Source of the DNA: Mycobacterium parmense
Lineage (GTDB): Bacteria; Actinomycetota; Actinomycetes; Mycobacteriales; Mycobacteriaceae
DNA length: 64,000 bases
Direction of reading: 5' to 3'
Assembly (NCBI RefSeq): GCF_010730575.1
Contig: NZ_AP022614.1
Coordinates: forward strand, 5,084,001-5,148,000
Shown here: positions 1 through 64,000 of the stretch, piece after piece
Layout of the letters: every line of letters begins with the position of its first letter
How positions within the stretch are numbered: position 1 is the first letter of the stretch
Program-made: the position numbers and the translations under genes
Notes under the pieces: generated by a model
Databases searched by the model: none
Seen by the model: the letters and a program-made list of their open reading frames with translations, nothing else
Told to the model about the DNA's origin: nothing

Positions 1-679
1 CGGCGAGAAATCCGCTGATGGCGTCGAACTCCTCGCTGCCTGTCATGAGATTGCCTTGCAGGACATCGAAGTTGGAGCTGATGAACGCTGGGTCCCAGCG
101 CCAGATCCATCGTCCGTCGCTACGTTGCCGCAGGACCTTGTGCAGGCCGTCGAGATTTTCGGGTCGCGCGCGCCGGGGGTTGTATTCGGCGATGATGTCG
201 GCGGCGTCATTGAGTGAGCCGAATCCGTCGGGGTGGGCGGCCATGAATGACACGACGCGACGGGCTCCATGAAATTCGATCCGCGGGGTGATGTCGACCA
301 GGACAACGGCTGCCCAGAGGTCGGGTGGGGCCAGCAGATGGGTAGCGAGGATGATCAGCCCACCCAGCGACGCGCCGACGACGGCGGGGGGACTGTCGGC
401 GCTGACGTGTCCTCGTACCGAGATCAGATCGGATACGAACCGTTCGACGTCGTATTGTCCGATCGGGTCCCAGTCGCTGTCGCCGTGACCTCGTGTGTCG
501 TAGGCGACGACGGTGTAGCCGTGGGAATGGAGTCGACGAGCGGTGGTGGCCCACGCGTGACGGTTCTGACCGCCGCCATGGAGGAGCAGCACGACGGGGC
601 GAGTCGCGGCGTGCCGGTAGCAGTCGGCCACGAGAGTGATCCCGTCGCTGGTGCGGATGCGCTCCTGGCTAATTGTCAT
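1..679 (-). CDS. Alpha/beta hydrolase, C-terminus cut by window edge
   Basis: Translating the minus strand from the ATG at 679 gives an open frame of 226 codons that runs off the left end of the window. The N-terminal part has the oxyanion-hole motif HGGG (about residues 34-37) and later the nucleophile elbow GASLGG with its serine, both typical of alpha/beta hydrolases of the epoxide hydrolase/peroxidase-like type. The catalytic Asp and His would lie further on; the His is outside the window. The start overlaps the stop of the upstream mmpL gene by four bases (ATGA), so the two are probably translated from one message. Substrate cannot be told from the sequence; a role next to a lipid exporter is an inference. 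Confidence 0.85.
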   Translation of the reverse strand, partial: MTISQERIRTSDGITLVADCYRHAATRPVVLLLHGGGQNRHAWATTARRLHSHGYTVVAYDTRGHGDSDWDPIGQYDVERFVSDLISVRGHVSADSPPAVVGASLGGLIILATHLLAPPDLWAAVVLVDITPRIEFHGARRVVSFMAAHPDGFGSLNDAADIIAEYNPRRARPENLDGLHKVLRQRSDGRWIWRWDPAFISSNFDVLQGNLMTGSEEFDAISGFLA

Positions 680-3600
680 GTGGTCCGATGTGGTCGGCCG
701 TTGTGAGTCAGGGGTTTCCGTTGCGGCCACCAGCTCGCTTCGCGCAGCAGTGTGGCGATCGCGGGAACCGTGAGCGTGCGAACGACGAAGGTATCCAGAA
801 GTAGGCCGCAGCCAATGATGAACCCGGCTTGGATCATGATCGCGATGGAGCCGACGATCAGGCCGAACATGCTGGCGGCGAAGATGAGCCCGGCCGAAGT
901 GATGACTGAGCCGGTATTTGCGACGGTTCGCAGGACGCCGACGCGAATGTTGTGGGTCGATTCTTCGCGTAGTCGCGAGATGAGCAGCATGTTGTAGTCG
1001 GCGCCGACGGCCACCAGGATTATGAACGCTAGAAGCGGTACGGGCCAGGCGATTTCCTTGCCGAGGCCATATTGAAAGACGAGGGTTCCCAGTCCGAGCG
1101 CGGCGCCGTAGTTGAGCACGACGGTACCCAACAGGTAGAGCGGGGCGACCAGGGCGCGCAGCAATACGACCAAGATGAGGCCGACGATGACGAGGGTCGC
1201 AAAGGCCAGCTGATGAAAGTCGGCGGAAAGCAGGCGTTGGATGTCGGAGTTGACGGCGGGGAATCCGGCCATCGACACCGTGGCGTTGGCCAGCGAGGTG
1301 TTGGGTCGTGCGGCATCGGCGATCTCGGTGATTTTGTGGGCGAGGTTCATCGCGTCGCTGCTGTAGGGGTCGTAACTGGATTCGATGGCGAAACGCGCGG
1401 TTTTGCCGTCGGGCGACAGGAAATGCTTTGCGACGTCGGCGAATTGGCGGTTCTCGAAGGCATTGGTGGGAAGGTAGAAGCCGCTGGCGTTGTCTGAGCC
1501 GGCGGTGGTTCGTGCGGAATTCTGCAGTTGGGTGGCGATTTGGCTCATGCCCGACAGCATTTCGATGTTGCTGTCGGCCAGGGTGTGCACGCCGGTGGCG
1601 AGGGCCTGTGCGCCGGAGGCGAGTTGGCTGATGCCGCTTTGGAGGCGGCGGATGTTGCCGGCCAGGTCGGCAGGGTCGCCGAGTGCTCCGAAAGCCTTGT
1701 CCAGCGACGTGATTGCGTTTTGGACGTCGGCCACGGTGCCGGCCGCGGTGTCGCTGCCGGGCTGGTAAAGGTCGCCGAGGTTGGCGAGCTGGTTGAAGAA
1801 GCCGGTATGGCGCAGGGTCACCAGGATCTGCACCTGGTCGCGGAGTTGGGCGCATTCCGGTGTGGTCGCACACCATGGGGAGGTGTTGAGCGCACCGACG
1901 AGCGGGTCGATGGCGGCGATTGCGTTTTGGGCTTGGTCGGCTTGCTGGCGCAGTCCCGGACCGGTTCGGATGGCTTGGTCGACGGCCGGGGCGGTAGCCG
2001 AAAGCTGCTGTAGCAGCGGACGGAACCGCTGGACTTGGGATCCACTGGATTGGGCCTGGGTGAGGATCCCGGTCAACGGTGTCAACGCGGTGCGCAAGGT
2101 GGTGTCCAGTTGCGCGAGACCGCCGGCGAGTTGGTCGGCGCCGTGGGTGAGTTTGGCCAGGTCATCCTTATGGGCGTCTCCCTTGGCGACCGCGCCGGCC
2201 ATCTTGTTACCGATCTGGCCGTTTTGCCACGACAGTTGAGCCTGGTCCAGGCGTGCGCCCGTGGGCCGGGTGACACCGGAGACCTTGGTGACACCAGGCA
2301 GTTGCGAGACCCGAGACGCCATTTCATCCAGGTCGGCCAGGGCCTTGCTGGTGCGCATATCAGTGGGCGATTCAACCAGCATGAATTCGGTGATGATGAC
2401 GTCCTTGCGAAAGTGGCGGTCCAGCAGGTGATACCCCTCATTGCTGGCGGTGGTCGCCGGCTGTCCTTGGCGATCGTCGTAGCTGATGTGCATAGTCAGC
2501 GCGACGGCCGCCAGGCCTAGCACCAGGGCCAGACTGGCGACCAGCAGTGGAACGGGTCGACGCACCACGGCCACGGCGATCCAGTTCCAGTAGCGGCGTG
2601 TGCGGTCGGCCTTGGGTTCACCGATGCCGCGTTTGGCCGCCAGCGCCAACACCGGGGGAAATAAAGTCACCGTGGCCGCAAATCCGACAAAGACGGCGAT
2701 TGCGCACGCGGGACCCAACGCGGCGAACACGCTCAACTTCGCGAACACCATGGCCAGAAACGCAAACGCCACGGTGGCGGCCGAAGCCAAAATCACGCGC
2801 CCGATGGTGGCGGTCGCGTTGATCACCGACAGATCCGGCGGGACGTTTTGGCGTCGCTGCTCGTGATATCGACTGATCAAGAACACCGAATAATCGGTGC
2901 CGGCACCCAGCAAGATCACCGTCATGAAGGCGATGGTGAACTGCGACACCGGCATGCCCGATTCGCCCAACGCTGATAGCACTCCGCGCCCCACCGCCAG
3001 GCTCACGCCGATGACCAGCAGCGGCAGCAAGGCGGTAAACACCGACCGATACACGACCAGCAAAATCATCGCGATCAGGCCTGCTGTCGCGACCGAGATG
3101 ACAACCAAATCCTCTTCGGCCGAAGCGATTTGATCGCGGAAGGTGGCCGGGGGCCCGGTGACGCGAACATCGGTGGGTGAGCCGCTAAATGCCTGGGCGG
3201 CGATCGTGCGGACCGCCTGGACCGATTCGGCAGCTTTGAGATCGCCCAGCGTTCCGGCCACTCCCACCGGCACATACCAGGCTTTGCCGTCTTGGCTGAC
3301 TGCCTGGCTTGCGGTGACTGGGTCGGCCAACAAGTCTTGAACCAAGCGCACATGCTCCGAATCGGCACGCAACCGGGAAATCATCGCGTTGTAGCGTCCG
3401 CGCACCGGCGCAGTCAGGCCCGCCGGATCCTCCATCGCGACAAATATCGTCGTCTTGGATCCCTGCTCGCCGAAGGCCGCGCCCATGCGGTCTACCGTCT
3501 GAAGCGATGGCGCATCGCGCGGTATGAGATTCACTGACTGCTGTCTAACAACGGTTTCCAGCTGCGGGAACAGCACCGCCAGGGCAGCGGCGCTCACCAC

Positions 3601-3762
3601 CCACATGCCGATGATCAGCACCTTATGTCGGATACTGAAACCCGCCAAGCGCGCTAGCCGATCGCTGTACGCGCCCTCACCGGCCGCAACCTTTTGAAGT
3701 CGCTCCCGAACAGGGCGACTCAAGGTCGCCACGCCCGAAGAGACCCACCCGTTGTCTGCCAT
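676..3762 (-). CDS. mmpL: MmpL-family RND lipid transporter
   Basis: The product is about 1028 residues, the usual MmpL size. It starts with a short cytoplasmic segment and a first membrane helix near residue 45, followed by a large periplasmic loop, a five-helix bundle, a second coiled-coil-rich periplasmic loop and a second bundle. The two Asp-Tyr pairs used for proton relay are visible as GTDY (about residue 290) and GADY (about 922). MmpL proteins export lipids, glycolipids or siderophores across the inner membrane. I chose the ATG at 3762, preceded by a G-rich stretch, over the TTG at 3792. The gene overlaps the hydrolase downstream. An operator-like sequence lies just upstream at 3794-3819 and resembles one before the divergent TetR gene, so repression by that TetR is likely. 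The lipid carried is unknown. Confidence 0.93.
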   Translation of the reverse strand: MADNGWVSSGVATLSRPVRERLQKVAAGEGAYSDRLARLAGFSIRHKVLIIGMWVVSAAALAVLFPQLETVVRQQSVNLIPRDAPSLQTVDRMGAAFGEQGSKTTIFVAMEDPAGLTAPVRGRYNAMISRLRADSEHVRLVQDLLADPVTASQAVSQDGKAWYVPVGVAGTLGDLKAAESVQAVRTIAAQAFSGSPTDVRVTGPPATFRDQIASAEEDLVVISVATAGLIAMILLVVYRSVFTALLPLLVIGVSLAVGRGVLSALGESGMPVSQFTIAFMTVILLGAGTDYSVFLISRYHEQRRQNVPPDLSVINATATIGRVILASAATVAFAFLAMVFAKLSVFAALGPACAIAVFVGFAATVTLFPPVLALAAKRGIGEPKADRTRRYWNWIAVAVVRRPVPLLVASLALVLGLAAVALTMHISYDDRQGQPATTASNEGYHLLDRHFRKDVIITEFMLVESPTDMRTSKALADLDEMASRVSQLPGVTKVSGVTRPTGARLDQAQLSWQNGQIGNKMAGAVAKGDAHKDDLAKLTHGADQLAGGLAQLDTTLRTALTPLTGILTQAQSSGSQVQRFRPLLQQLSATAPAVDQAIRTGPGLRQQADQAQNAIAAIDPLVGALNTSPWCATTPECAQLRDQVQILVTLRHTGFFNQLANLGDLYQPGSDTAAGTVADVQNAITSLDKAFGALGDPADLAGNIRRLQSGISQLASGAQALATGVHTLADSNIEMLSGMSQIATQLQNSARTTAGSDNASGFYLPTNAFENRQFADVAKHFLSPDGKTARFAIESSYDPYSSDAMNLAHKITEIADAARPNTSLANATVSMAGFPAVNSDIQRLLSADFHQLAFATLVIVGLILVVLLRALVAPLYLLGTVVLNYGAALGLGTLVFQYGLGKEIAWPVPLLAFIILVAVGADYNMLLISRLREESTHNIRVGVLRTVANTGSVITSAGLIFAASMFGLIVGSIAIMIQAGFIIGCGLLLDTFVVRTLTVPAIATLLREASWWPQRKPLTHNGRPHRTT

Positions 3763-3793
3763 CCCCCGCCCCGCTACTTCGAAAGAAATCAAC

Positions 3794-3819
3794 GGTATCG
3801 CAACAGTACTACCAGTACC
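3794..3819. promoter_or_regulatory. Operator-like site before mmpL
   Basis: This 26-base stretch matches a stretch at 4457-4482, before the divergent TetR gene, at 20 of 26 positions; both begin GGTATCGC and contain TACTA followed by AGTA. It contains the small inverted repeat GTACT-ACC-AGTAC (3806-3818). Its place directly before mmpL and the match to the palindromic site near the TetR start suggest that one regulator binds both. Confidence 0.5.
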
Positions 3820-4456
3820 CTTCTACCTGCCCGGCGAAACCGCCACCGGTGTCCGAAGCTCTCTGATCGCCGCCGCGCAACCAGCCGCTTCAGGCGGTGA
3901 CCAACGCGCCGTCGACGGTCCAGCATGTCCGGTACAGCGACACGTGATCCCTTTGCGCACAGGCGGTTTGACAATGACGATGCACCGACTCCGAAACAGT
4001 GACCGCTTCATGAACGGCGCAGGCGAAATCCCAGCCGGGAGATCAACCTGATCGGCTCGTCGCGCACGTGGTCATACATTTCCCGGTTCATCAACTCGTC
4101 GTCCAAGTAGGAGCAGGAGCGAGGAGGGTAGTGACGGGGACGAACGCGGCCGCGGTCATCAACCGGCGGCTGTCGGTGTAGGCGCCGAGTGATACCGCGG
4201 CGGACCAGCCTGAAATCGCGAACCCCCCGCGCCCACACATGCGTCTTGGTTAGCCCAAGCGGCACATTCATCGCCGACCAGCCCCGCCCGTCTGTGCGAT
4301 TCCCCCTCGCGCCCGCCGGCAGAGTTCGTTCGTCCGCCACACGAACCGGCCTGTGGTGGCCGCGCCCTGGAGCTGCTCAACCAGGGATCGTCCGACCCGC
4401 TGCCCGATCATGCGTCCTCCTTCGCCCCACAGACCCTTACAGACAAGTGTACTAGT
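3820..4456. other. Intergenic region with a coding-like remnant
   Basis: No complete gene is convincing here. On the minus strand, 4008-4117 reads as about 35 residues (YLDDELMNREMYDHVRDEP, then IRLISRLGFRLRRS and a stop), which looks like the genuine C-terminal tail of a protein rather than noise, but the upstream part does not continue in a believable way. It may be the remnant of a gene lost between mmpL and the TetR gene. I do not recognise the family. Confidence 0.3.
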
Positions 4457-4487
4457 GGTATCGCTACGCTACTAGTAGTAGCGTAGC
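4457..4487. promoter_or_regulatory. Palindromic operator before the TetR gene
   Basis: Positions 4463-4487 form a perfect inverted repeat: the 12-base arm GCTACGCTACTA, a single central G at 4475, then the complementary arm ending at 4487. The first part of the region also matches the site before mmpL. It lies 80 bases before the TetR start codon, the place expected for an autoregulatory operator. The palindrome is read directly; the regulator is inferred from the neighbouring gene. Confidence 0.7.
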
Positions 4488-4566
4488 CGTCTAGGGGTCG
4501 AATCAATCGACCGATGCAGCCGCGATTCGGTGCCGGCCAGCTACGCGCGAGGTTTACGGTGACTAC

Positions 4567-5208
4567 ATGGAGCGCGACACCCTGGAATTCCCGGTCGACG
4601 ACGATGATGACGTCGACCCGCGCCTGTTGCGCTCACGAACCCGGCTATTGGATGCGGCCACCAAACTCCTGAGCGCCGGCGGCATCGAAGCCGTCACCAT
4701 CGACGCGGTCACCAAAGCCTCCAAAGTCGCGCGCACGACCCTGTATCGCCACTTCAGCAGCTCCACTCAACTGCTTGCCGCCACATTTGAAAGGCTGCTG
4801 CCGCAGGTCCACCCTGCACCGGAGACGGGATCGTTGCGCGACCAACTCATCGAACTGTTGAGCCGACAGGCCACGCTGTTCCAGGAGGCACCGCTGCACG
4901 TCACCACCCTGGCCTGGGTCGCGCTTGGCCGCACACCAAACGGCACCCAGGAAACCCACGACCGGCACGCGCTGCGCACACGGATCATCGACCAGTATCG
5001 CCAGCCATTCGATGCCCTGTTGCAAAGCCCCGAAGCCCGCGCCGACCTCGACGATTTCGACCCGGAGCTCATCCTGTGTCAACTCGTCGGGCCAGTGGCG
5101 TTTGCCCGACTCACCGGGCTGCGTGCCATCGATCGTCAAGACTGTGAGCGCATCGTCGATGACTTCCTCGCCGCGCACCGCCGCAAGGCCGATGAGCCCG
5201 CATCGTAG
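4567..5208 (+). CDS. TetR-family transcriptional regulator
   Basis: The product has 213 residues. After an acidic N-terminus (a run of aspartates around residues 12-17) comes a TetR DNA-binding domain: a helix beginning LLDAATKLLSAGG, the helix-turn-helix VTIDAVTKASKVARTTLYRH and the FSS cap. The C-terminal two thirds form the ligand-binding/dimer domain, ending with LILCQLVGPVAFARLTG. It is divergent from the mmpL at 676-3762, with a strong palindrome between them, so it probably represses itself and that transporter until a lipid or drug ligand binds. The ligand is unknown. Confidence 0.9.
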   Translation: MERDTLEFPVDDDDDVDPRLLRSRTRLLDAATKLLSAGGIEAVTIDAVTKASKVARTTLYRHFSSSTQLLAATFERLLPQVHPAPETGSLRDQLIELLSRQATLFQEAPLHVTTLAWVALGRTPNGTQETHDRHALRTRIIDQYRQPFDALLQSPEARADLDDFDPELILCQLVGPVAFARLTGLRAIDRQDCERIVDDFLAAHRRKADEPAS

Positions 5209-5660
5209 GCCACCGTCCGCAAACCCCTCTTTCCGCAGCAGCCGCTTCACTTTGTCCTCCAAGACTTCAGGACTTCATGCTCGACGGTGAGGTCTTTGAT
5301 GGTTTCCCTATAGACCAACCGCCAACGTCACCAGCGGGCCTATGTCGCCGAAGTGTCTTCTGGTGCGGGGTGCAGCAGAAAGTAGGCGTTTAGGTCGATG
5401 TCTTAGCGACCGTCGGGCGCTATTGAGAAAGGTGCGTTGGATGTTGCAAAACTCGCGTGTTCTCCGAGGCTGTCTACGGCGATCCGCTTTGGTTCGCGTG
5501 GCCCAATCACATGAAGATCTTCTGCAACAACAAGGGCGTTGTCGCCAAGTCCACCCACGTGTGCAACAACTACCTTCCCCGGGGAAATGTCGGTCTGGAA
5601 CTGGAGCTAACCCCGCCCTAGTCCCGCCGCGGTCGGGACTGCATGCACCTCAGCAATGCC
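5209..5660 (+). other. Intergenic region with a protein-like fragment (5427-5621)
   Basis: Most of this gap carries nothing recognisable. From 5427 to the TAG at 5619-5621 one frame is open; from the GTG at 5457 it encodes 54 residues beginning [20 protein letters not shown], with two Cys-Asn-Asn motifs (FCNNKG and [10 protein letters not shown]) and the end LELELTPP. The residue mix looks like real protein, but there is no clear ribosome site and an in-frame stop lies just upstream (5424). I read it as the C-terminal remnant of a lost gene. Family not recognised. Confidence 0.35.
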
Positions 5661-8594
5661 TTAGTAGTGCGGTGAGGCCGCCGGGAACCGGTCGGTGGTC
5701 GCCGACTGCGGGTCATCTTGCCGGGGCAGCAGGTAGGCGCGAACCGCCGAACGTGGCCCGTAGGGCCGAAGTAGCTGGCTGGCCGGGCGAGTGCGTACCT
5801 GCTGCGGCCACCAGAACCAGCGCCCCAGCAGCGCGGCGACGGACGGCATCATGAATGAGCGCACGATCAGGGTGTCGAACAGCAGACCCAGGCCGATGGT
5901 GGTGCCGACCTGCCCGACGACTTTCAAATCGCTGAATATGAACGAGGCCATGGTGGCGGCGAAGACCAGGCCCGCAGACGTCACCACCGCACCGGTGCCG
6001 GCCATCGAGCGGATGATTCCGGTTTTCAAACCGGCACCGATTTCTTCTTTGAAACGGGACACCAGCAGCAGGTTGTAGTCGGATCCGACGGCCAGCATCA
6101 AGATGATGGACATCGCCAGCACCATCCAGTGCAGTTTGAAGCCGATGATGTCCTGCCACACCAGCACGGACAGTCCGAACGAGGCGCCCAACGAGATCAG
6201 CACCGTGCCCACGATGGTGACCGCGGCGACCAGGCTTCGGGTGATGATCAGCATGATGATCAAAATCAGGCTGGCCGCAGCTATTGCCGCGATCATCAGG
6301 TCGTATTTGGAGCCGTCGCGCATGTCCTTGTAGACCGCGGCGGTGCCGGCAAGGTAGATCTTGGCGCCCTCCAGCGGAGTTCCCTTGATGGCTTCCTTGG
6401 CTGCGTTCTTGATCGGCTCGACGTGCGAAATGCCTTCCGGGGTCGCGGGATCCCCTTCATGGGAGATGATGAAGCGGGCCGCGTGCCCGTCCGGCGACAG
6501 GAACATCTTCAGACCGCGCTTGAAGTCGGGGTTGTCGAAGACTTCCGGCGGGATGTAGAACGAGTCGTCGTTCTTGGCGGCGTCGAAGGCCTGGCCCATG
6601 GCGGTCGAGTTTTGGCTCATCACGTCCATCTGGTCATACAGCGACGACATCGAGCTGTGCATGGTCAGCATCATTTGCTTCATGGTCGTCATGGTGGCGA
6701 TCATGGGCGGCATCTGCGCCAGCATCTGCGGCATCAAGGCGTCCAGCTGAGATATGTCGCCGGCAAGATAGGTGAATTTTTCGGTGATCTGATCCAGACC
6801 GTCGAGCGCGTCGAAGAGGGATCGCAGCGACCAGCAGCCCGGGATGTCGAAGCAGTGCTTTTCCCAGTAGAAGTAGCTGCGAATCGGCCGGAAGAAATCA
6901 TCGAAGTTGGCGATGTTGTCGCGCAATGTGTTTGTGACATCCAACATTTCATGCGTGAGGCCGTCCATGTGGTGGGTGACCGCGGCCATCTGCGAGGTGA
7001 TGTTGTACATGCGCTGCATGGTGTCGATGGACTGTTGCATCGCGTCGGCCTGCTTGAGCATGTCGTCCATGCGCTGGTGCATGTACTGCTGGTTTTCGAC
7101 CTGCGTGGTGTTTTGCATGCTGATCTGGAACGGGATTGAGGTGTGCTCGATCGGCGTTCCCAGCGGCCGGGTGATCGCCTGGACGCGCGCGACACCCGGG
7201 ATGTGGAAGACCCCCCTGGCGATCCGGTCCAACACCAGCATGCCCGCCGGGTTGCGCATGTCGTGATCGGTCTCGATCATCAACAATTCCGGATTCATCC
7301 GGGACGCGGGGAAATGCCGTTCGGCGGCGGCGTAGCCGATATTCGCGGGGACGCTCGGGGGTAAATACAGCCGGTTGTCGTAATTGGTTTGATAACCGGG
7401 TAGGGCGAGTAGACCGATGAGGGCGATCGCGACTGACACCGCGAGAATTGGCCCGGGCCAGCGCACGATCGCGGTGCCCACCCGTCGCCATCCCCGGGTC
7501 CGCATCTTGCGCTTAGGATCGAACAGCTTGAAGAAACTGCCGACGGTCAGGACCGCCGGACCCAAGGTCAGCGCGGCAGCAACGGCGACCAGCATCCCGA
7601 CCGCACAAGGGATACCCATAGTCTGGAAATACGGAAGCCGGGTAAAGCTCAGGCAATACATCGCACCGGCAATAGTCAGGCCAGAGCCAAGGACGACGTG
7701 CGCGGTTCCGTGGAACATGGTGTAGAAGGCTTTTTCGCGGTCCTCGCCTAGGCCGCGCGCCTCTTGATATCGGCCGAGAATAAAGATCGCATAGTCTGTC
7801 CCAGCGGCGATGGCCAACAGCACCAAAATATTAACCGCGAAGGTCGACAATCCCATGATGTTGTTGTAGGCCAGGAAAGCGACAACCCCCCGAGCCGCCA
7901 TCACCTCGATCACCACCATGAACAACGTGCTGAACACGGTGATAATCGAGCGGTATACCCACAGCAACATCACGATGATCACCACGAAGGTGATGATCGT
8001 GACCTTCTGGAGGCTCTTTTGTCCGGCCGAGTGCTGATCGGCGATCAACGCCCCAGCGCCGGTCACATAGGCCTTGACCCCCGACGGCGCAGGCACGCTG
8101 TCCACGATCTTGCGGACCGCCGCGACAGACTCGCTGGCCAGGCTCTCGCCCTGGTTACCAGCAAGATACGCCTGCACATAGGCGGCCTTGCCGTCGGAGC
8201 TTTGCGAACCGGCGGCCGTCAGCGGATCCCCCCAGAAGTCCTGGACGTGCTGGACGTGTTTCGTGTCAGCCTCGAGTTTGCGGACGATCTGGTCGTAGAA
8301 ATGGTGGGCCTCATCGCCCAGCGGCTTGTCACCTTCCAGCACGATCATGACCGCACTGTCACTGTTGAATTCGTTGAATACTTTGCCGATGTGCTTCATC
8401 GCTTGCATCGACGGCGCGTCCTTGGGGCTCATCGACACGGTGTGTTCTTCGGCGACCGCGTCCAGCGATGGAACCAAGACGCTGAGGACGACGACAAGCC
8501 CCACCCAGGCAAAGACGACGGGCACCGCGAGTTTGTGGACCGTTCGCGCGAAAACCGGCATATGCGGCAGCCCTGCGGCCCGGTCATCGGTCAT
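5661..8594 (-). CDS. mmpL: MmpL4/5-like RND lipid or siderophore transporter
   Basis: The 977-residue product has the MmpL layout: a first helix near residues 24-44, a periplasmic domain starting [12 protein letters not shown], a helix bundle with the first Asp-Tyr pair in GTDY (about 267-268), a Met- and Gln-rich coiled-coil second loop (about 470-640), and the second bundle with GSDY (about 839-840). The Met-rich coiled coil and the adjacent MmpS partner are typical of the MmpL4/MmpL5 group, which exports siderophores and some drugs in mycobacteria. The ATG at 8594 overlaps the mmpS stop (ATGA), so mmpS-mmpL are translationally coupled. The actual substrate is unknown. Confidence 0.94.
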
Positions 8595-9010
8595 GCGGAC
8601 TTCACTATGCAGAACGTTTGCGCATTCATACCCTGACTCGACCTTTCGTCCTTGACCACCTCGTCCACGATGATCCGGCAGCCGATTTGGTTGCTGTCGC
8701 CCTGCGCGACGATGTTGACGCTCACCGAGGGCAGCGTCGAGGTAACCGAGAGCGTCCAGGGCAAAGGCACGTTGCTAGCTTTCTGGGGCTGGGCATTGAT
8801 GTCCAAGTAGTTGATGTTGGCCACCGTCCCCGGGGGACCATAAACCTGGTAAACCACGCGCTTGGGATTGAACGGCTTGATCTCATCGGCGATGCCGCTG
8901 GTCATCGTCTGATCGTCGTGGACGCCGAAAAAGGTGCGAAGCCGCAGTACGCAGAAGCCCGCTACCGCCACCACCGCCACGATGACCAGGACGATCCACA
9001 TTTTCTTCAT
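8591..9010 (-). CDS. mmpS: MmpS-family membrane accessory protein
   Basis: From the ATG at 9010 the product is 139 residues, the usual MmpS size. It has one N-terminal membrane helix (about residues 4-20) and a periplasmic beta-rich domain with the family pattern [19 protein letters not shown], then [20 protein letters not shown] and two cysteines in IGCRIIVDE and TFCIVKS. MmpS proteins support MmpL transport from the periplasmic side. The frame is open upstream to 9232, but the extra residues do not look like MmpS. The stop overlaps the mmpL start by four bases. The TetR gene that would be expected just upstream is only a remnant. Confidence 0.92.
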
Positions 9011-9228
9011 CGCAGCGCCAACGTGAATCCTCCCCAGCCAACCATCTCCCGCTAGTTGGGCGCCCCACCGCCCATTCGACTGGATCGATCGCAACTTAGC
9101 GTTTGGCGCAAAGCCATTGCCGGCGGAAGGCTGCGCGGTCTCGCCTGGTTCCCGGCCATCGACAAGGTTGGCATCGTTTTCACCGGTTGCAGTTCGCCAA
9201 GCCACTGCGTCCTGGTCTCCTTTTCTGT

Positions 9229-9520
9229 TCATGAGGTTTCAGAGATGAGGCCGATGCACCTGGCGGTCAGCAGGCGGGTCAAGGCGGACGCGAAGCCCAG
9301 ATTCCACTCGGGCGGAACGACTTGCGCGCCCTTTGCGTAGACATCGGTGAGCCGCTCTGGCGGGTTGGCGTCTGCCAGAGGGTGGCCACCAGCGAGTAGG
9401 CGGCCAACAGCATATCCAGTGATCCCGAACGGCCGAGCGCAGGCAACGAGCTCTCAATTGCGTCGGCGGGGATAGCGTCGCGGCGGTCCTGATCCGCTTG
9501 ACCTCGACAACCCGTTCGTC
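9229..9520 (-). pseudogene. TetR regulator remnant (C-terminal part, frameshifted)
   Basis: On the minus strand two adjoining frames together give the C-terminal ligand-binding part of a TetR-like regulator: SSLPALGRSGSLDMLLAAYS then LVATLWQ, followed after a one-base frame change near 9365-9375 by NPPERLTDVYAKGAQVVPPE and WNLGFASALTRLLTARCIGL. The DNA-binding half is not found upstream, so no functional repressor can be made. It ends at 9229-9231, just before mmpS, which suggests it once controlled the mmpS-mmpL pair. Family assignment rests on pattern recognition only. Confidence 0.55.
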
Positions 9521-9617
9521 GTCCACCTCGTGCTGCGACCGGCGTCTTGGTCCGCGCCGCACTTGAAGCCCTGCGCTACTGGCTGCTCTATGTTCCACGA
9601 CCTGCGCGATGGGCGGA

Positions 9618-10628
9618 TTATGCGCTGTTCTTTTCCGGCGCGGTGGTGAGATGACGGATAAACATCGCCACCTCCTCAACCGCGCGAAGCGCATCTGGGT
9701 TGACGTCGAAACCGAGCTGGAACATGTGCATCGCCTTGTGCCACTGCTGCACCCACACTGGTACGCCGTGAGCCCGCAGCCGGTCGGCCAGCGTGAGGGT
9801 GTCATTGAGCAGCATCTCGTGGGTGCCAACCTGGAGCAAAAATGGGCCAAGGCCATGCAGATCGGCCTCCGACGGCATCACTGGCGCCGCCCGGGTGCCG
9901 TTGACAGTACCGAAGACGTCATAGAGGAACTTCACCGTCATGAACGGAAACATCACGTCGCGATGGTCTTTGAGGGCCCGGTACTTCAGCCCCATATCCG
10001 ACGACGTCAGCGGTGACATCAGCGCCTGACCCGCAGGCACCGGCAGCCCGCTGTCGCGGGCGGCCAGTGCGGTACCGGCAGCCACCATGCCACCGGCCGA
10101 ATCTCCTGCTAGCACAATGCGATCCGCTGAAAAGCCGAGCGACATAACGTAGCGGTAGGCGTCGAGCCCGTCGGACACGGCATCCTCAAGGCGGGCCTGC
10201 GGGGCCAGCCGGTAACCGACATTGAATACCCGCGCGCCGGTCTCTTGGGAGAGCTTACCGACAAACCGCCGATGCGAATTGAGACCCAAAGTCACCAGCG
10301 CCGAGCCGTGGAAGTAGACGATAACCCGGTCGGACTGGCGGGCCGTCGGGAATACCACCCACTCGGCCGGACACTGTGGCAATGCGACGGGGGTCACTTG
10401 AGTTCCCGCCGGTGGCGGCACCACGCGCAGCGGTTTGTCGATGACGTCAAGGCGTGCACGCTGCAACAGGTGAGGACTGAAACGGTTGATGACTATGCCG
10501 ATGACGGTCAAGGTAGCGAGCACTGGGCGCGCGAAGATAGCCGTCAATAACGCCAGCAGGCGCGACTGCCAGCAGATGGAGCCGAAGTGGGCGCTCGCGG
10601 GCCGATCCCGCCAATCAGACGAATTCAC
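9618..10628 (-). CDS. Hormone-sensitive-lipase-type esterase
   Basis: The 336-residue product has a hydrophobic segment near residues 24-48 and then an alpha/beta hydrolase domain of the HSL (lipase family IV) type. It has the oxyanion motif YFHGSA (usual HGGG reduced to HGSA), the nucleophile GDSAGG, the acid region LLQVGTHEMLLND and the His in KAMHMFQLG. Family members cleave short- and medium-chain esters, and several mycobacterial Lip proteins belong here. The start is a GTG with no clear ribosome-binding site, so the message may be leaderless. An operator-like palindrome (10661-10674) sits 33 bases upstream and recurs before the hydrolase gene at 47960. Confidence 0.9.
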   Translation of the reverse strand: MNSSDWRDRPASAHFGSICWQSRLLALLTAIFARPVLATLTVIGIVINRFSPHLLQRARLDVIDKPLRVVPPPAGTQVTPVALPQCPAEWVVFPTARQSDRVIVYFHGSALVTLGLNSHRRFVGKLSQETGARVFNVGYRLAPQARLEDAVSDGLDAYRYVMSLGFSADRIVLAGDSAGGMVAAGTALAARDSGLPVPAGQALMSPLTSSDMGLKYRALKDHRDVMFPFMTVKFLYDVFGTVNGTRAAPVMPSEADLHGLGPFLLQVGTHEMLLNDTLTLADRLRAHGVPVWVQQWHKAMHMFQLGFDVNPDALRAVEEVAMFIRHLTTAPEKNSA

Positions 10629-10660
10629 AGAGCCAACGGTATCAGGTACCGCATGTATTA

Positions 10661-10674
10661 GATACTATCTGTAT
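10661..10674. promoter_or_regulatory. GATACTATC-type palindrome before the esterase
   Basis: The sequence GATACTATCTGTAT contains the inverted repeat ATAC-TATCT-GTAT. Almost the same sequence occurs at 47912-47926 (GATACTATCGGTATC) and a variant at 60861-60875 (TGTACTGTCAGTATC), each before a hydrolase-type gene. It is therefore a candidate operator shared by unlinked genes. The binding protein is not identified. Confidence 0.5.
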
Positions 10675-10905
10675 GGGGTCCGCTGTAACGCGCGAAGGAG
10701 TGAGGACGGTAGCGGTCTGCACGTTCGACAGACCCCTCGCGATCGGACGGGAGGGGCCCAGATCGCCGACTTCACAATGCTAGCCTCGAGGTTTCATGTC
10801 GTTGGGGGTTGTGACGGCGTGTAATGCACGGAAGCGCCTGTCCTGCAGGGAATTCTTGGGATTGCTGAAGTCTCAAGATCCTCAAGCAGGAAGGCAACTC
10901 CGTAG

Positions 10906-12185
10906 GTGAAGCGTAACGCAGTTGGTGGGCTGGTCGTCGATGATGTCCGCGAGTCGTTGGTGACGTCATCGGGCGCGGCGATGATGAACGAGACGATCCG
11001 GGTTGCGGGCCTGGGGCTTGTCCTATCGAGGGCGCTGGGGCCGTGGCGGCTGGCGCGGGCCCGCCATGATCCGGGCAAGGTGCTGCTTGACGTGGCGATC
11101 GCGGTCGCGCTCGGTGGTGACTGTTTGGCCGATGTGGCCGCAGTCCGTGCGCAGCGCGACTTGTTCGGAGTCGTGGCCTCCGACCCGACTGTGTCTCGGT
11201 TGTTTGCGGCGTTGGCCGTCGATGACGCCACCACCGATGCTGCGGTCATGGCGCTGCGCTCGGCACACGCTGCAGCCCGTGACCGGGTCTGGTCACGGCG
11301 TCGGCCGCTGGCGGGAACACCGGGAACACGAGAGGGTGGGCAGGTCATCGTCGATATCGATGCCACCCTGGTGGCGGCGCATTCGGATAAGGAGGGCGCT
11401 GAGGCGACCCACAAGATGTCTTATGGGTTCGCCCCGATGTGCGCTTTTGTCGACCATGGCGAGCACGGCACCGGAGAAACTCTGGCGCTGGACCTACGCC
11501 CGGAAAGGCCTCGCCGTTCAATAGTTCTGATCACATCACAGTGCTGGGCGCCGCGCTGGAACAACTGCCCGCCGCCGAGCGGGGCCAGGTGCTGGTGCGC
11601 GCCGATGCCGGCGGGGCGTCTAAAGCATTCCTGCATCACCTCACCGACGCCGGATTGCACTATTCCATCGGGTTTCCCGCTCACGGCCCTGTCCAGGCCG
11701 CGATCGAGACGATTCCCGAGCAGGCTTGGGTGGCTGCGCTCGACAGTGACGGCGCACCTCGTGAGGGTGCGCAGGTCGCCGAGCTCACCAACTGGATGCC
11801 GACCCCGGTCAAACCCACCCGTTCGCCGGCCAAGTACGGCCCCCAGGAATGGCCACGCGGGATGCGAGTCATCGCCCGCCGTGAACGTCCTCACCCCGGT
11901 GCCCAGCTACGGCTGACCGACCATAACGGCTGGCGAATCACCTGCTTTGCGACCAACACTCGCGGAACCGGCTGGACGCTGCCGACCCTGGAAGTGCGTC
12001 ACCGCCAACGCGCCCGCGCCGAAGACCGTATCCGCTGTCTGAAGGACACCGGCCTGCGTAACCTGCCTTTCCACAGCTACCGGGCCAACCGGATCTGGCT
12101 CGAAGTCGTCGCCCTGGCTGGCGACCTGATCGCCTGGACTCAAACCCTGGCCTTCGAGCGTCATCAACCCGCCCGCAGCCAAGAT
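10906..12185 (+). pseudogene. IS1380-type transposase, frameshifted and truncated
   Basis: The first frame (from a GTG at 10906 with AGGAAGG upstream) carries the N-terminal half, including GGDCLADVAAVRAQRDLFG and the catalytic-type motif VIVDIDATLV. A frame change near 11500 then leads into the second half, with LVRADAGGASKAFLHHL and a C-terminal region ending RANRIWLEVVALAGDLIAW. This motif order is that of IS1380-family transposases. The last residues are replaced by sequence of the neighbouring IS5-type element at about 12180, and no remaining 3' end of the element is found beyond that element, so the copy is dead. The region 10675-10905 before it holds nothing else recognisable. Confidence 0.8.
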
Positions 12186-12192
12186 CGATCTC

Positions 12193-12529
12193 GTGACACG
12201 GACGGGTGTGATTTGTGATGAGTTTTGGGCGGTGGTCGAGCCGTTGATGCCGTCGCATGACGGTAAGCGAGGCAACAGGTTTCGTGATCACCGGCTGATC
12301 CTGGAAGCGATCGCCTGGCATTTTCGCACAGGATGCCCGTGGCGGGACCTGCCCGCCGAATTCGGGCCGTGGCAAACAGTGTGGAAACGCCATCACCGGT
12401 GGTCGCTGGACGGCACGTACGACGAGATGTTCGCCCGGGTCGCGGCCTCGTTCGGGTTCGACGCCGACGTGCACGCCGACATCGAAAAGCTGTTATCAGT
12501 CGATTCGACCAACGTGCGTGCCCATCAAC
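12193..12529 (+). pseudogene. IS5-type transposase, 5' part (split by ISL3 insertion)
   Basis: From the GTG at 12193 the frame encodes the N-terminal domain of an IS5/IS427-type transposase: ICDEFWAVVEPLMPSHDGKR, then WHFRTGCPWRDLPAEFG and the first catalytic Asp in SVDSTNVRAHQ. Coding is then interrupted at 12530 by the ISL3-type element and resumes at 14011. Positions 12522-12529 (CCATCAAC) are repeated at 14003-14010, the target duplication of that insertion. Confidence 0.85.
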
Positions 12530-14002
12530 GGCTCTTCGTAATTCAGAGTGCATTGACAAGTTGGTGGAGTGCTCCGCTGTGTAGTAGTGAGCGCCAACGG
12601 TAGTGGGTGAGGTTGCGGAATCCGAGGGCGTTGCGGCGCAATGCTTCCAGGCGGCCGTTGATGGCCTCGGTGGGTCCGTTGGAGACGTGGTGGTCGAAGA
12701 AGGCCAGGATGTCGGCGCGGCGGCGCGATAGCGTGCGGCCGAGTTGGGCGATCTCCTCCAATCCGGCGGGTACGCCGCGCCGTATCGACTCGATCAGCCT
12801 GGTCATTGCCTTCTTGCCGTGACGTCGGTTCGGGTCGGCGTAGGCGGCGATGATCTTCTGATAGATCAGCCAGGCGACCTTGACGGCGAGATGGTCGTCG
12901 CCGTCGAGCACCTCGGTCAGCCGGGTGTATTGGCGTGGGGAGCAGCTGCAGGCGGGTTCGGGCGATGCGCCGGATCCCATAGAGCGGGTCACCGGTGTGT
13001 CCGCGCCGACCCAGGGTCTGCTGCTGGATGCGTTGGCGGATCAGGTCGAGCTTGGTCCCGGCCAAAGCCACAACGTGGAAGGGGTCCATCACGGTGACCG
13101 CGTCCGGGATGACCTCGGTGGCGGCGGTCTTGTAGCCGGCGAACCCGTCCATCGCAATGACCTCCACGGCCCGGGCAAAGTCGGTGGGTTGGGCGGCCAA
13201 CCACGTGGCCAGTGCGGTCGCTGAGCGTCCTTCGACCAGGTCGAGCAGGCGTGCCGGGCCGGTCTGGTCGTGGGTAGGCGTGAGGTCGATGATCAGCGTG
13301 ACGAACCCCTCTGTGCCGCGACGCCGAGGCGCCCAGCGATGCTCATCGACACCGATCACCGTCACCCCGGCCAGCCGATCCGGCCCGGTTGTGGCGATCA
13401 GGCCGGCGGTCGCACGCATCGCGATGGAGCTGACAGTATGCCAGGACACCCCGAGTTCGGCGGCGATCGCCGAAATGGTGGTGCGGTCGATCATCAACCG
13501 CCGCAATACATACCGGGCACAGCGCCGCGTCGTCGATGAGCGCGGGGCCGCCAACTTGCCCAGATCCTGGTTGAACACTGCCCGCCCACACGCTGGCGTT
13601 GTGCAGCGGTAGCGAGGTAGGGCACCCTGCAGCACCAGCGGGTAGCCGGCCACCGGCAGATCCGTCAACGGCCGAGTCACAGTGTCGCGGTAGCGGCCCT
13701 CCCGGCCGCAGTCCGGACACCTGGCGTCACAGGCCACCGGCCTGCAGAAGATCGTCGTCGTCTTCTCGTCGACCGCGGCGTCGGTGATCGTCACCCCCAA
13801 CTCGATGGTGCGCATGATCGTGTCGGCAACAACCGACGGCGGGCAGGCAGTAGCCTCAGGCAAGGGTCACCTCGGTGGTGTTGGTGAAGCGGCGTGTAGG
13901 AACCTGAATCGTCACCCACCGAGGCCCCACCTCAGCTCAACGACACGAACCCCCACCGCGGATATCCGCCAACCACTGCTGCACGCTCATTTCCGCAGAG
14001 CC
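12530..14002 (-). mobile_element. ISL3-family element with 8-bp target duplication
   Basis: The element is 1473 bp. Its left end starts GGCTCTTCGTAATTCAGAGT and its right end, read inward, starts GGCTCTGCGGAAATGAGCGT: imperfect inverted repeats of the ISL3 type. It is bounded by the exact 8-bp direct repeat CCATCAAC (12522-12529 and 14003-14010), as expected for ISL3 insertions. It sits inside an IS5-type transposase gene. The transposase frame runs on the minus strand and carries a frameshift. Confidence 0.92.
12543..13863 (-). pseudogene. ISL3-family transposase with internal frameshift
   Basis: The N-terminal part has the ISL3 zinc-binding motif (CDARCPDCGREGRYRD, then TTPACGRAVF), a helix-turn-helix, and the DDE core with VIGVDEHRWAPRRRGTEGFV and VEVIAMDGFAGYKTA. 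Near 12950 the frame changes; the remainder continues in another frame with KVAWLIYQKIIAAYADPNRR and the C-terminal signature DHHVSNGPTEAINGRLEALR. All domains are present, so the break is recent or a sequencing error; as read, the protein is split. Confidence 0.85.
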
Positions 14003-14010
14003 CCATCAAC

Positions 14011-14610
14011 ACTCGGCGGGCGCCCGTTCGGACACGTTGTGCACAGGGGGCACTGTCGAATTCGAATTACAAGAAATCTGCCGATGAGCCCGACGATCAT
14101 GCGATCGGGCGTTCCCGCGGCGGGCTGACCACCAAGATCCACGCGCTGACTGATCCTCGCGAAGCTCCCGTGGCGGTCCGGCTCACCGCCGGCCAAGCCG
14201 GCGACAACCCGCAATTGATGGCGCTGCTCGATGATTACGCCGCGACATGCAGGGATTCAGACCAGTCCGCTGACGATTTCCGGTTGCTCGCCGACAAGGC
14301 GTATTCGCATCCGAGCACCCGTACCCAATTGCGTTCCCGCAGAATCAAGCACACGATTCCCGAACGTCGAGATCAGATCGACCGCCGCAAGGCCAAGGGA
14401 TCCGCCGGCGGCCGCCCACCGGCGTTCGACGCCGAGATCTACGCGCTGCGCAACACCGTCGAACGTGGCTTCAATCGGCTCAAGCAGTGGCGCGGCATCG
14501 CGACCCGCTACGACAAGTACGCCCTAACATACCTCGGCGGTGTACTGCTGGCCTGCGCCGTGATCCATTCGATGGCTTTATCTGCGGTGGAGCTTGCCTG
14601 TCTCAAGTAG
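14011..14610 (+). pseudogene. IS5-type transposase, 3' part
   Basis: Coding resumes after the 8-bp duplication with HSAGARSDTL and then changes frame near 14075 (a stop at 14085 in the first frame). The second frame carries GRSRGGLTTKIHALTD, the second catalytic Asp in LADKAYSHPSTR and the C-terminal Glu region RNTVERGFNRLKQWRGIATR, ending at 14610. IS427-group elements use programmed frameshifting between two reading frames at about this point, so the frame change may be natural rather than damage. The insertion at 12530 still disables the gene. Confidence 0.82.
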
Positions 14611-14660
14611 CAGATCCTCATCTGCGTTGATACACCGGGCGTTCGGTCGTCGCTATCTTG

Positions 14661-15803
14661 TCAAAGCGACCTCGAAATAATCTCTTTCATTATTTCGTTA
14701 GACCCCGCGTAGATTTTCTGTACTCGCTGATCAACCCAGAGACGCGAAATCGGATATTCCGTCATGTATCCGTACCCGCCGTGCAGCTGCAGGCAGTCGT
14801 CGAGGACTTTCATCGCCCGTTCCGTCGTCCACCATTTGGCCATCGCGACAGTTTGCACGTCGAGCTGGCCCTGGAGGTGTAGGCAGATGCAGTGGTCGAG
14901 GAATACTCGCGCAATCCTTGTTTCAGTGGCCGCTTCGGCCAGGGTGAACTTGGTGTTCTGGAACCCGAAGATCGTTCGTCCGAAGGCCTCTCGTTCGCGC
15001 GTGTATTTGACCGTCTGCTGCAAGGCCAATTCCATGGCGGCAACCGCTCCGACCGCAACGATTAGTCGCTCCTGCGGCAGTTGCGTCATCAGCTGGATGA
15101 AACCTTGCCCCTCGGTGTCGCCTAGCAGATGCGTCTTGGGGACGCGCACGCCGTCGAAAAACAATTCAGATGTGTCCTGACCGCGCTGACCTATTTTGCT
15201 GAGGACTCGTCCTCTCCGGAACCCGGGGCGATCGGCTTCCACGACAATCAGCGAAATACCGTTGGCACCTTGAGTATGGTCGGTCTTGGCCACGACGACA
15301 ATGAGATCGGCTTGCTGACCATTGGTGATGAACGTCTTCGAGCCGGTGATGACGTACTCGTCCCCATCGAGGACGGCGCGCGTCTTCACGCTTTGAAGAT
15401 CAGATCCGGTTCCGGCCTCCGTCATCGCAATGGCACCGATCAATTCGCCCGACGCCATCTTGGGCAGCCACTGCCTTTTCAGGTCTTCCCGGGCGTAGTG
15501 CAGGATGTAGTGTGCGACGATGCCGCTGTGCAGGCCGGCGCCCCACGAACTGTCCCCGATTCGAGCTTGCTCTTCGAGCAGAACTGCCTCGTGTGCGAAT
15601 GTCCCGCCGCCGCCGCCGTATTCGACCGGCATCGACATGCACAGCAGGCCCAGCTCGCCTGCTCGTTCCCACACCGCCCGGTCGACATGGTGTTGCTCGG
15701 CGAAGCGCTCTGAGTGGGGTGCAATCTCAGTGGCAACGAACTTTGCGGCGAGATCACGAAGCGCTTCCAATTCCGGGTTGAGCCAGGGTGAGGCGGCTGT
15801 CAT
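14661..15803 (-). CDS. Acyl-CoA dehydrogenase
   Basis: The 380-residue product has the full acyl-CoA dehydrogenase fold: N-terminal helices, the FAD-contacting motif IAMTEAGTGSDLQ (about 134-146), KTFITNGQQAD, the C-terminal helical domain with QNTKFTLAEAATETRIAR, and LHGGYGYMTEYPISRLWVDQ followed by IYAGSNEIMKEII, which carries the catalytic Glu typical of short-chain and branched-chain members. It introduces the alpha-beta double bond in acyl-CoA. AAAGGA lies about ten bases before the ATG. It is transcribed away from the transglutaminase-like gene with a 76-base gap and may be in the same operon. Exact chain specificity cannot be read. Confidence 0.93.
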   Translation of the reverse strand: MTAASPWLNPELEALRDLAAKFVATEIAPHSERFAEQHHVDRAVWERAGELGLLCMSMPVEYGGGGGTFAHEAVLLEEQARIGDSSWGAGLHSGIVAHYILHYAREDLKRQWLPKMASGELIGAIAMTEAGTGSDLQSVKTRAVLDGDEYVITGSKTFITNGQQADLIVVVAKTDHTQGANGISLIVVEADRPGFRRGRVLSKIGQRGQDTSELFFDGVRVPKTHLLGDTEGQGFIQLMTQLPQERLIVAVGAVAAMELALQQTVKYTREREAFGRTIFGFQNTKFTLAEAATETRIARVFLDHCICLHLQGQLDVQTVAMAKWWTTERAMKVLDDCLQLHGGYGYMTEYPISRLWVDQRVQKIYAGSNEIMKEIISRSL

Positions 15804-15879
15804 AGGGAGGCGTCCTTTCGGTTAGCTGCCGTGAGATATCCCGCATTAGTGCTTTGCACAAGCATAATCTTTCAAACTG

Positions 15880-16536
15880 TTAATTGGTGAACGAGTCTGA
15901 TATGGGCGGAGGTTCGTAGATGAGTTCGCTGTAGTTGTCGCGCAGCGCGTCGATGATTTCCGTGAGGGGAAGGTCGTCGAAAACGCCACGGTCATGGAGG
16001 TATTCCATGTGTTGGGAGCCGTCGCCTGTGTGAGCGTGCAACATGGCGTCTCGCTGACCGTCGAATTCGATAGGAGGGACCCCGAAGCGCGCGCATAACT
16101 CGCGGTTGAACGCCGGCGTGGCCTTGACCCACCGGCCATTCAGCAGCATTTGACTGTAGCCGTGGTAGACGAAAACGTCCGAGCCACCCATCCGTTCACG
16201 GAGACTCGGGGTCTGCAGATGGTTGCGGACGTCGGCGAAACCCAACCGCGCCGGAATCCCCGCGGCGCGACACGCAGCCGTCAAGAGCACCGCCTTGGGG
16301 ACACAGTAGGCGCGCTCGGCGACGGCGACCGCGCTGGCTCGGTACTGGCACGGGTCGTCGGAGACGGAATACGGGTCGTACCAGATCGAATCACGGACAG
16401 CGGTGAAGATGCGGCACGCCTTATCGACGGAATCAATGGCGTTACGCGTCGCCGATTCGGTGAACTGCTGCACGGCATCGTGTTTCCAGTCGAGGAATTC
16501 GGTGGGTGCAAGGAACCGCGCGAACTCTAACTTCAT
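15880..16536 (-). CDS. Transglutaminase-like (cysteine peptidase fold) protein
   Basis: From the ATG at 16536, which overlaps the P450 stop (ATGA), the product is 218 residues. It contains a transglutaminase-like core: a Cys motif RAYCVPKAVLLTAACRAAGI (about 88-107), a His motif VYHGYSQMLLNGRWVKATPA about 40 residues on, and a conserved tail with PPIEFDGQRDAMLHAH and HMEYLHDRGVFDDLP. The acidic residue usually found after the His strand is not obvious (KATPAFN). Members of this bacterial group are poorly characterised; the tight coupling to a P450 is notable. The frame is open upstream to 16725, but that part is antisense-like overlap with the P450. Confidence 0.75.
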   Translation of the reverse strand: MKLEFARFLAPTEFLDWKHDAVQQFTESATRNAIDSVDKACRIFTAVRDSIWYDPYSVSDDPCQYRASAVAVAERAYCVPKAVLLTAACRAAGIPARLGFADVRNHLQTPSLRERMGGSDVFVYHGYSQMLLNGRWVKATPAFNRELCARFGVPPIEFDGQRDAMLHAHTGDGSQHMEYLHDRGVFDDLPLTEIIDALRDNYSELIYEPPPISDSFTN

Positions 16537-17834
16537 CGGTGGTGGAGCCTGATCGGTAACCCGTCGACCGGGATCGGCAGCGATGTGTTGTCCCAACGGA
16601 TGCGGTAATCGGTGTCGAGGCCGAAGGTGAACGTGCGCAGCATCTGGTGCAGGATCGCTTTCACCTCGAGGGTGCCGAAATGCATACCGATGCATTTGTG
16701 CGCGCCACCCCCGAACGGCAGCCACGCGAAGCGATGGGCTTGGTCTTCGCGGCGTGGGACGTCGAAACGTAAGGGGTCGAAGCGATCCGGGTTATGCCAG
16801 ACTTCGCGGACGAAATGGTTGACGGCGGGAGTGATCGCCACAAGCGTGTCGGAGGGGATGTAGTGGCCGTCTATTGCGGTGTCTTCCACTGTTTTGCGCA
16901 TCACTAGCGGAACCGGCGCCACGAGTCTCATGGATTCCTTGATCACCAGATCGAGGGACCTGAGCCCTTCCAAATCATCGATCTCCGGTGACCGGTCGCC
17001 GAGAACATCGCTTTCGGCGCGAACCCGATCCTGCCATTCTGGATGCTTTGCCAGGTAATAAGTTACCGCGGTGGTGGTGATCGTCGATGTGTCGTGAGCG
17101 GCCATCATCAGAAAAATCATGTGGTTGATGACATCGGAGTCACTGAAACGTTGCCCGTCTTCGGTGCTGGCATGGCACAGCGCCGAGAACAGGTCATTGC
17201 TGTCGCCGGCCCGGGCGGCCGGCAAGTGCCGGGCGAAGTACTCCTCAAGCACCCGTCGGCCGCGGACCCCGGCGCGATAGCGGGTACCGGGAAGCGGCGC
17301 GCGGACGAGCGAACTGGCCGCGCGTACCGTAGCGACGAACGCCTGGTTAATGGCGTCGCTGCTGTCTTTGCCTCGGCCACCCATGAACACATCGGTGGCG
17401 ATGTCGAGGGTCAGGTTTTTCAACAGCGGGTACATGCGGACGGACGGGCCGGTCGGCCACGTGGGCAGGGTTGCGCGGACGCAAGGGGTCACTTGGGTGA
17501 CGTAGCCGGCCAGTCGCGGCCGCGTGAAGGCCTCCTGCATGATGCGCCGGTGCATGAGGTGTTCGTCAAAGCTCATCAGCATCAATCCGCGGTGGAAGAA
17601 CGCGTCGATGAGAAAGGCCCAGCCGTCTTGCGAGAACGCCTTTGCGTTGGTGGTGAGCGCCTCTTGGGTAGCTTGGGGGCCCGCGATGACCGCCATTTTG
17701 GTACCGAACGCTCCCATCCACGAGACAGAACCGAACCGCTCGTAGCGCTCTCTGCCCAGGTCGGACCCAAACCGGATGTAGTCGAGGGTGTGCCCGACCA
17801 AGGGGAGCCCGGCATCACCGAGAACCGGTCGCAA
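16533..17834 (-). CDS. Cytochrome P450, possibly N-terminally frameshifted
   Basis: The 433-residue frame has all P450 landmarks: the I-helix motif MMAAHDTST (about 243-251), ExxR in KESMRL, and the heme loop FGGGAHKCIGMHFG with Cys near 381. It starts with an unusual TTG at 17834 and begins immediately with RPVLGDAGLPLVGHTLDYIR, which in related enzymes is preceded by further residues. Another frame just upstream (to 17929) reads IPAPQRVDDGLRRWSRRWPV then RELAAP, and the two would join across a run of six G (17848-17853), so a one-base indel there may have cut off the native N-terminus. It overlaps the transglutaminase-like gene. The substrate is unknown; a sterol- or terpene-like molecule is a guess from context. 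Confidence 0.85.
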   Translation of the reverse strand: MRPVLGDAGLPLVGHTLDYIRFGSDLGRERYERFGSVSWMGAFGTKMAVIAGPQATQEALTTNAKAFSQDGWAFLIDAFFHRGLMLMSFDEHLMHRRIMQEAFTRPRLAGYVTQVTPCVRATLPTWPTGPSVRMYPLLKNLTLDIATDVFMGGRGKDSSDAINQAFVATVRAASSLVRAPLPGTRYRAGVRGRRVLEEYFARHLPAARAGDSNDLFSALCHASTEDGQRFSDSDVINHMIFLMMAAHDTSTITTTAVTYYLAKHPEWQDRVRAESDVLGDRSPEIDDLEGLRSLDLVIKESMRLVAPVPLVMRKTVEDTAIDGHYIPSDTLVAITPAVNHFVREVWHNPDRFDPLRFDVPRREDQAHRFAWLPFGGGAHKCIGMHFGTLEVKAILHQMLRTFTFGLDTDYRIRWDNTSLPIPVDGLPIRLHHR

Positions 17835-18062
17835 TCCGCTTCCAGCCGGGGGGCTGCCAGTTCACGCACTGGCCACCGCCGACTCCACCGGCGAAGTCCG
17901 TCGTCCACCCGTTGCGGCGCGGGAATCAAGATGACCGAAGATAACCGTTCCCGGGCTTTATGGCTTTATCGACGGGCGCGTGTAGCGGGTTAACCATTGT
18001 CGCTCCCCGGCCTGTGGTCGTCGTTGGCGGCCTGCTCGCGATGAGGAACCGACCAGCTGTTT

Positions 18063-18081
18063 ACATTACGCCCAATAATGT
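18063..18081. promoter_or_regulatory. Inverted repeat upstream of the P450 operon
   Basis: ACATTA (18063-18068) and TAATGT (18076-18081) form a perfect inverted repeat with a 7-base spacer, in an unusually AT-rich patch of this GC-rich region. It lies upstream of the P450-transglutaminase pair and is a reasonable operator or promoter element; nothing else is recognisable between 17930 and 18182. Confidence 0.4.
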
Positions 18082-18182
18082 CAAAATTAATACATGCATA
18101 TCTGACTTGTCAACGGGCTCCCAGTGGCGCGCAAAGGCGGTCGCCGCGCAGCTAGCCGCTGCGCCCGCGTTCAGCTCCGGCG

Positions 18183-19224
18183 TCAAGGAAACTTGCGTTC
18201 AGCGCTGTCGGCGAGAAACGCCCCGCTGAGGCGCAAAGCGTGACGCGCCTCGGGCAAGAGTCGAAACAGGGCTTGAAACACGTGAATTTGACCGCGAAAC
18301 ACCTGAAGTTGCACGGACGACCCCGCGGCGAGCATGCGCTCGGCGAGTCGTCGGGAATCGTCGAGCAGCATTTCTCTCCCGCCCACCTGGATCAATGTCG
18401 GCGGCATGCCGGTGAGGTCGGTGGCGAGCACGTTGACGCGGGGGTCGTGCGGATCGGCGTCGCCCACGTAGAGACTCAGCGCCCGCGACGCGGATCGGGC
18501 GGATGCGAAAGGATCGCGGCGCCAGATTTCGCGAGCCGTCGCCAGCTGACACGTCAGATCGATGACGGGGGACATCAGTAGCATGCGGTCAGGCAACGGC
18601 AGGCGATGTGCGAGTGCACCCAACGAGGTCGCGACCGCCAGTTGGCCGCCCGCCGAATCGCCTGTGTCGGCGGCAAGTGAATACTGACCAGTGCGCGGCC
18701 GACTCCTGATCAGTTTTCGATTGCCGTTGACAGCCTGCGATCGCTACCGTGCGGGCTGATGTCGATTCTTCAGAGCCCGCCAACCACCGGTAGGCCCTCA
18801 GTGCGTCGTCAGCAGCCGCCGGATACGGGTAACGCGGAGCCAATCGATAGCGGACCGCGAAGACCGGGCGCAGCGACGCGGCAGACAGTTCGCCCAGCAG
18901 ACCGCGATGGGTTTTGGGAGAGCACATCGAAAATGCGCCGCCGTGAATGTAAAGGATCGGTGGCCCGTCCGGGTTGACGTTCGGTGCGACGACCCAATCT
19001 CCCCTCACTCGATCGCCGGCGAAGACGGTGTCGACCAGCCTTACGCGCAGTCCTGGGCGTGGGCGGGACGCGATGAGCGCCGCCCGAAGCACCCGATCCA
19101 TCACAGCAAGCCCGTACTGGTTGGACGGTAGTGCTTGCGTCAATGGGCGAAGGACCCCGCGTGCGGATGTTGCGATGAGGTAGCTTGTCAGGCTCGGATC
19201 CCAATCCGAGGAAACGGATATCAC
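18183..19224 (-). pseudogene. HSL-type esterase disrupted by a 68-bp mini-element
   Basis: From a GTG at 19224 the N-terminal half reads SSDWDPSLTSYLIATSARGV and contains the oxyanion motif YIHGGAFSM and a strand ending RTVAIAG. The sequence is then broken at 18665-18737. Removing the 68-bp element and one copy of its 5-bp duplication restores AIAGDSAGGQLAVATSLGAL in frame, which is the serine nucleophile elbow, and continues into the C-terminal half with the acid motif LIQVGGREMLLDD and the His in GQIHVFQAL, ending at 18183. The insertion hits exactly the catalytic elbow, so the enzyme is inactive as read. Confidence 0.88.
18665..18732. mobile_element. 68-bp TIR-only mini-element (copy 1)
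   Basis: The left end is TGTCGGCGGCAAGTGAATAC and the right end, read inward, is TGTCAACGGCAATCGAAAAC; over 27 bases the ends match at about 21 positions, leaving only about 13 bases between them. It is flanked by the direct repeat GCCTG (18660-18664 and 18733-18737). A nearly identical 67-bp copy with a different target duplication lies at 51581-51647. TGT...ACA ends with short target duplications suggest mobilisation by an IS21-type transposase. Confidence 0.85.
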
Positions 19225-19515
19225 GATAAGCCAGCCAGCTTTTCGTTGGTGCGGCCCCCTGTAGCATCCCAAAGCCCGCGTATAGCGGATCGAGGTCGCT
19301 GGCGCGGGGCCACGTCGTCTTTGAAGTGGTGGGTATAAGAAGGAAGCAGGCCTTGTAGGAACCACTGTTACTGATCTACCGGCAGCCTTCAAAGCGACGC
19401 GCGCCGTCGTCGCCAGAGCCGCAGAGCTACGCGATCCAGAGCGGGTCGTCCCCCGGTCGAGCTGGCGCAGGAACGTAGGCAACGATGATGCAGCGACGGC
19501 TGTCGAAGTTCTCGA

Positions 19516-19968
19516 TTACCGCCGACCGGCCGGCAGTTGCAAGGTCGCCTCACTGGGCACGCATATGCCCTCCTCGCTGGACACTGCCAGTTCCAGGTCG
19601 ACCAGGCGCATTCCGCGGTCTTGGCGCTTGGCCACCACCCGCCCGGTAAGGGTCGCGGTCTGTCCCGGGTAGATCGACTTGATCATCGATATCTTGCGCC
19701 GGCGCAGGAGCGCGTCGGGGCCCGCCCAGTCGGTGAGGCCCCGGTCGATGAAGCCGTGAAAGAACAGCGTCGACAGGTAGATCGTTCGCTGGCCCTGGCT
19801 GCGTGCGTACTCCGGATCGTGATGGCCCGGGAACCAGTCCCACGTCGCCGCGGCGTTCATGCAGACCCGCTTGTAGGTGATAGGAATCGACACCGGCGTG
19901 ATCTCGTCGCCGACAATGACGTCATCGAAGGTAAGGCCTTTGATGTCTGCAGTGCTGATCTTGGTCAT
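19516..19968 (-). CDS. MaoC-like hot-dog dehydratase subunit
   Basis: From the ATG at 19968 the product is 150 residues with the hot-dog fold pattern of MaoC-type enoyl-CoA hydratases: an N-terminal strand LTFDDVIVGDEITPVSIPIT, the long helix region with DWFPGHHDPEYARSQG, where the His-Asp pair sits at the position of the hydratase active site, and the strands IYPGQTATLTGRVVAKRQD. It is the last gene of a five-gene operon and follows the partner hot-dog protein after 14 bases. The two probably form one heteromeric enzyme that hydrates or dehydrates an acyl-CoA. Confidence 0.82.
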   Translation of the reverse strand: MTKISTADIKGLTFDDVIVGDEITPVSIPITYKRVCMNAAATWDWFPGHHDPEYARSQGQRTIYLSTLFFHGFIDRGLTDWAGPDALLRRRKISMIKSIYPGQTATLTGRVVAKRQDRGMRLVDLELAVSSEEGICVPSEATLQLPAGRR

Positions 19969-19982
19969 GAGCGCCCCCGGGT

Positions 19983-20495
19983 TTACTGGGCTGTGTCGTA
20001 GCGGAACAGGACGTTGGTGTTGCGGGCGATGTTCTCGCCGTGCTGGTCGGTGTAGGTGGTAAGCGATGTGATGAAGACGCCGGTTCCCAGCCGAGTCGTC
20101 TTCTCGTCGGATAGCGAGACGATCTCCTCGACTATCCAAACGTGGTCACCGACTCGGGGTCGGCGCTCCAGCTCGGTGGTGGTGGAGGCGTTGATGATGT
20201 GGTGGCCGGGCAGGGGAACGTTGAGCGCGAAAAGCCCGTCCTCGCGGTGCAGGTGCGCGGGCGCCCATTGCGGGTTCATGCCCAGGGTCATCAGCAGGCC
20301 CGGTGGGCACTCGTCGCCCTCCCAGTACCGTGGGTTGGCGTCCTCAACCAGAGAGCAGTAGTAGAGGATCATCGATCGGTCGATCGGAAACCACGCCTGC
20401 TTTGGCTCGGAGCGACGACCGACCCAGGACCGGCCCTCCTCTAGAGTGCCGAACGCCATCCCGAGCCCGGTGACATCGTTGGTGTGGGAGCTCAC
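19983..20495 (-). CDS. FAS1-like (MaoC N-terminal type) dehydratase subunit
   Basis: From the GTG at 20495, preceded by AGGGAAGGCAACACC, the product is 170 residues. The motif WFPIDRSMILYYCSLVEDAN followed by PRYWEGDECPPGLLMTLG is characteristic of the N-terminal domain of MaoC-like/FAS1-like dehydratases; a second half with GHHIINASTTTELERRPRVG and DHVWIVEEIVSLSDEKTTR forms the hot-dog strands. The start overlaps the stop of the AtuA small protein (GTGA). It is expected to pair with the MaoC-like subunit just downstream, as in split two-subunit enoyl-CoA hydratases of actinobacterial steroid and lipid catabolism. Confidence 0.85.
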   Translation of the reverse strand: MSSHTNDVTGLGMAFGTLEEGRSWVGRRSEPKQAWFPIDRSMILYYCSLVEDANPRYWEGDECPPGLLMTLGMNPQWAPAHLHREDGLFALNVPLPGHHIINASTTTELERRPRVGDHVWIVEEIVSLSDEKTTRLGTGVFITSLTTYTDQHGENIARNTNVLFRYDTAQ

Positions 20496-20827
20496 GGTGT
20501 TGCCTTCCCTTCGATGGCGGGTTCGGGCAGGGGCATGCGGGACAGGATCGAACACATCGACTTGCCGGTCTCGTCGAAGCGCAGTGTTGCGGTTGCGCCG
20601 CCGCCGAGGGCTCCCCGCATGACGATGTTGAACGCATGCAGGCGAGGCAGCGTGTAGATCGTCACGGTTCCGGTGACCAGACCCTTCATGAAGGAGGTGA
20701 TGGCCTCCGGCCGCAGTCCGCGTTGCAGCGCGGCAAAAGCCTCGGCGTCGCGGGCGAGCACCACGACGTTGGAGATGTCACCCTTGTCGCCTGAACGCAC
20801 GAACGCCAACTCGTCAATGGTGGGCAT
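20492..20827 (-). CDS. AtuA-associated small domain protein
   Basis: From the ATG at 20827 this is a 111-residue protein beginning MPTIDELAFVRSGDKGDISN. The RSGDKGD motif is the signature of the small domain that accompanies AtuA proteins, either fused to them or as a separate gene directly downstream. The rest includes LPRLHAFNIVMRGALGGGAT. Its start lies inside the end of the AtuA gene and its stop overlaps the next gene (GTGA), so all are co-translated. In acyclic terpene-utilising bacteria AtuA-type proteins take part in isoprenoid acyl-CoA breakdown, but their exact reaction is not settled. Confidence 0.85.
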   Translation of the reverse strand: MPTIDELAFVRSGDKGDISNVVVLARDAEAFAALQRGLRPEAITSFMKGLVTGTVTIYTLPRLHAFNIVMRGALGGGATATLRFDETGKSMCSILSRMPLPEPAIEGKATP

Positions 20828-22205
20828 CGAGCATCTCCTTGGCGGCCTGGACACGGACGTGCTGTGGGACGAACTCACGCGGTACCAGGGTCGGCCACAG
20901 CGCTATCACCTTGCGCACCGCCAGCGGCGCGCCGAAGGCGGTACCCACCGGACCGGCCGTCGCTGGCAGCAGCATCGCGCGGCGGGCGACCTCGGCCTCG
21001 CTGCGGGTGCGGCACTTGGCCACCATCCGGAGCTCGACCTCGTTGGGCTGGGCGTCGGGTGCCGGTCGTGGGGCCACCGGGCCGGCCAGCGCGTCCCAAC
21101 CGACACGGTCGAAACGCATCTCCTGCGGAATGACACCCAGGTACTTGATGCGGCCGCGCACTAGCCTCTCGCAGAAGTCGGCCTTCTCCAGAGCATCGGG
21201 CCAGGGGATCATCGTGCGCCCCTCGGCGAGGTAGCCGTCCTCGTAGCCGATCTGCACCTTGAGCGTGTCCGGCCGTCGGCGGCCGGTCATGCCCGTGAGC
21301 TGCACGCGGTCGGGGCCGAGTTCTTTGACCTCGACACCGCCCATGTCGACGACACCGTCGGGCAGCAAATAGCAGAACGGGTCGTGCACTTCGTAAAGCA
21401 AATGCTCTTTGATGGTCCACTCGTTGAGCACCCCACCCGAGCCCGGCACCTTACTGATCACAGCGGTGCCGTCAGCCGACATCTCGGCCATCGGGAACCC
21501 GAGCCGCCACGGATCACGCGACAGCCGCCACTGCGAGGACATGCCGCCGGTCGCGATGCCCGCACACTCCAGTACATGACCGACGGTAAGCGCGGCGCCG
21601 ATCAGGTCGGGATTACGCTCAAATATCCACCCGAAGTGGCGCATGAGCGGCCCGCAATAAAGCGCAGAGTCGGCAAGCCTGCCGCCGATCACGACATCGG
21701 CGTCGCCGTCAAGTGCGTCAATGATCCCGTCGGAGCCGGTGTACGCCGAGACAGCGACGATCCGGTCGGCGATGCGGTCGATGTCTTCTTCGCCGGACTC
21801 AAGGTGCGCGAATTGCCAACCCGAATCCCTGATTTCGGCGATTCTCCCCGTCAAGTCGTCGCCCTCAATGGTTCCGATGCGGGTGTCGGGATATCCGGCG
21901 TCACAGGCCACTCGCGCAGCGGCCAGTGCGGCGGCACCCGGGTTCGCTCCGCCCCCATTGGTCACGATGCCGACGTCGTTACGGCGGGCAGCGGGCAGCG
22001 CCTGACGCAGAATGGGTTCGACATCGGGCACGTACCCTTTACCCGGGTCACGCATCTTGGCACGGGTAAGGAGCGCAACGGTCAACTCGGCCAGCAGGTC
22101 GAAGCAGGCAAACTCGACACCGCCCTGCTCAATGAGTTCCACCGCGGGATCCACCATGTCACCCCAATAGCCGGCACCAGCACCGATCCGCACGCTGGCA
22201 CTCAT
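20814..22205 (-). CDS. AtuA-family (DUF1446) protein
   Basis: From the ATG at 22205 the product is 463 residues. It starts SASVRIGAGAGYWGDMVDPA and includes FDLLAELTVALL, VTNGGGANPGAAALAAARVA, VVIGGRLADSALYCGPLMRH and DPFCYLLPDGVVDMGGVEVK, the conserved blocks of the DUF1446/AtuA family. AtuA takes its name from acyclic terpene (citronellol/geraniol) utilisation clusters. Here it is followed by the separate small AtuA domain and two hot-dog subunits, which supports a role in a branched or isoprenoid acyl-CoA pathway. The start overlaps the stop of the small ORF upstream (ATGA). Biochemical function is not established for the family. Confidence 0.9.
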   Translation of the reverse strand: MSASVRIGAGAGYWGDMVDPAVELIEQGGVEFACFDLLAELTVALLTRAKMRDPGKGYVPDVEPILRQALPAARRNDVGIVTNGGGANPGAAALAAARVACDAGYPDTRIGTIEGDDLTGRIAEIRDSGWQFAHLESGEEDIDRIADRIVAVSAYTGSDGIIDALDGDADVVIGGRLADSALYCGPLMRHFGWIFERNPDLIGAALTVGHVLECAGIATGGMSSQWRLSRDPWRLGFPMAEMSADGTAVISKVPGSGGVLNEWTIKEHLLYEVHDPFCYLLPDGVVDMGGVEVKELGPDRVQLTGMTGRRRPDTLKVQIGYEDGYLAEGRTMIPWPDALEKADFCERLVRGRIKYLGVIPQEMRFDRVGWDALAGPVAPRPAPDAQPNEVELRMVAKCRTRSEAEVARRAMLLPATAGPVGTAFGAPLAVRKVIALWPTLVPREFVPQHVRVQAAKEMLDAHH

Positions 22206-22375
22206 GCGCACTCCTGCGCCGCCTCGGCGCTTGCCGCCGCGATGTCGGCACTAGGCGGCGGCGCGCTTGGCGGTATCCCGCCGACTGCCGGATCGACAAA
22301 GGGCACGAATGCGGCGCGCCCGGCCAGCCGTCCTTTGCCGGTGACCCCCGCAGCAATCAGCATCGTTCCGGGCAT
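22202..22375 (-). CDS. 57-residue protein of unknown function heading the AtuA operon
   Basis: The ATG at 22375 is preceded by a strong ribosome-binding site (AGAGAGGAGGAAAACACG), the stop overlaps the AtuA start by four bases, and a palindromic operator-like motif lies 56 bases upstream, so it is very probably translated. The protein begins MPGTMLIAAGVTGKGRLAGR and has a Pro/Ala-rich tail. I do not recognise a family. It could be a small leader or accessory peptide, or the remainder of a longer gene whose 3' part was deleted when the AtuA operon was joined on. Confidence 0.55.
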   Translation of the reverse strand: MPGTMLIAAGVTGKGRLAGRAAFVPFVDPAVGGIPPSAPPPSADIAAASAEAAQECA

Positions 22376-22430
22376 CGTGTTTTCCTCCTCTCTGTCCCCG
22401 GCCGTCGACCGCAAAGCTCTTGGCCGCGGG

Positions 22431-22451
22431 CCTGTTAATTGGCGTTAGCGT
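22431..22451. promoter_or_regulatory. Palindromic operator-like motif, copy 1 (AtuA operon)
   Basis: The sequence is CC-TGTTAAT-TGGC-GTTAGCGT. Its second half is identical to that of the copy at 35046-35066, and the layout A(C/T)G(T/C)TA(A/T)C-N4-complement is shared by four sites in the window. It lies 56 bases upstream of the first gene of the AtuA operon. Confidence 0.5.
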
Positions 22452-22682
22452 ACGCTGTCTTGACACCGCTCGGCAGTGACCCGAGGCCCGGCGTCCGGGT
22501 CAAGCGAATCGAGCTTCCCGAAGTTGTCGACGTTGCGCCACGCCAGAGGGGCGAGATTGCCTTTCTGCTCATGGGCTGGGGATTAGAACGACTCCGGCTG
22601 CTGCCGAGAAATCACGTATCCGGCGTGGCGTAAAGCCGGTCACTGGAAGTCGACGCACTACCGACACGCGGACTTGCGCGTC

Positions 22683-22703
22683 AATGTTAACGGCCGATAA
22701 CGT
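22683..22703. promoter_or_regulatory. Palindromic operator-like motif, copy 2 (acyl-CoA dehydrogenase operon)
   Basis: The sequence is AA-TGTTAAC-GGCC-GATAACGT. It is identical to the copy at 32149-32169 except for the four spacer bases. It lies about 130 bases before the acyl-CoA dehydrogenase start. Confidence 0.55.
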
Positions 22704-22831
22704 ATCACCGGGCGATTACGCTGCTGTCGAGCGGTGACGGAAGCTTCCCTCGAATTCCTCGGTGTGTCGCCTGAAGTTTGTCGTGGCCGGTGCAAACCCG
22801 GACCTGCGGGTGATTCAAGGGGTTGAGCGGT

Positions 22832-23986
22832 ATGGAGATATCAGAGAGCCAGGAACGGCGGGATCTGCGGGCGGCGGTTGCGGCCATCGGGAAGTCGTAC
22901 GGCCACGATTACTACCTGACCAAATCCCTGGGGGGCGAGAAGTCTACGGAACTGTGGCAGGAGGTAGGTAAGCAAGGTTTTCTCGGGGTGAATATTGCCG
23001 AGGAGTACGGCGGTGGCGGTGGGGGTATCTACGAACTGCATGCCGTGGGAGAGGAGTTGGCGGCGGCGGGGTGCCCGTTGTTGATGACGGTGGTGTCGCC
23101 GGCCATTTGTGGCACCATCATCCAAGCGTTCGGAACCGACGAGCAGAAACGGCGTTGGCTTCCGGGCATTGCGAGCGGCGAGATCATAATGTCGTTTGCG
23201 ATCACCGAGCCCGACGCGGGCTCAAACTCGCACAACATAGCGACGACCGCCAAGCGGGACGGCGCCGACTGGGTTCTGCGTGGCACCAAGTACTACATCT
23301 CGGGAGTGGACGAGGCGCAAGCCATCTTGGTGGTCACCCGAACGGGTACTGACGAGCGTGGGCGCGGCCGGCTGTCGCTGATGGTGGTTCCCACGGACGC
23401 TGCCGGCCTGCAGAAGACTCTGATTCCCGTGCAAGCCGTGACACCGGAGAAACAGTTCACCCTGTTCTTCGACGATGTACGTGTTCCCGGTGACAACTTG
23501 ATCGGCGCTCGGGACGAGGGACTGCGGCAGGTATTCGTTGGTCTGAATCCGGAACGGATAATGGGGGCGGCGCTGGGCAATGGGATCGGCCGGTACGCGT
23601 TAAACAAGGCATGTACCTACGCCCGGGAGCGCAGGGTGTGGGACACCCCTATAGGGGCACATCAGGGAGTCGCTCATCCGCTGGCGCACGCCAAAATTCA
23701 GGTTGAACTCGCACGCTTGATGACCCAACGGGCGGCCGCCTTACACGATGCCGGCGAGGCAGGGGCCGGCGAGGCGGCGAATATGGCCAAGTACGCGGCA
23801 GCTGAAGCCGGAATCCTTGCGCTGGACCAAGCGATTCAGACGCATGGCGGCAACGGTCTGGCTACGGAGTACGGGTTGGCGACGTTGTGGGGACCGGCGC
23901 GGTTGATGCGGACGGCACCGATCAGCCGGGAGATGATCCTCAATTATGTTGCGCAGCATAGTCTCGCGCTTCCACGGTCATACTGA
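22832..23986 (+). CDS. Acyl-CoA dehydrogenase
   Basis: From the ATG at 22832 the product is 384 residues. Motifs include the glycine-rich segment IAEEYGGGGGGIYELHAVGE, the FAD/substrate motif SFAITEPDAGSNSHNIATTA (about 126-145), the core strand region with FFDDVRVPGDNLIG, and the C-terminal IQTHGGNGLATEYGLATLWG with a Glu in APISREMILNY at the usual catalytic position. It should desaturate an acyl-CoA. It is the first gene of an operon with the thiolase-like and DUF35 genes and carries a palindromic operator-like motif upstream. AAGGGG lies before the start. Confidence 0.93.
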   Translation: MEISESQERRDLRAAVAAIGKSYGHDYYLTKSLGGEKSTELWQEVGKQGFLGVNIAEEYGGGGGGIYELHAVGEELAAAGCPLLMTVVSPAICGTIIQAFGTDEQKRRWLPGIASGEIIMSFAITEPDAGSNSHNIATTAKRDGADWVLRGTKYYISGVDEAQAILVVTRTGTDERGRGRLSLMVVPTDAAGLQKTLIPVQAVTPEKQFTLFFDDVRVPGDNLIGARDEGLRQVFVGLNPERIMGAALGNGIGRYALNKACTYARERRVWDTPIGAHQGVAHPLAHAKIQVELARLMTQRAAALHDAGEAGAGEAANMAKYAAAEAGILALDQAIQTHGGNGLATEYGLATLWGPARLMRTAPISREMILNYVAQHSLALPRSY

Positions 23987-24026
23987 ACGTCGACTAGGTT
24001 TGGGTGGCTGCTTCCATGAGGTCAAC

Positions 24027-25214
24027 GTGAGAACTTGGGCACTTGCCAGCGAGCCGGCTATCGCCGCAGTAGAAGAACTACCGCCAGGAAAGTACGAAGG
24101 CCACGACGGCGCGGGCATGCAGGAGTTGGTGCTTCGTCGGTTTCTGCAGAGCCATTCACTTGGTCCCCGCGATGTGGACGGCCTGCTGGTTTGCCCGTCC
24201 GGCATGGCCAGCGGTGCGGGTGCCGACATCTTCGTCCACGAGCGCCTCAATGACGTGTTGGGCATCCGGCCGCGCTTTTGTGAGACTGTCAACGTCGGTG
24301 GGGCGACCTACACGATCATGCTGTCGCGGGCTGCACTTGCAATCAGCGCCGGCCTTGCAAACGCGGTGCTCTGTATCGGTGCGGGGAAATTCCCCAAGGT
24401 GGGGCGGGGAGGCGGCGCCAACGCAATGGCGCGCATGATCAGCCACCCGGACTTTGAGTACCCATACGGCAGCTTCATCCCAGCCCTTTACGCCTTAGCC
24501 GCCACGCGGCATATGGCCGAACGCGGAACGAGCCGCGATGCTCTTGCCGCCGTGGCGGTCTCGAGCCGCGAGTGGGCGTTACGGCATCCAGATGCTTTGA
24601 TGCGCAACGCGGGTCCGCTCACCGTCGAGATGGTTCTGGCTTCACGACCTATCGCGTGGCCGTTCAATTTGCTGGACTGCTCAGTACCGTGTGAAGGTGG
24701 CGCCGTGTTCCTAGTGGCCCATGGTGACCGCGCGCGGGAAATCACCGACCAACCGGCCTATGTATTGGGCTTCGGTGAACACCACGATCACGGCAACATC
24801 ACCCACACCAGCGACTTCGCAACAATGGGTGCCAGCGTGTCAGCGCGTGCCGCGTTCGAAATGGCCGATCTTTCGCCTTCGGACGTGCAGGTGGCCGAAC
24901 TGTACGATGCCTTCACGATCAACCCGATACTGCTGTTGGAGGAAACGGGGCTGGTGGCGGCAGCTAAAGGTGGCCACTTCTTCCTGGATGGGCGGGGGGC
25001 GCCCGGCGGTGACCTTCCGGTGAACACCTACGGGGGTCTGCTGTCATTCGGACACACCGGCGACGCGTCGGGAATGTCGATGCTGATCGAAGCTGCGCGC
25101 CAAGTGATGGGGAAGGCTGCGGATCGTCAAGTGTCTGCAGAAATAGCATTGGTACACACTTACGGCGGCATGATGGCAGACCATTCGACCGTACTCTTGG
25201 GGAGGACGCCGTGA
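24027..25214 (+). CDS. Thiolase-like (SCP-x/Ltp type) protein, probable acyl-CoA cleavage subunit
   Basis: I place the start at the GTG at 24027 (GAGG six bases before it), giving 395 residues. The thiolase fold is visible as VNVGGATYTIMLSRAALAIS (about 88-107), VAELYDAFTINPILLLEETG, and the C-terminal NTYGGLLSFGHTGDASGMSM and VHTYGGMMADHSTVLLG. The usual nucleophilic Cys is not present at the GGATYT motif. Ltp-type thiolase-like proteins that pair with a DUF35 protein include Ltp2-ChsH2, a retro-aldolase in cholesterol side-chain breakdown, so an aldolase rather than a thiolase reaction is plausible. The stop overlaps the DUF35 start by four bases, which supports a complex. Confidence 0.85.
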   Translation: MRTWALASEPAIAAVEELPPGKYEGHDGAGMQELVLRRFLQSHSLGPRDVDGLLVCPSGMASGAGADIFVHERLNDVLGIRPRFCETVNVGGATYTIMLSRAALAISAGLANAVLCIGAGKFPKVGRGGGANAMARMISHPDFEYPYGSFIPALYALAATRHMAERGTSRDALAAVAVSSREWALRHPDALMRNAGPLTVEMVLASRPIAWPFNLLDCSVPCEGGAVFLVAHGDRAREITDQPAYVLGFGEHHDHGNITHTSDFATMGASVSARAAFEMADLSPSDVQVAELYDAFTINPILLLEETGLVAAAKGGHFFLDGRGAPGGDLPVNTYGGLLSFGHTGDASGMSMLIEAARQVMGKAADRQVSAEIALVHTYGGMMADHSTVLLGRTP

Positions 25215-25615
25215 CAACTGCTCCCATGCCCACCGTGACTGACAGCACGGCCGTGTACTGGCAGCAGGCAGCTGTCGGGCGGTTTGTGCTCCCGAAATGT
25301 CGGGAGTGCAAGCGATTCCATCATCATCCCCGCCCTTGGTGCCCATACTGCTGGGCTGCGGATCTGGATTGGCAAGAACCTTCGGGAAAAGCGACGATCG
25401 TCACCTACACCGTCGTCCGTCAGGCCCCGTCGCCAGCTTTCACCGCTCCTTACGTCTTGGCGATAGTGGAGCTGGAAGAAGGACCTCGAATGATGACCAA
25501 CGTGATCGAATGCAACGTCGATGAAGTGCGGGTCGGTATGGCTGTCGAGGTGGTCTTCGAATCACGAGGCAACCTGGCACTTCCGCAGTTCCGACGGGTC
25601 ACGTCAACTGCGTGA
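25211..25615 (+). CDS. DUF35/OB-fold zinc-ribbon partner protein
   Basis: The 134-residue product has an N-terminal helix, a rubredoxin-like zinc ribbon with two CxxC pairs (LPKCRECKRFHHHPRPWCPY, then CW), and a C-terminal OB fold with GKATIVTYTVVRQAPSPAF and YVLAIVELEEGPRMMTN. DUF35 proteins bind acyl-CoA and form complexes with thiolase-like partners. The gene overlaps the thiolase-like gene by four bases, so the two are expected to act together. The sequence after its stop is an IS256-type remnant that has cut the operon. Confidence 0.92.
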   Translation: MTTAPMPTVTDSTAVYWQQAAVGRFVLPKCRECKRFHHHPRPWCPYCWAADLDWQEPSGKATIVTYTVVRQAPSPAFTAPYVLAIVELEEGPRMMTNVIECNVDEVRVGMAVEVVFESRGNLALPQFRRVTSTA

Positions 25616-25633
25616 CGAGCCGACGCGAAAACT

Positions 25634-26430
25634 CACTTATCCAGCACCGATTACCTGTATTTGTGGGTGGATGGCATCCACCTCAAGGTGCGCCTTGAGG
25701 TGGAGAAACTCTGTTTGCTGGTAATGATCGGGGTCCGTGCTGATGGCCGCATGGAGCTCGTCGGGCTGGCTGACGGCTTCCGGGGATCGACTGAGTTCTG
25801 GGCTGATTTGCTGCGCGATTGCCGCCGCCGCGCCATGACCGCAGCGGTGCTCGCGGTCGGCGACGGCGCCCTGGGCTTCTGCAAGGCGTGCGGGAGGTGT
25901 TCCCGGATATTCGAGAGTAGCGCTGCTGGTGGCATAAGCAGGCCAATATTCTTGCCGCACTGCCGAAATCGGTGCACCCAGGGTGCAGTCGCGGCGATGA
26001 AGGAGATCTACAACGCCGAGGATATCGACAAAGCCCAGCTCGCGATCAAAGCGTTCGAGATCGACTACGGCGCCAAATACCCCAAAGCGGTCGCCCAAGA
26101 TCGTCGACGACGCCGAGGTGTTTTTGGAGTTCTACCGGTATCCCGCCGAGCATTGGATCCACCAATCGCACCACAAATCCGATCGAAAGTACCTTTGCGA
26201 CAGTACGTTTGAGGACCAAAGTCACCAAAGGGCCGGGCTCCCGCGCGGCCTGGCTGGCGATGGCCTACAAGCTAATCGAGGCCGCCCAGGCCCGCTGGCG
26301 CGCGGTCAACGCACCACACTTGGTCGCCCTCGTCCGTGCCAGCGCCGTCTTCCACAAGGGCAAGCCGCTCGAACGGCCTATCGACATCACACCCGAACCG
26401 TCGGCAGCTGAGCCTCGAACCGTCGGATCA
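25634..26430 (+). pseudogene. IS256-type transposase remnant (copy 1)
   Basis: The fragment starts at TDYLYLWVDGIHLKVRLEVE and continues through several frames to RASAVFHKGKPLERPIDITP. It lacks the N-terminal third and the terminal end seen in the copies at 41.9 kb and 57.1 kb. It shares with them the same frame breaks after GALGFCKA and near the HPGC/RCTQG segment, so the three copies descend from one damaged ancestor. It separates the thiolase-like/DUF35 operon from the ligase gene. Positions 26431-26605 hold nothing recognisable. Confidence 0.85.
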
Positions 26431-26605
26431 TCCGCCATCCCGCTGCGCTGCCACTCGTATCCACCCATGAACGACTCTCACCCAAAGCGATTCGGCAGGC
26501 GTGCGAAGATTTACGTCCATGCTGCCGCTGACCGCATTCTGCGTACCGCAACGTGGTCGAGGTGTGGCGAAAAGCAAATGTGCGTCTGGCCGAGAGAACG
26601 GCGTT

Positions 26606-28153
26606 TCAACGCAGAACTGAAAGCCCCTCCCCGCCGAATTGCAGGCGAAGCTCCGTCTTGAGCACCTTGCCGGTGGCGTTTCGCGGCAAGTCGGGAACGA
26701 CATGTACTCGTGACGGGCATTTGAAGTGGGCAAGGCGTTCTCGAGCGTAATCGATAAGCTCCTCTGCATTGACGGCGGCATCCTGCTGAAGGGCCACGAC
26801 GGCCACCGGAGTTTCGCCCCAACGCGGATGCGGCACACCGACAACCGCGACCTCGCGCACGGCATGGTGACGGTAGAGGACCTGCTCCACCTCGATCGGG
26901 TAAACGTTCTCACCACCGCTGATGATCATGTCTTTTTTTCGGTCGACCAGAGTGATGAAACCTTCTCGGTCAATGCGGCCCAAGTCGCCAGTATGAAACC
27001 AGCCGCCACGAAAAGCTTGCACTGTCGCCTCGGGAAGACCCCAGTAGCCCGCGAATACGTTAGGGCCGCGCACTACTAACTCGCCCACCTCGTCGACGGG
27101 GACGTCGTTGTCGGCGTCGTCGACGATACGAGCTTCGACGTGAAAAGCCGTCCGACCGATCGATCCGGCCTTCTCCTTAACGTGTTCAGCGTCGAGGAAT
27201 GAGACGATAGGCGCGGTTTCGGTCATCCCGAAACCCTCCTGGAACGGCAGACTGCGTCCTTGGAAGAATTCGATGACGGTCAACGGACACGGTGCGCCAC
27301 CCGCAGCCGCCAGTTCGAGAGCCGACAAATCGTGGTCCTCGAATCCATCGACGTTCATCAGCGCGGCCCACATCGCCGGAACCATGAATTGCACTGTCGC
27401 ATGCTCTTGGGCCATCATCGCCAGCGTCTGTCGCGGATCGAAGGACGGCAGCAGCACGCTGCAACCGCCGACATGCAGCAGCGGCAGCGTGTGCACTCCG
27501 AGTCCCCCGATGTGGAACATCGGAGCCACGGCGACGGTCACGTCCGTCTCACGCAGCCCGCGCCCGATTGTCAGCGCGTTCATGACGTTCCACAGATGGT
27601 TGTCGTGGGTGAGCATCACACCTTTGGGACGCCCCGTAGTCCCGGACGTATACATCAGATTTGCAATGTCATGGCCCGCCACGTCGGAGCCCACAGCTGT
27701 GGGCGCTTCACTGTTCACAACGTCGTCGTAGGAAAGCTCACCGGCAAGGCATTCACCGCCGACGGCCATTTGGTGGCGGACCCGCACCCCATCCTCTGAC
27801 ACCGCGGCGCGGGCGACCGGGGCCAGCGGGTTGGAATACACGAGCACGTCTGCGCCTGAGTCGGCCAGCTGGTAAGCCACCTCTGCTGGCGCCAACCGCA
27901 CGTTCATGGGCACGAAGATCGCGCCTAGTTTCGCGGCCGCCAGCATCGTTTCTATGAACGCGGGACTGTTGATCAAGAGACCGCCAACCCTGTCGCCCTT
28001 GCGGACACCGAGCGCTCGCAGGGCACGCGCAAGCCGGTTGGTCCGTTCATCGAGCTGAGTGAAGGTGATCCGTCGGTTATCGTCAACGAGGGCGGTGCGG
28101 TCGCCGGACAGGAAGGCCCGTTTCGTCGCCCAACTGCCAATACCCCTGTCCAT
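26606..28153 (-). CDS. Fatty acyl-CoA ligase (FadD/AMP-binding)
   Basis: The 515-residue product has the AMP-binding signature YTSGTTGRPKG (168-178), the substrate/ATP motif EGFGMTETAPIVSF, the hinge motif GGWFHTGDLGRIDREGF and IISGGENVYPIEVEQVLY, and the catalytic Lys in NATGKVLK near residue 496. It activates a carboxylic acid to its CoA thioester via an acyl-adenylate. It lies 62 bases downstream of the acyl-CoA dehydrogenase at 28216, in the same direction, and is probably in one operon with it. Acyl specificity cannot be read. Confidence 0.93.
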   Translation of the reverse strand: MDRGIGSWATKRAFLSGDRTALVDDNRRITFTQLDERTNRLARALRALGVRKGDRVGGLLINSPAFIETMLAAAKLGAIFVPMNVRLAPAEVAYQLADSGADVLVYSNPLAPVARAAVSEDGVRVRHQMAVGGECLAGELSYDDVVNSEAPTAVGSDVAGHDIANLMYTSGTTGRPKGVMLTHDNHLWNVMNALTIGRGLRETDVTVAVAPMFHIGGLGVHTLPLLHVGGCSVLLPSFDPRQTLAMMAQEHATVQFMVPAMWAALMNVDGFEDHDLSALELAAAGGAPCPLTVIEFFQGRSLPFQEGFGMTETAPIVSFLDAEHVKEKAGSIGRTAFHVEARIVDDADNDVPVDEVGELVVRGPNVFAGYWGLPEATVQAFRGGWFHTGDLGRIDREGFITLVDRKKDMIISGGENVYPIEVEQVLYRHHAVREVAVVGVPHPRWGETPVAVVALQQDAAVNAEELIDYARERLAHFKCPSRVHVVPDLPRNATGKVLKTELRLQFGGEGLSVLR

Positions 28154-28215
28154 GTGAACTCCTTCGGAGCCGGTCGCCCAGACACGTCGTCGTGGGCCGA
28201 TTCAGTGCCGAACAG

Positions 28216-29415
28216 CTATAAGCCGATGCGCTTGGCGATGATCTCGTTCATGATCTCGTTGGTGCCACCGCCTATTCCGAGAATGCGGCAATCTCGGTAA
28301 TGCCGTTCGACTTCGGACTCGCGCATATAACCCATCCCACCAAAGATTTGAACCGCCTCATTCACCACATAATCGCACGCGTATACGGCGGTGTTCTTGG
28401 CCATCGACACCTCAGTGACTACATCCTCCCCGGCCAGCCACCGTTGCATCACGGCGCGGGTGTAGGCGCGCGCGACGTCGACCTGCCTGGCCATTTCCGC
28501 GAGCTTATGGCGGATCACTTGACGAGCCGTCAGAGGTTTCCCGAAAGTCTGGCGTTCGCGCGCCCAACCCTTGGCTAATTTGAGCGCGCGCTCCGCCGTC
28601 GCGTATGCCTGCACGGCAATGCCGAGTCGTTCCGACTGAAACTGCTGCATGATCTGCAAGAATCCGCCGTTCTCTGCCCCCACCAGGTTCGCAGCGGGAA
28701 CGCGAACGTCAAAGAACGAGAGTTCTGCGGTATCGCTGCAACGCCATCCCATCTTGTCCAGCCGGCGGTCAACCTTGAACCCCGGTGTGCCCTTGTCGAT
28801 AACCAGCAACGAAACTCCGCCGTACCCGGGTCCCCCGGTACGCACCGCGGTAGTCACGAAGTCGGCGCGGACACCGCTCGTGATGAAGGTCTTAGCACCG
28901 TTGACCACGTACGTGTCACCATCGCGGACTGCTCGTGTGCGTAGGTTCGCCACATCTGAGCCCGCTCCGGGCTCGGTGACTGCCAGCGAGCCGATCATAT
29001 CTCCGGCCAGGGTGGGGCGAACGTAGTGGTCGATCAGGGCATCCGATCCATTCGCGGCGATGTGCGGAAGCGCGATGCCGTGGGTGAACAACGCGGCGCA
29101 CACGCCGGTAGACCCACCGCACGCCAGAATTGCCTCGGTTACCAACGCCGAATCGATCGCGTCGCCGCCGCTGCCTCCCACGTTCTCGGGGAATCCAACC
29201 CCGAGAAGTCCCACATCGGCAGCCTTACGGTGCAGCTCGCGCGGGATTTCACCTGCCTCCTCCCAATCCGTCACTTTCGGTGTTATCTCGCGAGCGACGA
29301 AAGATCGCGCCAACTGGCTCAGTGCTAGCCGCTCCGGCGTGGTCCACGGATCGTTGGGCACAGCGCAGCCTTCCGTCCCGGCTATGTGTTTGGTGGTTGC
29401 TTCGATATCCGTCAT
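28216..29415 (-). CDS. Acyl-CoA dehydrogenase
   Basis: From the ATG at 29415, with CGGGAG upstream, the product is 399 residues. Visible motifs are SLAVTEPGAGSDVANLRTRA (FAD contact), AKTFITSGVRADFV, DTAELSFFDVRVPAANLVG, and the C-terminal QIFGGMGYMRESEVERHYRD followed by GIGGGTNEIMNEII, where Glu is the usual catalytic base. This is the layout of short/branched-chain and isovaleryl-type enzymes. It is transcribed towards the FadD gene, with 62 bases between them. Confidence 0.93.
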   Translation of the reverse strand: MTDIEATTKHIAGTEGCAVPNDPWTTPERLALSQLARSFVAREITPKVTDWEEAGEIPRELHRKAADVGLLGVGFPENVGGSGGDAIDSALVTEAILACGGSTGVCAALFTHGIALPHIAANGSDALIDHYVRPTLAGDMIGSLAVTEPGAGSDVANLRTRAVRDGDTYVVNGAKTFITSGVRADFVTTAVRTGGPGYGGVSLLVIDKGTPGFKVDRRLDKMGWRCSDTAELSFFDVRVPAANLVGAENGGFLQIMQQFQSERLGIAVQAYATAERALKLAKGWARERQTFGKPLTARQVIRHKLAEMARQVDVARAYTRAVMQRWLAGEDVVTEVSMAKNTAVYACDYVVNEAVQIFGGMGYMRESEVERHYRDCRILGIGGGTNEIMNEIIAKRIGL

Positions 29416-30183
29416 GATGGCTCCCGGATCGAATTGCGTCGGCAACCGAACAGCGGTTGCACGCAGGTGCAAGGTGTCTCAATTCGATTGTGCAGTCGGA
29501 CGATTCGGAAAGCATTCGCCCAACGGGGCGAGCGGCCCGTGTGCTGAATTCCGAAACAATCGGAGCGAAACTTTGTCTTCGCCTCCCAGCGCACGCGCCG
29601 AAAGCATTGTCCTGGAGCATGACTGCGCCGCCCACCAACACGATCAAGCGCATAGGCGGCATCGGTCAGCCAGGCTCCTCGCGCGAGGATCGGCACTGAA
29701 TCTCTCAAACCGATCCCTTCCTACCCACTCGCGACCGCGACTTAAGTCAATGCAAGGCTCGGGCGTCGCGTGCAAGTGGCCACCTCAAGGAGTGCTTCGC
29801 GTGCCCCGATTAGTCCAGAAACCGTCGAAGCTCAACAGCCTCAGTTACTGGTGGCTAACGTTACGTGCGAGGCCCAAGGATTTGCAACACCCATCGCGTA
29901 GATGTCGCGCTCCGGTGCACCAGATCTACGACTCATGCGAATGAAGGAGGTCTCGTCCGCCGATCACTGCAATCTATCCGGGTTGATTGTCTTGGTGGTT
30001 GCAGCCGCGCCGCGCTTGGAGGTACCCCGGGGCCTCTCCCAGTATGGACGTTGGATGGCGCGGCAGTTGTGCGTGGGGAGTGGGCATCGTGAAGAAGTGT
30101 TAACGTTCGTAGATCACCCGGAACGTGTGGGCGTTTCGAACGGAAGAGGTATTGCTGCTTCGACTGCGAAAGGATGGTCGACC
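29416..30183. promoter_or_regulatory. Long divergent intergenic region with an inverted repeat
   Basis: No gene is supported in these 768 bases, although some frames stay open. ACGTTC (30103-30108) and GAACGT (30121-30126) form a perfect inverted repeat with a 12-base spacer, about 60 bases before the TetR start, a suitable position for autoregulation. AGTGTTAAC just before it resembles a half-site of the motif found at 22683 and 32149. Confidence 0.35.
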
Positions 30184-30837
30184 GTGACCGACACAGTCAC
30201 CGTCGGCCGCACGCGAGGAGGCGAGCGTCGCGAGCGGATTCTGGCGGCCGCCGCCGAACTCATCGCGGACCGTGGCTATCACGCTGTTTCTATGGCCGAT
30301 ATCGGCATCTCGGCAGGGGTCGTCGGTCCAGCGATCTACCGGCACTTTGACAGCAAGGCGGGCTTGCTGGCGGCACTGTTCGAACAAGTGATTGACACGC
30401 TGCTGCGACGGGCGTCGGCGATCGTTGAACAAAGCCGAGATGATCGCGAGGCGCTGACTGCCTTAGTAGCCGACCACGTTGCCCTGGTGATGGAGAAGCG
30501 CGAACTCGCCATTGTTTACTACCGAGAAGTCCATAATCTGCCTGACCATCGACGTAGTCGCCTGCGCCGCAAACAGCGCCTCTACGTTGAAGAGTGGGTG
30601 CACGTTTTGGGCGAGTTAAGGCCGGAGTTGGACGAGACGGAATTGCGCGCCGTTGTTCACGGCGCGATCGGTGCCATCCAATCGACGTTGCAATATCGCG
30701 ATACGGGGATGCCTCCCGAGCGCGTCTCGGTGCTGCTCGCGCGGATGGGGCACGCTGTTCTCGGCGTTCCACCGTGCGAGTCGCACAGTGAGGATCGGGC
30801 AAGCCACGCGTTGCCGCAGCGCCGAGGTCGACGGTAG
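30184..30837 (+). CDS. TetR-family transcriptional regulator
   Basis: From the GTG at 30184 the product is 217 residues. The DNA-binding domain is clear: RRERILAAAAELIADRGYHA then VSMADIGISAGVVGPAIYRH and FDSKAGLLAALFE. The C-terminal domain includes MEKRELAIVYYREVHNLPDH and ELDETELRAVVHGAIGAIQS, as in actinobacterial regulators of fatty-acid and acyl-CoA catabolism. It is divergent from the acyl-CoA dehydrogenase/FadD pair and is the best candidate to control the catabolic genes around it; the four palindromic motifs nearby are possible targets. This link is inference. Confidence 0.88.
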   Translation: MTDTVTVGRTRGGERRERILAAAAELIADRGYHAVSMADIGISAGVVGPAIYRHFDSKAGLLAALFEQVIDTLLRRASAIVEQSRDDREALTALVADHVALVMEKRELAIVYYREVHNLPDHRRSRLRRKQRLYVEEWVHVLGELRPELDETELRAVVHGAIGAIQSTLQYRDTGMPPERVSVLLARMGHAVLGVPPCESHSEDRASHALPQRRGRR

Positions 30838-31051
30838 GCGCAACCTCGGAGTGTCCTCGCCTCGGCGTGTCCTCGGGAGGGTGATTTCGCTGAGCAGAGG
30901 CTGTCAATGATTTGCTTCGTGTCGATGGCTCCCTGGCCACGATTAAGCACGCCGCCAATCGGCTTGCTTGGCGGGCCCGCACGCCGCGCCAGTCAGCCGG
31001 CGGTCTCGCCGCGCGGTCCTTGGCACGAGCATTCGCAGACATCCGGCGTGT

Positions 31052-31816
31052 TCAGCGTCCCCGCCATACAGGTGCCCGTTTCTCCCGGAATGCGCGTGGG
31101 CCCTCCTGCGCGTCCGCGGAGTGGTACACGGGTTCCCAGATCTTCTCAGCCAGCGTGTATGCCTCCTCAAGGCGATGTCGCGCCGATAGATACGCAGTCT
31201 GTTTAGCGGCCAGCACCGACAGCGGAGCATTTCCAGCGATTAGAGCGCCCAGCTTCTGGGCTCGATCCCTAAGCCGAGCGGCGGGCACCACCTCGTTAAC
31301 AAGACCCACTTCGAACGCCCGGGCCGCGCTGATCGGTTCGCCGGTGAGCATCATCTGCAGAGCGATTCTCGGTGGAACGAGCCACGAAAGAGGAGCGGCC
31401 CAGGGAGCTCCACGGCCGACTTTGACTTCGGTGATCGCGAACAGGGCATGCTCGGCGGCGACGATCAGGTCACACTGCTGTGCGAGCAGGAACCCGCCGG
31501 CGAATGCAACACCGTTGACCGCCGCGATGGTCGGTTTAGCGATGTCGATGTTGCGGCCGAACTGCGGGGCGAAGTCCAGTGGCGGAACCGCCAGCGCCTG
31601 GTGCGCCATCTCTTTAAGGTCGCCGCCGGCGCAGAATGCCTTTTCACCCGCGCCGGTCAAAACGAGTACGCGCGCGTCAGCGTCCTCATTGAACCGACGT
31701 GCGCCATCCCATAATCCTTGGCGCACGGCGACACTGAGCGCATTGCGAGAGTGGGGCCGGTTGATAGTCAGCCAGGCCACCCCATCGACGACGTCATAAA
31801 TCACCGGATCATCCAA
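31052..31816 (-). CDS. Enoyl-CoA hydratase/isomerase (crotonase) family protein
   Basis: I choose the TTG at 31816, which has GGAAGG six bases upstream and gives the usual family start (DDPVIYDVVDGVAWLTINRP); an ATG at 31852 is the alternative. The product is about 254 residues. The two oxyanion-hole motifs are present: KAFCAGGDLKEMA and GVAFAGGFLLAQQCDLIVAA, followed by FAITEVKVGRGAPW with the Glu region. The C-terminal helical part reads AAKQTAYLSARHRLEEAY. It probably hydrates or isomerises an unsaturated acyl-CoA in the pathway encoded by the neighbours. The 214 bases between it and the TetR gene hold nothing clear. Confidence 0.9.
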   Translation of the reverse strand: MDDPVIYDVVDGVAWLTINRPHSRNALSVAVRQGLWDGARRFNEDADARVLVLTGAGEKAFCAGGDLKEMAHQALAVPPLDFAPQFGRNIDIAKPTIAAVNGVAFAGGFLLAQQCDLIVAAEHALFAITEVKVGRGAPWAAPLSWLVPPRIALQMMLTGEPISAARAFEVGLVNEVVPAARLRDRAQKLGALIAGNAPLSVLAAKQTAYLSARHRLEEAYTLAEKIWEPVYHSADAQEGPRAFREKRAPVWRGR

Positions 31817-32239
31817 GGTAGTCCTTCCGCGTGTTCTGGGCACTGTCTCCATCGACAATGCCGGCGTCCCATCGGCGACCACTTGGACGTCCCAGCGACA
31901 CCTTCTGCGGGGCGTGCAGGTCTGGGCTGCGACGGGGTCTTCGATTTTATCGCCTCCAACGCCACCTAATTGGAGTAGTCGACTTGGAAGTGGGGACTGG
32001 TAACACCGTTCCCGCCACAAGTCGCAGCATATGTGACTAAGCATTCACGATTGTGGGACGTGACGACGATTCGATGCAGGCGGGTGACTGGGTGGGCTCT
32101 CAGTTGTCGAGTTCAAAGGACGATTGTGCTATCCATCGGCGCCCCAGTAATGTTAACCACTGATAACGTGAGGGCGCTCGGGGCCACTGGATGTGTCATT
32201 GCCGGGCCCGCACCGGTTGAGAGTTCAGGAGGAGACGTG
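31817..32239. other. Divergent intergenic region before the acyl-CoA ligase
   Basis: No gene is supported. It contains the palindromic motif at 32149-32169 and otherwise nothing I can name. The ligase reading frame is open upstream to 32033, but a good ribosome site points to a start at 32240. Confidence 0.4.
32149..32169. promoter_or_regulatory. Palindromic operator-like motif, copy 3 (acyl-CoA ligase)
   Basis: The sequence is AA-TGTTAAC-CACT-GATAACGT. All 17 non-spacer bases are identical to the copy at 22683-22703, ten kilobases away. It lies 71 bases before the ligase start codon. Confidence 0.6.
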
Positions 32240-33793
32240 ATGTACCTCACGCAGGGCTTGCACAGAGCACTGCAACAACACCCGGACCGCCTCGCCACCA
32301 TCGACGCGGATCGAACACGGACCTATGCGCAGTCCGCACAACGAATCGCGAAGTTGGCGAGCGCATTACGGACGATTGGCGTTAACCGCGGGGATCGCGT
32401 CGGCATGCTGGCGCTCAACTCCGACCGTTACCATGAGTACCTGCTGGCGGTGCCGTGGGCGGACGCGGTATTAAACCCGATCAATATCCGCTGGAGCCCT
32501 CCGGAGATTGCCTACGCCCTGCGCGACTCCCAAACCGATGTCTTATTTGTCGATGACGCCTTCAGTCCAGCAGTCCCCGCACTTCGCGCGTCATATCCTG
32601 ACCTGCGCGCAGTCGTTCATTGCGGAAACGCCCCGACCCCGGAGGGAATGTTCTGCTATGAGGAACTCATAGCCGGCGGCGAAGTCGGTGATGACGTGCG
32701 GCGCAGCGGCGATCAACTGGCCGGTGTGTTCTACACCGGTGGCACCACGGGTCTACCCAAGGGCGTCATGCTTAGCCACGCGAACCTGATGACCTCCGTG
32801 CTGGGAATGCTCAGCGTGGGAAGCTTTCTGAGTTCGGAGGCTCGACTGCTTCATGTTGCGCCGTTGTTCCATCTCGCGGACTTGGCCGCCTGGGCGGGGC
32901 AAACCACCCTGGGTGGCACACATGTGATGCTCTCGACTTTCGAGCCCAGTGCCATTCTCCAGACCATCGAACGCCACCAGGTCACCGACGTCCTTTTAGT
33001 GCCGACCATGCTGCAGATGGTCGTCGACCATCCCGCCGTCAGGGATTACGACCTCTCCAGCCTCAGAAACGTGATGTACGGGGCATCGCCGATTTCCGAG
33101 GCGGTCCTGTCGCGCGCGATGAAGACCGTGCGGTCGGCGCGATTCATGCAGGGTTATGGCATGACAGAACTGTCCCCCCTAGCCACAGTCCTGCGTCCTG
33201 AGGACCACGAGCATCCGGACCTATTGCGTTCAGCCGGCCGCGCCGCGCCCTGCGCCGAGGTCAAAATCGTCGATGCTGACGATAAGGAAGTGCCGCCGGG
33301 CAATACCGGCGAAATCGTCGTGCGTGGCGGCAACGTGATGTTGGGCTACTGGAATAAACCAGACGAGACAGCGGCCGCGCTGCGCAATGGGTGGATGCAC
33401 ACCGGTGACGCCGGTTACATGGACGAGCGGGGTTATGTGTTCGTCGTCGACCGCATCAAAGACATGATTATCTCGGGTGGCGAGAATGTCTACTCGACGG
33501 AAGTCGAGAATGTTCTGTCCAGGCACCCGGAGGTGGCGGCGTGCGCGGTCATCGGAGTTGCCGATGAAAATTGGGGCGAGCGCGTTCATGCGGTCGTCGT
33601 CTTGACCGAAAACTCCTCGGTGACAGCCGAAGAGCTCAGAGACTTCTGTAAGACTCAGATCGCGGGATACAAGGCGCCCCGTACAGCCTCGTTCGTTGAT
33701 GCGCTCCCTCTCTCAGGTGCTGGCAAGGTGCTCAAACGCGAACTGCGAAAACAGTTCCGGCAAGAGTGCACAAGCACTAGCCGGGGTCGATAG
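32240..33793 (+). CDS. Fatty acyl-CoA ligase (FadD/AMP-binding)
   Basis: The start is set at the ATG at 32240 (GTG at 32237 is adjacent), after AGGAGGAGAC. The product is 517 residues with the AMP-binding signature FYTGGTTGLPKGVMLSHANL, in which the usual SGTTG is GGTTG, QGYGMTELSPLATVLRPEDH, NGWMHTGDAGYMDERGYVFV, DMIISGGENVYSTEVENVLS and the catalytic Lys in SGAGKVLKREL. It makes acyl-CoA from a free acid. A palindromic operator-like motif lies upstream. The BtrH-like gene follows after 92 bases. Confidence 0.93.
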   Translation: MYLTQGLHRALQQHPDRLATIDADRTRTYAQSAQRIAKLASALRTIGVNRGDRVGMLALNSDRYHEYLLAVPWADAVLNPINIRWSPPEIAYALRDSQTDVLFVDDAFSPAVPALRASYPDLRAVVHCGNAPTPEGMFCYEELIAGGEVGDDVRRSGDQLAGVFYTGGTTGLPKGVMLSHANLMTSVLGMLSVGSFLSSEARLLHVAPLFHLADLAAWAGQTTLGGTHVMLSTFEPSAILQTIERHQVTDVLLVPTMLQMVVDHPAVRDYDLSSLRNVMYGASPISEAVLSRAMKTVRSARFMQGYGMTELSPLATVLRPEDHEHPDLLRSAGRAAPCAEVKIVDADDKEVPPGNTGEIVVRGGNVMLGYWNKPDETAAALRNGWMHTGDAGYMDERGYVFVVDRIKDMIISGGENVYSTEVENVLSRHPEVAACAVIGVADENWGERVHAVVVLTENSSVTAEELRDFCKTQIAGYKAPRTASFVDALPLSGAGKVLKRELRKQFRQECTSTSRGR

Positions 33794-33885
33794 GTGCCCT
33801 TGCAGCGCGCCCCGCGGCCATCGACGCGGCTGCCTCCAAAGGATTTCCCTAGACGCCCTGGGCAGGCCGTCAGGACGGGATCGTC

Positions 33886-34944
33886 ATGGCGCGCGTAGAG
33901 GTGCCTTACAGACACGAGCTCGGCGGCCACTGCGGGTCCGGTGCCCTCCGCGATCTGACCGAGTGGGCCGGACTCCGTTGGGGTGTGCACGCCCCCCGCG
34001 AAGGACTGGTTTTCGCGCTGAGCGGCACGCTGGATTTTTCCTATGCCCGTTCCGACGAGTTATTTCCGCCGGTGTACCTCGTTGGCAGGGGCCCCGATCT
34101 CGAAGAGCAATACCTCACTAATGTCGGTGCACAGTTCGAGATTCGCGCCACCGATGACGGCGACCTCGGGTGGAAGTGGGTGACCGATCAACTCGACCGC
34201 CGCACCCCCGTGATGGTTTGGGCCGACATTGCTCATCTGCCCTATCTGCGCGCACGGTTGAGCATGAGCCGCCACGACATTGTCATCACCGGCTACGACG
34301 ACGACCGAGGCGTGGCCTTGGTCGTTGACAACGACCGAGATTCGGTCCAACTGGTCCCCTACGAGGATCTCCGTCGGGCACGGTCTTCGACCGGCTTTCC
34401 CGTGCCGACCCGTCACACCGCCTACATCGTCGACTGGCCGACTACGGCGCCGGACTTGGCGGCGATCGCCGGTCCCGCCCTTATCCGAAGCGCGCAGGCG
34501 ATGGCGGCAATCACCGACAGCCGGGGTCTTACAGTCACTCGCGACCCTGAGGCACAGAAGGATGGACTCGATGGTGTCGAGCATTTCGCCGTCGACGTGG
34601 CGGCGTGGCCTGACGCCCTGGACGATCACAACCTCGAAAGCGCCCTGTTTGCGCTGTGGGCGTTCATTGAGAAGGCGGGGACGGGAGGGGGGTTGTTCAG
34701 GGCCCTGCAGGCCGACGGCTGTCGAAGCATCGCCAACTTGCTGCATTCCGAAGCCGCCCTGGAGGCGTCGAGGGCTGCTCGGGAGGTGTCGACCGCCTGG
34801 ACCGAAGTAGCCCGGATGGCTTACAACCCAGGCACCCCACTGCGGGCTCGCGCCGCCGCCACTGCGGCCGCAGCCGAGCGTGTGCCTGACGCCGAAAAGC
34901 GGCTCACGGAATCGCTCTTCGCCGCCGGAGCGGCTCTGACGTAA
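33886..34944 (+). CDS. BtrH N-terminal domain protein
   Basis: The 352-residue product begins VEVPYRHELGGHCGSGALRD and continues LTEWAGLRWGVHAPREGLVF and ALSGTLDFSYARS, the pattern of the BtrH N-terminal domain with its His-Cys pair (about 14-15). In the butirosin pathway BtrH is an acyltransferase that moves an aminoacyl chain from a carrier protein. A second part has MSRHDIVITGYDDDRGVALV and DNDRDSVQLVPYEDLRRARS, as in papain-like folds, and the C-terminal third is helical (DUF4872-like). In a lipid-catabolic cluster it may transfer or cleave an acyl group, but its role is not known. It follows the FadD gene in the same direction. Confidence 0.78.
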   Translation: MARVEVPYRHELGGHCGSGALRDLTEWAGLRWGVHAPREGLVFALSGTLDFSYARSDELFPPVYLVGRGPDLEEQYLTNVGAQFEIRATDDGDLGWKWVTDQLDRRTPVMVWADIAHLPYLRARLSMSRHDIVITGYDDDRGVALVVDNDRDSVQLVPYEDLRRARSSTGFPVPTRHTAYIVDWPTTAPDLAAIAGPALIRSAQAMAAITDSRGLTVTRDPEAQKDGLDGVEHFAVDVAAWPDALDDHNLESALFALWAFIEKAGTGGGLFRALQADGCRSIANLLHSEAALEASRAAREVSTAWTEVARMAYNPGTPLRARAAATAAAAERVPDAEKRLTESLFAAGAALT

Positions 34945-35282
34945 CAATTTCCGCCTTGGGCCGGCCGCTGCATTCAGCTTGGCATCTGGGTGCCGAACGT
35001 CCACGCAGCGCGGCTTTTGACCCACCGGAGCCATTTTCGAGGGGTACGCTAACGACGGTTAACACTGTTGGTGGCTCCACACGTGTAGCGGTCCGCAACT
35101 GGGGCAGCAGGAGGGAACGCTTGGTGCACGGAACAAGGGTCGCCGCACCGGCGTGCGCGGGTAGGACGGCTGGTCGTGTGCCGACAACGAGCGGAAGCGC
35201 GCATCAATGCCTTAGTGCGTAGCGGCGCCGGTATCGGCGTGATCGGCAGTGCCGAGTACAAGTAGCACTTCAAGAATGAGTG
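34945..35282. other. Intergenic region upstream of the monooxygenase
   Basis: These 338 bases hold no supported gene. They contain one copy of the palindromic motif in inverted orientation (35046-35066). The short frames present are not protein-like. Confidence 0.4.
35046..35066. promoter_or_regulatory. Palindromic operator-like motif, copy 4 (monooxygenase)
   Basis: Read on the minus strand this is AG-TGTTAAC-CGTC-GTTAGCGT, matching the copies at 22683 and 32149 at 14 of 17 non-spacer positions and sharing its second half with the copy at 22431. It lies about 215 bases before the monooxygenase start. Confidence 0.45.
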
Positions 35283-36740
35283 ATGAACATGACGGAACAA
35301 CGGTCAGTCAAAGTCGCAATCATCGGTGCGGGCATGTCGGGACTGTGCATGGCGATCAAGCTGCAGGACGCCGGCATTGACTCGTACACCATTTTCGAAC
35401 AGGCCGAGGATGTCGGCGGCACATGGCGAGACAACACCTACCCGGGGCTAACCTGCGATATCCCATCGCGGTATTACTCCTACTCGTTTCGGCCCAACCC
35501 GAACTGGTCGCACCTGCTGCCGCCGGGGCCGGAGATCCAGGCCTATTTCCAGCAGGTGGCCGACGAACGGGCCATCCGCCCGCACATCAAGTTCGGCGCC
35601 GAGGTCATATCCGCCCGATACGACGACGAGCGGTGGCGGATCACGACCGACGACAGCGAAGAGACATTCGACGTCCTTGTCACCGCGACCGGCGTGCTCC
35701 GGGTGCCGCGCTATCCGGACATTCCCGGCCAGGAGAGTTTTGCCGGGCCGGTGTTCCACTCCGCGGAATGGGATCACTCCGTCACCTTGCGGGACAAGCG
35801 GGTCGGACTGATCGGGACGGGCTCGACAGGCATACAGATCATTGCCGAACTCGGGGGCAAGGTCAGTCGGCTCACCGTCTTCCAACGCACTGCGCAGTGG
35901 GTCTTTCCGATGCCCAATCCGCACTACTCACCGCTGATCCAGGCCGCGTTGACGCGGTGGCCGAGGTTGAACGGCCTGGGCTATTGGTTCTGGGGATTGG
36001 TGGTCAGGCGCATCTTCGGCCGCGCGCCGATCCGTCCGGGATTTCAGCGCCGCTTGGTTCAGACGCTATGTCGATGGAACCTGCGACTCTCGGTGCGCGA
36101 CCCGCAGTTGCGCGCGAAACTCACCCCGAAAGATCAGCCGATGTGCAAGCGCCAGATTATGGCGGGACATTTCTACCGTTCGGTCCAACAACCGGGTGTG
36201 GAGGTGATCAACGAGACGATCGACCACATCGAGCCTCGCGGCGTCATCACGGCCGACGGTACCTTGCACGAACTCGACCTGCTGGTCTATGCCACCGGGT
36301 TTGACGCCCGGGCCTACGTGCGCCCGCTGACAGTGGTCGGGGAGCGTGGGCTCACCCTCGACGAGGCATGGGCCGATGGCCCCACGGCGTATCGGTCGGT
36401 CGCGGTGCCCGGATTCCCAAACTTGTTCATGCTGATGGGTCCGCATTCGCCGATCGGCAACCAGTCACTGATACCGGTCGCCGAGGACCAGGCTGATTAT
36501 GTGCTGTGGTGGATTAACCGGATCCGTGAGGGCCGCATCGTCGCCGCCGCGCCCACCAAGTTGGCCACCAAGGGCTACAACGACAGCATGAAAGCAGCGA
36601 TGCCACAAACAATTTGGGTTACCGGTTGCAACAGTTGGTACCTAGGCAAAGATGGGCTTCCCGAATTGTTTCCGTGGACACCCGAGCGGCACCGAGAACT
36701 ATTGCGTGCACCTGAGATCGCAGATTTCGAACTCCGATGA
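35283..36740 (+). CDS. Baeyer-Villiger-type flavin monooxygenase
   Basis: The 485-residue product has an N-terminal FAD-binding motif IIGAGMSG (13-20), the GGTW segment, the Baeyer-Villiger fingerprint FAGPVFHSAEW (153-163), the second dinucleotide-binding motif LIGTGSTG for NADPH (176-183) and the ATGFDARAYV block near the C-terminus. Such enzymes insert oxygen into ketones or oxidise heteroatoms. It stands alone on the plus strand, followed by a 408-base gap and a TetR gene. In this setting it may oxidise a cyclic or branched ketone intermediate; the substrate is not readable. Confidence 0.92.
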   Translation: MNMTEQRSVKVAIIGAGMSGLCMAIKLQDAGIDSYTIFEQAEDVGGTWRDNTYPGLTCDIPSRYYSYSFRPNPNWSHLLPPGPEIQAYFQQVADERAIRPHIKFGAEVISARYDDERWRITTDDSEETFDVLVTATGVLRVPRYPDIPGQESFAGPVFHSAEWDHSVTLRDKRVGLIGTGSTGIQIIAELGGKVSRLTVFQRTAQWVFPMPNPHYSPLIQAALTRWPRLNGLGYWFWGLVVRRIFGRAPIRPGFQRRLVQTLCRWNLRLSVRDPQLRAKLTPKDQPMCKRQIMAGHFYRSVQQPGVEVINETIDHIEPRGVITADGTLHELDLLVYATGFDARAYVRPLTVVGERGLTLDEAWADGPTAYRSVAVPGFPNLFMLMGPHSPIGNQSLIPVAEDQADYVLWWINRIREGRIVAAAPTKLATKGYNDSMKAAMPQTIWVTGCNSWYLGKDGLPELFPWTPERHRELLRAPEIADFELR

Positions 36741-37148
36741 GACGCGCATCGAAAGCCAATCAAGGTCTTTTCGCGCGGATCCTGTCGCGCTTGGTGCCAT
36801 GCACGTCATCGGTGAAGATGGTTTGGGGCCCTAACGCGAGCGCAAGCGTCTCGGATCAGGCGGCGGCAGAATTCGGAGCGAGGACGCTACGACGCCCATG
36901 GAATGGGGAACGACTTCGCGTGGTCTTTGGTGGTGACGACCAAGCGTGGCCACTGTCCTGGCAACGCTTACGCCCACCGTTATCACGCCGGCGTTTGCCG
37001 ACTAAGCCATCGAACGCTCCGAGCCGGCGTTAGAACCGCATCAACGAAATCATGCAGGGACCGGCGATTGGTCATCTTCGACAGCAAGCAGGTGTGGTCC
37101 TCCACCGCCCGGACGGAACACTTGTGCAAGACGCATATCCTGCTCACC
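36741..37148. other. Intergenic region, nothing recognised
   Basis: These 408 bases contain short open frames (for example residues SRSFRADPVALGAMHVIGED from 36767) that could be traces of an old gene, but no domain, repeat or RNA was recognised. Confidence 0.3.
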
Positions 37149-37799
37149 ATGTCCACAGAGTCCGTTCGCCTCTCGTTTCGCCAGCACATGCGTGAGCAAG
37201 TTCTCAGGGCTGCGCGTGACCTCACTATCGAGAAGGGCTGGCATCGGGTTCGCATGAGTGAAGTCGCCAAGCTTGTCGGCGTGTCCCGCCCGACGCTCTA
37301 CAAGGAATTCACCGATAAGCAGGGACTGGGTGACGCGCTGGTTGTGTCCGAAGGCGAACGATTCTTGAACGGCATTCACGCAGTTTCGGCACAACACGCC
37401 GGAGATGTCCGCGGGGGTATCACCGCCGCGGTGTCGTACACCCTCGAGGAAGCGGAAGCGAGCCCGCTCTTGAAGGCGGTGTTGACGTCAAATCGGCCTA
37501 CAGACAAAACGGTTTCCGAGACAACCGGTATGTTGCCGCTCCTGCCGACCTCGGCATCGCTGCTGGAGCTATCCTCGGCAGCCCTCGTGACTTGGTTCAA
37601 CGAGCACTTTCCAGGTCTGGATGCCGATGACGTGCATGAAGTCGCCGATGCGCTGGTGAGGCTCACTGTGAGCCATGTCGTGCTTCCTTCTGCCGATGCA
37701 AGTCTGACCGGTGAGCGGATCTCGCGGATCGCCCTTCGCTATTTGGGCGCAGATCCCGCGAGGCCGTTTACACAACGCAGATTTTTGTCTGGATGTTGA
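37149..37799 (+). CDS. TetR-family transcriptional regulator
   Basis: From the ATG at 37149 the product is 216 residues. The DNA-binding domain reads MREQVLRAARDLTIEKGWHR then VRMSEVAKLVGVSRPTLYKE and FTDKQGLGDALV. The C-terminal domain has SAALVTWFNEHFPGLDADDV and LVRLTVSHVVLPSADASLTG, typical of mycobacterial TetR proteins found beside P450 genes. The P450 starts 56 bases downstream in the same direction with a palindrome in between, so this protein probably controls the P450-ferredoxin-LLM genes. Confidence 0.88.
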   Translation: MSTESVRLSFRQHMREQVLRAARDLTIEKGWHRVRMSEVAKLVGVSRPTLYKEFTDKQGLGDALVVSEGERFLNGIHAVSAQHAGDVRGGITAAVSYTLEEAEASPLLKAVLTSNRPTDKTVSETTGMLPLLPTSASLLELSSAALVTWFNEHFPGLDADDVHEVADALVRLTVSHVVLPSADASLTGERISRIALRYLGADPARPFTQRRFLSGC

Positions 37800-37812
37800 C
37801 TTTATAGAGAAA

Positions 37813-37824
37813 AGTGTAAACACT
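37813..37824. promoter_or_regulatory. Palindrome between TetR gene and P450 operon
   Basis: AGTGT-AA-ACACT is a perfect inverted repeat in a locally AT-rich stretch, 31 bases before the P450 start codon. TATAGA just upstream may be a promoter -10 element. It is a likely operator for the TetR protein encoded immediately upstream. Confidence 0.5.
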
Positions 37825-37855
37825 GGCGTGGAGACACTAGCTCGGGAGGACCCTC

Positions 37856-39154
37856 ATGACTGTCAGCGCTTCCGCTCCGAAGTCGTCGGTGGAGCGTCGT
37901 TCAGCACGTTCGTATGATTCTGCCGACCTGTCCTCGACTGCCTTTTGGGCTGGCACCGCCGCTGACCGTGAGAAGACCTACGCGGAGCTGCGCCGACGCG
38001 CCCCCATCAGCTGGCACCCGCGCGTCGAGCACACCATGATCGACGACGAGGACGACCAAGGCTTCTGGGCCGTGGTCACCCACCCGCTACTTGTCGAGGC
38101 GACCCGGCGACACGACGATTTCCTGTCTGGTCAAGGCATTGTGATGGAGTCGATCCCGCAGGAACTGCTCGACACCGCGCAAGGCTTCATCGCTATGGAC
38201 CCGCCGCGGCATACCAAGATTCGACGATTGCTGGCATCCGCATTCACACCGAAGCAAATGCGGCTGACCAGTCACCAGATCGAGGCCAACGCGAAACGGG
38301 TCGTCGATGGCCTTGCCCCGCAAGGCGAGGCTGACTTCGTCGACCAGTGCGCCGCGTTGCTGCCGATGCACAACATCTTCGACATGATGGGCGTGCCGGA
38401 CTCGATGCGCCGCGACATCGCGTGGGAGTCACGGTATGCCGGTGGGTGGAGCGACCCGGAGGTGATGGGCGAAGACCCGGTCATACCTCGCCTGTTCCAA
38501 GCGATGGGATTCTTGGGCGATGGCGCCCGCGAAATCATCGCCGCACGTCGCCGGCAGCCCGAAGATGACCTTATGACGAACCTCGTTCAAGCTGAAGTGG
38601 ACGGCGAACAACTCACCGACGACGAGATCGTCTCGTTTTTCATACTTCTCACGATCGCCGGGAACGACACCACGCGCCAAAGCACCAGTCACGCGATGAA
38701 AGCATTGACGGACTTCCCAGACCAAAGAGCTTGGCTCATGGAGGATTTCGACGGACGGATCAAAGGGGCCGTGGAAGAATTCGTCCGGTGGGCCACACCA
38801 ATCATGACATTTCGCCGGACGGCGGCTCGCGACTGCGAACTGGGCGGGCAGCAGATCACCGAGGGTGACAAGATCATACTTTTCTACAGCTCGGCCAACT
38901 GGGACACCACCGTGTTCACTAACCCGGAGAAGTTCGATCTGTCGCGCGACCCTAACCCGCACGTGAGCTTCGGAGGCGGGGGAATCCATCACTGCCTCGG
39001 CAACCAGCTGGCCAGGCAGCAACTCGCTGCGCTCTTCAGAGAACTGCTGCACCGCCTGCCTGATATTGAAGTCTGCGGGCCACCCAGCTACACCGTCAGC
39101 ACGTTCTTCCACGGCGTGAATCACCTTCCCGTCCGCTTCACCCCGAACGCGTAA
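37856..39154 (+). CDS. Cytochrome P450
   Basis: The 432-residue product has the I-helix motif LTIAGNDTTRQSTSHAM (oxygen activation), ExxR in EEFVRWATP, and the heme loop FGGGGIHHCLGNQLAR with the ligand Cys near 380. MDPPRHTKIRRLLASAFTPK is the conserved C-helix region. It resembles mycobacterial CYPs that act on sterols, fatty acids or terpenes. GGAGG lies six bases before the ATG. It is directly followed by its probable electron donor, a 3Fe-4S type ferredoxin 11 bases downstream. Confidence 0.94.
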   Translation: MTVSASAPKSSVERRSARSYDSADLSSTAFWAGTAADREKTYAELRRRAPISWHPRVEHTMIDDEDDQGFWAVVTHPLLVEATRRHDDFLSGQGIVMESIPQELLDTAQGFIAMDPPRHTKIRRLLASAFTPKQMRLTSHQIEANAKRVVDGLAPQGEADFVDQCAALLPMHNIFDMMGVPDSMRRDIAWESRYAGGWSDPEVMGEDPVIPRLFQAMGFLGDGAREIIAARRRQPEDDLMTNLVQAEVDGEQLTDDEIVSFFILLTIAGNDTTRQSTSHAMKALTDFPDQRAWLMEDFDGRIKGAVEEFVRWATPIMTFRRTAARDCELGGQQITEGDKIILFYSSANWDTTVFTNPEKFDLSRDPNPHVSFGGGGIHHCLGNQLARQQLAALFRELLHRLPDIEVCGPPSYTVSTFFHGVNHLPVRFTPNA

Positions 39155-39165
39155 GGCGGCGTGGT

Positions 39166-39357
39166 ATGAAGATCAGAGTCGACCGCAACCGATGCTCGTC
39201 AATCGGAATGTGTGAAGGCCTGGCTCCTGACTTCTTCGAGGTCAGGCACGATGGCCAACTCAATATCGTGAACCCCGAGCCACCGGAATGCCACAGATCA
39301 CTCATCGAAGAAGCAGTATCGTGCTGCCCCACAGGCGCTCTCGCCGTCGAGGACTGA
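39166..39357 (+). CDS. 3Fe-4S type ferredoxin
   Basis: The 63-residue product begins MKIRVDRNRCSSIGMCEGLA and ends VSCCPTGALAVED. The spacing of cysteines (CSSIGMC near the N-terminus and CCP near the C-terminus) fits the small actinobacterial ferredoxins that deliver electrons to P450s. It lies 11 bases after the P450 and is surely co-transcribed with it. A dedicated ferredoxin reductase is not seen in the window. Confidence 0.93.
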   Translation: MKIRVDRNRCSSIGMCEGLAPDFFEVRHDGQLNIVNPEPPECHRSLIEEAVSCCPTGALAVED

Positions 39358-39478
39358 GACCGCGGTCCTGAGGCAACGCTGACACACCTGCTTGCTGTCG
39401 GCGGCGATGGGCTTTCGCCTTCGGGTCAACTAGCCGCTGACACCGTCTGTCACCTACCACACGATGGAGCCGTCACTT

Positions 39479-40537
39479 ATGAGTACTTATGGACTTTCAG
39501 TCGTCGCCCCTGAACTTGCCGCGATGAAGGCCACCGCCGCGGCTGCCGACCAGGCCGGGTTCGACGCCGTCTGGGCATCCGAGTTCTACACCCGGTCGGG
39601 ATCCATCTCGATGGCGGCGATGGCAACCTCGACGAACAGGTGTCGCATCGGGTCGTCAATCCTCTACGGCATCGGACGTAGTCCGCTGGTCTTGGCGACC
39701 GAAACACGCGACCTCGACGAACTGTCCGGTGGTCGGGTCGTGCTCGGGATCGGCAACGGCACCAAACGGATGATGAGCGATTGGCACTCTGTCACCGATA
39801 CCAGCGCCCCCGCCCTGCGCGTCGAGGAACTCGTACCCCTTATCCGGCGCATCTGGAACCTGCACGAAGGACCCGTCCGCCATGAGGGCCGTTTCTACAA
39901 TATGAATCTCGTCCCCACCGGGCCGGTAGAACCCCCTGCGCGCAATATCCCCATCGTCACCGCCGCCGTGCGGCCGCGAATGTGTGAAGCCGCCGGACGG
40001 GTCGCTGACGGCTTGGCCGGGCATCCACTCTTCACCACCGCGTATGTGGAGGAAGTCGTGCGGCCTGCGGTGGCCAAGGGCGCACAACGCACCGGGCGCG
40101 ACCCTAACGGCGTCGAGATCGTGTCGATGGTGATGTGCTCCATCCACGACGACCCCGAGATCGCTCGTCGCGAGGTAGCGCAGCAGATCGCATTCTACGC
40201 CTCGGTCAGGACCTACGAACCGCTGCTCGACTTCTGCGGATTCGCCAAGCAGGGTGCCGTCATCCGAGAAGCCTTCACCCGCAGCGACTTTCAGGCCATG
40301 TTCAACGCCGTCACCGATGACATGATCGACGTCATGGGTGTCGCCGGCACCGCTGACGAGGTTCGCAACGGGCTACGCCGCTACGAGGGCGTGCTAGACC
40401 ACATCATGCTCTACCCACCGTCGGTAGGTACCGCGCCTGAGCGGGTCGGACAGAACGTCGATGATCTCATCAAGCATTGCGCCCCGCCCAATATGCCTCC
40501 GGCCTCCCAGCTGCACGCGCGACCCGGACCACGGTAG
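39479..40537 (+). CDS. LLM-class (probably F420-dependent) oxidoreductase
   Basis: From the ATG at 39479 (another at 39464) the product is 352 residues with a luciferase-like TIM barrel. Typical segments are ADQAGFDAVWASEFYTRSGS, RCRIGSSILYGIGRSPLVLA, TRDLDELSGGRVVLGIGNGT and PIVTAAVRPRMCEAAGRVAD. Mycobacterial members usually use F420 (some use FMN) to reduce or oxidise carbonyl or alkene substrates. It follows the ferredoxin gene after 121 bases and probably completes the P450 cassette. The product specificity is unknown. Confidence 0.9.
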   Translation: MSTYGLSVVAPELAAMKATAAAADQAGFDAVWASEFYTRSGSISMAAMATSTNRCRIGSSILYGIGRSPLVLATETRDLDELSGGRVVLGIGNGTKRMMSDWHSVTDTSAPALRVEELVPLIRRIWNLHEGPVRHEGRFYNMNLVPTGPVEPPARNIPIVTAAVRPRMCEAAGRVADGLAGHPLFTTAYVEEVVRPAVAKGAQRTGRDPNGVEIVSMVMCSIHDDPEIARREVAQQIAFYASVRTYEPLLDFCGFAKQGAVIREAFTRSDFQAMFNAVTDDMIDVMGVAGTADEVRNGLRRYEGVLDHIMLYPPSVGTAPERVGQNVDDLIKHCAPPNMPPASQLHARPGPR

Positions 40538-40874
40538 CGACACGGCGATCTCGCACACAAAGTGCGCTGCCGCATCGATCGATGCCGACCTTCGGGTTCG
40601 CATGAAACTACTCATTTCCCTCTGGGACTATCTCGGTGGGGTGCAGTCCCCCAGTGACAGCCGAGCTTGCGTTTGGCAATAACGGTCCTTGGGGAAGGCT
40701 AGGACGATGCCGGTCCTCTTTCACTAGGAAGTGAAGTGGTCAGAACACGTTGTGGCACGCAGATGCGTTGCGGCGCGGACCTTCTGCGCCGCATCAAGGC
40801 GGTCCGACGGAGTAGATGCGGAGTCGATCGAGCGGTTTGGCGACAAGGTCATCGGGTTGCTAACCTCGATTAAC
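40538..40874. other. Intergenic region with a two-tier hairpin
   Basis: CTCGG (40632-40636) pairs with CCGAG (40661-40665), and inside it GGGG (40638-40641) pairs with CCCC (40648-40651). It could be a terminator for the P450 cassette or a structured leader, but it lacks a T-run and I cannot match it to a known riboswitch. No gene is supported in the rest of the gap. Confidence 0.3.
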
Positions 40875-41896
40875 ATGTCAGAGTTGTTCGATGTGGTGGT
40901 CGTGGGAGCGGGGATTTCCGGTATCAGCGCTGCCTGGCACCCGCAGGATCGCTGCCCCGGTAATAGGTACGTAGTTCTAGAGCGCAGAAGTGATCCGGGT
41001 GGCACGTGGGATCTGGTCAAGTATCCGGGCATCAGGTCGGACTCAGATATGTGCACGTTCGGATTCCTTCAAGCCCTGGCACTCGGCCAGGTTCACTGTC
41101 GACGCGCCGACAATCAAGAACTATCTGCGTGAGGTCGCGACCGAGAACGGCATCCATGAGCACATTCACTTCGGTACCCAGGTCTTGTCTGCCGCTTGGT
41201 CGGACGCCAGCCGGCGCTGGACCATCAAGGCGGTTCGGAACGGCTGAGGAATTAGAGCTCGAGGCGCGGTTCGTCTTCATGTGTAGCGGCTATTACAACT
41301 ACGACGCGGGTTACCGACCAAACTTTCCCGGCGAGGAGAACTTCGGTGGGCCCATATTGCAACCTCAGCACCGGCCCAGAGACCTTGATTATGCCGGTAA
41401 AGAACGTCGTCGTTATCGACAGCGGCGCCGGGCACATAACGATGCTGCAACGTTCGCCAACATCGACCGCTTCACCAGAACGGGTCACGAGTTGGCGGCC
41501 GATATCATCTTCTACCGCAACAGGATTGAACTTGTGGCTTTTGGGGGCGCCAAGCTTGGTCGTAACGGCCAGGATGTCGACGTCAGCAAGTCGATGACCT
41601 ATAAGTCGATGTTGCTGTCCGATGTGCCCACCATGGCGTTCACCATGGGCTATATCAATGCATCGTGGACCTTGAGGGCCGACCTGGTATCGGAATACGT
41701 TTGTCGCCTGCTCAATTGCATGGACGCGCGCGGCTACGACACCGTCGTAGCCGCTCATCCAGGGAAGATGTCGAAGAAGAACCCTTCGCCGATTTCGCAC
41801 CAGGCTACTTCCAGCGCGCGATGGACCAGCTACCGAAGGCGGGATCTCGAGGGCCATGGCAGGTAAAACACCAATTACCTCTTCGACATCCGTGAG
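40875..41896 (+). pseudogene. Decayed flavin monooxygenase (paralogue of 48897-50462)
   Basis: The remnant starts at ATG 40875 with SELFDVVVVGAGISGISAAW and follows the intact paralogue through GGTWDLVKYPGIRSDSDMCT. It then shows at least three frame changes and two internal deletions: one removes most of the NADPH-binding motif (VVVI joined to DSGAG), the other about 170 residues between TMLQRSPT and ELAADII. It ends NYLPLRHP or, in the native frame, just after the DIR of LFDIR, where the IS256-type copy begins at about 41898. It cannot give a working enzyme. Confidence 0.9.
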
Positions 41897-41897
41897 T

Positions 41898-43262
41898 GAG
41901 ATATCGTCAAGACCTGTGGATCGGTGAGTTTCAGGCGACCTGCGATCCGACGGTTTGAGGCTCAGCTGCCGACGGTTCGGGTGTGATGTCGATAGGCCGT
42001 TCGAGCGGCTTGCCCTTGTGGAAGACGGCGCTGGCACGGACGAGGGCGACCAAGTGTGGTGCGTTGACCGCGCGCCAGCGGGCCTGGGCGGCCTCGATTA
42101 GCTTGTAGGCCATCGCCAGCCAGGCCGCGCGGGAGCCCGGCCCTTTGGTGACTTTGGTCCTCAAACGTACTGTCGCAAAGGTACTTTCGATCGGATTTGT
42201 GGTGCGAAGGTGGATCCAATGCTCGGCGGGATACCGGTAGAACTCCAAAAACACCTCGGCGTCGTCGACGATCTTGGGCGACCGCTTTGGGGTATTTGGC
42301 GCCGTAGTCGATCTCGAACGCTTTGATCGCGAGCTGGGCTTTGTCGATATCCTCGGCATTGTAGATCTCCTTCATCGCCGCGACTGCACCCTGGGTGCAC
42401 CGATTTCGGCAGTGCGGCAAGAATATTGGCCTGCTTATGCCACCAGCAGCGCTACTCTCGAATATCCGGGAACACCTCCCGCACGCCTTGCAGAAGCCCA
42501 GGGCGCCGTCGCCGACCGCGAGCACCGCTGCGGTCATGGCGCGGCGGCGGCAATCGCGCAGCAAATCAGCCCAGAACTCAGTCGATCCCCGGAAGCCGTC
42601 AGCCAGCCCGACGAGCTCCATGCGGCCATCAGCACGGACCCCGATCATTACCAGCAAACAGAGTTTCTCCACCTCAAGGCGCACCTTGAGGTGGATGCCA
42701 TCCACCCACAAATACAGGTAATCGGTGCTGGATAAGTCACGCTTGCCGAAGGCTTTGGCCTCGTCCTGCCGCTGCGCGGTCAGCCGAGTAATCTCGGTCG
42801 CCGAGAGCGCCGCGCCCGTGCCGAGGAAATGCTCCGGCGCCGGGCCGAAATCCCCGCTGGACAGCCCGTGCAGGCACAGCAGCGGCAACACCTCGGTCAT
42901 CTGCGGCGACTTGCGCGCCCACGCCGGCAAAATCGGGGAGGAAAACCGGCACCGCTCACCGGTGTCAGCGTCGATGCGCTTGTCGTTGACCCGCGGGGCC
43001 TTGACCGGCACCGCCCCAGCGGCCGTCAACACGGTCCGCTCCTCGTGGTAGCCGTTGCGCACCACTAGGCGATGCCCATTCTCGTCAACCTGATCGGTGA
43101 ACTGCGCGATATAGGCCGACTTCGGCCTCCAGCGCCGCCGCAAGCATTTGCCGGGCGCCATCGCGGACGACCTCATCGAGTAACGAGCGACCCGAACCGG
43201 TGTTGTCGTTGGACTCGTCGACGTCGTGAACTACCGTGAGCATGGGCGTACCTTCCCAACCA
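41898..43262 (-). mobile_element. IS256-type element (copy 2, most complete)
   Basis: The end reads GAGATATCGTCAAGACCTGT, identical to the end of the copy at 57145. On the minus strand the transposase starts at ATG 43243 (MLTVVHDVDESNDNTGSGRS), with a frame loss near 43123 before YIAQFTDQVDENGHRLVVRN, intact Mutator-type core STDYLYLWVDGIHLKVRLEV, then further frame changes after GALGFCKA and near KAVAQD, and the conserved tail HWIHLRTTNPIESTFATVRL. It is therefore not able to make full-length transposase. It truncates the flavin monooxygenase pseudogene. Confidence 0.85.
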
Positions 43263-43353
43263 GCGCGCCAACGCCGGTCCTTGATCAGACAAACCGAATT
43301 CAGAGCACCCTCGGGAAGGCGGCGCCCCTTCAGGCTGCCTCACCGAGGCTCAT

Positions 43354-43429
43354 GTCGGGTAGGACCGCCGCATTGCTGCGGCGGTCCCCCCTCAGAACCG
43401 TACGTGCCAGTCGTCCCGGCATACGGCTC
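43354..43429 (-). ncRNA. Group II intron domains V and VI
   Basis: On the minus strand 43429-43395 reads as a domain V hairpin: the strand GAGCCGTATGCC, a tetraloop region GACGACTGGC and the closing strand ACGTACGGTTC. The next hairpin GGACCGCCGC-AGCAAT-GCGGCGGTCC is domain VI, ending CTACCCGAC. The stop codon of the reverse transcriptase overlaps the start of domain V. Confidence 0.85.
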
Positions 43430-45230
43430 AAGCAAGCCCCGAGGACGTTGCGGGAACTGCGTAATTCGTTGGGCTCCCGCGCAACTTAGCCCGAAGGCTG
43501 CGATGGCAGGAGGCGTGTACCAGGTGGGTCTCGTCCAACCGGGCCAGCCGCCCGTGGTGGGTGAGATGCTCGGCGGCGATGGCTCGCTTGACAACTCCTA
43601 ACCACCACCGTTCCCATTCGGAGGGCGACTGCGGGGGTTGATCGACGGTCAACAAATGATCGCCACACAGCGGGCACCGTCCGTCCTGCTTGGCGAGCAG
43701 GCGCAGGTTGTAGCTGTCCAGCGCGGGTTTGACCTTGCGCCGTCGTTCGGCCCAGTAGCTGGCCAATTCCGGGGCGTCGGGAGACGCCCGGCCCGCGACT
43801 AGCGTGTGTCGGACGATGTGAGTCCAGGAGAATTTGACCAGACACGCGATGTTTTCACGGCGGTCATCCAACGGCCGTTCGGGATCGCCGAACACCCACT
43901 GATCGTTCCTGAACTTGTTGAACCGACCCCAGTGGCGGCGTGCGATCCACTTTTTCGGCTTCTTCGGATGCGGTCGGCGCGCCCGCCCGGAGGTGAGCCG
44001 CCACATATAGTGGTCCAGCGAGCTGAAAACCTTGCTGGACACCGCACCTCGATAGTAGGCGGACCATCCCCGGATAATCGGGTTCATCCGGGCGATCACC
44101 GCCCTGGCGTTGGAGCCGCGCAGCCTGCGCATCTCCTCGGCCAACCGTTTGCGGATACGCTCGATCGCCTCCGGGCTCGGCTTGATCAACAACTTGCCCG
44201 GCCGTCTACCGTGGCGGTAGCAGCGGATGTTGAATCCGAGGAAGCTGAATCCCTCTTCGAGGTGGACGATGCGCGTCTTATCCTCGTTGAAGACCAGACC
44301 CCTCGGAGCCAGCCACCGGGCAAGCTGCGCCTTGACGTGTTCGGCCTGCTCACGTGAATGGCAGCAGGCGACCATATCGTCGGCATATCTCACCAGAACC
44401 GGGTTGCCCGCTATCGCCGCGCCGGCGTAAACACCGGTCGAACTGCGGTAACGAACTCCCGCGGCCTCCTCCAGGCCATGCAGTGCCACGTTCATCAGCA
44501 ACGGGCTGATCACCCCGCCCTGCGGAGAACCCTCCTCGGTCGGCGCGAACCCGCCGTTCTCGATCACCCCGGCTTTCAGCCACTTTCGGATCATTTCCTT
44601 GGCCGGGAACGACCCCAGCTTGTCGAGTAGCCGAGGATGGTCGATTCTGTCGAACGCGGCCGACAAATCGGCGTCCAGAATCCATGCCCGTTGGGCTCGT
44701 GGCCCTTTGAGCGTGAGGAAAAGGGACTGGATCGCATCGGCACAGCTACGGCCCGGGCGAAACCCGTAGGAACGGGCCTCGAACCGAGCCTCCCACTCGG
44801 GCTCCAGCGCGTTGCGTACCCGCGCCTGATGACAGCGGTCCATCACCACGGGGATACCGAGCGGACGCTGATTTCCGTTGGCCTTCGGAATATACACACG
44901 CCGAACCGGCAAGGGCTCCCACGACGACCGCGAATCATGCACTCGCACCGCAATATTCGCTCTCGCCTCGGGCGACAGGGCAACCTCCCCATCGATCCCG
45001 GCCGTTCGACGCCCAGCATTGCGCTGAGTCACCTGTCGCACACTGACCAACGTGTTCGACCAGGAACCCAGCATCAGTTTCTGCAGCGACCGGACCGAGG
45101 CCCAGTCCTGCTCCCGCGTCGCCTTGAAGATCCTGCGCCGCAACCTCGCTACGTTTTCCTCATGGACACGCCAATCCACGACGGTCCAATCGAAAACGCC
45201 CTCCGGTCCGTTCACCTCTACGGTGTCCAA
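43428..45230 (-). CDS. ltrA: Group II intron reverse transcriptase/maturase with HNH domain
   Basis: The 600-residue protein starts at a TTG (45230) with GGAAGGG upstream. In order it has an RVT-N-like region (LQKLMLGSWSNTLVSVRQVT), reverse transcriptase motifs including VYIPKANGNQRPLGIPVVMD, AWILDADLSAAFDRIDHPRL, GSPQGGVISPLLMN and the catalytic LVRYADDMVACC, the maturase X domain (ARMNPIIRGWSAYYRGAVSS) and a C-terminal HNH endonuclease (CPLCGDHLL, then LDETHLVHASCHR). It binds the intron RNA, assists splicing and makes cDNA at the target. No frameshift is visible. The domain set resembles chloroplast-like (CL) group II proteins. Confidence 0.95.
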   Translation of the reverse strand: MDTVEVNGPEGVFDWTVVDWRVHEENVARLRRRIFKATREQDWASVRSLQKLMLGSWSNTLVSVRQVTQRNAGRRTAGIDGEVALSPEARANIAVRVHDSRSSWEPLPVRRVYIPKANGNQRPLGIPVVMDRCHQARVRNALEPEWEARFEARSYGFRPGRSCADAIQSLFLTLKGPRAQRAWILDADLSAAFDRIDHPRLLDKLGSFPAKEMIRKWLKAGVIENGGFAPTEEGSPQGGVISPLLMNVALHGLEEAAGVRYRSSTGVYAGAAIAGNPVLVRYADDMVACCHSREQAEHVKAQLARWLAPRGLVFNEDKTRIVHLEEGFSFLGFNIRCYRHGRRPGKLLIKPSPEAIERIRKRLAEEMRRLRGSNARAVIARMNPIIRGWSAYYRGAVSSKVFSSLDHYMWRLTSGRARRPHPKKPKKWIARRHWGRFNKFRNDQWVFGDPERPLDDRRENIACLVKFSWTHIVRHTLVAGRASPDAPELASYWAERRRKVKPALDSYNLRLLAKQDGRCPLCGDHLLTVDQPPQSPSEWERWWLGVVKRAIAAEHLTHHGRLARLDETHLVHASCHRSLRAKLRGSPTNYAVPATSSGLA

Positions 45231-45927
45231 CTTGCCCTTCCGGTTCGCAAGGCCCTCGGTCTCGGTATTTCAAAGGCTCACCTGCCCACGTCAGCGCCCT
45301 TTCGAGCCCAGCCACCACGCTGGTATCCGACCGGTTCCCCATGATCGCCGCCCAGGAGGAGCGGCGGCACCACGACCACAGGTCCCGCTGCCTTTCGGCC
45401 ATCGGCATTCGCTTCTTGAGCATCCTGTTCCCGCCGAGGGATTCCGCCCCTCTCACGATCGGCCTACCGGCCCGAAGGCCGGACCCGACGGGGTTTCCAC
45501 GTTCCGCGCATACGAGATACGGCCGGGGAGGGCGCCCTCTATACCCCGAGACCAGCGGTGTTCGCACGACCGGCCTGTGGCCTCCGGTCGCCGCTTGCCG
45601 CCACTGCCAGCGGCCGGGTCCTATCACCCGGGTTCTCAACCCGTCTTCCCGGGCTTCAAATAACGAGGCGTCATCAAGGGTTCATTCGCATTCGCCCGTC
45701 CGGCCTTCCCTCGCCCGGTCGTTCCCCCAGACGGAACGGGGGCCCTTGGGCTTCTTCCCTGAGCTTCGCACGCCCACGGGCAGGACCCGTCGACGCACGT
45801 CAGGGCGGGGATCGGTCACGAACACCAACCGAGAACTACGCGACCGGCATCGCCGACCTCCACTCCACGAGCTCACTCACATGCGCGACATCGCGTCGCA
45901 CCCACAGACCTCCGATCTTGTTAACAG

Positions 45928-47172
45928 TCAAGCGGCGGCTCGTGTGGGGTGCGTCGGGGGTGGTCGGTATGCCTTGATTGGGTCGTAGGTTTGGCTGGTT
46001 TGCAGGCAGTGGTAGAGCTGGCCGAGCATGCGGTTGTAGAGGTGGCGCAGGGCTGCGGGGTGGCGGTCGCCGTGGTCGCGGCGTGTCAGGTAGTGAGCGC
46101 GGGTGGGTCCTTCGCAGCCGGCCGCGATGAACGCCCAGACGAATCCGACGGCGGCAAGTCGGTTGTTCTTCACGTGCCGGTGAGTGATGCGGATGCTGGG
46201 CCCAGAGGCTTTGGTGACGGGCGCCGACCCGGCGAACGCCTTCAATGCTCGGGCGTCGGCGAATCGTGTTCGGTCGTCGCCGATTTCGGCGAGCAGGCGG
46301 GCACCGGTAAGGTCGCCGACCCCCACAAATGAGGTGATGATCCTGTGGTCGGCGTGCTGGGCAAAGGTGGCGGCGGTGGCCTCGCCCAGCCGGTCGACGT
46401 TGGCGCACTCAGCGTCGAGGGTGGCCAGCAATGCGACTGCTTGGATACCGAAGGCGTCTTCGACCGGGGCGGGGTGTCGCAGCTGCGGCAGCCGCAGCTG
46501 CTGGTGGATTGTCGCCGCGAGCGTGGTCAGGCCGCGTTGGCGTCCGGCGCGGCGCAGGGCGGCGGTGATCTGCGGCTTTGACAGCCGCGCCGCCTTGGCC
46601 GGGGTGGCAGCGATGGCGAGCACCGCACGAGCTTCGGGTGCGGTGATTCCGCCGGGACGGTCGGCGAAGGCGTGCAGGAAACCCGGGAAATATTCCCGCA
46701 GCAGCGACCGCAGTTCGTTGCCGGCCCGGTTACGCCGCCAGGTGGCGTCCTGGTGGGCACGGGCCAGCACGGTGATCGATTGCGCCAGTTCGGTGTCGGC
46801 GGGTAACCGACGATGCTGGTCGATGTCGGTACGCAGGATGTTGGCCAGCGTGACCGCATCGCCGTGGTCAGACTTCTTGCCCGACATCGACGTCCGTTCC
46901 CGATAGCGGGCCACCGACATCGGGTTGATCGGGTAGATCGGTCGACCGCTGGCCCGCAACACGGCGACCAGCAACCCGCGCGGGGTCTCGATCGCGACCG
47001 GGATCGGATCCTCAGGGTCGTCGTCGGCATCGGCCAGCATGGCGGTCAGTTCGGCGAATCCGGCGACCGACTCGGGGATGCGCCGTCTGGCGACCAGCCG
47101 ACCGTCGGCATCCACCAGCGCGACGTCATGATGATCCTGGGCCCAGTCGATCCCACACGTGACCATGGACAA
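45928..47172 (-). CDS. IS110-family transposase
   Basis: The 414-residue protein begins MSMVTCGIDWAQDHHDVALV, where the Asp of the DEDD (RuvC-like) site sits, and has the block SMSGKKSDHGDAVTLANILR, a helical linker, and the C-terminal Tnp-20 domain with SFVGVGDLTGARLLAEIGDD and the serine region KAFAGSAPVTKASG. IS110 enzymes act with a bridge RNA encoded in the element. The frame is intact, so the element may be functional. The group II intron lies 27 bases beyond the stop, on the same strand. Confidence 0.9.
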   Translation of the reverse strand: MSMVTCGIDWAQDHHDVALVDADGRLVARRRIPESVAGFAELTAMLADADDDPEDPIPVAIETPRGLLVAVLRASGRPIYPINPMSVARYRERTSMSGKKSDHGDAVTLANILRTDIDQHRRLPADTELAQSITVLARAHQDATWRRNRAGNELRSLLREYFPGFLHAFADRPGGITAPEARAVLAIAATPAKAARLSKPQITAALRRAGRQRGLTTLAATIHQQLRLPQLRHPAPVEDAFGIQAVALLATLDAECANVDRLGEATAATFAQHADHRIITSFVGVGDLTGARLLAEIGDDRTRFADARALKAFAGSAPVTKASGPSIRITHRHVKNNRLAAVGFVWAFIAAGCEGPTRAHYLTRRDHGDRHPAALRHLYNRMLGQLYHCLQTSQTYDPIKAYRPPPTHPTRAAA

Positions 47173-47498
47173 ATTTACCTCCTTGGTTGTCGAAATGTGT
47201 TGGGTGCGTGACCCTTTGTGAGAACGCGCGGCGCCCTAATAGCAAGGCTCTGATGGCCTGACCTCCGATTGAGCCGTTCGCGACCCCAGCAACCCGCACG
47301 ACCCCCAGTCTTTGTCAGAGCTCAACGGCTCCCCGTCGATGAGGTGTCGATCGTGCAGGCGGGCTCGAACCACGTTCCCCACCCCAACCCCTTCCGAGGA
47401 GCAGCCGGTCACGACACGCCGACCTCGCCGTTCTCCCGGCAGGTCTAGCCGACCCCGGTATCGGTCAGGCGTTCCGTCGACACTCGCTGGCCGACCGC
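47173..47498 (-). other. Non-coding region upstream of the IS110 transposase
   Basis: These 326 bases have no supported gene. In IS110-group elements the stretch between the left end and the transposase start encodes the bridge RNA, so part of this region, next to the start codon at 47172, is the place to look for it. The outer end of the element could not be fixed. Confidence 0.35.
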
Positions 47499-47539
47499 TC
47501 ACTCGGAAGGTCGCAGAGCAGCCGGCGTTCCCGCCTGTG

Positions 47540-47867
47540 GAAGGGGGTCTAGCCCCGAGTTCTGATCAGGAATCGTCCAGTGCCCTACAAAGCTATTAGG
47601 TTCCTGATCATTGCTCCACCGCAGCGCCGTCGGGCGGGTATCACGCTGTCTGGCCAGGCGGTCAAATTCGAGGACCAGGTCCTCGCCGGTGATGCCGCGC
47701 GCCACCCGACCGTCGACGCATTTGCGGGTGTGTTCGTCGATGATCGAGACGATCTTTGATCTGGCGGCGGTCAGTGGTGCCATCGAAATGGAAGTCAACA
47801 GCCACACCCGCTTCAGGCGCATCTGCGTACCCCGGGCATGGCGCTTTCTGCGCCCGCGTCTCCCCAA
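47540..47867 (-). pseudogene. IS3-type transposase (OrfB) fragment
   Basis: On the minus strand two frames give part of an integrase core: GVAVDFHFDGTTDRR (first catalytic Asp), then SKIVSIIDEHTRKCVDGRVA and RGITGEDLVLEFDRLARQRD. The usual second motif (DNGPEF) is degraded to SNDQEPNSF. The fragment has neither end of the element. Confidence 0.75.
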
Positions 47868-47911
47868 GCGAGCGAGCGGGACATTTGACTTGTAGCACCA
47901 CGTCTACACCC

Positions 47912-47926
47912 GATACTATCGGTATC
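47912..47926. promoter_or_regulatory. GATACTATC-type palindrome before the metal-dependent hydrolase
   Basis: GATAC-TATCG-GTATC is an inverted repeat 34 bases before the hydrolase start. It matches the motif before the esterase at 10628 (GATACTATCTGTAT) at 13 of 14 bases. Confidence 0.55.
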
Positions 47927-47959
47927 CGAAACTGGATGTTCGAGGAAGGGCAGCCTGTC

Positions 47960-48850
47960 ATGGTCGACGGAGACATAGGACAAGGGGCAGTGACCACTGC
48001 AAGTGCGGCAAGTGTGGGGTCTCGGTATCCGAGAACCCGGCGGATACGTTTCCCCTTTGGCGAGGGCAGCAAGTATTTCTTCGATGACGACATCATCTTC
48101 AGCCACCTGTGGGCGAACTTGTCGGGGTCGTTCCCGCCGGGGGAGGAGTTGTTCATTCGGTCGGTGCGCCGGTTTGCCGATGAGATCGCCGATCCTGGGT
48201 TGAAGAAGCGGGTGGCCGGGTTTATCGGTCAGGAATCGGTGCATGGCCAGCAGCATCGGGCGCTCAATGACAAGCTCGTTGACATGGGGTATCCGATTGG
48301 GTGGTGGGATTCCGAAAAGTTTGTTGATTGGGTGAAACGCATCGAGGAGGTGCTGCCGGCCCGGATTCCGCTGGCGGTGACAGCAGCCGCAGAACACTTC
48401 ACCGCGATACTTGCTGAGCGGCTGCTCGGCGATGAGGACTTCCGGGCGATCCCGGGTGATGCGGAGGTGTGGAATCTCCTGAAGTGGCATGCGCTGGAGG
48501 AACTTGAGCACAAGTCGGTTGCCTTTGACGTATTCCGCTCGGTGGGGGGTACCGAGCGGGTGCGTCGACGTGTGATGGCGGTAATGATCCCCCTTCTGCT
48601 CCTCCTCATGAGTGGCACGCTGGCGTATTCGGTGGCGCGGGATCCCGAAGCGTGCCGTCAGCCAGTGCGACTGGTGCGTGAGACCTATCGGGTCTACCGC
48701 GGTCCGATATTTCGGGGTTTGATCCCAGAGCTCAGGCAATACTTGCGACCGGGATTTCATCCCGACGACATCGACACCAACGCGTTGCTCGAGCAATGGC
48801 AGGAGGAACTCTTCGGCACCAAGGGGGCCCTGGTCGGCTACCTGAAGTGA
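47960..48850 (+). CDS. Predicted metal-dependent hydrolase (PF10118-like)
   Basis: From the ATG at 47960, with GGAAGGG upstream (an ATG at 47936 is possible), the product is 296 residues. Repeated Glu/His motifs point to a di-metal helical-bundle fold: GFIGQESVHGQQHRALND, VTAAAEHFTAILAERLL and KWHALEELEHKSVAFDVFRS. A hydrophobic helix (MAVMIPLLLLLMSGTLAYSV) follows. The family is annotated as metal-dependent hydrolase, but true activity is not known. It is followed after 46 bases by a flavin monooxygenase in the same direction. A near-identical 5' fragment is found at 61.0-61.4 kb. Confidence 0.85.
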   Translation: MVDGDIGQGAVTTASAASVGSRYPRTRRIRFPFGEGSKYFFDDDIIFSHLWANLSGSFPPGEELFIRSVRRFADEIADPGLKKRVAGFIGQESVHGQQHRALNDKLVDMGYPIGWWDSEKFVDWVKRIEEVLPARIPLAVTAAAEHFTAILAERLLGDEDFRAIPGDAEVWNLLKWHALEELEHKSVAFDVFRSVGGTERVRRRVMAVMIPLLLLLMSGTLAYSVARDPEACRQPVRLVRETYRVYRGPIFRGLIPELRQYLRPGFHPDDIDTNALLEQWQEELFGTKGALVGYLK

Positions 48851-48896
48851 ACCGAATTTCACCGAGACCGTCGCCAAGAAGGGAGCAAGCAGTTTT

Positions 48897-50462
48897 ATGT
48901 CCGAATCCTTTGACGTTGTGATTGTGGGTGCGGGTATTTCCGGTATCAGCGCTGCCTGGCATCTGCAGGAGCGCTGTCCCAACAAGAGTTATGTAGTTCT
49001 AGAGCGCAGAGCTGATCTGGGTGGTACATGGGACCTGTTCAAGTATCCGGGCATCCGATCGGACTCCGACATGTGCACCTTCGGGTTCCGTTTCAAGCCG
49101 TGGCACTCGCCGCGCTTTACCGTTGATGGCGCCACGATCAAGGATTATCTCTGGGAAGCTGCCGCCGAGAGCGGCATCGACAACCACATCCGGTTTGGTA
49201 GCCAGGTATTGTCTGCGGACTGGTCGGACGCCGACAGGCGCTGGACGATCAAGGTGGCTGGGGACCGCCAAAAGACGACCGAGATCACGGCCGCGTTCCT
49301 GTTTGCGTGCAGCGGCTACTACGACTACGACCAGGGGTATCGTCCAGAATTCCGGGGCGAGAAGGATTTCGAAGGAATTATTGTTCACCCGCAGAACTGG
49401 CCCGAAGACCTCGATTATGCGGGTAAGAACGTCATCGTCATCGGCAGCGGTGCTACCGCAGTGACCCTTATTCCGTCCCTCGTGGATTCAGGCGCTGGCC
49501 AGGTAACGATGCTGCAGCGTTCACCGACTTACATCGGATCGCTGCCAAACATCGACCCCATTGCCGTGCAGCTCATCAAGTGGTTACCGACAAGGAGCGC
49601 GGACTTCGTCAACCGCTGGAAGAACATCCTGTTAGCTGTGGCGCAGTACAGACTGGCGCGTCGCTTTCCCCGTTCCATGCGAAAAGCGCTGATCGCTTGG
49701 GCTAAGCACCAGCTGCCCGCAGGCTATGACGTGGATAAGCATTTCGGGCCGAAGTACAACCCGTGGGATGAACGGATATGCCTGGCCCCTAACGGCGACC
49801 TTTTTAAGGCCATTCGGGACGGCAAGGCCGATGTAGTCACCGATACTATCGACCACATCACCAGGACCGGGATCAAGCTTTCCTCGGGTCAGGAGTTGAC
49901 GGCCGACATCATTGTCGCCGCGACCGGTTTGAACATGCGGCTGTTCGGCGGCGCCAAGATTACCCGTAACGGCCAGGTCGTCGACGTCGCGAAGTCGATG
50001 ACCTATAAGGCCATGATGCTATCCGACGTCCCGAGCATGGCGTTCACTATCGGTTACATCAACGCGTCCTGGACACTGAAAGCAGACCTGGTGTCTGAAT
50101 ACGTCTGTCGCTTACTCAACTACATGGATGCGCACGGCTACGACACCGTCGTAGCTCCCCACCCTGGCGAGGATGTCGAGGAACTGCCGTTCACGGATTT
50201 TGCGCCCGGCTACTTCCAACGCGCGATGGATCAACTCCCTAAGTCTGGATCCCGCGGTCCATGGAAAGCAAAGCAGAATTACCTCTTCGATGTCCGTCAA
50301 ATACGCCGCGGCAAGATCGATGACGGTCTGCGCTTCACGACCAAAGCATCCCGGCCGGCAACTCTGCCGGCCTCGACATCACACCAAAGCACTTCCGAAA
50401 TGGCTTCTGGCTCAAACCGAGGAAACGGTGAGCACCGCACAAATCCGCTCATCGCCGGATAA
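48897..50462 (+). CDS. Flavin monooxygenase, EthA/MymA-like
   Basis: The 521-residue product has the FAD motif GAGISG (11-16), GGTWDLFKYPGIRSDSDMCT, the Baeyer-Villiger-type segment FEGIIVHPQNWPE (158-170), the NADPH motif GSGATA (183-188) and the ATGLNMRLFGG and YINASWTLKADLVSEYVCRL blocks of the EthA/MymA group. Such enzymes oxidise ketones and thioamides. A ribosome site GGGAGCAAG lies before the ATG. The last 40 residues (after LRFTTKASR) are low-complexity and run up to an IS3-type end at 50467, so the native C-terminus may have been altered. A decayed paralogue is at 40875-41896. Confidence 0.92.
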   Translation: MSESFDVVIVGAGISGISAAWHLQERCPNKSYVVLERRADLGGTWDLFKYPGIRSDSDMCTFGFRFKPWHSPRFTVDGATIKDYLWEAAAESGIDNHIRFGSQVLSADWSDADRRWTIKVAGDRQKTTEITAAFLFACSGYYDYDQGYRPEFRGEKDFEGIIVHPQNWPEDLDYAGKNVIVIGSGATAVTLIPSLVDSGAGQVTMLQRSPTYIGSLPNIDPIAVQLIKWLPTRSADFVNRWKNILLAVAQYRLARRFPRSMRKALIAWAKHQLPAGYDVDKHFGPKYNPWDERICLAPNGDLFKAIRDGKADVVTDTIDHITRTGIKLSSGQELTADIIVAATGLNMRLFGGAKITRNGQVVDVAKSMTYKAMMLSDVPSMAFTIGYINASWTLKADLVSEYVCRLLNYMDAHGYDTVVAPHPGEDVEELPFTDFAPGYFQRAMDQLPKSGSRGPWKAKQNYLFDVRQIRRGKIDDGLRFTTKASRPATLPASTSHQSTSEMASGSNRGNGEHRTNPLIAG

Positions 50463-50466
50463 TCCA

Positions 50467-50665
50467 ACGGGGACTGTCTCGGTGAGTCCGGAGACTTTCT
50501 GATGTGAGAGCTCAGCTGGCGGCTGCTCTCTCGCGTTGAGCGTAATAGGCGGCCTCGAGTTCGGCTGGCGGAACATCGCCGCAGTATTCATACAGGCGGC
50601 GGTGGTTGAACCAGTCGATCCGCCGTGCGGTGGCCAGCTCGTTCGACCACCACGCCTCCACCTGA
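50467..50665 (-). pseudogene. IS3-type OrfB C-terminal remnant with element end
   Basis: On the minus strand the segment encodes the OrfB tail (TARRIDWFNHRRLYEYCGDV then PPAELEAAYYAQRE) and the element end with GAAAGTCTCCGGACTCACCG. The same tail and end occur at 60.2-60.5 kb. Only the last part of the element remains. Confidence 0.75.
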
Positions 50666-50850
50666 GGGGCTGTTGGCGCAGATGACCAAGGCGGTGCTCC
50701 AACGCGCTTTGGATGTCGAGATCGCTGATCACCTGGGCTATGAGTACGGCGATCCGGCTGGTTATGGCTCGGGCAACTCCCGCAACGGGCGCGGCCGCAA
50801 AACCGTGCTCACCACGGCCGGAGCGGTCGACCCGACTTTATCAAACTAGC
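50660..50850 (+). pseudogene. IS256-type transposase N-terminal fragment
   Basis: The plus strand encodes LLAQMTKAVLQRALDVEIAD then HLGYEYGDPAGYGSGNSRNG and RGRKTVLTTAGAV, the N-terminal region of a Mutator-type transposase that is different from the copies at 25.6, 41.9 and 57.1 kb. It stops after about 60 residues. Confidence 0.75.
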
Positions 50851-51200
50851 TTCTCGGGCGCGCTTCGCTCTCACCGTGGTGATCGAAAATTCCGCGAGCC
50901 AGTTGCGGTTCCGAACGGGGCCTGCGCTGGGTTCAGCGTCCAGGCGGCCGACGGTTCATGCTGGAAGGTGTTTCGGTTGACCCCGGTTGCACTATGTTGC
51001 CTGTGAGCCCGCAAATTAGCCTGAGGGTGGAGAGCCCCCCATCCACGGGGACCGTGGAATGTTGCCGTCGAGCACGAGTGTCAGAATTCTGTTTCATCCC
51101 GCTCTCCTGTCAACGGCGACACGGGGTCAGTTTTCAGACGACGCCGACATCTCCCCGGAACACGCCCCTTTGTCAATCCTGTTGGGAGGCGGTGAGTTCG
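50851..51200. other. Non-coding region before the second IS110 copy
   Basis: These 350 bases hold no gene. The part next to the IS110 transposase start would carry the bridge RNA region of that element, and it is interrupted by a 42-bp mini-element at 51107-51148. Confidence 0.4.
51107..51148. mobile_element. 42-bp TIR-only mini-element
   Basis: The left end is TGTCAACGGCGACACGGGGT and the right end, read inward, is TGTCGGCGTCGTCTGAAAAC. It has the same TGTC...GACA outline and the AAAACTGA core as the 67-68 bp elements but is shorter. It is flanked by the direct repeat TCTCC (51102-51106 and 51149-51153). Confidence 0.7.
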
Positions 51201-52080
51201 ATGGATGTGGTGCACCCGCGGTGCGCGGGAATCGATTGCTCGAAGAAAGACGCGAAGGTCTGTGTGCGGATTCAGGGCCATGGACGCAGAGGAGCGTCGT
51301 CGACAGTGACGACATGGGGTGCCATGACATCACAGATCCTGGCGTTGCGTGAGCATCTTATCGCGCAGAAGGTCACGTGTGTGGTGATCGAGTCCACCAG
51401 CGACTACTGGAAACCGTTCTACTACCTGCTCGACGATGAGCTGAACATGATGCTGATCAATGCGTCGCGGGTGCGCAATGTGCCCGGCCGCAAGACCGAT
51501 GTGTCTGATGCTGCGTGGCTGGCCGATCTCGGGGCTCACGGGCTGGTGACGGCGTCGTTGGTGCCGCCGCCGCCGATTCGTGTCGGCGGCAAGTGAATAC
51601 TGACCAGTGCTTGCCGACTCCTGATCAGTTTTCGATTGCCGTTGACAATTCGCGCGCTGCGGGATCTGACCCACGCACGCACGCACATCACCCGGGAATG
51701 CTCGCGCGAGGTAATGCGGTTGGAGAAGCTGCTCGAAGACGCCGGGATCAAACTCACCTCGGTGGCCACCGACATCACCGGAGTGTCCGGACGAGCGATG
51801 CTCGAGGCGCTGATCGCCGGCCAGAACGATCCAGCCATGATTGCCGATCTGGCCAAGCGGACGCTGCGCCGCAAGATCCCGGCGTTGACCGAGGCGTTGA
51901 TCGGCCGGTTCAGTGAGCATCACGCGTTTATGTCCCGGTTGTTCCTTGACCGCATCGATGCTCACACCGCCGATATCGGTCGCCTCGATGAGCGCATCGA
52001 GGAAGCGATGGCGCCCTTTCGCCTCACCCGGGAACTGCTGATGAGCATTCCGGGATTCTCCGGCAAGACTGCCGAGGTGT
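51201..52080 (+). pseudogene. IS110-family transposase broken by a mini-element and truncated
   Basis: The ATG at 51201 has GGGAGG upstream and begins MDVVHPRCAGIDCSKKDAKV. The DEDD domain continues with VVIESTSDYWKPFYYLLDDE and NVPGRKTDVSDAAWLADLGA to PPPPI. A 67-bp mini-element (51581-51647) then brings an in-frame TGA; removing it with one 5-bp repeat restores PPIRALRDLTHARTHIT in frame. The rest runs through TSVATDITGVSGRAMLEALI to IPGFSGKTAEV, where the IS3 element at 52081 cuts off the C-terminal domain. Confidence 0.88.
51581..51647. mobile_element. 67-bp TIR-only mini-element (copy 2)
   Basis: It differs from the 68-bp copy at 18665-18732 at only about three positions, all in the central spacer. 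Ends are TGTCGGCGGCAAGTGAATAC and, inward from the right, TGTCAACGGCAATCGAAAAC. The flanking direct repeat is ATTCG (51576-51580 and 51648-51652), unlike that of the other copy, which shows independent insertion. Confidence 0.87.
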
Positions 52081-52133
52081 GAATCGCCCTGGAAATCCCG
52101 GAGGCTCCTGACCTTGGAAACGAGGATGCAGGT

Positions 52134-52478
52134 ATGCCGAAGGAACAGTCGTCTGGGAAGCCCACGGCGCGTCGTTACAGCCCGGAGGAGAAGGCCGCTG
52201 CAGTGCGGATGGTGCGGGCACTGCGTGCCGAGTTGGGCACCGAGCAGGGAACGGTGTCACGGGTAGCCCGCCAGCTCGGCTACGGGGTCGAGTCGGTGCG
52301 CTCCTGGGTGCGTCAGGCCGATATCGACGACGGGTATGCACCTGGGGTGTCCACTGCGGAGTCACAGCGGGTCAAAGAGCTCGAGCAAGAGATACGAGAA
52401 CTGAAGCGGGCCAACGAGATTCTGAAACGAGCGGCCAGTTTCTTCGGCGCGGAGCTCGACCGCCAACACAAGAAGTAG
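52134..52478 (+). CDS. IS3-family OrfA
   Basis: The 114-residue protein has a helix-turn-helix (ARRYSPEEKAAAVRMVRALR, then VSRVARQLGYGVESVRSWVR) and a C-terminal leucine zipper (RVKELEQEIRELKRANEILK). OrfA binds the element ends and, by a -1 ribosomal frameshift, is fused to OrfB to form the transposase. Confidence 0.93.
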   Translation: MPKEQSSGKPTARRYSPEEKAAAVRMVRALRAELGTEQGTVSRVARQLGYGVESVRSWVRQADIDDGYAPGVSTAESQRVKELEQEIRELKRANEILKRAASFFGAELDRQHKK

Positions 52479-52549
52479 TCGACTTCATCGACACCCACCG
52501 TGGGGAATTCGGGGTCGAGCCCATCTGCACCGTCCTGCGCACCGCAGGG

Positions 52550-53392
52550 GTGTCGGTGGCCCCGAGTACTTACTACGACACCAAGGCACGGCCGCTGTCG
52601 GCACGGGCCCGTCGAGACGCCGAGCTGGCGCCCGCCCTGGTGGCGCTGTGGGACAACTACCGGGTCTACGGCGCCCGCAAGCTGTGGAAAGCCGCCCGCC
52701 GTGCCGGCCACGACGTCGGGCGAGACCAGGTCGCCCGACTGATGCGCGCAGCCGGCATCCAAGGAGCGCGGCGCGGCAAACGGGTCCGCACCACCAAACC
52801 CGACCTGACAGCGCCTCGCCACCCCGATCTGGTCAAGCGGAAGTTCACGGCGACTACGCCGAACCAACTGTGGGTCACGGATCTAACATTCGTGCCGACC
52901 TGGGCTGGGGTGGCGTATGTGTGCTTCATCGTCGATGCCTACTCCCGGATGATCGTGGGCTGGCGGGTGGCCTCCCACATGCGCACAACCATGGTGCTCG
53001 ACGCGATCGAGATGGCCCGCTGGTCACGTGGAAACACATTGCCGGGCTTGACATGTCACTCCGATGCCGGGTCCCAGTTCACTTCCATCCGCTACGGTGA
53101 ACGTCTCGCCGAGGTCGGTGCGGTGCCCTCGATCGGCACCATCGGGGACAGCTACGACAACGCTCTGGCCGAGACCGTCAACGGTTACTACAAGGCCGAG
53201 CTGATCTACGGGCCGGCTCACACCGGGCCCTGGAAGACCGTCGAGGACGTCGAGCTGGCGACCCTGGCCTGGGTGTACTGGCACAACACCAGCCGCCTAC
53301 ACAGCTACCTCGCCGACGTTCCTCCGACCGAGTTCGAAGCCACCTTCTACGATGCACAACGGACCGACCAACCCCTGATCGGAATCCAATAA
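52550..53392 (+). CDS. IS3-family OrfB (DDE transposase)
   Basis: The open frame extends upstream of 52550 into the end of orfA (VDFIDTHRGEFGVEPICTVL), consistent with expression by -1 frameshifting rather than from its own start. The DDE residues are visible in WVTDLTFVPTWAGVAYVCFI, LTCHSDAGSQFTSIRYGERL and DNALAETVNGYYKAELI. The C-terminus ends TFYDAQRTDQPLIGIQ. No damage is seen, so the enzyme could be active. Confidence 0.93.
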   Translation: MSVAPSTYYDTKARPLSARARRDAELAPALVALWDNYRVYGARKLWKAARRAGHDVGRDQVARLMRAAGIQGARRGKRVRTTKPDLTAPRHPDLVKRKFTATTPNQLWVTDLTFVPTWAGVAYVCFIVDAYSRMIVGWRVASHMRTTMVLDAIEMARWSRGNTLPGLTCHSDAGSQFTSIRYGERLAEVGAVPSIGTIGDSYDNALAETVNGYYKAELIYGPAHTGPWKTVEDVELATLAWVYWHNTSRLHSYLADVPPTEFEATFYDAQRTDQPLIGIQ

Positions 53393-53424
53393 CCCGAGCC
53401 TCCGACAGAACCAGGGCGATTCAT

Positions 53425-53519
53425 CACGCAGCTCCGGCGGATACCTCCTCAATGAACCACCTGACATGACTCCAACCTTCCCAAGAAGTGGAGTCTCCGG
53501 ACATGCCGGGGCGATTCAG
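53425..53519 (-). pseudogene. 5' end remnant of a second IS3-type element
   Basis: On the minus strand the fragment has the end TGAATCGCCCCGGCATGTCC and then the first codons of orfA (MSGGSLRRYPPELR). The matching, longer version starts at 57998. Only the first 95 bases remain. Confidence 0.75.
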
Positions 53520-53585
53520 TGTGGAGCTCTTAAAGGCCATGGCCTGCATTCCAGACGGTCGCGACGAACGCTATAGTTATTGGCC

Positions 53586-53798
53586 ATGAGATTAGATTCG
53601 ATTCGCCGTTCGGGCGTTGTAGTGCTTGTCTTGGCCACGGCCTCGGTAGCAATGGTCGTGGAGGCGCTGGGGTGGCGCCGTTACCTTGTGCTGGGCACGG
53701 CCACACTAGCACTTGTCGTCAAGGCGGCGGGAGGGCGGCGTCGCCTCGGCGTCCGGCGCAGTCTGGGAAGAAAAGGCAAACGAACGGTCGCGTCCTAA
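53586..53798 (+). CDS. Small hydrophobic protein, unknown, possibly not expressed
   Basis: The frame encodes about 70 residues beginning MRLDSIRRSGVVVLVLATAS, with two hydrophobic stretches (about 11-25 and 35-46) and a basic tail. There is no clear ribosome-binding site and no family is recognised. It lies between two insertion sequences and may be a fragment of a membrane protein gene. Confidence 0.3.
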   Translation: MRLDSIRRSGVVVLVLATASVAMVVEALGWRRYLVLGTATLALVVKAAGGRRRLGVRRSLGRKGKRTVAS

Positions 53799-53802
53799 AG
53801 CC

Positions 53803-55257
53803 GGTGTAAATGGGCCGGGCATAGGTTCTGCTTCGAGACCTACCAAGTCATCGAAGAAAGGACCTATGCCCGTGCCTGCACGAGTATCGCCGACTGATCG
53901 TGTTCGCGCCAAGATCGACGAGCTGTTCGCATCCGATCGTGAGCTGCCCGAGATTCTGGAGGAGGTGGCCCGGCTCGGCGCACAGTTGCTGATGCAGGCC
54001 GCGCTGGAGGCCGAGGTGACCGAGTTCCTCGGCCGTGACCGCTACCAACGCGCCGCGGCCGCGCCGGATGCGCAGCCCCGGGGCGCGCAATGGTTATCGG
54101 CCAGCGACGGTCAAGACCACCGTCGGCCCAGTCACCCTGGAGCGGCCCAAGCTGCGCGGCACGACCGCCGCGTTCGTCTCACGCCTGTTCGGCAAGCACG
54201 TCACCAAAACCAATGCGCTGGAATCGCTGGTGATCGCCTCGTTCGTGCGCGGACTGTCGGTGCGTGATGTCGAGGCCACCCTTGCCGATGCGCTCGGTGA
54301 TCAGGCCGCGATCTCGAAATCGACTGTCTCGCAGGTATGCCAAGCGATAAAAACCGAGTACAACACCTGGGCGCGGCGCCCCTGGGCGATGTCGTGCTCG
54401 ATTAGCTGTTCCTGGATGCCTCCTTCTTCCGGATGCATCCCGGCTCGCCGGCCGAGCCGATCCTGGCCGCGTGGGGCGTCACCACCGCCGGCAAGCCCGT
54501 CTTTGTTGGCCTGGCCCCCGGCGTGGTGGAGTCGACCGAGGCCTGGGCCGATTTCCTGACCGATCTCACCGACCGTGGGCTAGCGTGCCCGCTGCTGGTC
54601 ATCTCCGACGGTGCCCGCGGCCTGATCGCCGCGATCGAGCAGGTCTTCCCGACCGCGCTGCGGCAACGCTGCCTGATCCAGCGGTTACGCAACGTGCTGG
54701 CCAAGATCCCGGCCGGGATGCAGGCCGAGATCCGCGACGGCTACTGGGCCTGCTTCGACACTGAGGACCTCAAAACCGAGCCCGGTCCGCGGCTGGTCGA
54801 ACTGGTCGACGCCCGGCTGACCGCGTTCGCTACCCGCTACACGACCACCTACCCGGCAGCGATGAAGATCATGCTGACCGAGCGCGAGGGCCTGACCGCC
54901 TATCTGCGGTTCCCGCCCGAACATCATCACCGCATCCGCCACTCGAACTTCATCGAACGCACCTTCGGAGAAACCCGCCGCCGCGCAAAGGTTATCGGCC
55001 GCTTCCCTGGCGAGACCAGTTGTAACAGCATCGCCTGGGCCGTGCTCGACCGCGCATCCCGCGGCTGGCGCGGACTCACCATGACCCCCGCCGGGCTGCG
55101 CCAGCTCCAAGACCTGCGCCGCAGCCTGCTGCAACCACCCCGGCAACTGTGGCCCCAGCACACCCCGGACTTCGCTAGCAGCACCACCGAAACCGTCAGC
55201 GCCACCGCGTAGCATCACTCACCGAAGCCAGAACCTCCGCAGGCCGATTTACACCGG
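53803..55257 (+). mobile_element. IS256-family element with degenerate transposase
   Basis: Both ends share CCGGTGTAAAT followed by GGCC and GGTTCT: left CCGGTGTAAATGGGCCGGGC, right (inward) CCGGTGTAAATCGGCCTGCG. The 1455-bp element is complete in length and carries one transposase gene with frame breaks. It is a different IS256-type element from the three related copies elsewhere in the window. Confidence 0.85.
53866..55212 (+). pseudogene. IS256-family transposase with two frameshifts
   Basis: The N-terminal frame begins MPVPARVSPTDRVRAKIDEL and includes LLMQAALEAEVTEFLGRDRY. After a break near 54080 the second frame gives GARNGYRPATVKTTVGPVTL and VRGLSVRDVEATLADALGD. After a second break near 54390 the third gives LLVISDGARGLIAAIEQVFP, RCLIQRLRNVLAKIPAGMQA and SNFIERTFGETRRRAKVIGR. 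All parts of a Mutator-type transposase are present but split over three frames. Confidence 0.88.
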
Positions 55258-55280
55258 ATTCCGGACGCCACCCAAACGAA

Positions 55281-55370
55281 CTAGTGCCCTGAGTCATTAA
55301 TTTTGGTGCAGTAGTTGCCGACGATGCTGATCAAGATTTGGTCGACGGTCTTGGTCCAGACGTATGGGGG
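55281..55370 (-). pseudogene. IS630-type transposase C-terminal remnant
   Basis: On the minus strand about 28 residues read PYVWTKTVDQILISIVGNYC then TKINDSGH and stop, matching the usual C-terminal end of IS630-type transposases (VWTKTADQIL...RTSDSGH). Nothing else of the element remains. Confidence 0.6.
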
Positions 55371-55374
55371 CCCT

Positions 55375-55560
55375 CGTTCCGGGTTTCGACTACTGCGGTG
55401 ATCGCCGCCCACTGCGAGGGGTACTGCGGATGCACCTCAGCGACCATGCGCACTGCACGCTCACGAAGCTCGTCGGGATACTTGCTCGGGCGTGCCATAA
55501 CTCGAATCCTCCCAAGATCGGGAGTCTCCGGAAACGCCGGGACGGCTCAGTGTGTGGGAG
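55375..55560 (-). pseudogene. IS3-type orfA 5' remnant
   Basis: On the minus strand an element end (CACTGAGCCGTCCCGGCGTT, then TCCGGAGACTCC) is followed by an orfA start at ATG 55498: MARPSKYPDELRERAVRMVA, EVHPQYPSQWAAITAV. The coding sequence is cut after about 40 residues, where the IS630-type remnant begins. Confidence 0.7.
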
Positions 55561-55564
55561 CTGT

Positions 55565-56014
55565 TCAGCAGGTGCGTAGACATTGCCGACGCAGTGCTCG
55601 TTCAGTGTGTCGGATACCTGAACCAAGCAACGGCTCGATAGCGCGCTGGAGGACTTTGCCCGCGAGCCCACCGGGGAACTTGTAGTCGGCAGTTATGTCA
55701 ACGCGGGTCACTGCTGATCCCATCGGCGTCGTGGCAACGGCTGCCAAGGCAACTATGCCGTTGTTGGTCACCAAGGCCTCTGTGATGCGCCGGCACGGCT
55801 CCCACTCGGTGATGCGACTCGTTCCGGTCATCGCGATTGGGCCGATCTTGCCGGTTCCTCGAAATTCGGCGCCGACCCCGTCTGATAGTTCGCCGATTGG
55901 CGTAATGGTGCGCAACCCAAAGACCCACTCCGGCATCCGGCGGTAGTCGACAGCGTAGTCGAAAACCGCCTCAGCCGGCAATTCTAGAGTGCCAGACGCG
56001 AACACCATCGTCAT
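55565..56014 (-). CDS. SRPBCC-fold (polyketide cyclase-like) protein
   Basis: The 149-residue product begins MTMVFASGTLELPAEAVFDY and has the helix-grip pattern: YRRMPEWVFGLRTITPIGEL, VGAEFRGTGKIGPIAMTGTS, RVDITADYKFPGGLAGKVLQ and a long C-terminal helix. Members bind hydrophobic ligands in a central cavity. It is divergent from a TetR gene 309 bases away. It ends close to an IS3-type remnant, but the C-terminal helix appears complete. Confidence 0.82.
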   Translation of the reverse strand: MTMVFASGTLELPAEAVFDYAVDYRRMPEWVFGLRTITPIGELSDGVGAEFRGTGKIGPIAMTGTSRITEWEPCRRITEALVTNNGIVALAAVATTPMGSAVTRVDITADYKFPGGLAGKVLQRAIEPLLGSGIRHTERALRRQCLRTC

Positions 56015-56323
56015 GCGCCACCAGCCCAGGCCAAAGACTCCGCCGTGGCATCGCCTACAGAATGATCCCTGCAGTCAGTGCGCATGGGTTGATGGTGGCA
56101 TCACCGTCACAACCCGTCAATAGAATTGGATTTCGAATCTCCCTCGTGGTGGGTCGGCCGGCCGCTACGATGAATCGCGTTCATGATGGTGAAGACGGAT
56201 CGTCACGCGCGGCGCGACGTTCAGGCGCTTCCAGGCGGGCACCGAGAGGCTCAACGCGTGAGGAGTTGCCTGACGCACCGTTGGCTTGTGCAGTAGCTTT
56301 AGCTTTTAGATTAGAATTTCGGG
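56015..56323. other. Divergent intergenic region (SRPBCC protein / TetR)
   Basis: No gene is supported in these 309 bases. Just before the TetR start there is an AT-rich patch with a repeated TAGCTTT (56294-56306) that may be part of the promoter or operator. Confidence 0.35.
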
Positions 56324-57031
56324 GTGTCGATGAACCTGGGTGCCGTGGGGCGGCTGCTACCGGAGTTGACCGGAGATGCCCGAGCCGATCGTTGGCGCGA
56401 GCATCGAGCTGCTGTGCGGGCGGAGCTGATAGAAGCGACGCTTCGCGCGATCGACGAGTATGGGCCTGACCTGTCCATCGACGATGTCGTAAAGACCGCG
56501 GGGATCCCCAGGCCCAAGCTGTATCGATTCTTCGCGGATAAGGACGCCTTATTCGCCGCGGTCGGCCAGCGGGTGCAGGAGATGATCATCGAGCAAGTCG
56601 TGCCGCAGTTTGATGCCGCCACCACGGCGCTGGAGCTGGTCAGCTCCGCGGTGGCCGCTTACGTCGGGCTCGTGGATAAGCGGCCTAATCTTTTTCGTTT
56701 CCTGGTGAATTCCCACTTCAGGGACGGGCGTTCGCCCGCGGATTTGATCGAGGGCGGCAGGCCGCTCTCGGACGCCACGGTGGATGTTTGGTCAGCCGCT
56801 ATCGAGGCGCGTGGTGGCGAGGGCGCCAACTTTGAATATGTTGTGGATGCTGCTCTGGGAGCGGTGGGACTTGGTGTGCTGCGCTGGCTGAATTCCCCGA
56901 CCGTCAGCAAGGATGCCCTTGTCGAAGAGTTGACCGCTTTTTTGTGGGGCGCCTTTTCGGCAATTGCGGAAGTGCGTGGGGTGCACCTCACTCCTGACAC
57001 GAAGCTAGAGTCATCGGCCGAGGCAAATTAA
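56324..57031 (+). CDS. TetR-family transcriptional regulator
   Basis: The product is 235 residues from the GTG at 56324 (ATG at 56330 is the alternative). The DNA-binding domain reads RAELIEATLRAIDEYGPDLS then IDDVVKTAGIPRPKLYRFFA and DKDALFAAVGQRV. The C-terminal domain includes VAAYVGLVDKRPNLFRFLVN and ALVEELTAFLWGAFSAIAEV. It is divergent from the SRPBCC gene and may control it. The mce-type genes 5 kb downstream are separated by mobile elements, so a link to them is speculative. Confidence 0.88.
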   Translation: MSMNLGAVGRLLPELTGDARADRWREHRAAVRAELIEATLRAIDEYGPDLSIDDVVKTAGIPRPKLYRFFADKDALFAAVGQRVQEMIIEQVVPQFDAATTALELVSSAVAAYVGLVDKRPNLFRFLVNSHFRDGRSPADLIEGGRPLSDATVDVWSAAIEARGGEGANFEYVVDAALGAVGLGVLRWLNSPTVSKDALVEELTAFLWGAFSAIAEVRGVHLTPDTKLESSAEAN

Positions 57032-57144
57032 GCGGTCGCTTTCCCAGTTCGGGCGGCTGGCGGCGCCGACATGCTGAACCTGCCCTGAACCGTAGAGGCA
57101 TACACTACGAGGAGTGGATGTGCCGGAGACACGGATCGGGAGTG

Positions 57145-57895
57145 GAGATATCGTCAAGACCTGTGGATCGGTGAGTTTCAGGCGACCTGCGATCCGACGG
57201 TTTGAGGCTCAGCTGCCGACGGTTCGGGTGTGATGTCGATAGGCCGTTCGAGCGGCTTGCCCTTGTGGAAGACGGCGCTGGCACGGACGAGGGCGACCAA
57301 GTGTGGTGCGTTGACCGCGCGCCAGCGGGCCTGGGCGGCCTCGATTAGCTTGTAGGCCATCGCCAGCCAGGCCGCGCGGGAGCCCGGCCCTTTGGTGACT
57401 TTGGTCCTCAAACGTACTGTCGCAAAGGTACTTTCGATCGGATTTGTGGTGCGAAGGTGGATCCAATGCTCGGCGGGATACCGGTAGAACTCCAAAAACA
57501 CCTCGGCGTCGTCGACGATCTTGGGCGACCGCTTTGGGGTATTTGGCGCCGTAGTCGATCTCGAACGCTTTGATCGCGAGCTGGGCTTTGTCGATATCCT
57601 CGGCGTTGTAGATCTCCTTCATCGCCGCGACTGCACCCTGGGTGCACCGATTTCGGCAGTGCGGCAAGAATATTGGCCTGCTTATGCCACCAGCAGCGCT
57701 ACTCTCGAATATCCGGGAACACCTCCCGCACGCCTTGCAGAAGCCCAGGGCGCCGTCGCCGACCGCGAGCACCGCTGCGGTCATGGCGCGGCGGCGGCAA
57801 TCGCGCAGCAAATCAGCCCAGAACTCAGTCGATCCCCGGAAGCCGTCAGCCAGCCCGACGAGCTCCATGCGGCCATCAGCACGGACCCTCGGCAC
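57145..57895 (-). mobile_element. IS256-type element (copy 3, truncated)
   Basis: It carries the same end as copy 2 (GAGATATCGTCAAGACCTGT) and the C-terminal half of the transposase with the same frame breaks, up to RVRADGRMELVGLADGF. Upstream, at 57890-57915, a short segment corresponding to LGTGAALS of the transposase is present in inverted orientation, followed by sequence also found at 43250. The copy has therefore undergone deletion and inversion at its 5' side. Confidence 0.82.
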
Positions 57896-58048
57896 GGGCG
57901 CGGGGCTCTCGGTTCCCAACCAGCGCGCCAACGCGATGACCGATGCCCACGTTTCCATGACAACTGTTTTGGACCGTGAAAGAGTTGGCATGCGCGTTCA
58001 ACCGCCCCGGCATGTCTGGAGACTCCATTTCTTGGAAAGGATGGAGTC

Positions 58049-58372
58049 ATGTCAGGTGGTTTGTCGAGGAGGTACCAGCCAGAGCTGCGGGAGCGGGCGG
58101 TGCGGATGGACGCGGAGATCAGCGATCAGCACGATTCGGAGTGGGCAGCGACCAGTGAGATCGCCGGGCTACTTGGTGTTGGCACGGCCGAGGCGGTGCG
58201 CAAGTGGGTGCGCCAGGCTCAGATCGATGCGGCGCACGCGGGGATCACGACCGAAGAGTCCTCCGAGCTAAAACGACTGCGGCGAGAGAACGCCGAATTC
58301 GGAAGGACCAATGCGATTTTCAAGACGGCGTCGGCTTTCTCCGCGGCCGAGCTCGACCTGCCAACACACTAA
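58049..58372 (+). CDS. IS3-family OrfA
   Basis: The 107-residue protein begins MSGGLSRRYQPELRERAVRM and includes the helix-turn-helix segment IAGLLGVGTAEAVRKWVRQA and the helical tail SSELKRLRRENAEFGRTNAI. AAAGGATGGAG precedes the start. The orfB part of the element is damaged, so OrfA probably has no active partner here. Confidence 0.88.
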   Translation: MSGGLSRRYQPELRERAVRMDAEISDQHDSEWAATSEIAGLLGVGTAEAVRKWVRQAQIDAAHAGITTEESSELKRLRRENAEFGRTNAIFKTASAFSAAELDLPTH

Positions 58373-58930
58373 TCACCCAGTTCATCGCCGATCATCACGG
58401 TCACCGCGATGGCCCTGATGGTTTGCGGTGGGGTGTCGAGTCGATCTGCACACAGCTGACCGAGCTGGGTATGCCGATCGCCCCATCGACCTATTACGAC
58501 CACATCAACCGCGAGCCCAGCCGCCGCGAACGCCGTGACGACGAACTCAAAGAACAGATCAGCCGGCTCTACGCCGCCAACTACGGCGTGTACGGTGCCC
58601 ACAAGGTGTGGCTGGCGCTCAACCGCGAGGGCACTCCAGTGGCCAGATGCACCGTCGAGCAGGGTTTGCCTACGTCGCTTTCGCCACCGACGCCTACGCG
58701 CGGCGGGATGCTGGGCTGGCGGGTCGCTTCCACGATGGCCACCTCGATGGTCCTCGATGCGATCGAGCAAGCCATCTAGAACCGTCAACAAGAAGGTGTA
58801 CTGATCTCAAAGACGTTGTCCACCAGACGGATCGGGGATCGCAGTCAATACACCTCGATCAGGTTCAGCGAACGGCACGCAGAAGCGGGCATCCAGTCCT
58901 CGGTCCGAGCGGTCGGCAGCTCCTATGACT
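58357..58930 (+). pseudogene. IS3-family OrfB, 5' part, degenerate
   Basis: The frame following orfA encodes FIADHHGHRDGPDGLRWGVE, MPIAPSTYYDHINREPSRRE and ANYGVYGAHKVWLALNREGT. It then has a deletion near 58665 that removes the first catalytic Asp region, continues GGMLGWRVASTMATSMVLDA to a stop at 58779, and, in another frame, QTDRGSQSIHLDQV and ending SSYD at the IS110 insertion point. The last segment of orfB is at 60238-60403. Confidence 0.8.
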
Positions 58931-59143
58931 GTGAGAATGTTGGCGGCTGTCTGGTCGCCTGACTCGTGTTATGACTGACCCAGCGGTATGGGTGTCCTGG
59001 CTGTTGATCTGTCGTCCAACGGGCGGTCGTTCCACCTCGTGCTGACCGAGCGGGCAGTGACCTCATAGAAGCCTGACCACACCAGGTCCCATCGCAGTCC
59101 CGTCACCCGACCGGCCAGCCTCAACAACCCGCTGAAGGTCGCA
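58931..59143 (+). ncRNA. Candidate bridge RNA region of the IS110-type element
   Basis: This 213-base non-coding stretch lies between the apparent left end of the IS110-type element and its transposase start, where IS110-group bridge RNAs are encoded. The 8-mer TATGACTG occurs at the insertion junction (58924-58931) and again inside this region (58970-58977), as expected if a guide segment matches the target/donor core. No structure was computed. Confidence 0.4.
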
Positions 59144-60403
59144 ATGACAAGCATGGCAACCACACCTCGCCGCGGTCGAGTCGTGATCGGTGTTGATACC
59201 CACAAGTTCGTTCATGTCGCCGCCGCGTTCGACGACTTCGGCGCGGTGCTTGACACCGGAACGTTCCAAGCCGACCGCGCCGGCTATGCCGAGCTGATCG
59301 AATGGGCTAGCCACCCGGGCCACATCCTGACCTTCGCCATCGAAGGCACCGGCTCCTACGGAGCCGGCCTGACCGCAGCCGTGCGTCGCAGCGACATCGG
59401 TGTCGTGGAGGTAATGCGCACCGACCGGCGCGACCGGCGGCTGCGCGGCAAGTCCGACTTCCTGGACGCCGAAAACGCCGCCCGTGCCGTGCTTGGTAGC
59501 CATGCCACCGCCACCCCGAAGACCGCCGATGACACCGTGGATATGATCCGACAGATCAAAATCGCCAAAAATATTGCGGTCAAAGCCCGTTCGGCAGCGA
59601 TGATCTCGCTGAAGACGGTCATCGTTAACGCCCCAGACGAGCTGCGTGAACAACTGCAGCCCTTGTCCAAGATGGCCCTAATCCGCCGCTACGCCGGCCT
59701 GAGGCCAGCTGGCATCAGCACGGTCGAAGCCGCAACCAAGCACACCCTGCGCTCGATCGCCCGCCGCTGGCAGCATCTCAACGAGGAGATCACTGAACAC
59801 GAGAAACTACTCGCCCAATTGGTCACCGAGATCGCGCCAGAGTTGACCGCAGCATTCGGCATCGGCGCCGACACCGCCGCCGAGATGCTCATCGTCGCCG
59901 GCGACAACCCCGACCGGATCCGTATTGAAGCCGCGTGGACCAAGCTGTGCGGCGTGTGCCCGATCCCAGCCTCCACCGGCAAAACCGTTCGCCACCTGCT
60001 CAACTGGGATGGCCACCGCCAGGCTAATGCGGCGATCTACCGCACCGTCATCGTGGGCATGCAACACCATCAACCCACCCAGGCGTACCTCGCAAGACGC
60101 ACCGCCGAAGGCAAGTCCAAGGCCGAAATCATCCGGTGCTTAAAACGCTTCCTTGCCCGTGAGATATGGGCCTCGTGCATCCACTGCGCACCACTCCACA
60201 AGCCGAAAAACCAGCCGCTTGACGGATATAGGAGCATCAATGCACTAGCCGAGACGGTCAACGGCCTGTACAAGACCGAGCTGATCAAGCCCGGCAAGCC
60301 CTGGCGCTCCATCAAGGACGTCGAGCTGGCCACCGCACGGCGGATCGACTGGTTCAACCACCGTCGCCTCTACGAATACTGCGGCGATATCCCCACCAGT
60401 TGA
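59144..60403 (+). CDS. IS110-family transposase fused to the OrfB tail of IS3
   Basis: The 419-residue frame starts at ATG 59144 (GAAGG upstream). Residues 1 to about 360 are an IS110 transposase: VVIGVDTHKFVHVAAAFDDF, LTFAIEGTGSYGAGLTAAVR, RRLRGKSDFLDAENAARAVL, and the C-terminal domain with FGIGADTAAEMLIVAGDNPD and WTKLCGVCPIPASTGKTVRH. The frame has no stop at the element end; it runs on in frame into the last 55 codons of IS3 orfB (NALAETVNGLYKTELIKPGK to YEYCGDIPTS). The DEDD residues and the serine region appear intact. Whether the added tail affects activity is unknown. Confidence 0.85.
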   Translation: MTSMATTPRRGRVVIGVDTHKFVHVAAAFDDFGAVLDTGTFQADRAGYAELIEWASHPGHILTFAIEGTGSYGAGLTAAVRRSDIGVVEVMRTDRRDRRLRGKSDFLDAENAARAVLGSHATATPKTADDTVDMIRQIKIAKNIAVKARSAAMISLKTVIVNAPDELREQLQPLSKMALIRRYAGLRPAGISTVEAATKHTLRSIARRWQHLNEEITEHEKLLAQLVTEIAPELTAAFGIGADTAAEMLIVAGDNPDRIRIEAAWTKLCGVCPIPASTGKTVRHLLNWDGHRQANAAIYRTVIVGMQHHQPTQAYLARRTAEGKSKAEIIRCLKRFLAREIWASCIHCAPLHKPKNQPLDGYRSINALAETVNGLYKTELIKPGKPWRSIKDVELATARRIDWFNHRRLYEYCGDIPTS

Positions 60404-60495
60404 ACTCGAAGCCGCCTATTGCACTCCACGCCAGAGACCAGCCGCTGGCTGAAATCTCACATCAGAAAGTCTCCGGACTCACCGGGGCGATTCAG

Positions 60496-60825
60496 GTGGC
60501 GGACAGATCCCTGCCGCCGAACGCGGCGACTTCGTCTTGCCACTGGGCGGTCAGCCGGGTAATCGTGGCTGCCGACAACCCGGCCCCCGACCCAGGAACT
60601 GCTCCAGGGCTCCGGCCTGAAATCCCCGCTGGACGCCCATGCAGGTACAGCAACGGCAACACCTCGGCCATCTGCGGCGACTTACGCGCTTACGCCGGCA
60701 CGATCGTCGACGAGAACCGCTGCCGCTCAACGGTATCGGGATCAATACGTTTGTCATTGACCCGCGGGGCCTGCACCTTGACCGCCCCCCCGCGGTCAGC
60801 ACGTCGCGGGGCTAGCGTTGCGCAC
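60496..60825 (-). pseudogene. Degraded IS256-type transposase fragment
   Basis: On the minus strand this resembles the segment of copy 2 around 42750-43020 (for example the stretch behind VNDKRIDAD and the LPLLCLHGLSSGDFG motif), but it is more diverged and has frame changes. It represents a related element, not a fourth copy of the same one. Confidence 0.65.
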
Positions 60826-60860
60826 CCTGTCGCTTCGCAGTACTGTAACGCCCGACACCC

Positions 60861-60875
60861 TGTACTGTCAGTATC
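60861..60875. promoter_or_regulatory. GATACTATC-type motif, variant before the chimeric gene
   Basis: TGTACTGTCAGTATC contains the inverted repeat TACTG-T-CAGTA and is followed by CCGAAACTAGAAGTTCG, which aligns with the region after the motif at 47912. It was carried along with the duplicated 5' part of the hydrolase gene. Confidence 0.45.
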
Positions 60876-60946
60876 CGAAACTAGAAGTTCGGGGAAAAGG
60901 TAACCTTCGTGGTCGACGGGGGCACAGGCTAGATATATAGGGGGTC

Positions 60947-61789
60947 GTGACCACTATGAGTGCACCGAGTGGGGTCTCGGTATCCGAGGACTCGGCGGAT
61001 ATGTTTCTCGGTGGGGGGAGGGCAGCAACTATTATCGTGGATGACGACATCATCTTCAGCCACTTTCTGGCGAACTTGTCGGGGTCGTTCCCGCCGGGGG
61101 AGGAGTTGTTCATTCGGTCGGTGCGCCGGTTTGCCGATGAGGTCACCGATCCTGGGTTGAAGAAGCGGGTGGCCGGGTTTATCGGTCAGGAATCGGTGCA
61201 TGGCCAGCAGCATCGGGCGCTCAATGACAAGCTCGTTGACATGGGGTATCCGATTGCGTGGTGGGATTCCGAAAAGTTTGTTGATTGGGTGAAACGCATC
61301 GAGGAGGTGCTGCCGGCCCGGATTCCGCTGGCGGTGACAGCAGCCGCAGAACACTTCACCGTGGGTTCGCGACCTATGGATGACCCGGTGATCACGGCCA
61401 GAGTCATTCTCGTCGAAGACGTCCGGGATCAGACCTTTTCCAGCGTTGGGAGCTGGCGGCGTGTTTTCGCAGATGCCATTTCAATTCGGCAAAAGGCCGT
61501 GCTGAGAGGCCGTTCCAATGGTTTGAGTTCATCGTCCAAGTTGCGGTTTTTGATGCAGATGTCGACCCTGCCAACCATCGCAGCTTCTTCGTCCCTGGCG
61601 GCGCTAAGCATCTTCACGCTCAACGTGTTGTTGTGCAACGTCGGCACAACGGACATCTCTGGCGCGAGCGATGGGTTGAGCGCTACCACCCAGTATGGTC
61701 TGCTGGTCACGGTTTCGGCGGTCGCGCTGTACGTTGATCGGCTGCTGCAGCGCGACGCACGTGGTGCTGTTGTCGAGGGGCATCGGTGA
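60947..61789 (+). pseudogene. Chimera of metal-dependent hydrolase 5' part and YrbE-like fragment
   Basis: The open frame encodes 280 residues. Residues 20 to about 138 are nearly identical to the hydrolase at 47960 (IIFSHFLANLSGSFPPGEEL to VTAAAEHFT), stopping before its third metal motif. The rest is unrelated and contains LSIFTLNVLLCNVGTTDISG and LSATTQYGLLVTVSAVALYV, a degraded copy of the YrbEA membrane region encoded just downstream (IIFTLNILLAEFGAADVSGA). The stop overlaps the yrbEA start (GTGA). It is most likely a recombination product without function, though an intact frame remains. Confidence 0.8.
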
Positions 61790-62580
61790 CGGCATCCAAC
61801 GGTTTGTCGGTATACCTTCGTGAACAACTGCGGAAACCGCTAGGGCAGGTGGCCAGCTTCACTCAGATGTGTGTGCTAACCGGCAAGGCGCTTGCACGTC
61901 CGTTCCAATGGCGCGAATTCATCCTACAGGGTTGGTTTCTACTCGGTGTGTCGTTCCTGCCAACCGTTATGGTCGCAATTCCGCTCACCGTGCTAATCAT
62001 CTTTACGCTGAATATCTTATTGGCCGAATTTGGGGCCGCCGACGTCTCCGGCGCTGGGGCTGCGCTCGGCGCCGTCACTCAACTGGGCCCCCTTGTGACG
62101 GTGCTCGTGGTCGCTGGCGCAGGTTCTACTGCGATTTGTGCGGATTTGGGCGCTAGGACTATTCGCGAGGAGATCGATGCGATGGAGGTGTTGGGCATCG
62201 ACCCGATTCATCGACTGGTAGTTCCCAGGGTGGTTGCATCGACCATTGTAGCCCTGCTGCTCAATGGCGCGGTGATCAGTATCGGGCTGGTCGGCGGGTT
62301 CTTGTTCGGTGTGTATATCCAGAATGTTTCGGCCGGCGCATACGTTTCGACCCTAACCTTGATTACTGGATTGCCCGAGGTGCTGATCTCGATTGTGAAG
62401 GCCACCTTATTCGGGCTTATTGCCGGGCTGGTGGGTTGCTACCGCGGGTTGACAGCCGGCGGGGGAGCCAAAGGGGTGGGCACAGCAGTCAACGAAACGT
62501 TGGTTCTTGCGGTGGTCGCATTATTTGCGGTCAACGTGGTGCTGACTACCATTGGTGTGCGGTTCGGAACGGGGCGTTGA
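61786..62580 (+). CDS. yrbEA: YrbEA-type (MlaE) Mce permease
   Basis: The 264-residue membrane protein starts at a GTG overlapping the upstream stop. It has the MlaE-family core: VLIIFTLNILLAEFGAADVS, QLGPLVTVLVVAGAGSTAIC, the coupling motif DLGARTIREEIDAMEVLGID for the ATPase, and four to five hydrophobic helices ending VNVVLTTIGVRFGTGR. YrbEA and YrbEB form the membrane channel of Mce lipid importers. The operon's promoter has probably been changed by the insertion of the chimeric gene upstream. Confidence 0.94.
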   Translation: MTASNGLSVYLREQLRKPLGQVASFTQMCVLTGKALARPFQWREFILQGWFLLGVSFLPTVMVAIPLTVLIIFTLNILLAEFGAADVSGAGAALGAVTQLGPLVTVLVVAGAGSTAICADLGARTIREEIDAMEVLGIDPIHRLVVPRVVASTIVALLLNGAVISIGLVGGFLFGVYIQNVSAGAYVSTLTLITGLPEVLISIVKATLFGLIAGLVGCYRGLTAGGGAKGVGTAVNETLVLAVVALFAVNVVLTTIGVRFGTGR

Positions 62581-62582
62581 GA

Positions 62583-63452
62583 TTGGCTTCCCCGACGGTC
62601 GTGCAATCACGTTTCCCACGCGCTTGGAAGCTAGGCGCCGGATGGGTCGGCGCTCCTGGCCGTGCGCTCGACGCCTCTGGTGATGTCGCGCTGTTCGTCG
62701 GCGAAGTGCTCCGTTATCTCGGGTTTACCCTAAAGAATTACCGAAAGGAAGTCTTGCGCCTGATCGCCGAGATCGGCATGGGCACTGGCGCAATGGCCGC
62801 CGTCGGCGGCACGGTGGCGATCATCGGCTTTGTGACGCTATCGGCCGGTTCGCTGATTGCGATTCAAGGGTTCGCCTCGCTAGGCAATATCGGCGTTGAG
62901 GCGTTCACCGGTTTCTTCGCCGCGCTAGCGAATGTGCGTGTGGTGGCGCCAATCGTAACTGGCACTGCTTTAGCCGCGACCGTCGGGGCCGGTGCTACAG
63001 CGCAATTGGGCGCCATGCGGATCAGCGAGGAGATTGATGCGCTTGAGGTGATGGGAATCAAATCAGTTTCGTATTTGGTATCTACCCGAGTTATTGGCGC
63101 CTTCATCGTCACTATCCCACTATATTCGGTCGCGGTCCTCCTCTCGTTCTTTTCCGCCCAGCTGGTGACAACTTTGTTCTATGCGCAATCAATCGGAACG
63201 TATGACCATTACTTCAACACTTTCCTGAGGGTTAACGACTTCTGGTACTCTCTTGCGGAGACGGTCGCCATTTCGGCAGTCGTGATGTTGAACCACTGCT
63301 ACTACGGATACAACGCCAGCGGCGGTCCGGTTGGAGTCGGCGTGGCAGTCGGGAGATCGATGCGCGCATCGCTAATCGCCATCGTAATGGTCGTGCTAAT
63401 GGCTTCGTTAGCGATTTACGGCGTCAACCCCAACTTCAATCTCACGGTGTAA
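62583..63452 (+). CDS. yrbEB: YrbEB-type (MlaE) Mce permease
   Basis: Taken from the TTG at 62583, two bases after the yrbEA stop, the product is 289 residues. It has the family blocks GMGTGAMAAVGGTVAIIGFV, the SAGSLIAIQGFASLGNIGVE segment, GAGATAQLGAMRISEEIDAL (ATPase coupling) and YYGYNASGGPVGVGVAVGRS, with several membrane helices. It pairs with YrbEA. The gene mceA follows after six bases. Confidence 0.93.
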   Translation: MASPTVVQSRFPRAWKLGAGWVGAPGRALDASGDVALFVGEVLRYLGFTLKNYRKEVLRLIAEIGMGTGAMAAVGGTVAIIGFVTLSAGSLIAIQGFASLGNIGVEAFTGFFAALANVRVVAPIVTGTALAATVGAGATAQLGAMRISEEIDALEVMGIKSVSYLVSTRVIGAFIVTIPLYSVAVLLSFFSAQLVTTLFYAQSIGTYDHYFNTFLRVNDFWYSLAETVAISAVVMLNHCYYGYNASGGPVGVGVAVGRSMRASLIAIVMVVLMASLAIYGVNPNFNLTV

Positions 63453-63458
63453 ATTATT

Positions 63459-64000
63459 ATGGCAACCACAAGCAAGCGGCTACGGCGACTTATTTCGGTC
63501 CGAAAGTTAGCGGGGCTGGCTTTGTGGCTCATCACCGCGGTCGTGCTGATCGTCGTCTGGGTCCAGTTCCGGGGTGGCTTCACACCCAAGATAACCTTAA
63601 CAGCATTGGCTAGCCGGTCGGGTTTGGTCTTGGATCGGGGGGCGAAAGTCACTTACAACGGGGTGGAGATCGGCCGGGTGGGCAGCATCAGCGAGGTGGA
63701 GCGTGACGGAAAGCCGGCGGCCAAGCTGCTGCTGGAAATTGCGCCAAAATACGCCGGGCTGATCGCGCTAAACGTAAATGCCGAAATTACAGCCACCACG
63801 GTGTTTGGCAACAAGTACGTGTCGTTGAGTTCGCCCAAACAACCTGTGGCCCGGAAGGTTACACCGGCTGACATAATTGTGGTGAGGTCGGAAACAACGG
63901 AGTTTAACACGTTGTTCGAGACGGTCATGCAGATTTCAGAGAAGGTGGATCCGGTCAAGGTGAACTTAACGCTTTCGGCGGTGGCTGCAGCGTTAAATGG
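63459..64000 (+). CDS. mceA: MceA-type lipid-binding protein, cut by window edge
   Basis: The ATG at 63459 opens a frame that runs off the right end (180 codons seen). It begins MATTSKRLRRLISVRKLAGL, has a membrane anchor (about 16-35), and enters the MlaD/Mce domain with SGLVLDRGAKVTYNGVEIGR, a Val/Ala-rich strand set and TVFGNKYVSLSSPKQP. Mce proteins form the periplasmic tube that passes lipids to the YrbE permeases. Position as the third gene and the sequence fit MceA. The remaining mce genes lie outside. Confidence 0.92.
   Translation, partial: MATTSKRLRRLISVRKLAGLALWLITAVVLIVVWVQFRGGFTPKITLTALASRSGLVLDRGAKVTYNGVEIGRVGSISEVERDGKPAAKLLLEIAPKYAGLIALNVNAEITATTVFGNKYVSLSSPKQPVARKVTPADIIVVRSETTEFNTLFETVMQISEKVDPVKVNLTLSAVAAALN

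What the first reader, a model, noticed from the sequence alone, without database searches (positions are those of the whole stretch)
18660..18737. 68-bp TIR-only mini-element inserted exactly in an esterase active-site codon stretch
The insert has TGTC...GACA ends that match each other over about 27 bases, almost no internal sequence, and the 5-bp direct repeat GCCTG. Removing it and one repeat restores the nucleophile motif GDSAGG in frame (73 bases out, frame shift corrected). This is a miniature, non-autonomous mobile element, and its ends look like those of IS21-type elements. Elements this small that still transpose are uncommon in mycobacteria as far as I know.
Basis: partly seen in the sequence, partly recalled or inferred. 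Interest (0 to 1): 0.85.

Follow-up and report, generated by a model that had tools for sequence, protein, structure and literature searches.

The report
Tiny IS21-derived inverted-repeat insert
A 68-base piece of DNA interrupting an esterase gene is the two outermost ends of a much larger jumping gene stuck together; similar pieces sit at many unrelated places in actinobacteria, and at least one such piece seems to have jumped on its own although it lacks half of the sites its enzyme is thought to need.

Summary
Window 18665-18732 is a 68-bp element with imperfect inverted ends (20 of 26 bases) between perfect 5-bp repeats GCCTG, inside an alpha/beta-hydrolase gene. A second copy (67 bp, repeat ATTCG, same ends, different centre) interrupts an IS110-type transposase at 51581-51647. 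A 42-bp remnant of a related element (repeat TCTCC) lies at 51108-51149. An uninterrupted esterase paralogue in the same genome lacks exactly 73 bp at this point.
The element is the outermost ~35 bp of each end of an IS21-family insertion sequence (istA/istB, about 2.2 kb); genes and inner repeats L2/R2 are gone. I listed 28 distinct sites of such elements, 63-81 bp, in several IS21 subgroups and genera; 19 of 28 have perfect 5-7-bp flanking repeats. One 67-bp version stands, with 1-2 differences, at three unrelated sites with different repeats, which suggests that it moves. IstA of IS5376 needs two repeats per end in vitro (PMC10122671), so movement is unexpected. In-place collapse of full copies is the main rival; the 42-bp remnant supports it, and for the 18665 copy it is not excluded. 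The host holds no close IstA. Filed as an IS21-derived minimal MITE; mobility of this copy is inferred.

The parts
18665..18732 (+). mini-element 1, 68 bp, IS21-type left end to right end
18660..18664 (.). direct repeat GCCTG, left copy
18733..18737 (.). direct repeat GCCTG, right copy
18665..18699 (+). part matching the outermost 35 bp of full IS21 left ends (outer repeat L1)
   Evidence: 91% to M. paragordonae IS21; up to 97% in other genomes
18698..18732 (-). part matching the outermost 35 bp of full IS21 right ends (outer repeat R1)
   Evidence: 89% to M. paragordonae IS21; 94% in G119
18738..19482 (-). upstream piece of the interrupted alpha/beta-hydrolase (esterase-like) reading frame, with leader; true start not determined
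   Evidence: PF07859 profile 1-66
18186..18623 (-). downstream piece of the interrupted alpha/beta-hydrolase reading frame
   Evidence: PF07859 profile 96-209
51581..51647 (+). mini-element 2, 67 bp, same ends as element 1, different centre
51576..51580 (.). direct repeat ATTCG, left copy
51648..51652 (.). direct repeat ATTCG, right copy
50958..52082 (+). IS110-type transposase reading frames interrupted by element 2 (pieces 50958-51596 and 51636-52082)
   Evidence: ORFs; first piece: PF01548 and NF033542 below its cut-off; second piece: no Pfam match
51108..51149 (-). 42-bp remnant of an IS21 element of another subgroup: about 32 bp of left end and 10 bp of right end
51103..51107 (.). direct repeat TCTCC, left copy of the 42-bp remnant
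51150..51154 (.). direct repeat TCTCC, right copy of the 42-bp remnant

Best explanation
The insert is a minimal IS21-derived MITE. An IS21-family element lost everything between the outer repeat of its left end (L1) and of its right end (R1): istA, istB and the inner repeats L2 and R2. The breakpoints lie close to the start of L2 and the end of R2, joined with 0 to 7 shared letters. The resulting element of about 68 bp keeps both tips and was moved in trans by IstA/IstB of a related full-length element, making a 5-bp target duplication in the esterase gene; the helper was later lost from this genome. Shown: derivation from IS21 ends, the target-type repeats, the uninterrupted paralogous site, the lack of a close helper now, recurrence in several subgroups. 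Inferred: that the 18665 copy itself arrived as a 68-bp element, and the trans mobilisation.
For: Ends: the left 35 and right 35 bases match the outermost 35 bases of both ends of a 2183-bp M. paragordonae istA/istB element (91%, 89%), which has inner repeats (25-bp spacing at the left end) that the insert lacks; its IstA passes the NCBIfam IS21 model. The 54 outer end bases differ at 1 position from a full element with its own 5-bp repeat (L083). 28 distinct sites, 63-81 bp (median 68), 19 of 28 with perfect 5-7-bp flanking repeats. Uninterrupted sites: esterase paralogue and the flank of the 65-bp M. vulneris element in G270. Mobility as a mini: a 67-bp version at three unrelated sites in three genomes (1, 1 and 2 differences; no flank homology within 300 bp at E 0.01; repeats CGGGCCG, GTCCCC, TCTTC). 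No close IstA in the host: the two matches are 28% and 32% identical.
Against: Purified IstA of IS5376 needs two complete repeats per end for integration (PMC10122671, section read); the minis keep one. In the subgroup of the three-site 67-bp version larger elements have a 5-bp CGACG at one or the other breakpoint, so the same deletion could have happened more than once, and its odd letter (A in ACTAACCCC) also occurs in full elements, in slightly different surroundings. Elements 1 and 2 have the same ends but different centres, which two separate collapses explain as well. 9 of 28 sites lack a perfect repeat of 5 or more. The 42-bp remnant shows that deletion after insertion does happen.
Confidence: 0.6

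Rival explanations
1. Scar of a full-length insertion. A complete IS21 element inserted (which explains the 5-bp repeat) and its inside was then deleted in place, leaving 35+33 bp. Possible routes: slippage at the short shared letters near L2 and R2, helped by the inverted repeats, or a break with resection up to transposase-covered outer repeats and end joining. The remainder cannot move.
For: IstA of IS5376 needs two repeats per end in vitro (PMC10122671). By eye on the list, most centre types stand at one site only; the exceptions are the 67-bp version, the M. marinum and G262 pair (same centre, several end differences) and, but for one base, the Kribbella and Mycobacteriaceae MAG pair. Elements 1 and 2 share all 54 end bases but not the centre. 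The 42-bp remnant at 51108 keeps only about 10 bp of one end yet has a perfect TCTCC repeat, so it most likely shrank after insertion. Other shortened elements exist: 1472 and 1981 bp with repeats, 446 bp without.
Against: A near-identical 67-bp element at three unrelated sites with three different repeats. Among the end pairs that I examined only one product (446 bp) lies between 82 and 1300 bp, whereas plain deletions should spread in size; but the searches favoured small products. No site with a full-length copy in one genome and a mini in another was seen in the three flank searches.
Confidence: 0.36
2. A structured RNA, regulatory hairpin or ordinary part of the gene.
For: It folds well as a hairpin (DNA parameters).
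Against: No Rfam match up to E 1; paralogous gene copies lack it; flanking direct repeats and unrelated sites elsewhere.
Confidence: 0.02

Closest known systems
IS21 family insertion sequences (istA/istB), e.g. IS21, IS5376
   Same: TGTC...GACA tips, outer repeats, 5-bp target repeat (5 bp in all of ten in vitro insertions sequenced, PMC10122671); a full actinobacterial member shares 53 of 54 outer end bases
   Different: no istA, no istB, no inner repeats L2/R2; 68 bp instead of about 2.2 kb
Bacterial MITEs derived from IS families (e.g. MITEPye1 of Paracoccus yeei, IS1182-type; passages seen, PMC11578231)
   Same: no coding capacity, terminal inverted repeats, flanking direct repeats, ends shared with a full IS, low copy number
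   Different: parent is IS21; consists of the two outer repeats alone; several origins in different subgroups
Tn3-derived inverted-repeat miniature elements (TIMEs; search listing only, PMC4133298)
   Same: miniature derivatives of a larger transposon with its inverted repeats, as the title says
   Different: other family; I did not compare sequence or size

Membership tests
IS21 family (as a derivative) | ends equal to those of an istA/istB element | tested here: met
   35+35 bp match to the M. paragordonae istA/istB element; IstA passes NF033546
IS21 family (as a derivative) | target duplication of about 5 bp | tested here: met
   GCCTG and ATTCG; 19 of 28 sites with 5-7 bp, 9 without
IS21 family (as an autonomous member) | carries istA and istB | tested here: not met
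   68 bp only
IS21 family (as an autonomous member) | at least two repeats per end (L1/L2, R1/R2) | tested here: not met
   only the outer repeat of each end is left
MITE | short, non-coding, terminal inverted repeats, flanking direct repeats | tested here: met
MITE | copies at several sites that spread as the short form | tested here: inconclusive
   suggested for the related 67-bp version at three sites; the 18665 centre was seen at one site only
MITE | mobilised in trans by the parent's transposase | not testable with these tools
   needs an assay; no close helper in this genome

The most novel reading that the evidence does not exclude
Elements of 63-81 bp with a single transposase repeat at each end are real, repeatedly born IS21 transposition substrates in actinobacteria. 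IstA/IstB would then accept ends without L2 and R2 in the cell, perhaps by pairing a mini with a second mini or with the ends of a full element, against the two-repeat rule found in vitro; their near-palindromic centres would serve in turn as landing sites for IS30-family elements.
Probability: 0.4. Interest if true: 0.7.

Novelty: new variant of a known kind. Interest (0 to 1): 0.52.

Why it matters
If such 68-bp elements move, the two-repeat requirement of the IS21 transposase, known to me from one purified system, is not general, and the smallest workable substrate of this AAA+-assisted transposition (a relative of Mu and Tn7) is far smaller than thought. If they do not move, a recurrent collapse of IS21 copies to nearly the same size needs a mechanism. 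Either way these remnants interrupt genes in nontuberculous mycobacteria and travel on shared DNA, and the plasmid records whose full-length matches are listed carry no annotated feature under them.

Tried and rejected
Phage collection (BLAST) and viral contigs (pattern): no match. Rfam: none. E. coli genomes with the istA/istB DNA: 52 records, none covering 80% of the query; the 15 listed are a 12% stretch in istB of ISKpn7 on plasmids; not followed. Two first patterns were mis-spaced and found nothing; corrected. Cutting at the inner repeats as if they were element ends was considered by reading the sequences: it would leave about 25-27 bp of the left end, but 30-41 bp are left, so I dropped it. 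The letters GTGAATTCTG as a marker of a mini-only lineage failed: larger elements carry them too. No orthologous site with a full-length copy in one genome and a mini in another was seen. Left out of the count of 28: the 42-bp remnant; a 67-bp element in G392 with ends of two subgroups and no repeat (L150); a decayed 64-bp one in G091 (L201); a partial match in G160 (L183); six elements with an IS30 copy in the centre. Kept in the count although weak: G047 C24 (14 of 26 inverted bases, no repeat). Copies of one site in several genomes were counted once. Many weaker or partial matches were not fetched. Literature: searches of the open library listed no IS21-derived MITE by title and start of abstract (passages of PMC3281130, PMC3189936 and PMC11578231 seen; not every paper found was listed); most subscription journals and ISfinder are not covered.

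Full report
WHAT IS THERE. Window 18665-18732 is 68 bp, flanked by GCCTG on both sides. Its ends are imperfect inverted repeats (20 of the first 26 bases) and the strand folds as one hairpin, z -4.35 against 200 shuffles. It lies inside a gene read on the - strand whose two pieces match the alpha/beta-hydrolase profile PF07859 at positions 1-66 and 96-209. The same genome holds an uninterrupted paralogue at genome positions 5213469-5213894 within an intact 281-aa ORF containing GDSAGG; the window sequence aligns to it at 83% and 87% on the two sides and 73 bp (68+5) have no counterpart.

TWO MORE IN THE WINDOW. A 67-bp copy at 51581-51647 with repeat ATTCG interrupts an IS110-type transposase. 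The two copies are identical except in the centre (GCGG against TTG). A scan of the window for TGTC...GACA pairs of 30-130 bp with inverted ends and a 5-bp repeat found these two and a third, 42 bp at 51108-51149 with repeat TCTCC, and nothing in any of 20 windows shuffled in 200-base blocks. The third keeps about 32 bp of a left end and 10 bp of a right end of another IS21 subgroup.

PARENT. On a M. paragordonae plasmid a 2183-bp element with istA and istB, flanked by AGTGG repeats, starts with 35 bp that are 91% identical to the left half and ends with 35 bp that are 89% identical to the right half of the insert. Its IstA passes the curated IS21 model. Its ends hold inner repeats further in (25-bp spacing at the left end), which the insert lacks. 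In 396 genomes of the genus, 60 gave a match to the 68 bp; the stronger partial matches fall at 1-35 or 34-68, i.e. at ends of larger elements, while some weak ones lie elsewhere (only two candidates per genome were scored there). Of the end pairs that I fetched, ten span 2181-2190 bp (the M. paragordonae one included) and one 2218 bp; by the flanks printed all eleven have direct repeats of 5 bp or more. The 54 outer end bases of the two window copies differ at 1 position from the element in G119 (L083). The host itself has no close IstA: the two matches are 28% and 32% identical.

RECURRENCE. A loose pattern that allowed 54-84 bp found 14 stretches in the GTDB genome collection, all 65-70 bp: the 18665 site in 4, the 51581 site in 6, and 4 new sites in Pseudonocardia, Kribbella, a Mycobacteriaceae MAG and Mycolicibacterium vulneris, each new site with a perfect 5-bp repeat. 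The M. chubuense plasmid copy was found by BLAST. A covariance model of 11 distinct copies and BLAST searches with other copies added more, including IS21 subgroups with quite different ends (TGTCGGCGTCGCCTGAAAACT, TGTCGGCTCCGGTTGAA). In 32 chosen genomes (150 candidates scored in each, 17 with a match) no mini occurred at two places of one genome with the same centre, apart from matches of one place on both strands. In all I list 28 distinct sites, 63-81 bp, median 68; 19 of 28 have a perfect flanking repeat of 5-7 bp, 9 do not (rows left out are named in Tried and rejected). The size range is partly a product of mini-shaped queries. The end pairs that I fetched gave, besides full elements, 446, 1472 and 1981 bp as shortened elements, 3278 and 8691 bp as longer ones, several single ends without a partner, and elements with an IS30 copy in the centre.

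ORIGIN. For 8 of the 11 copies of the first subgroup (the two window copies included, their identity to each other set aside) one of 13 larger elements is strictly closer in the 54 end bases than any other mini; 1 is a tie and 2 are closer to another mini. With the other subgroups this means several separate origins. The left match to larger elements runs over 30-41 bases and the right match over 33-40; the two overlap by 0-7 letters. In the subgroup of the 67-bp version the left and right matches to larger elements share CGACG.

DO THEY MOVE? For: the 67-bp version of the M. crocinum plasmid (G004) is found with 1 difference in G043 and 1 in G262, in flanks without homology to one another, with repeats CGGGCCG, GTCCCC and TCTTC (300 bp each side at E 0.01; a 1.5-kb comparison of two of them gave only short weak matches, best E 0.002 over 38 bp). 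[quoted passage not shown] its structure, made with right ends, has subunits on both R1 and R2 (passages and two sections). The 42-bp remnant with an intact TCTCC repeat can hardly have moved in that form, so deletion after insertion happens. I saw no site with a full copy in one genome and a mini in another. The natural uninterrupted site of the 65-bp M. vulneris element in G270 shows insertion but not the form that inserted. I put 0.6 on movement as a mini, 0.36 on collapse in place, for the 18665 copy.

SPREAD. The stretches around the window copies are 99.9-100% identical to contigs of M. scrofulaceum, M. nebraskense, M. gordonae, M. helveticum, M. parascrofulaceum and Mycobacterium sp. 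WUMAC-067 (the last two gave only the 51581 site). In the 396-genome search the 18665 copy is in 6 and the 51581 copy in 8 genomes, each time with the same flanks. So these two copies have travelled with the surrounding DNA, not by recent transposition. Cross-contamination among some of those assemblies is possible and was not tested; G000, G367 and G230 (1, 3 and 3 contigs) carry both copies on contig C1.

IS30 IN THE CENTRE. Six elements of 1343-1391 bp with mini-type ends (L126, L210-L213, and L228 of the host genome) hold an IS30-family frame in the centre of the mini; the M. avium plasmid one passes NF033563, the others by similarity of their longest frames (39-92% identity in pairs). They lie in either orientation and in minis of several subgroups. 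Only 2 of the 6 (L211, L213) have a perfect flanking repeat. IS30 is known to use nearly palindromic hot spots (passages of PMC9333248). This is a side finding, but it suggests that minis stay long enough to be hit.

STATUS. An IS21-derived minimal MITE or scar: a new variant of a known kind. Six searches of an open-access library (39, 40, 77, 119, 123, 131) listed no report of such an element; that is a limited check.

Noticed in passing
window 51108-51149: 42-bp remnant of an IS21 element of another subgroup with perfect TCTCC repeats, 430 bp from the second mini: evidence of deletion after insertion.
   Followed up: yes
L210, L211, L212, L126, L213; own genome L228 (5192635-5194024): IS30-family elements of about 1.3 kb sit in the centre of IS21 minis, in both orientations and in minis of different subgroups; L229 and L230 show the left half of the same arrangement.
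   Followed up: partly
L200 409-475 and 499-568 (G043): Two minis of different IS21 subgroups 23 bp apart, each with its own repeat (GTCCCC, GGCGG).
   Followed up: partly
window, about 17885-25807 and 44492-57280: Stretches 99.9-100% identical to contigs of six named nontuberculous mycobacteria: shared mobile region, or partly contamination among assemblies.
   Followed up: partly
G000 5213200-5214200 (L095): Intact 281-aa paralogue of the interrupted esterase about 110 kb away in the same genome.
   Followed up: yes
G000 5080544-5289458: Further ends and remnants of IS21 elements of another subgroup lie near the window in the host genome (six places with E below 1e-4, one of them the 42-bp remnant).
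   Followed up: partly
L086 (G096), 8691 bp: An 8.7-kb stretch between IS21-type ends with perfect ACGGC repeats; may be an IS21 element with extra DNA or later insertions.
   Followed up: no
L150 2589-2655 (G392): 67-bp inverted-repeat element whose two ends look like two different IS21 subgroups, without a flanking repeat.
   Followed up: no
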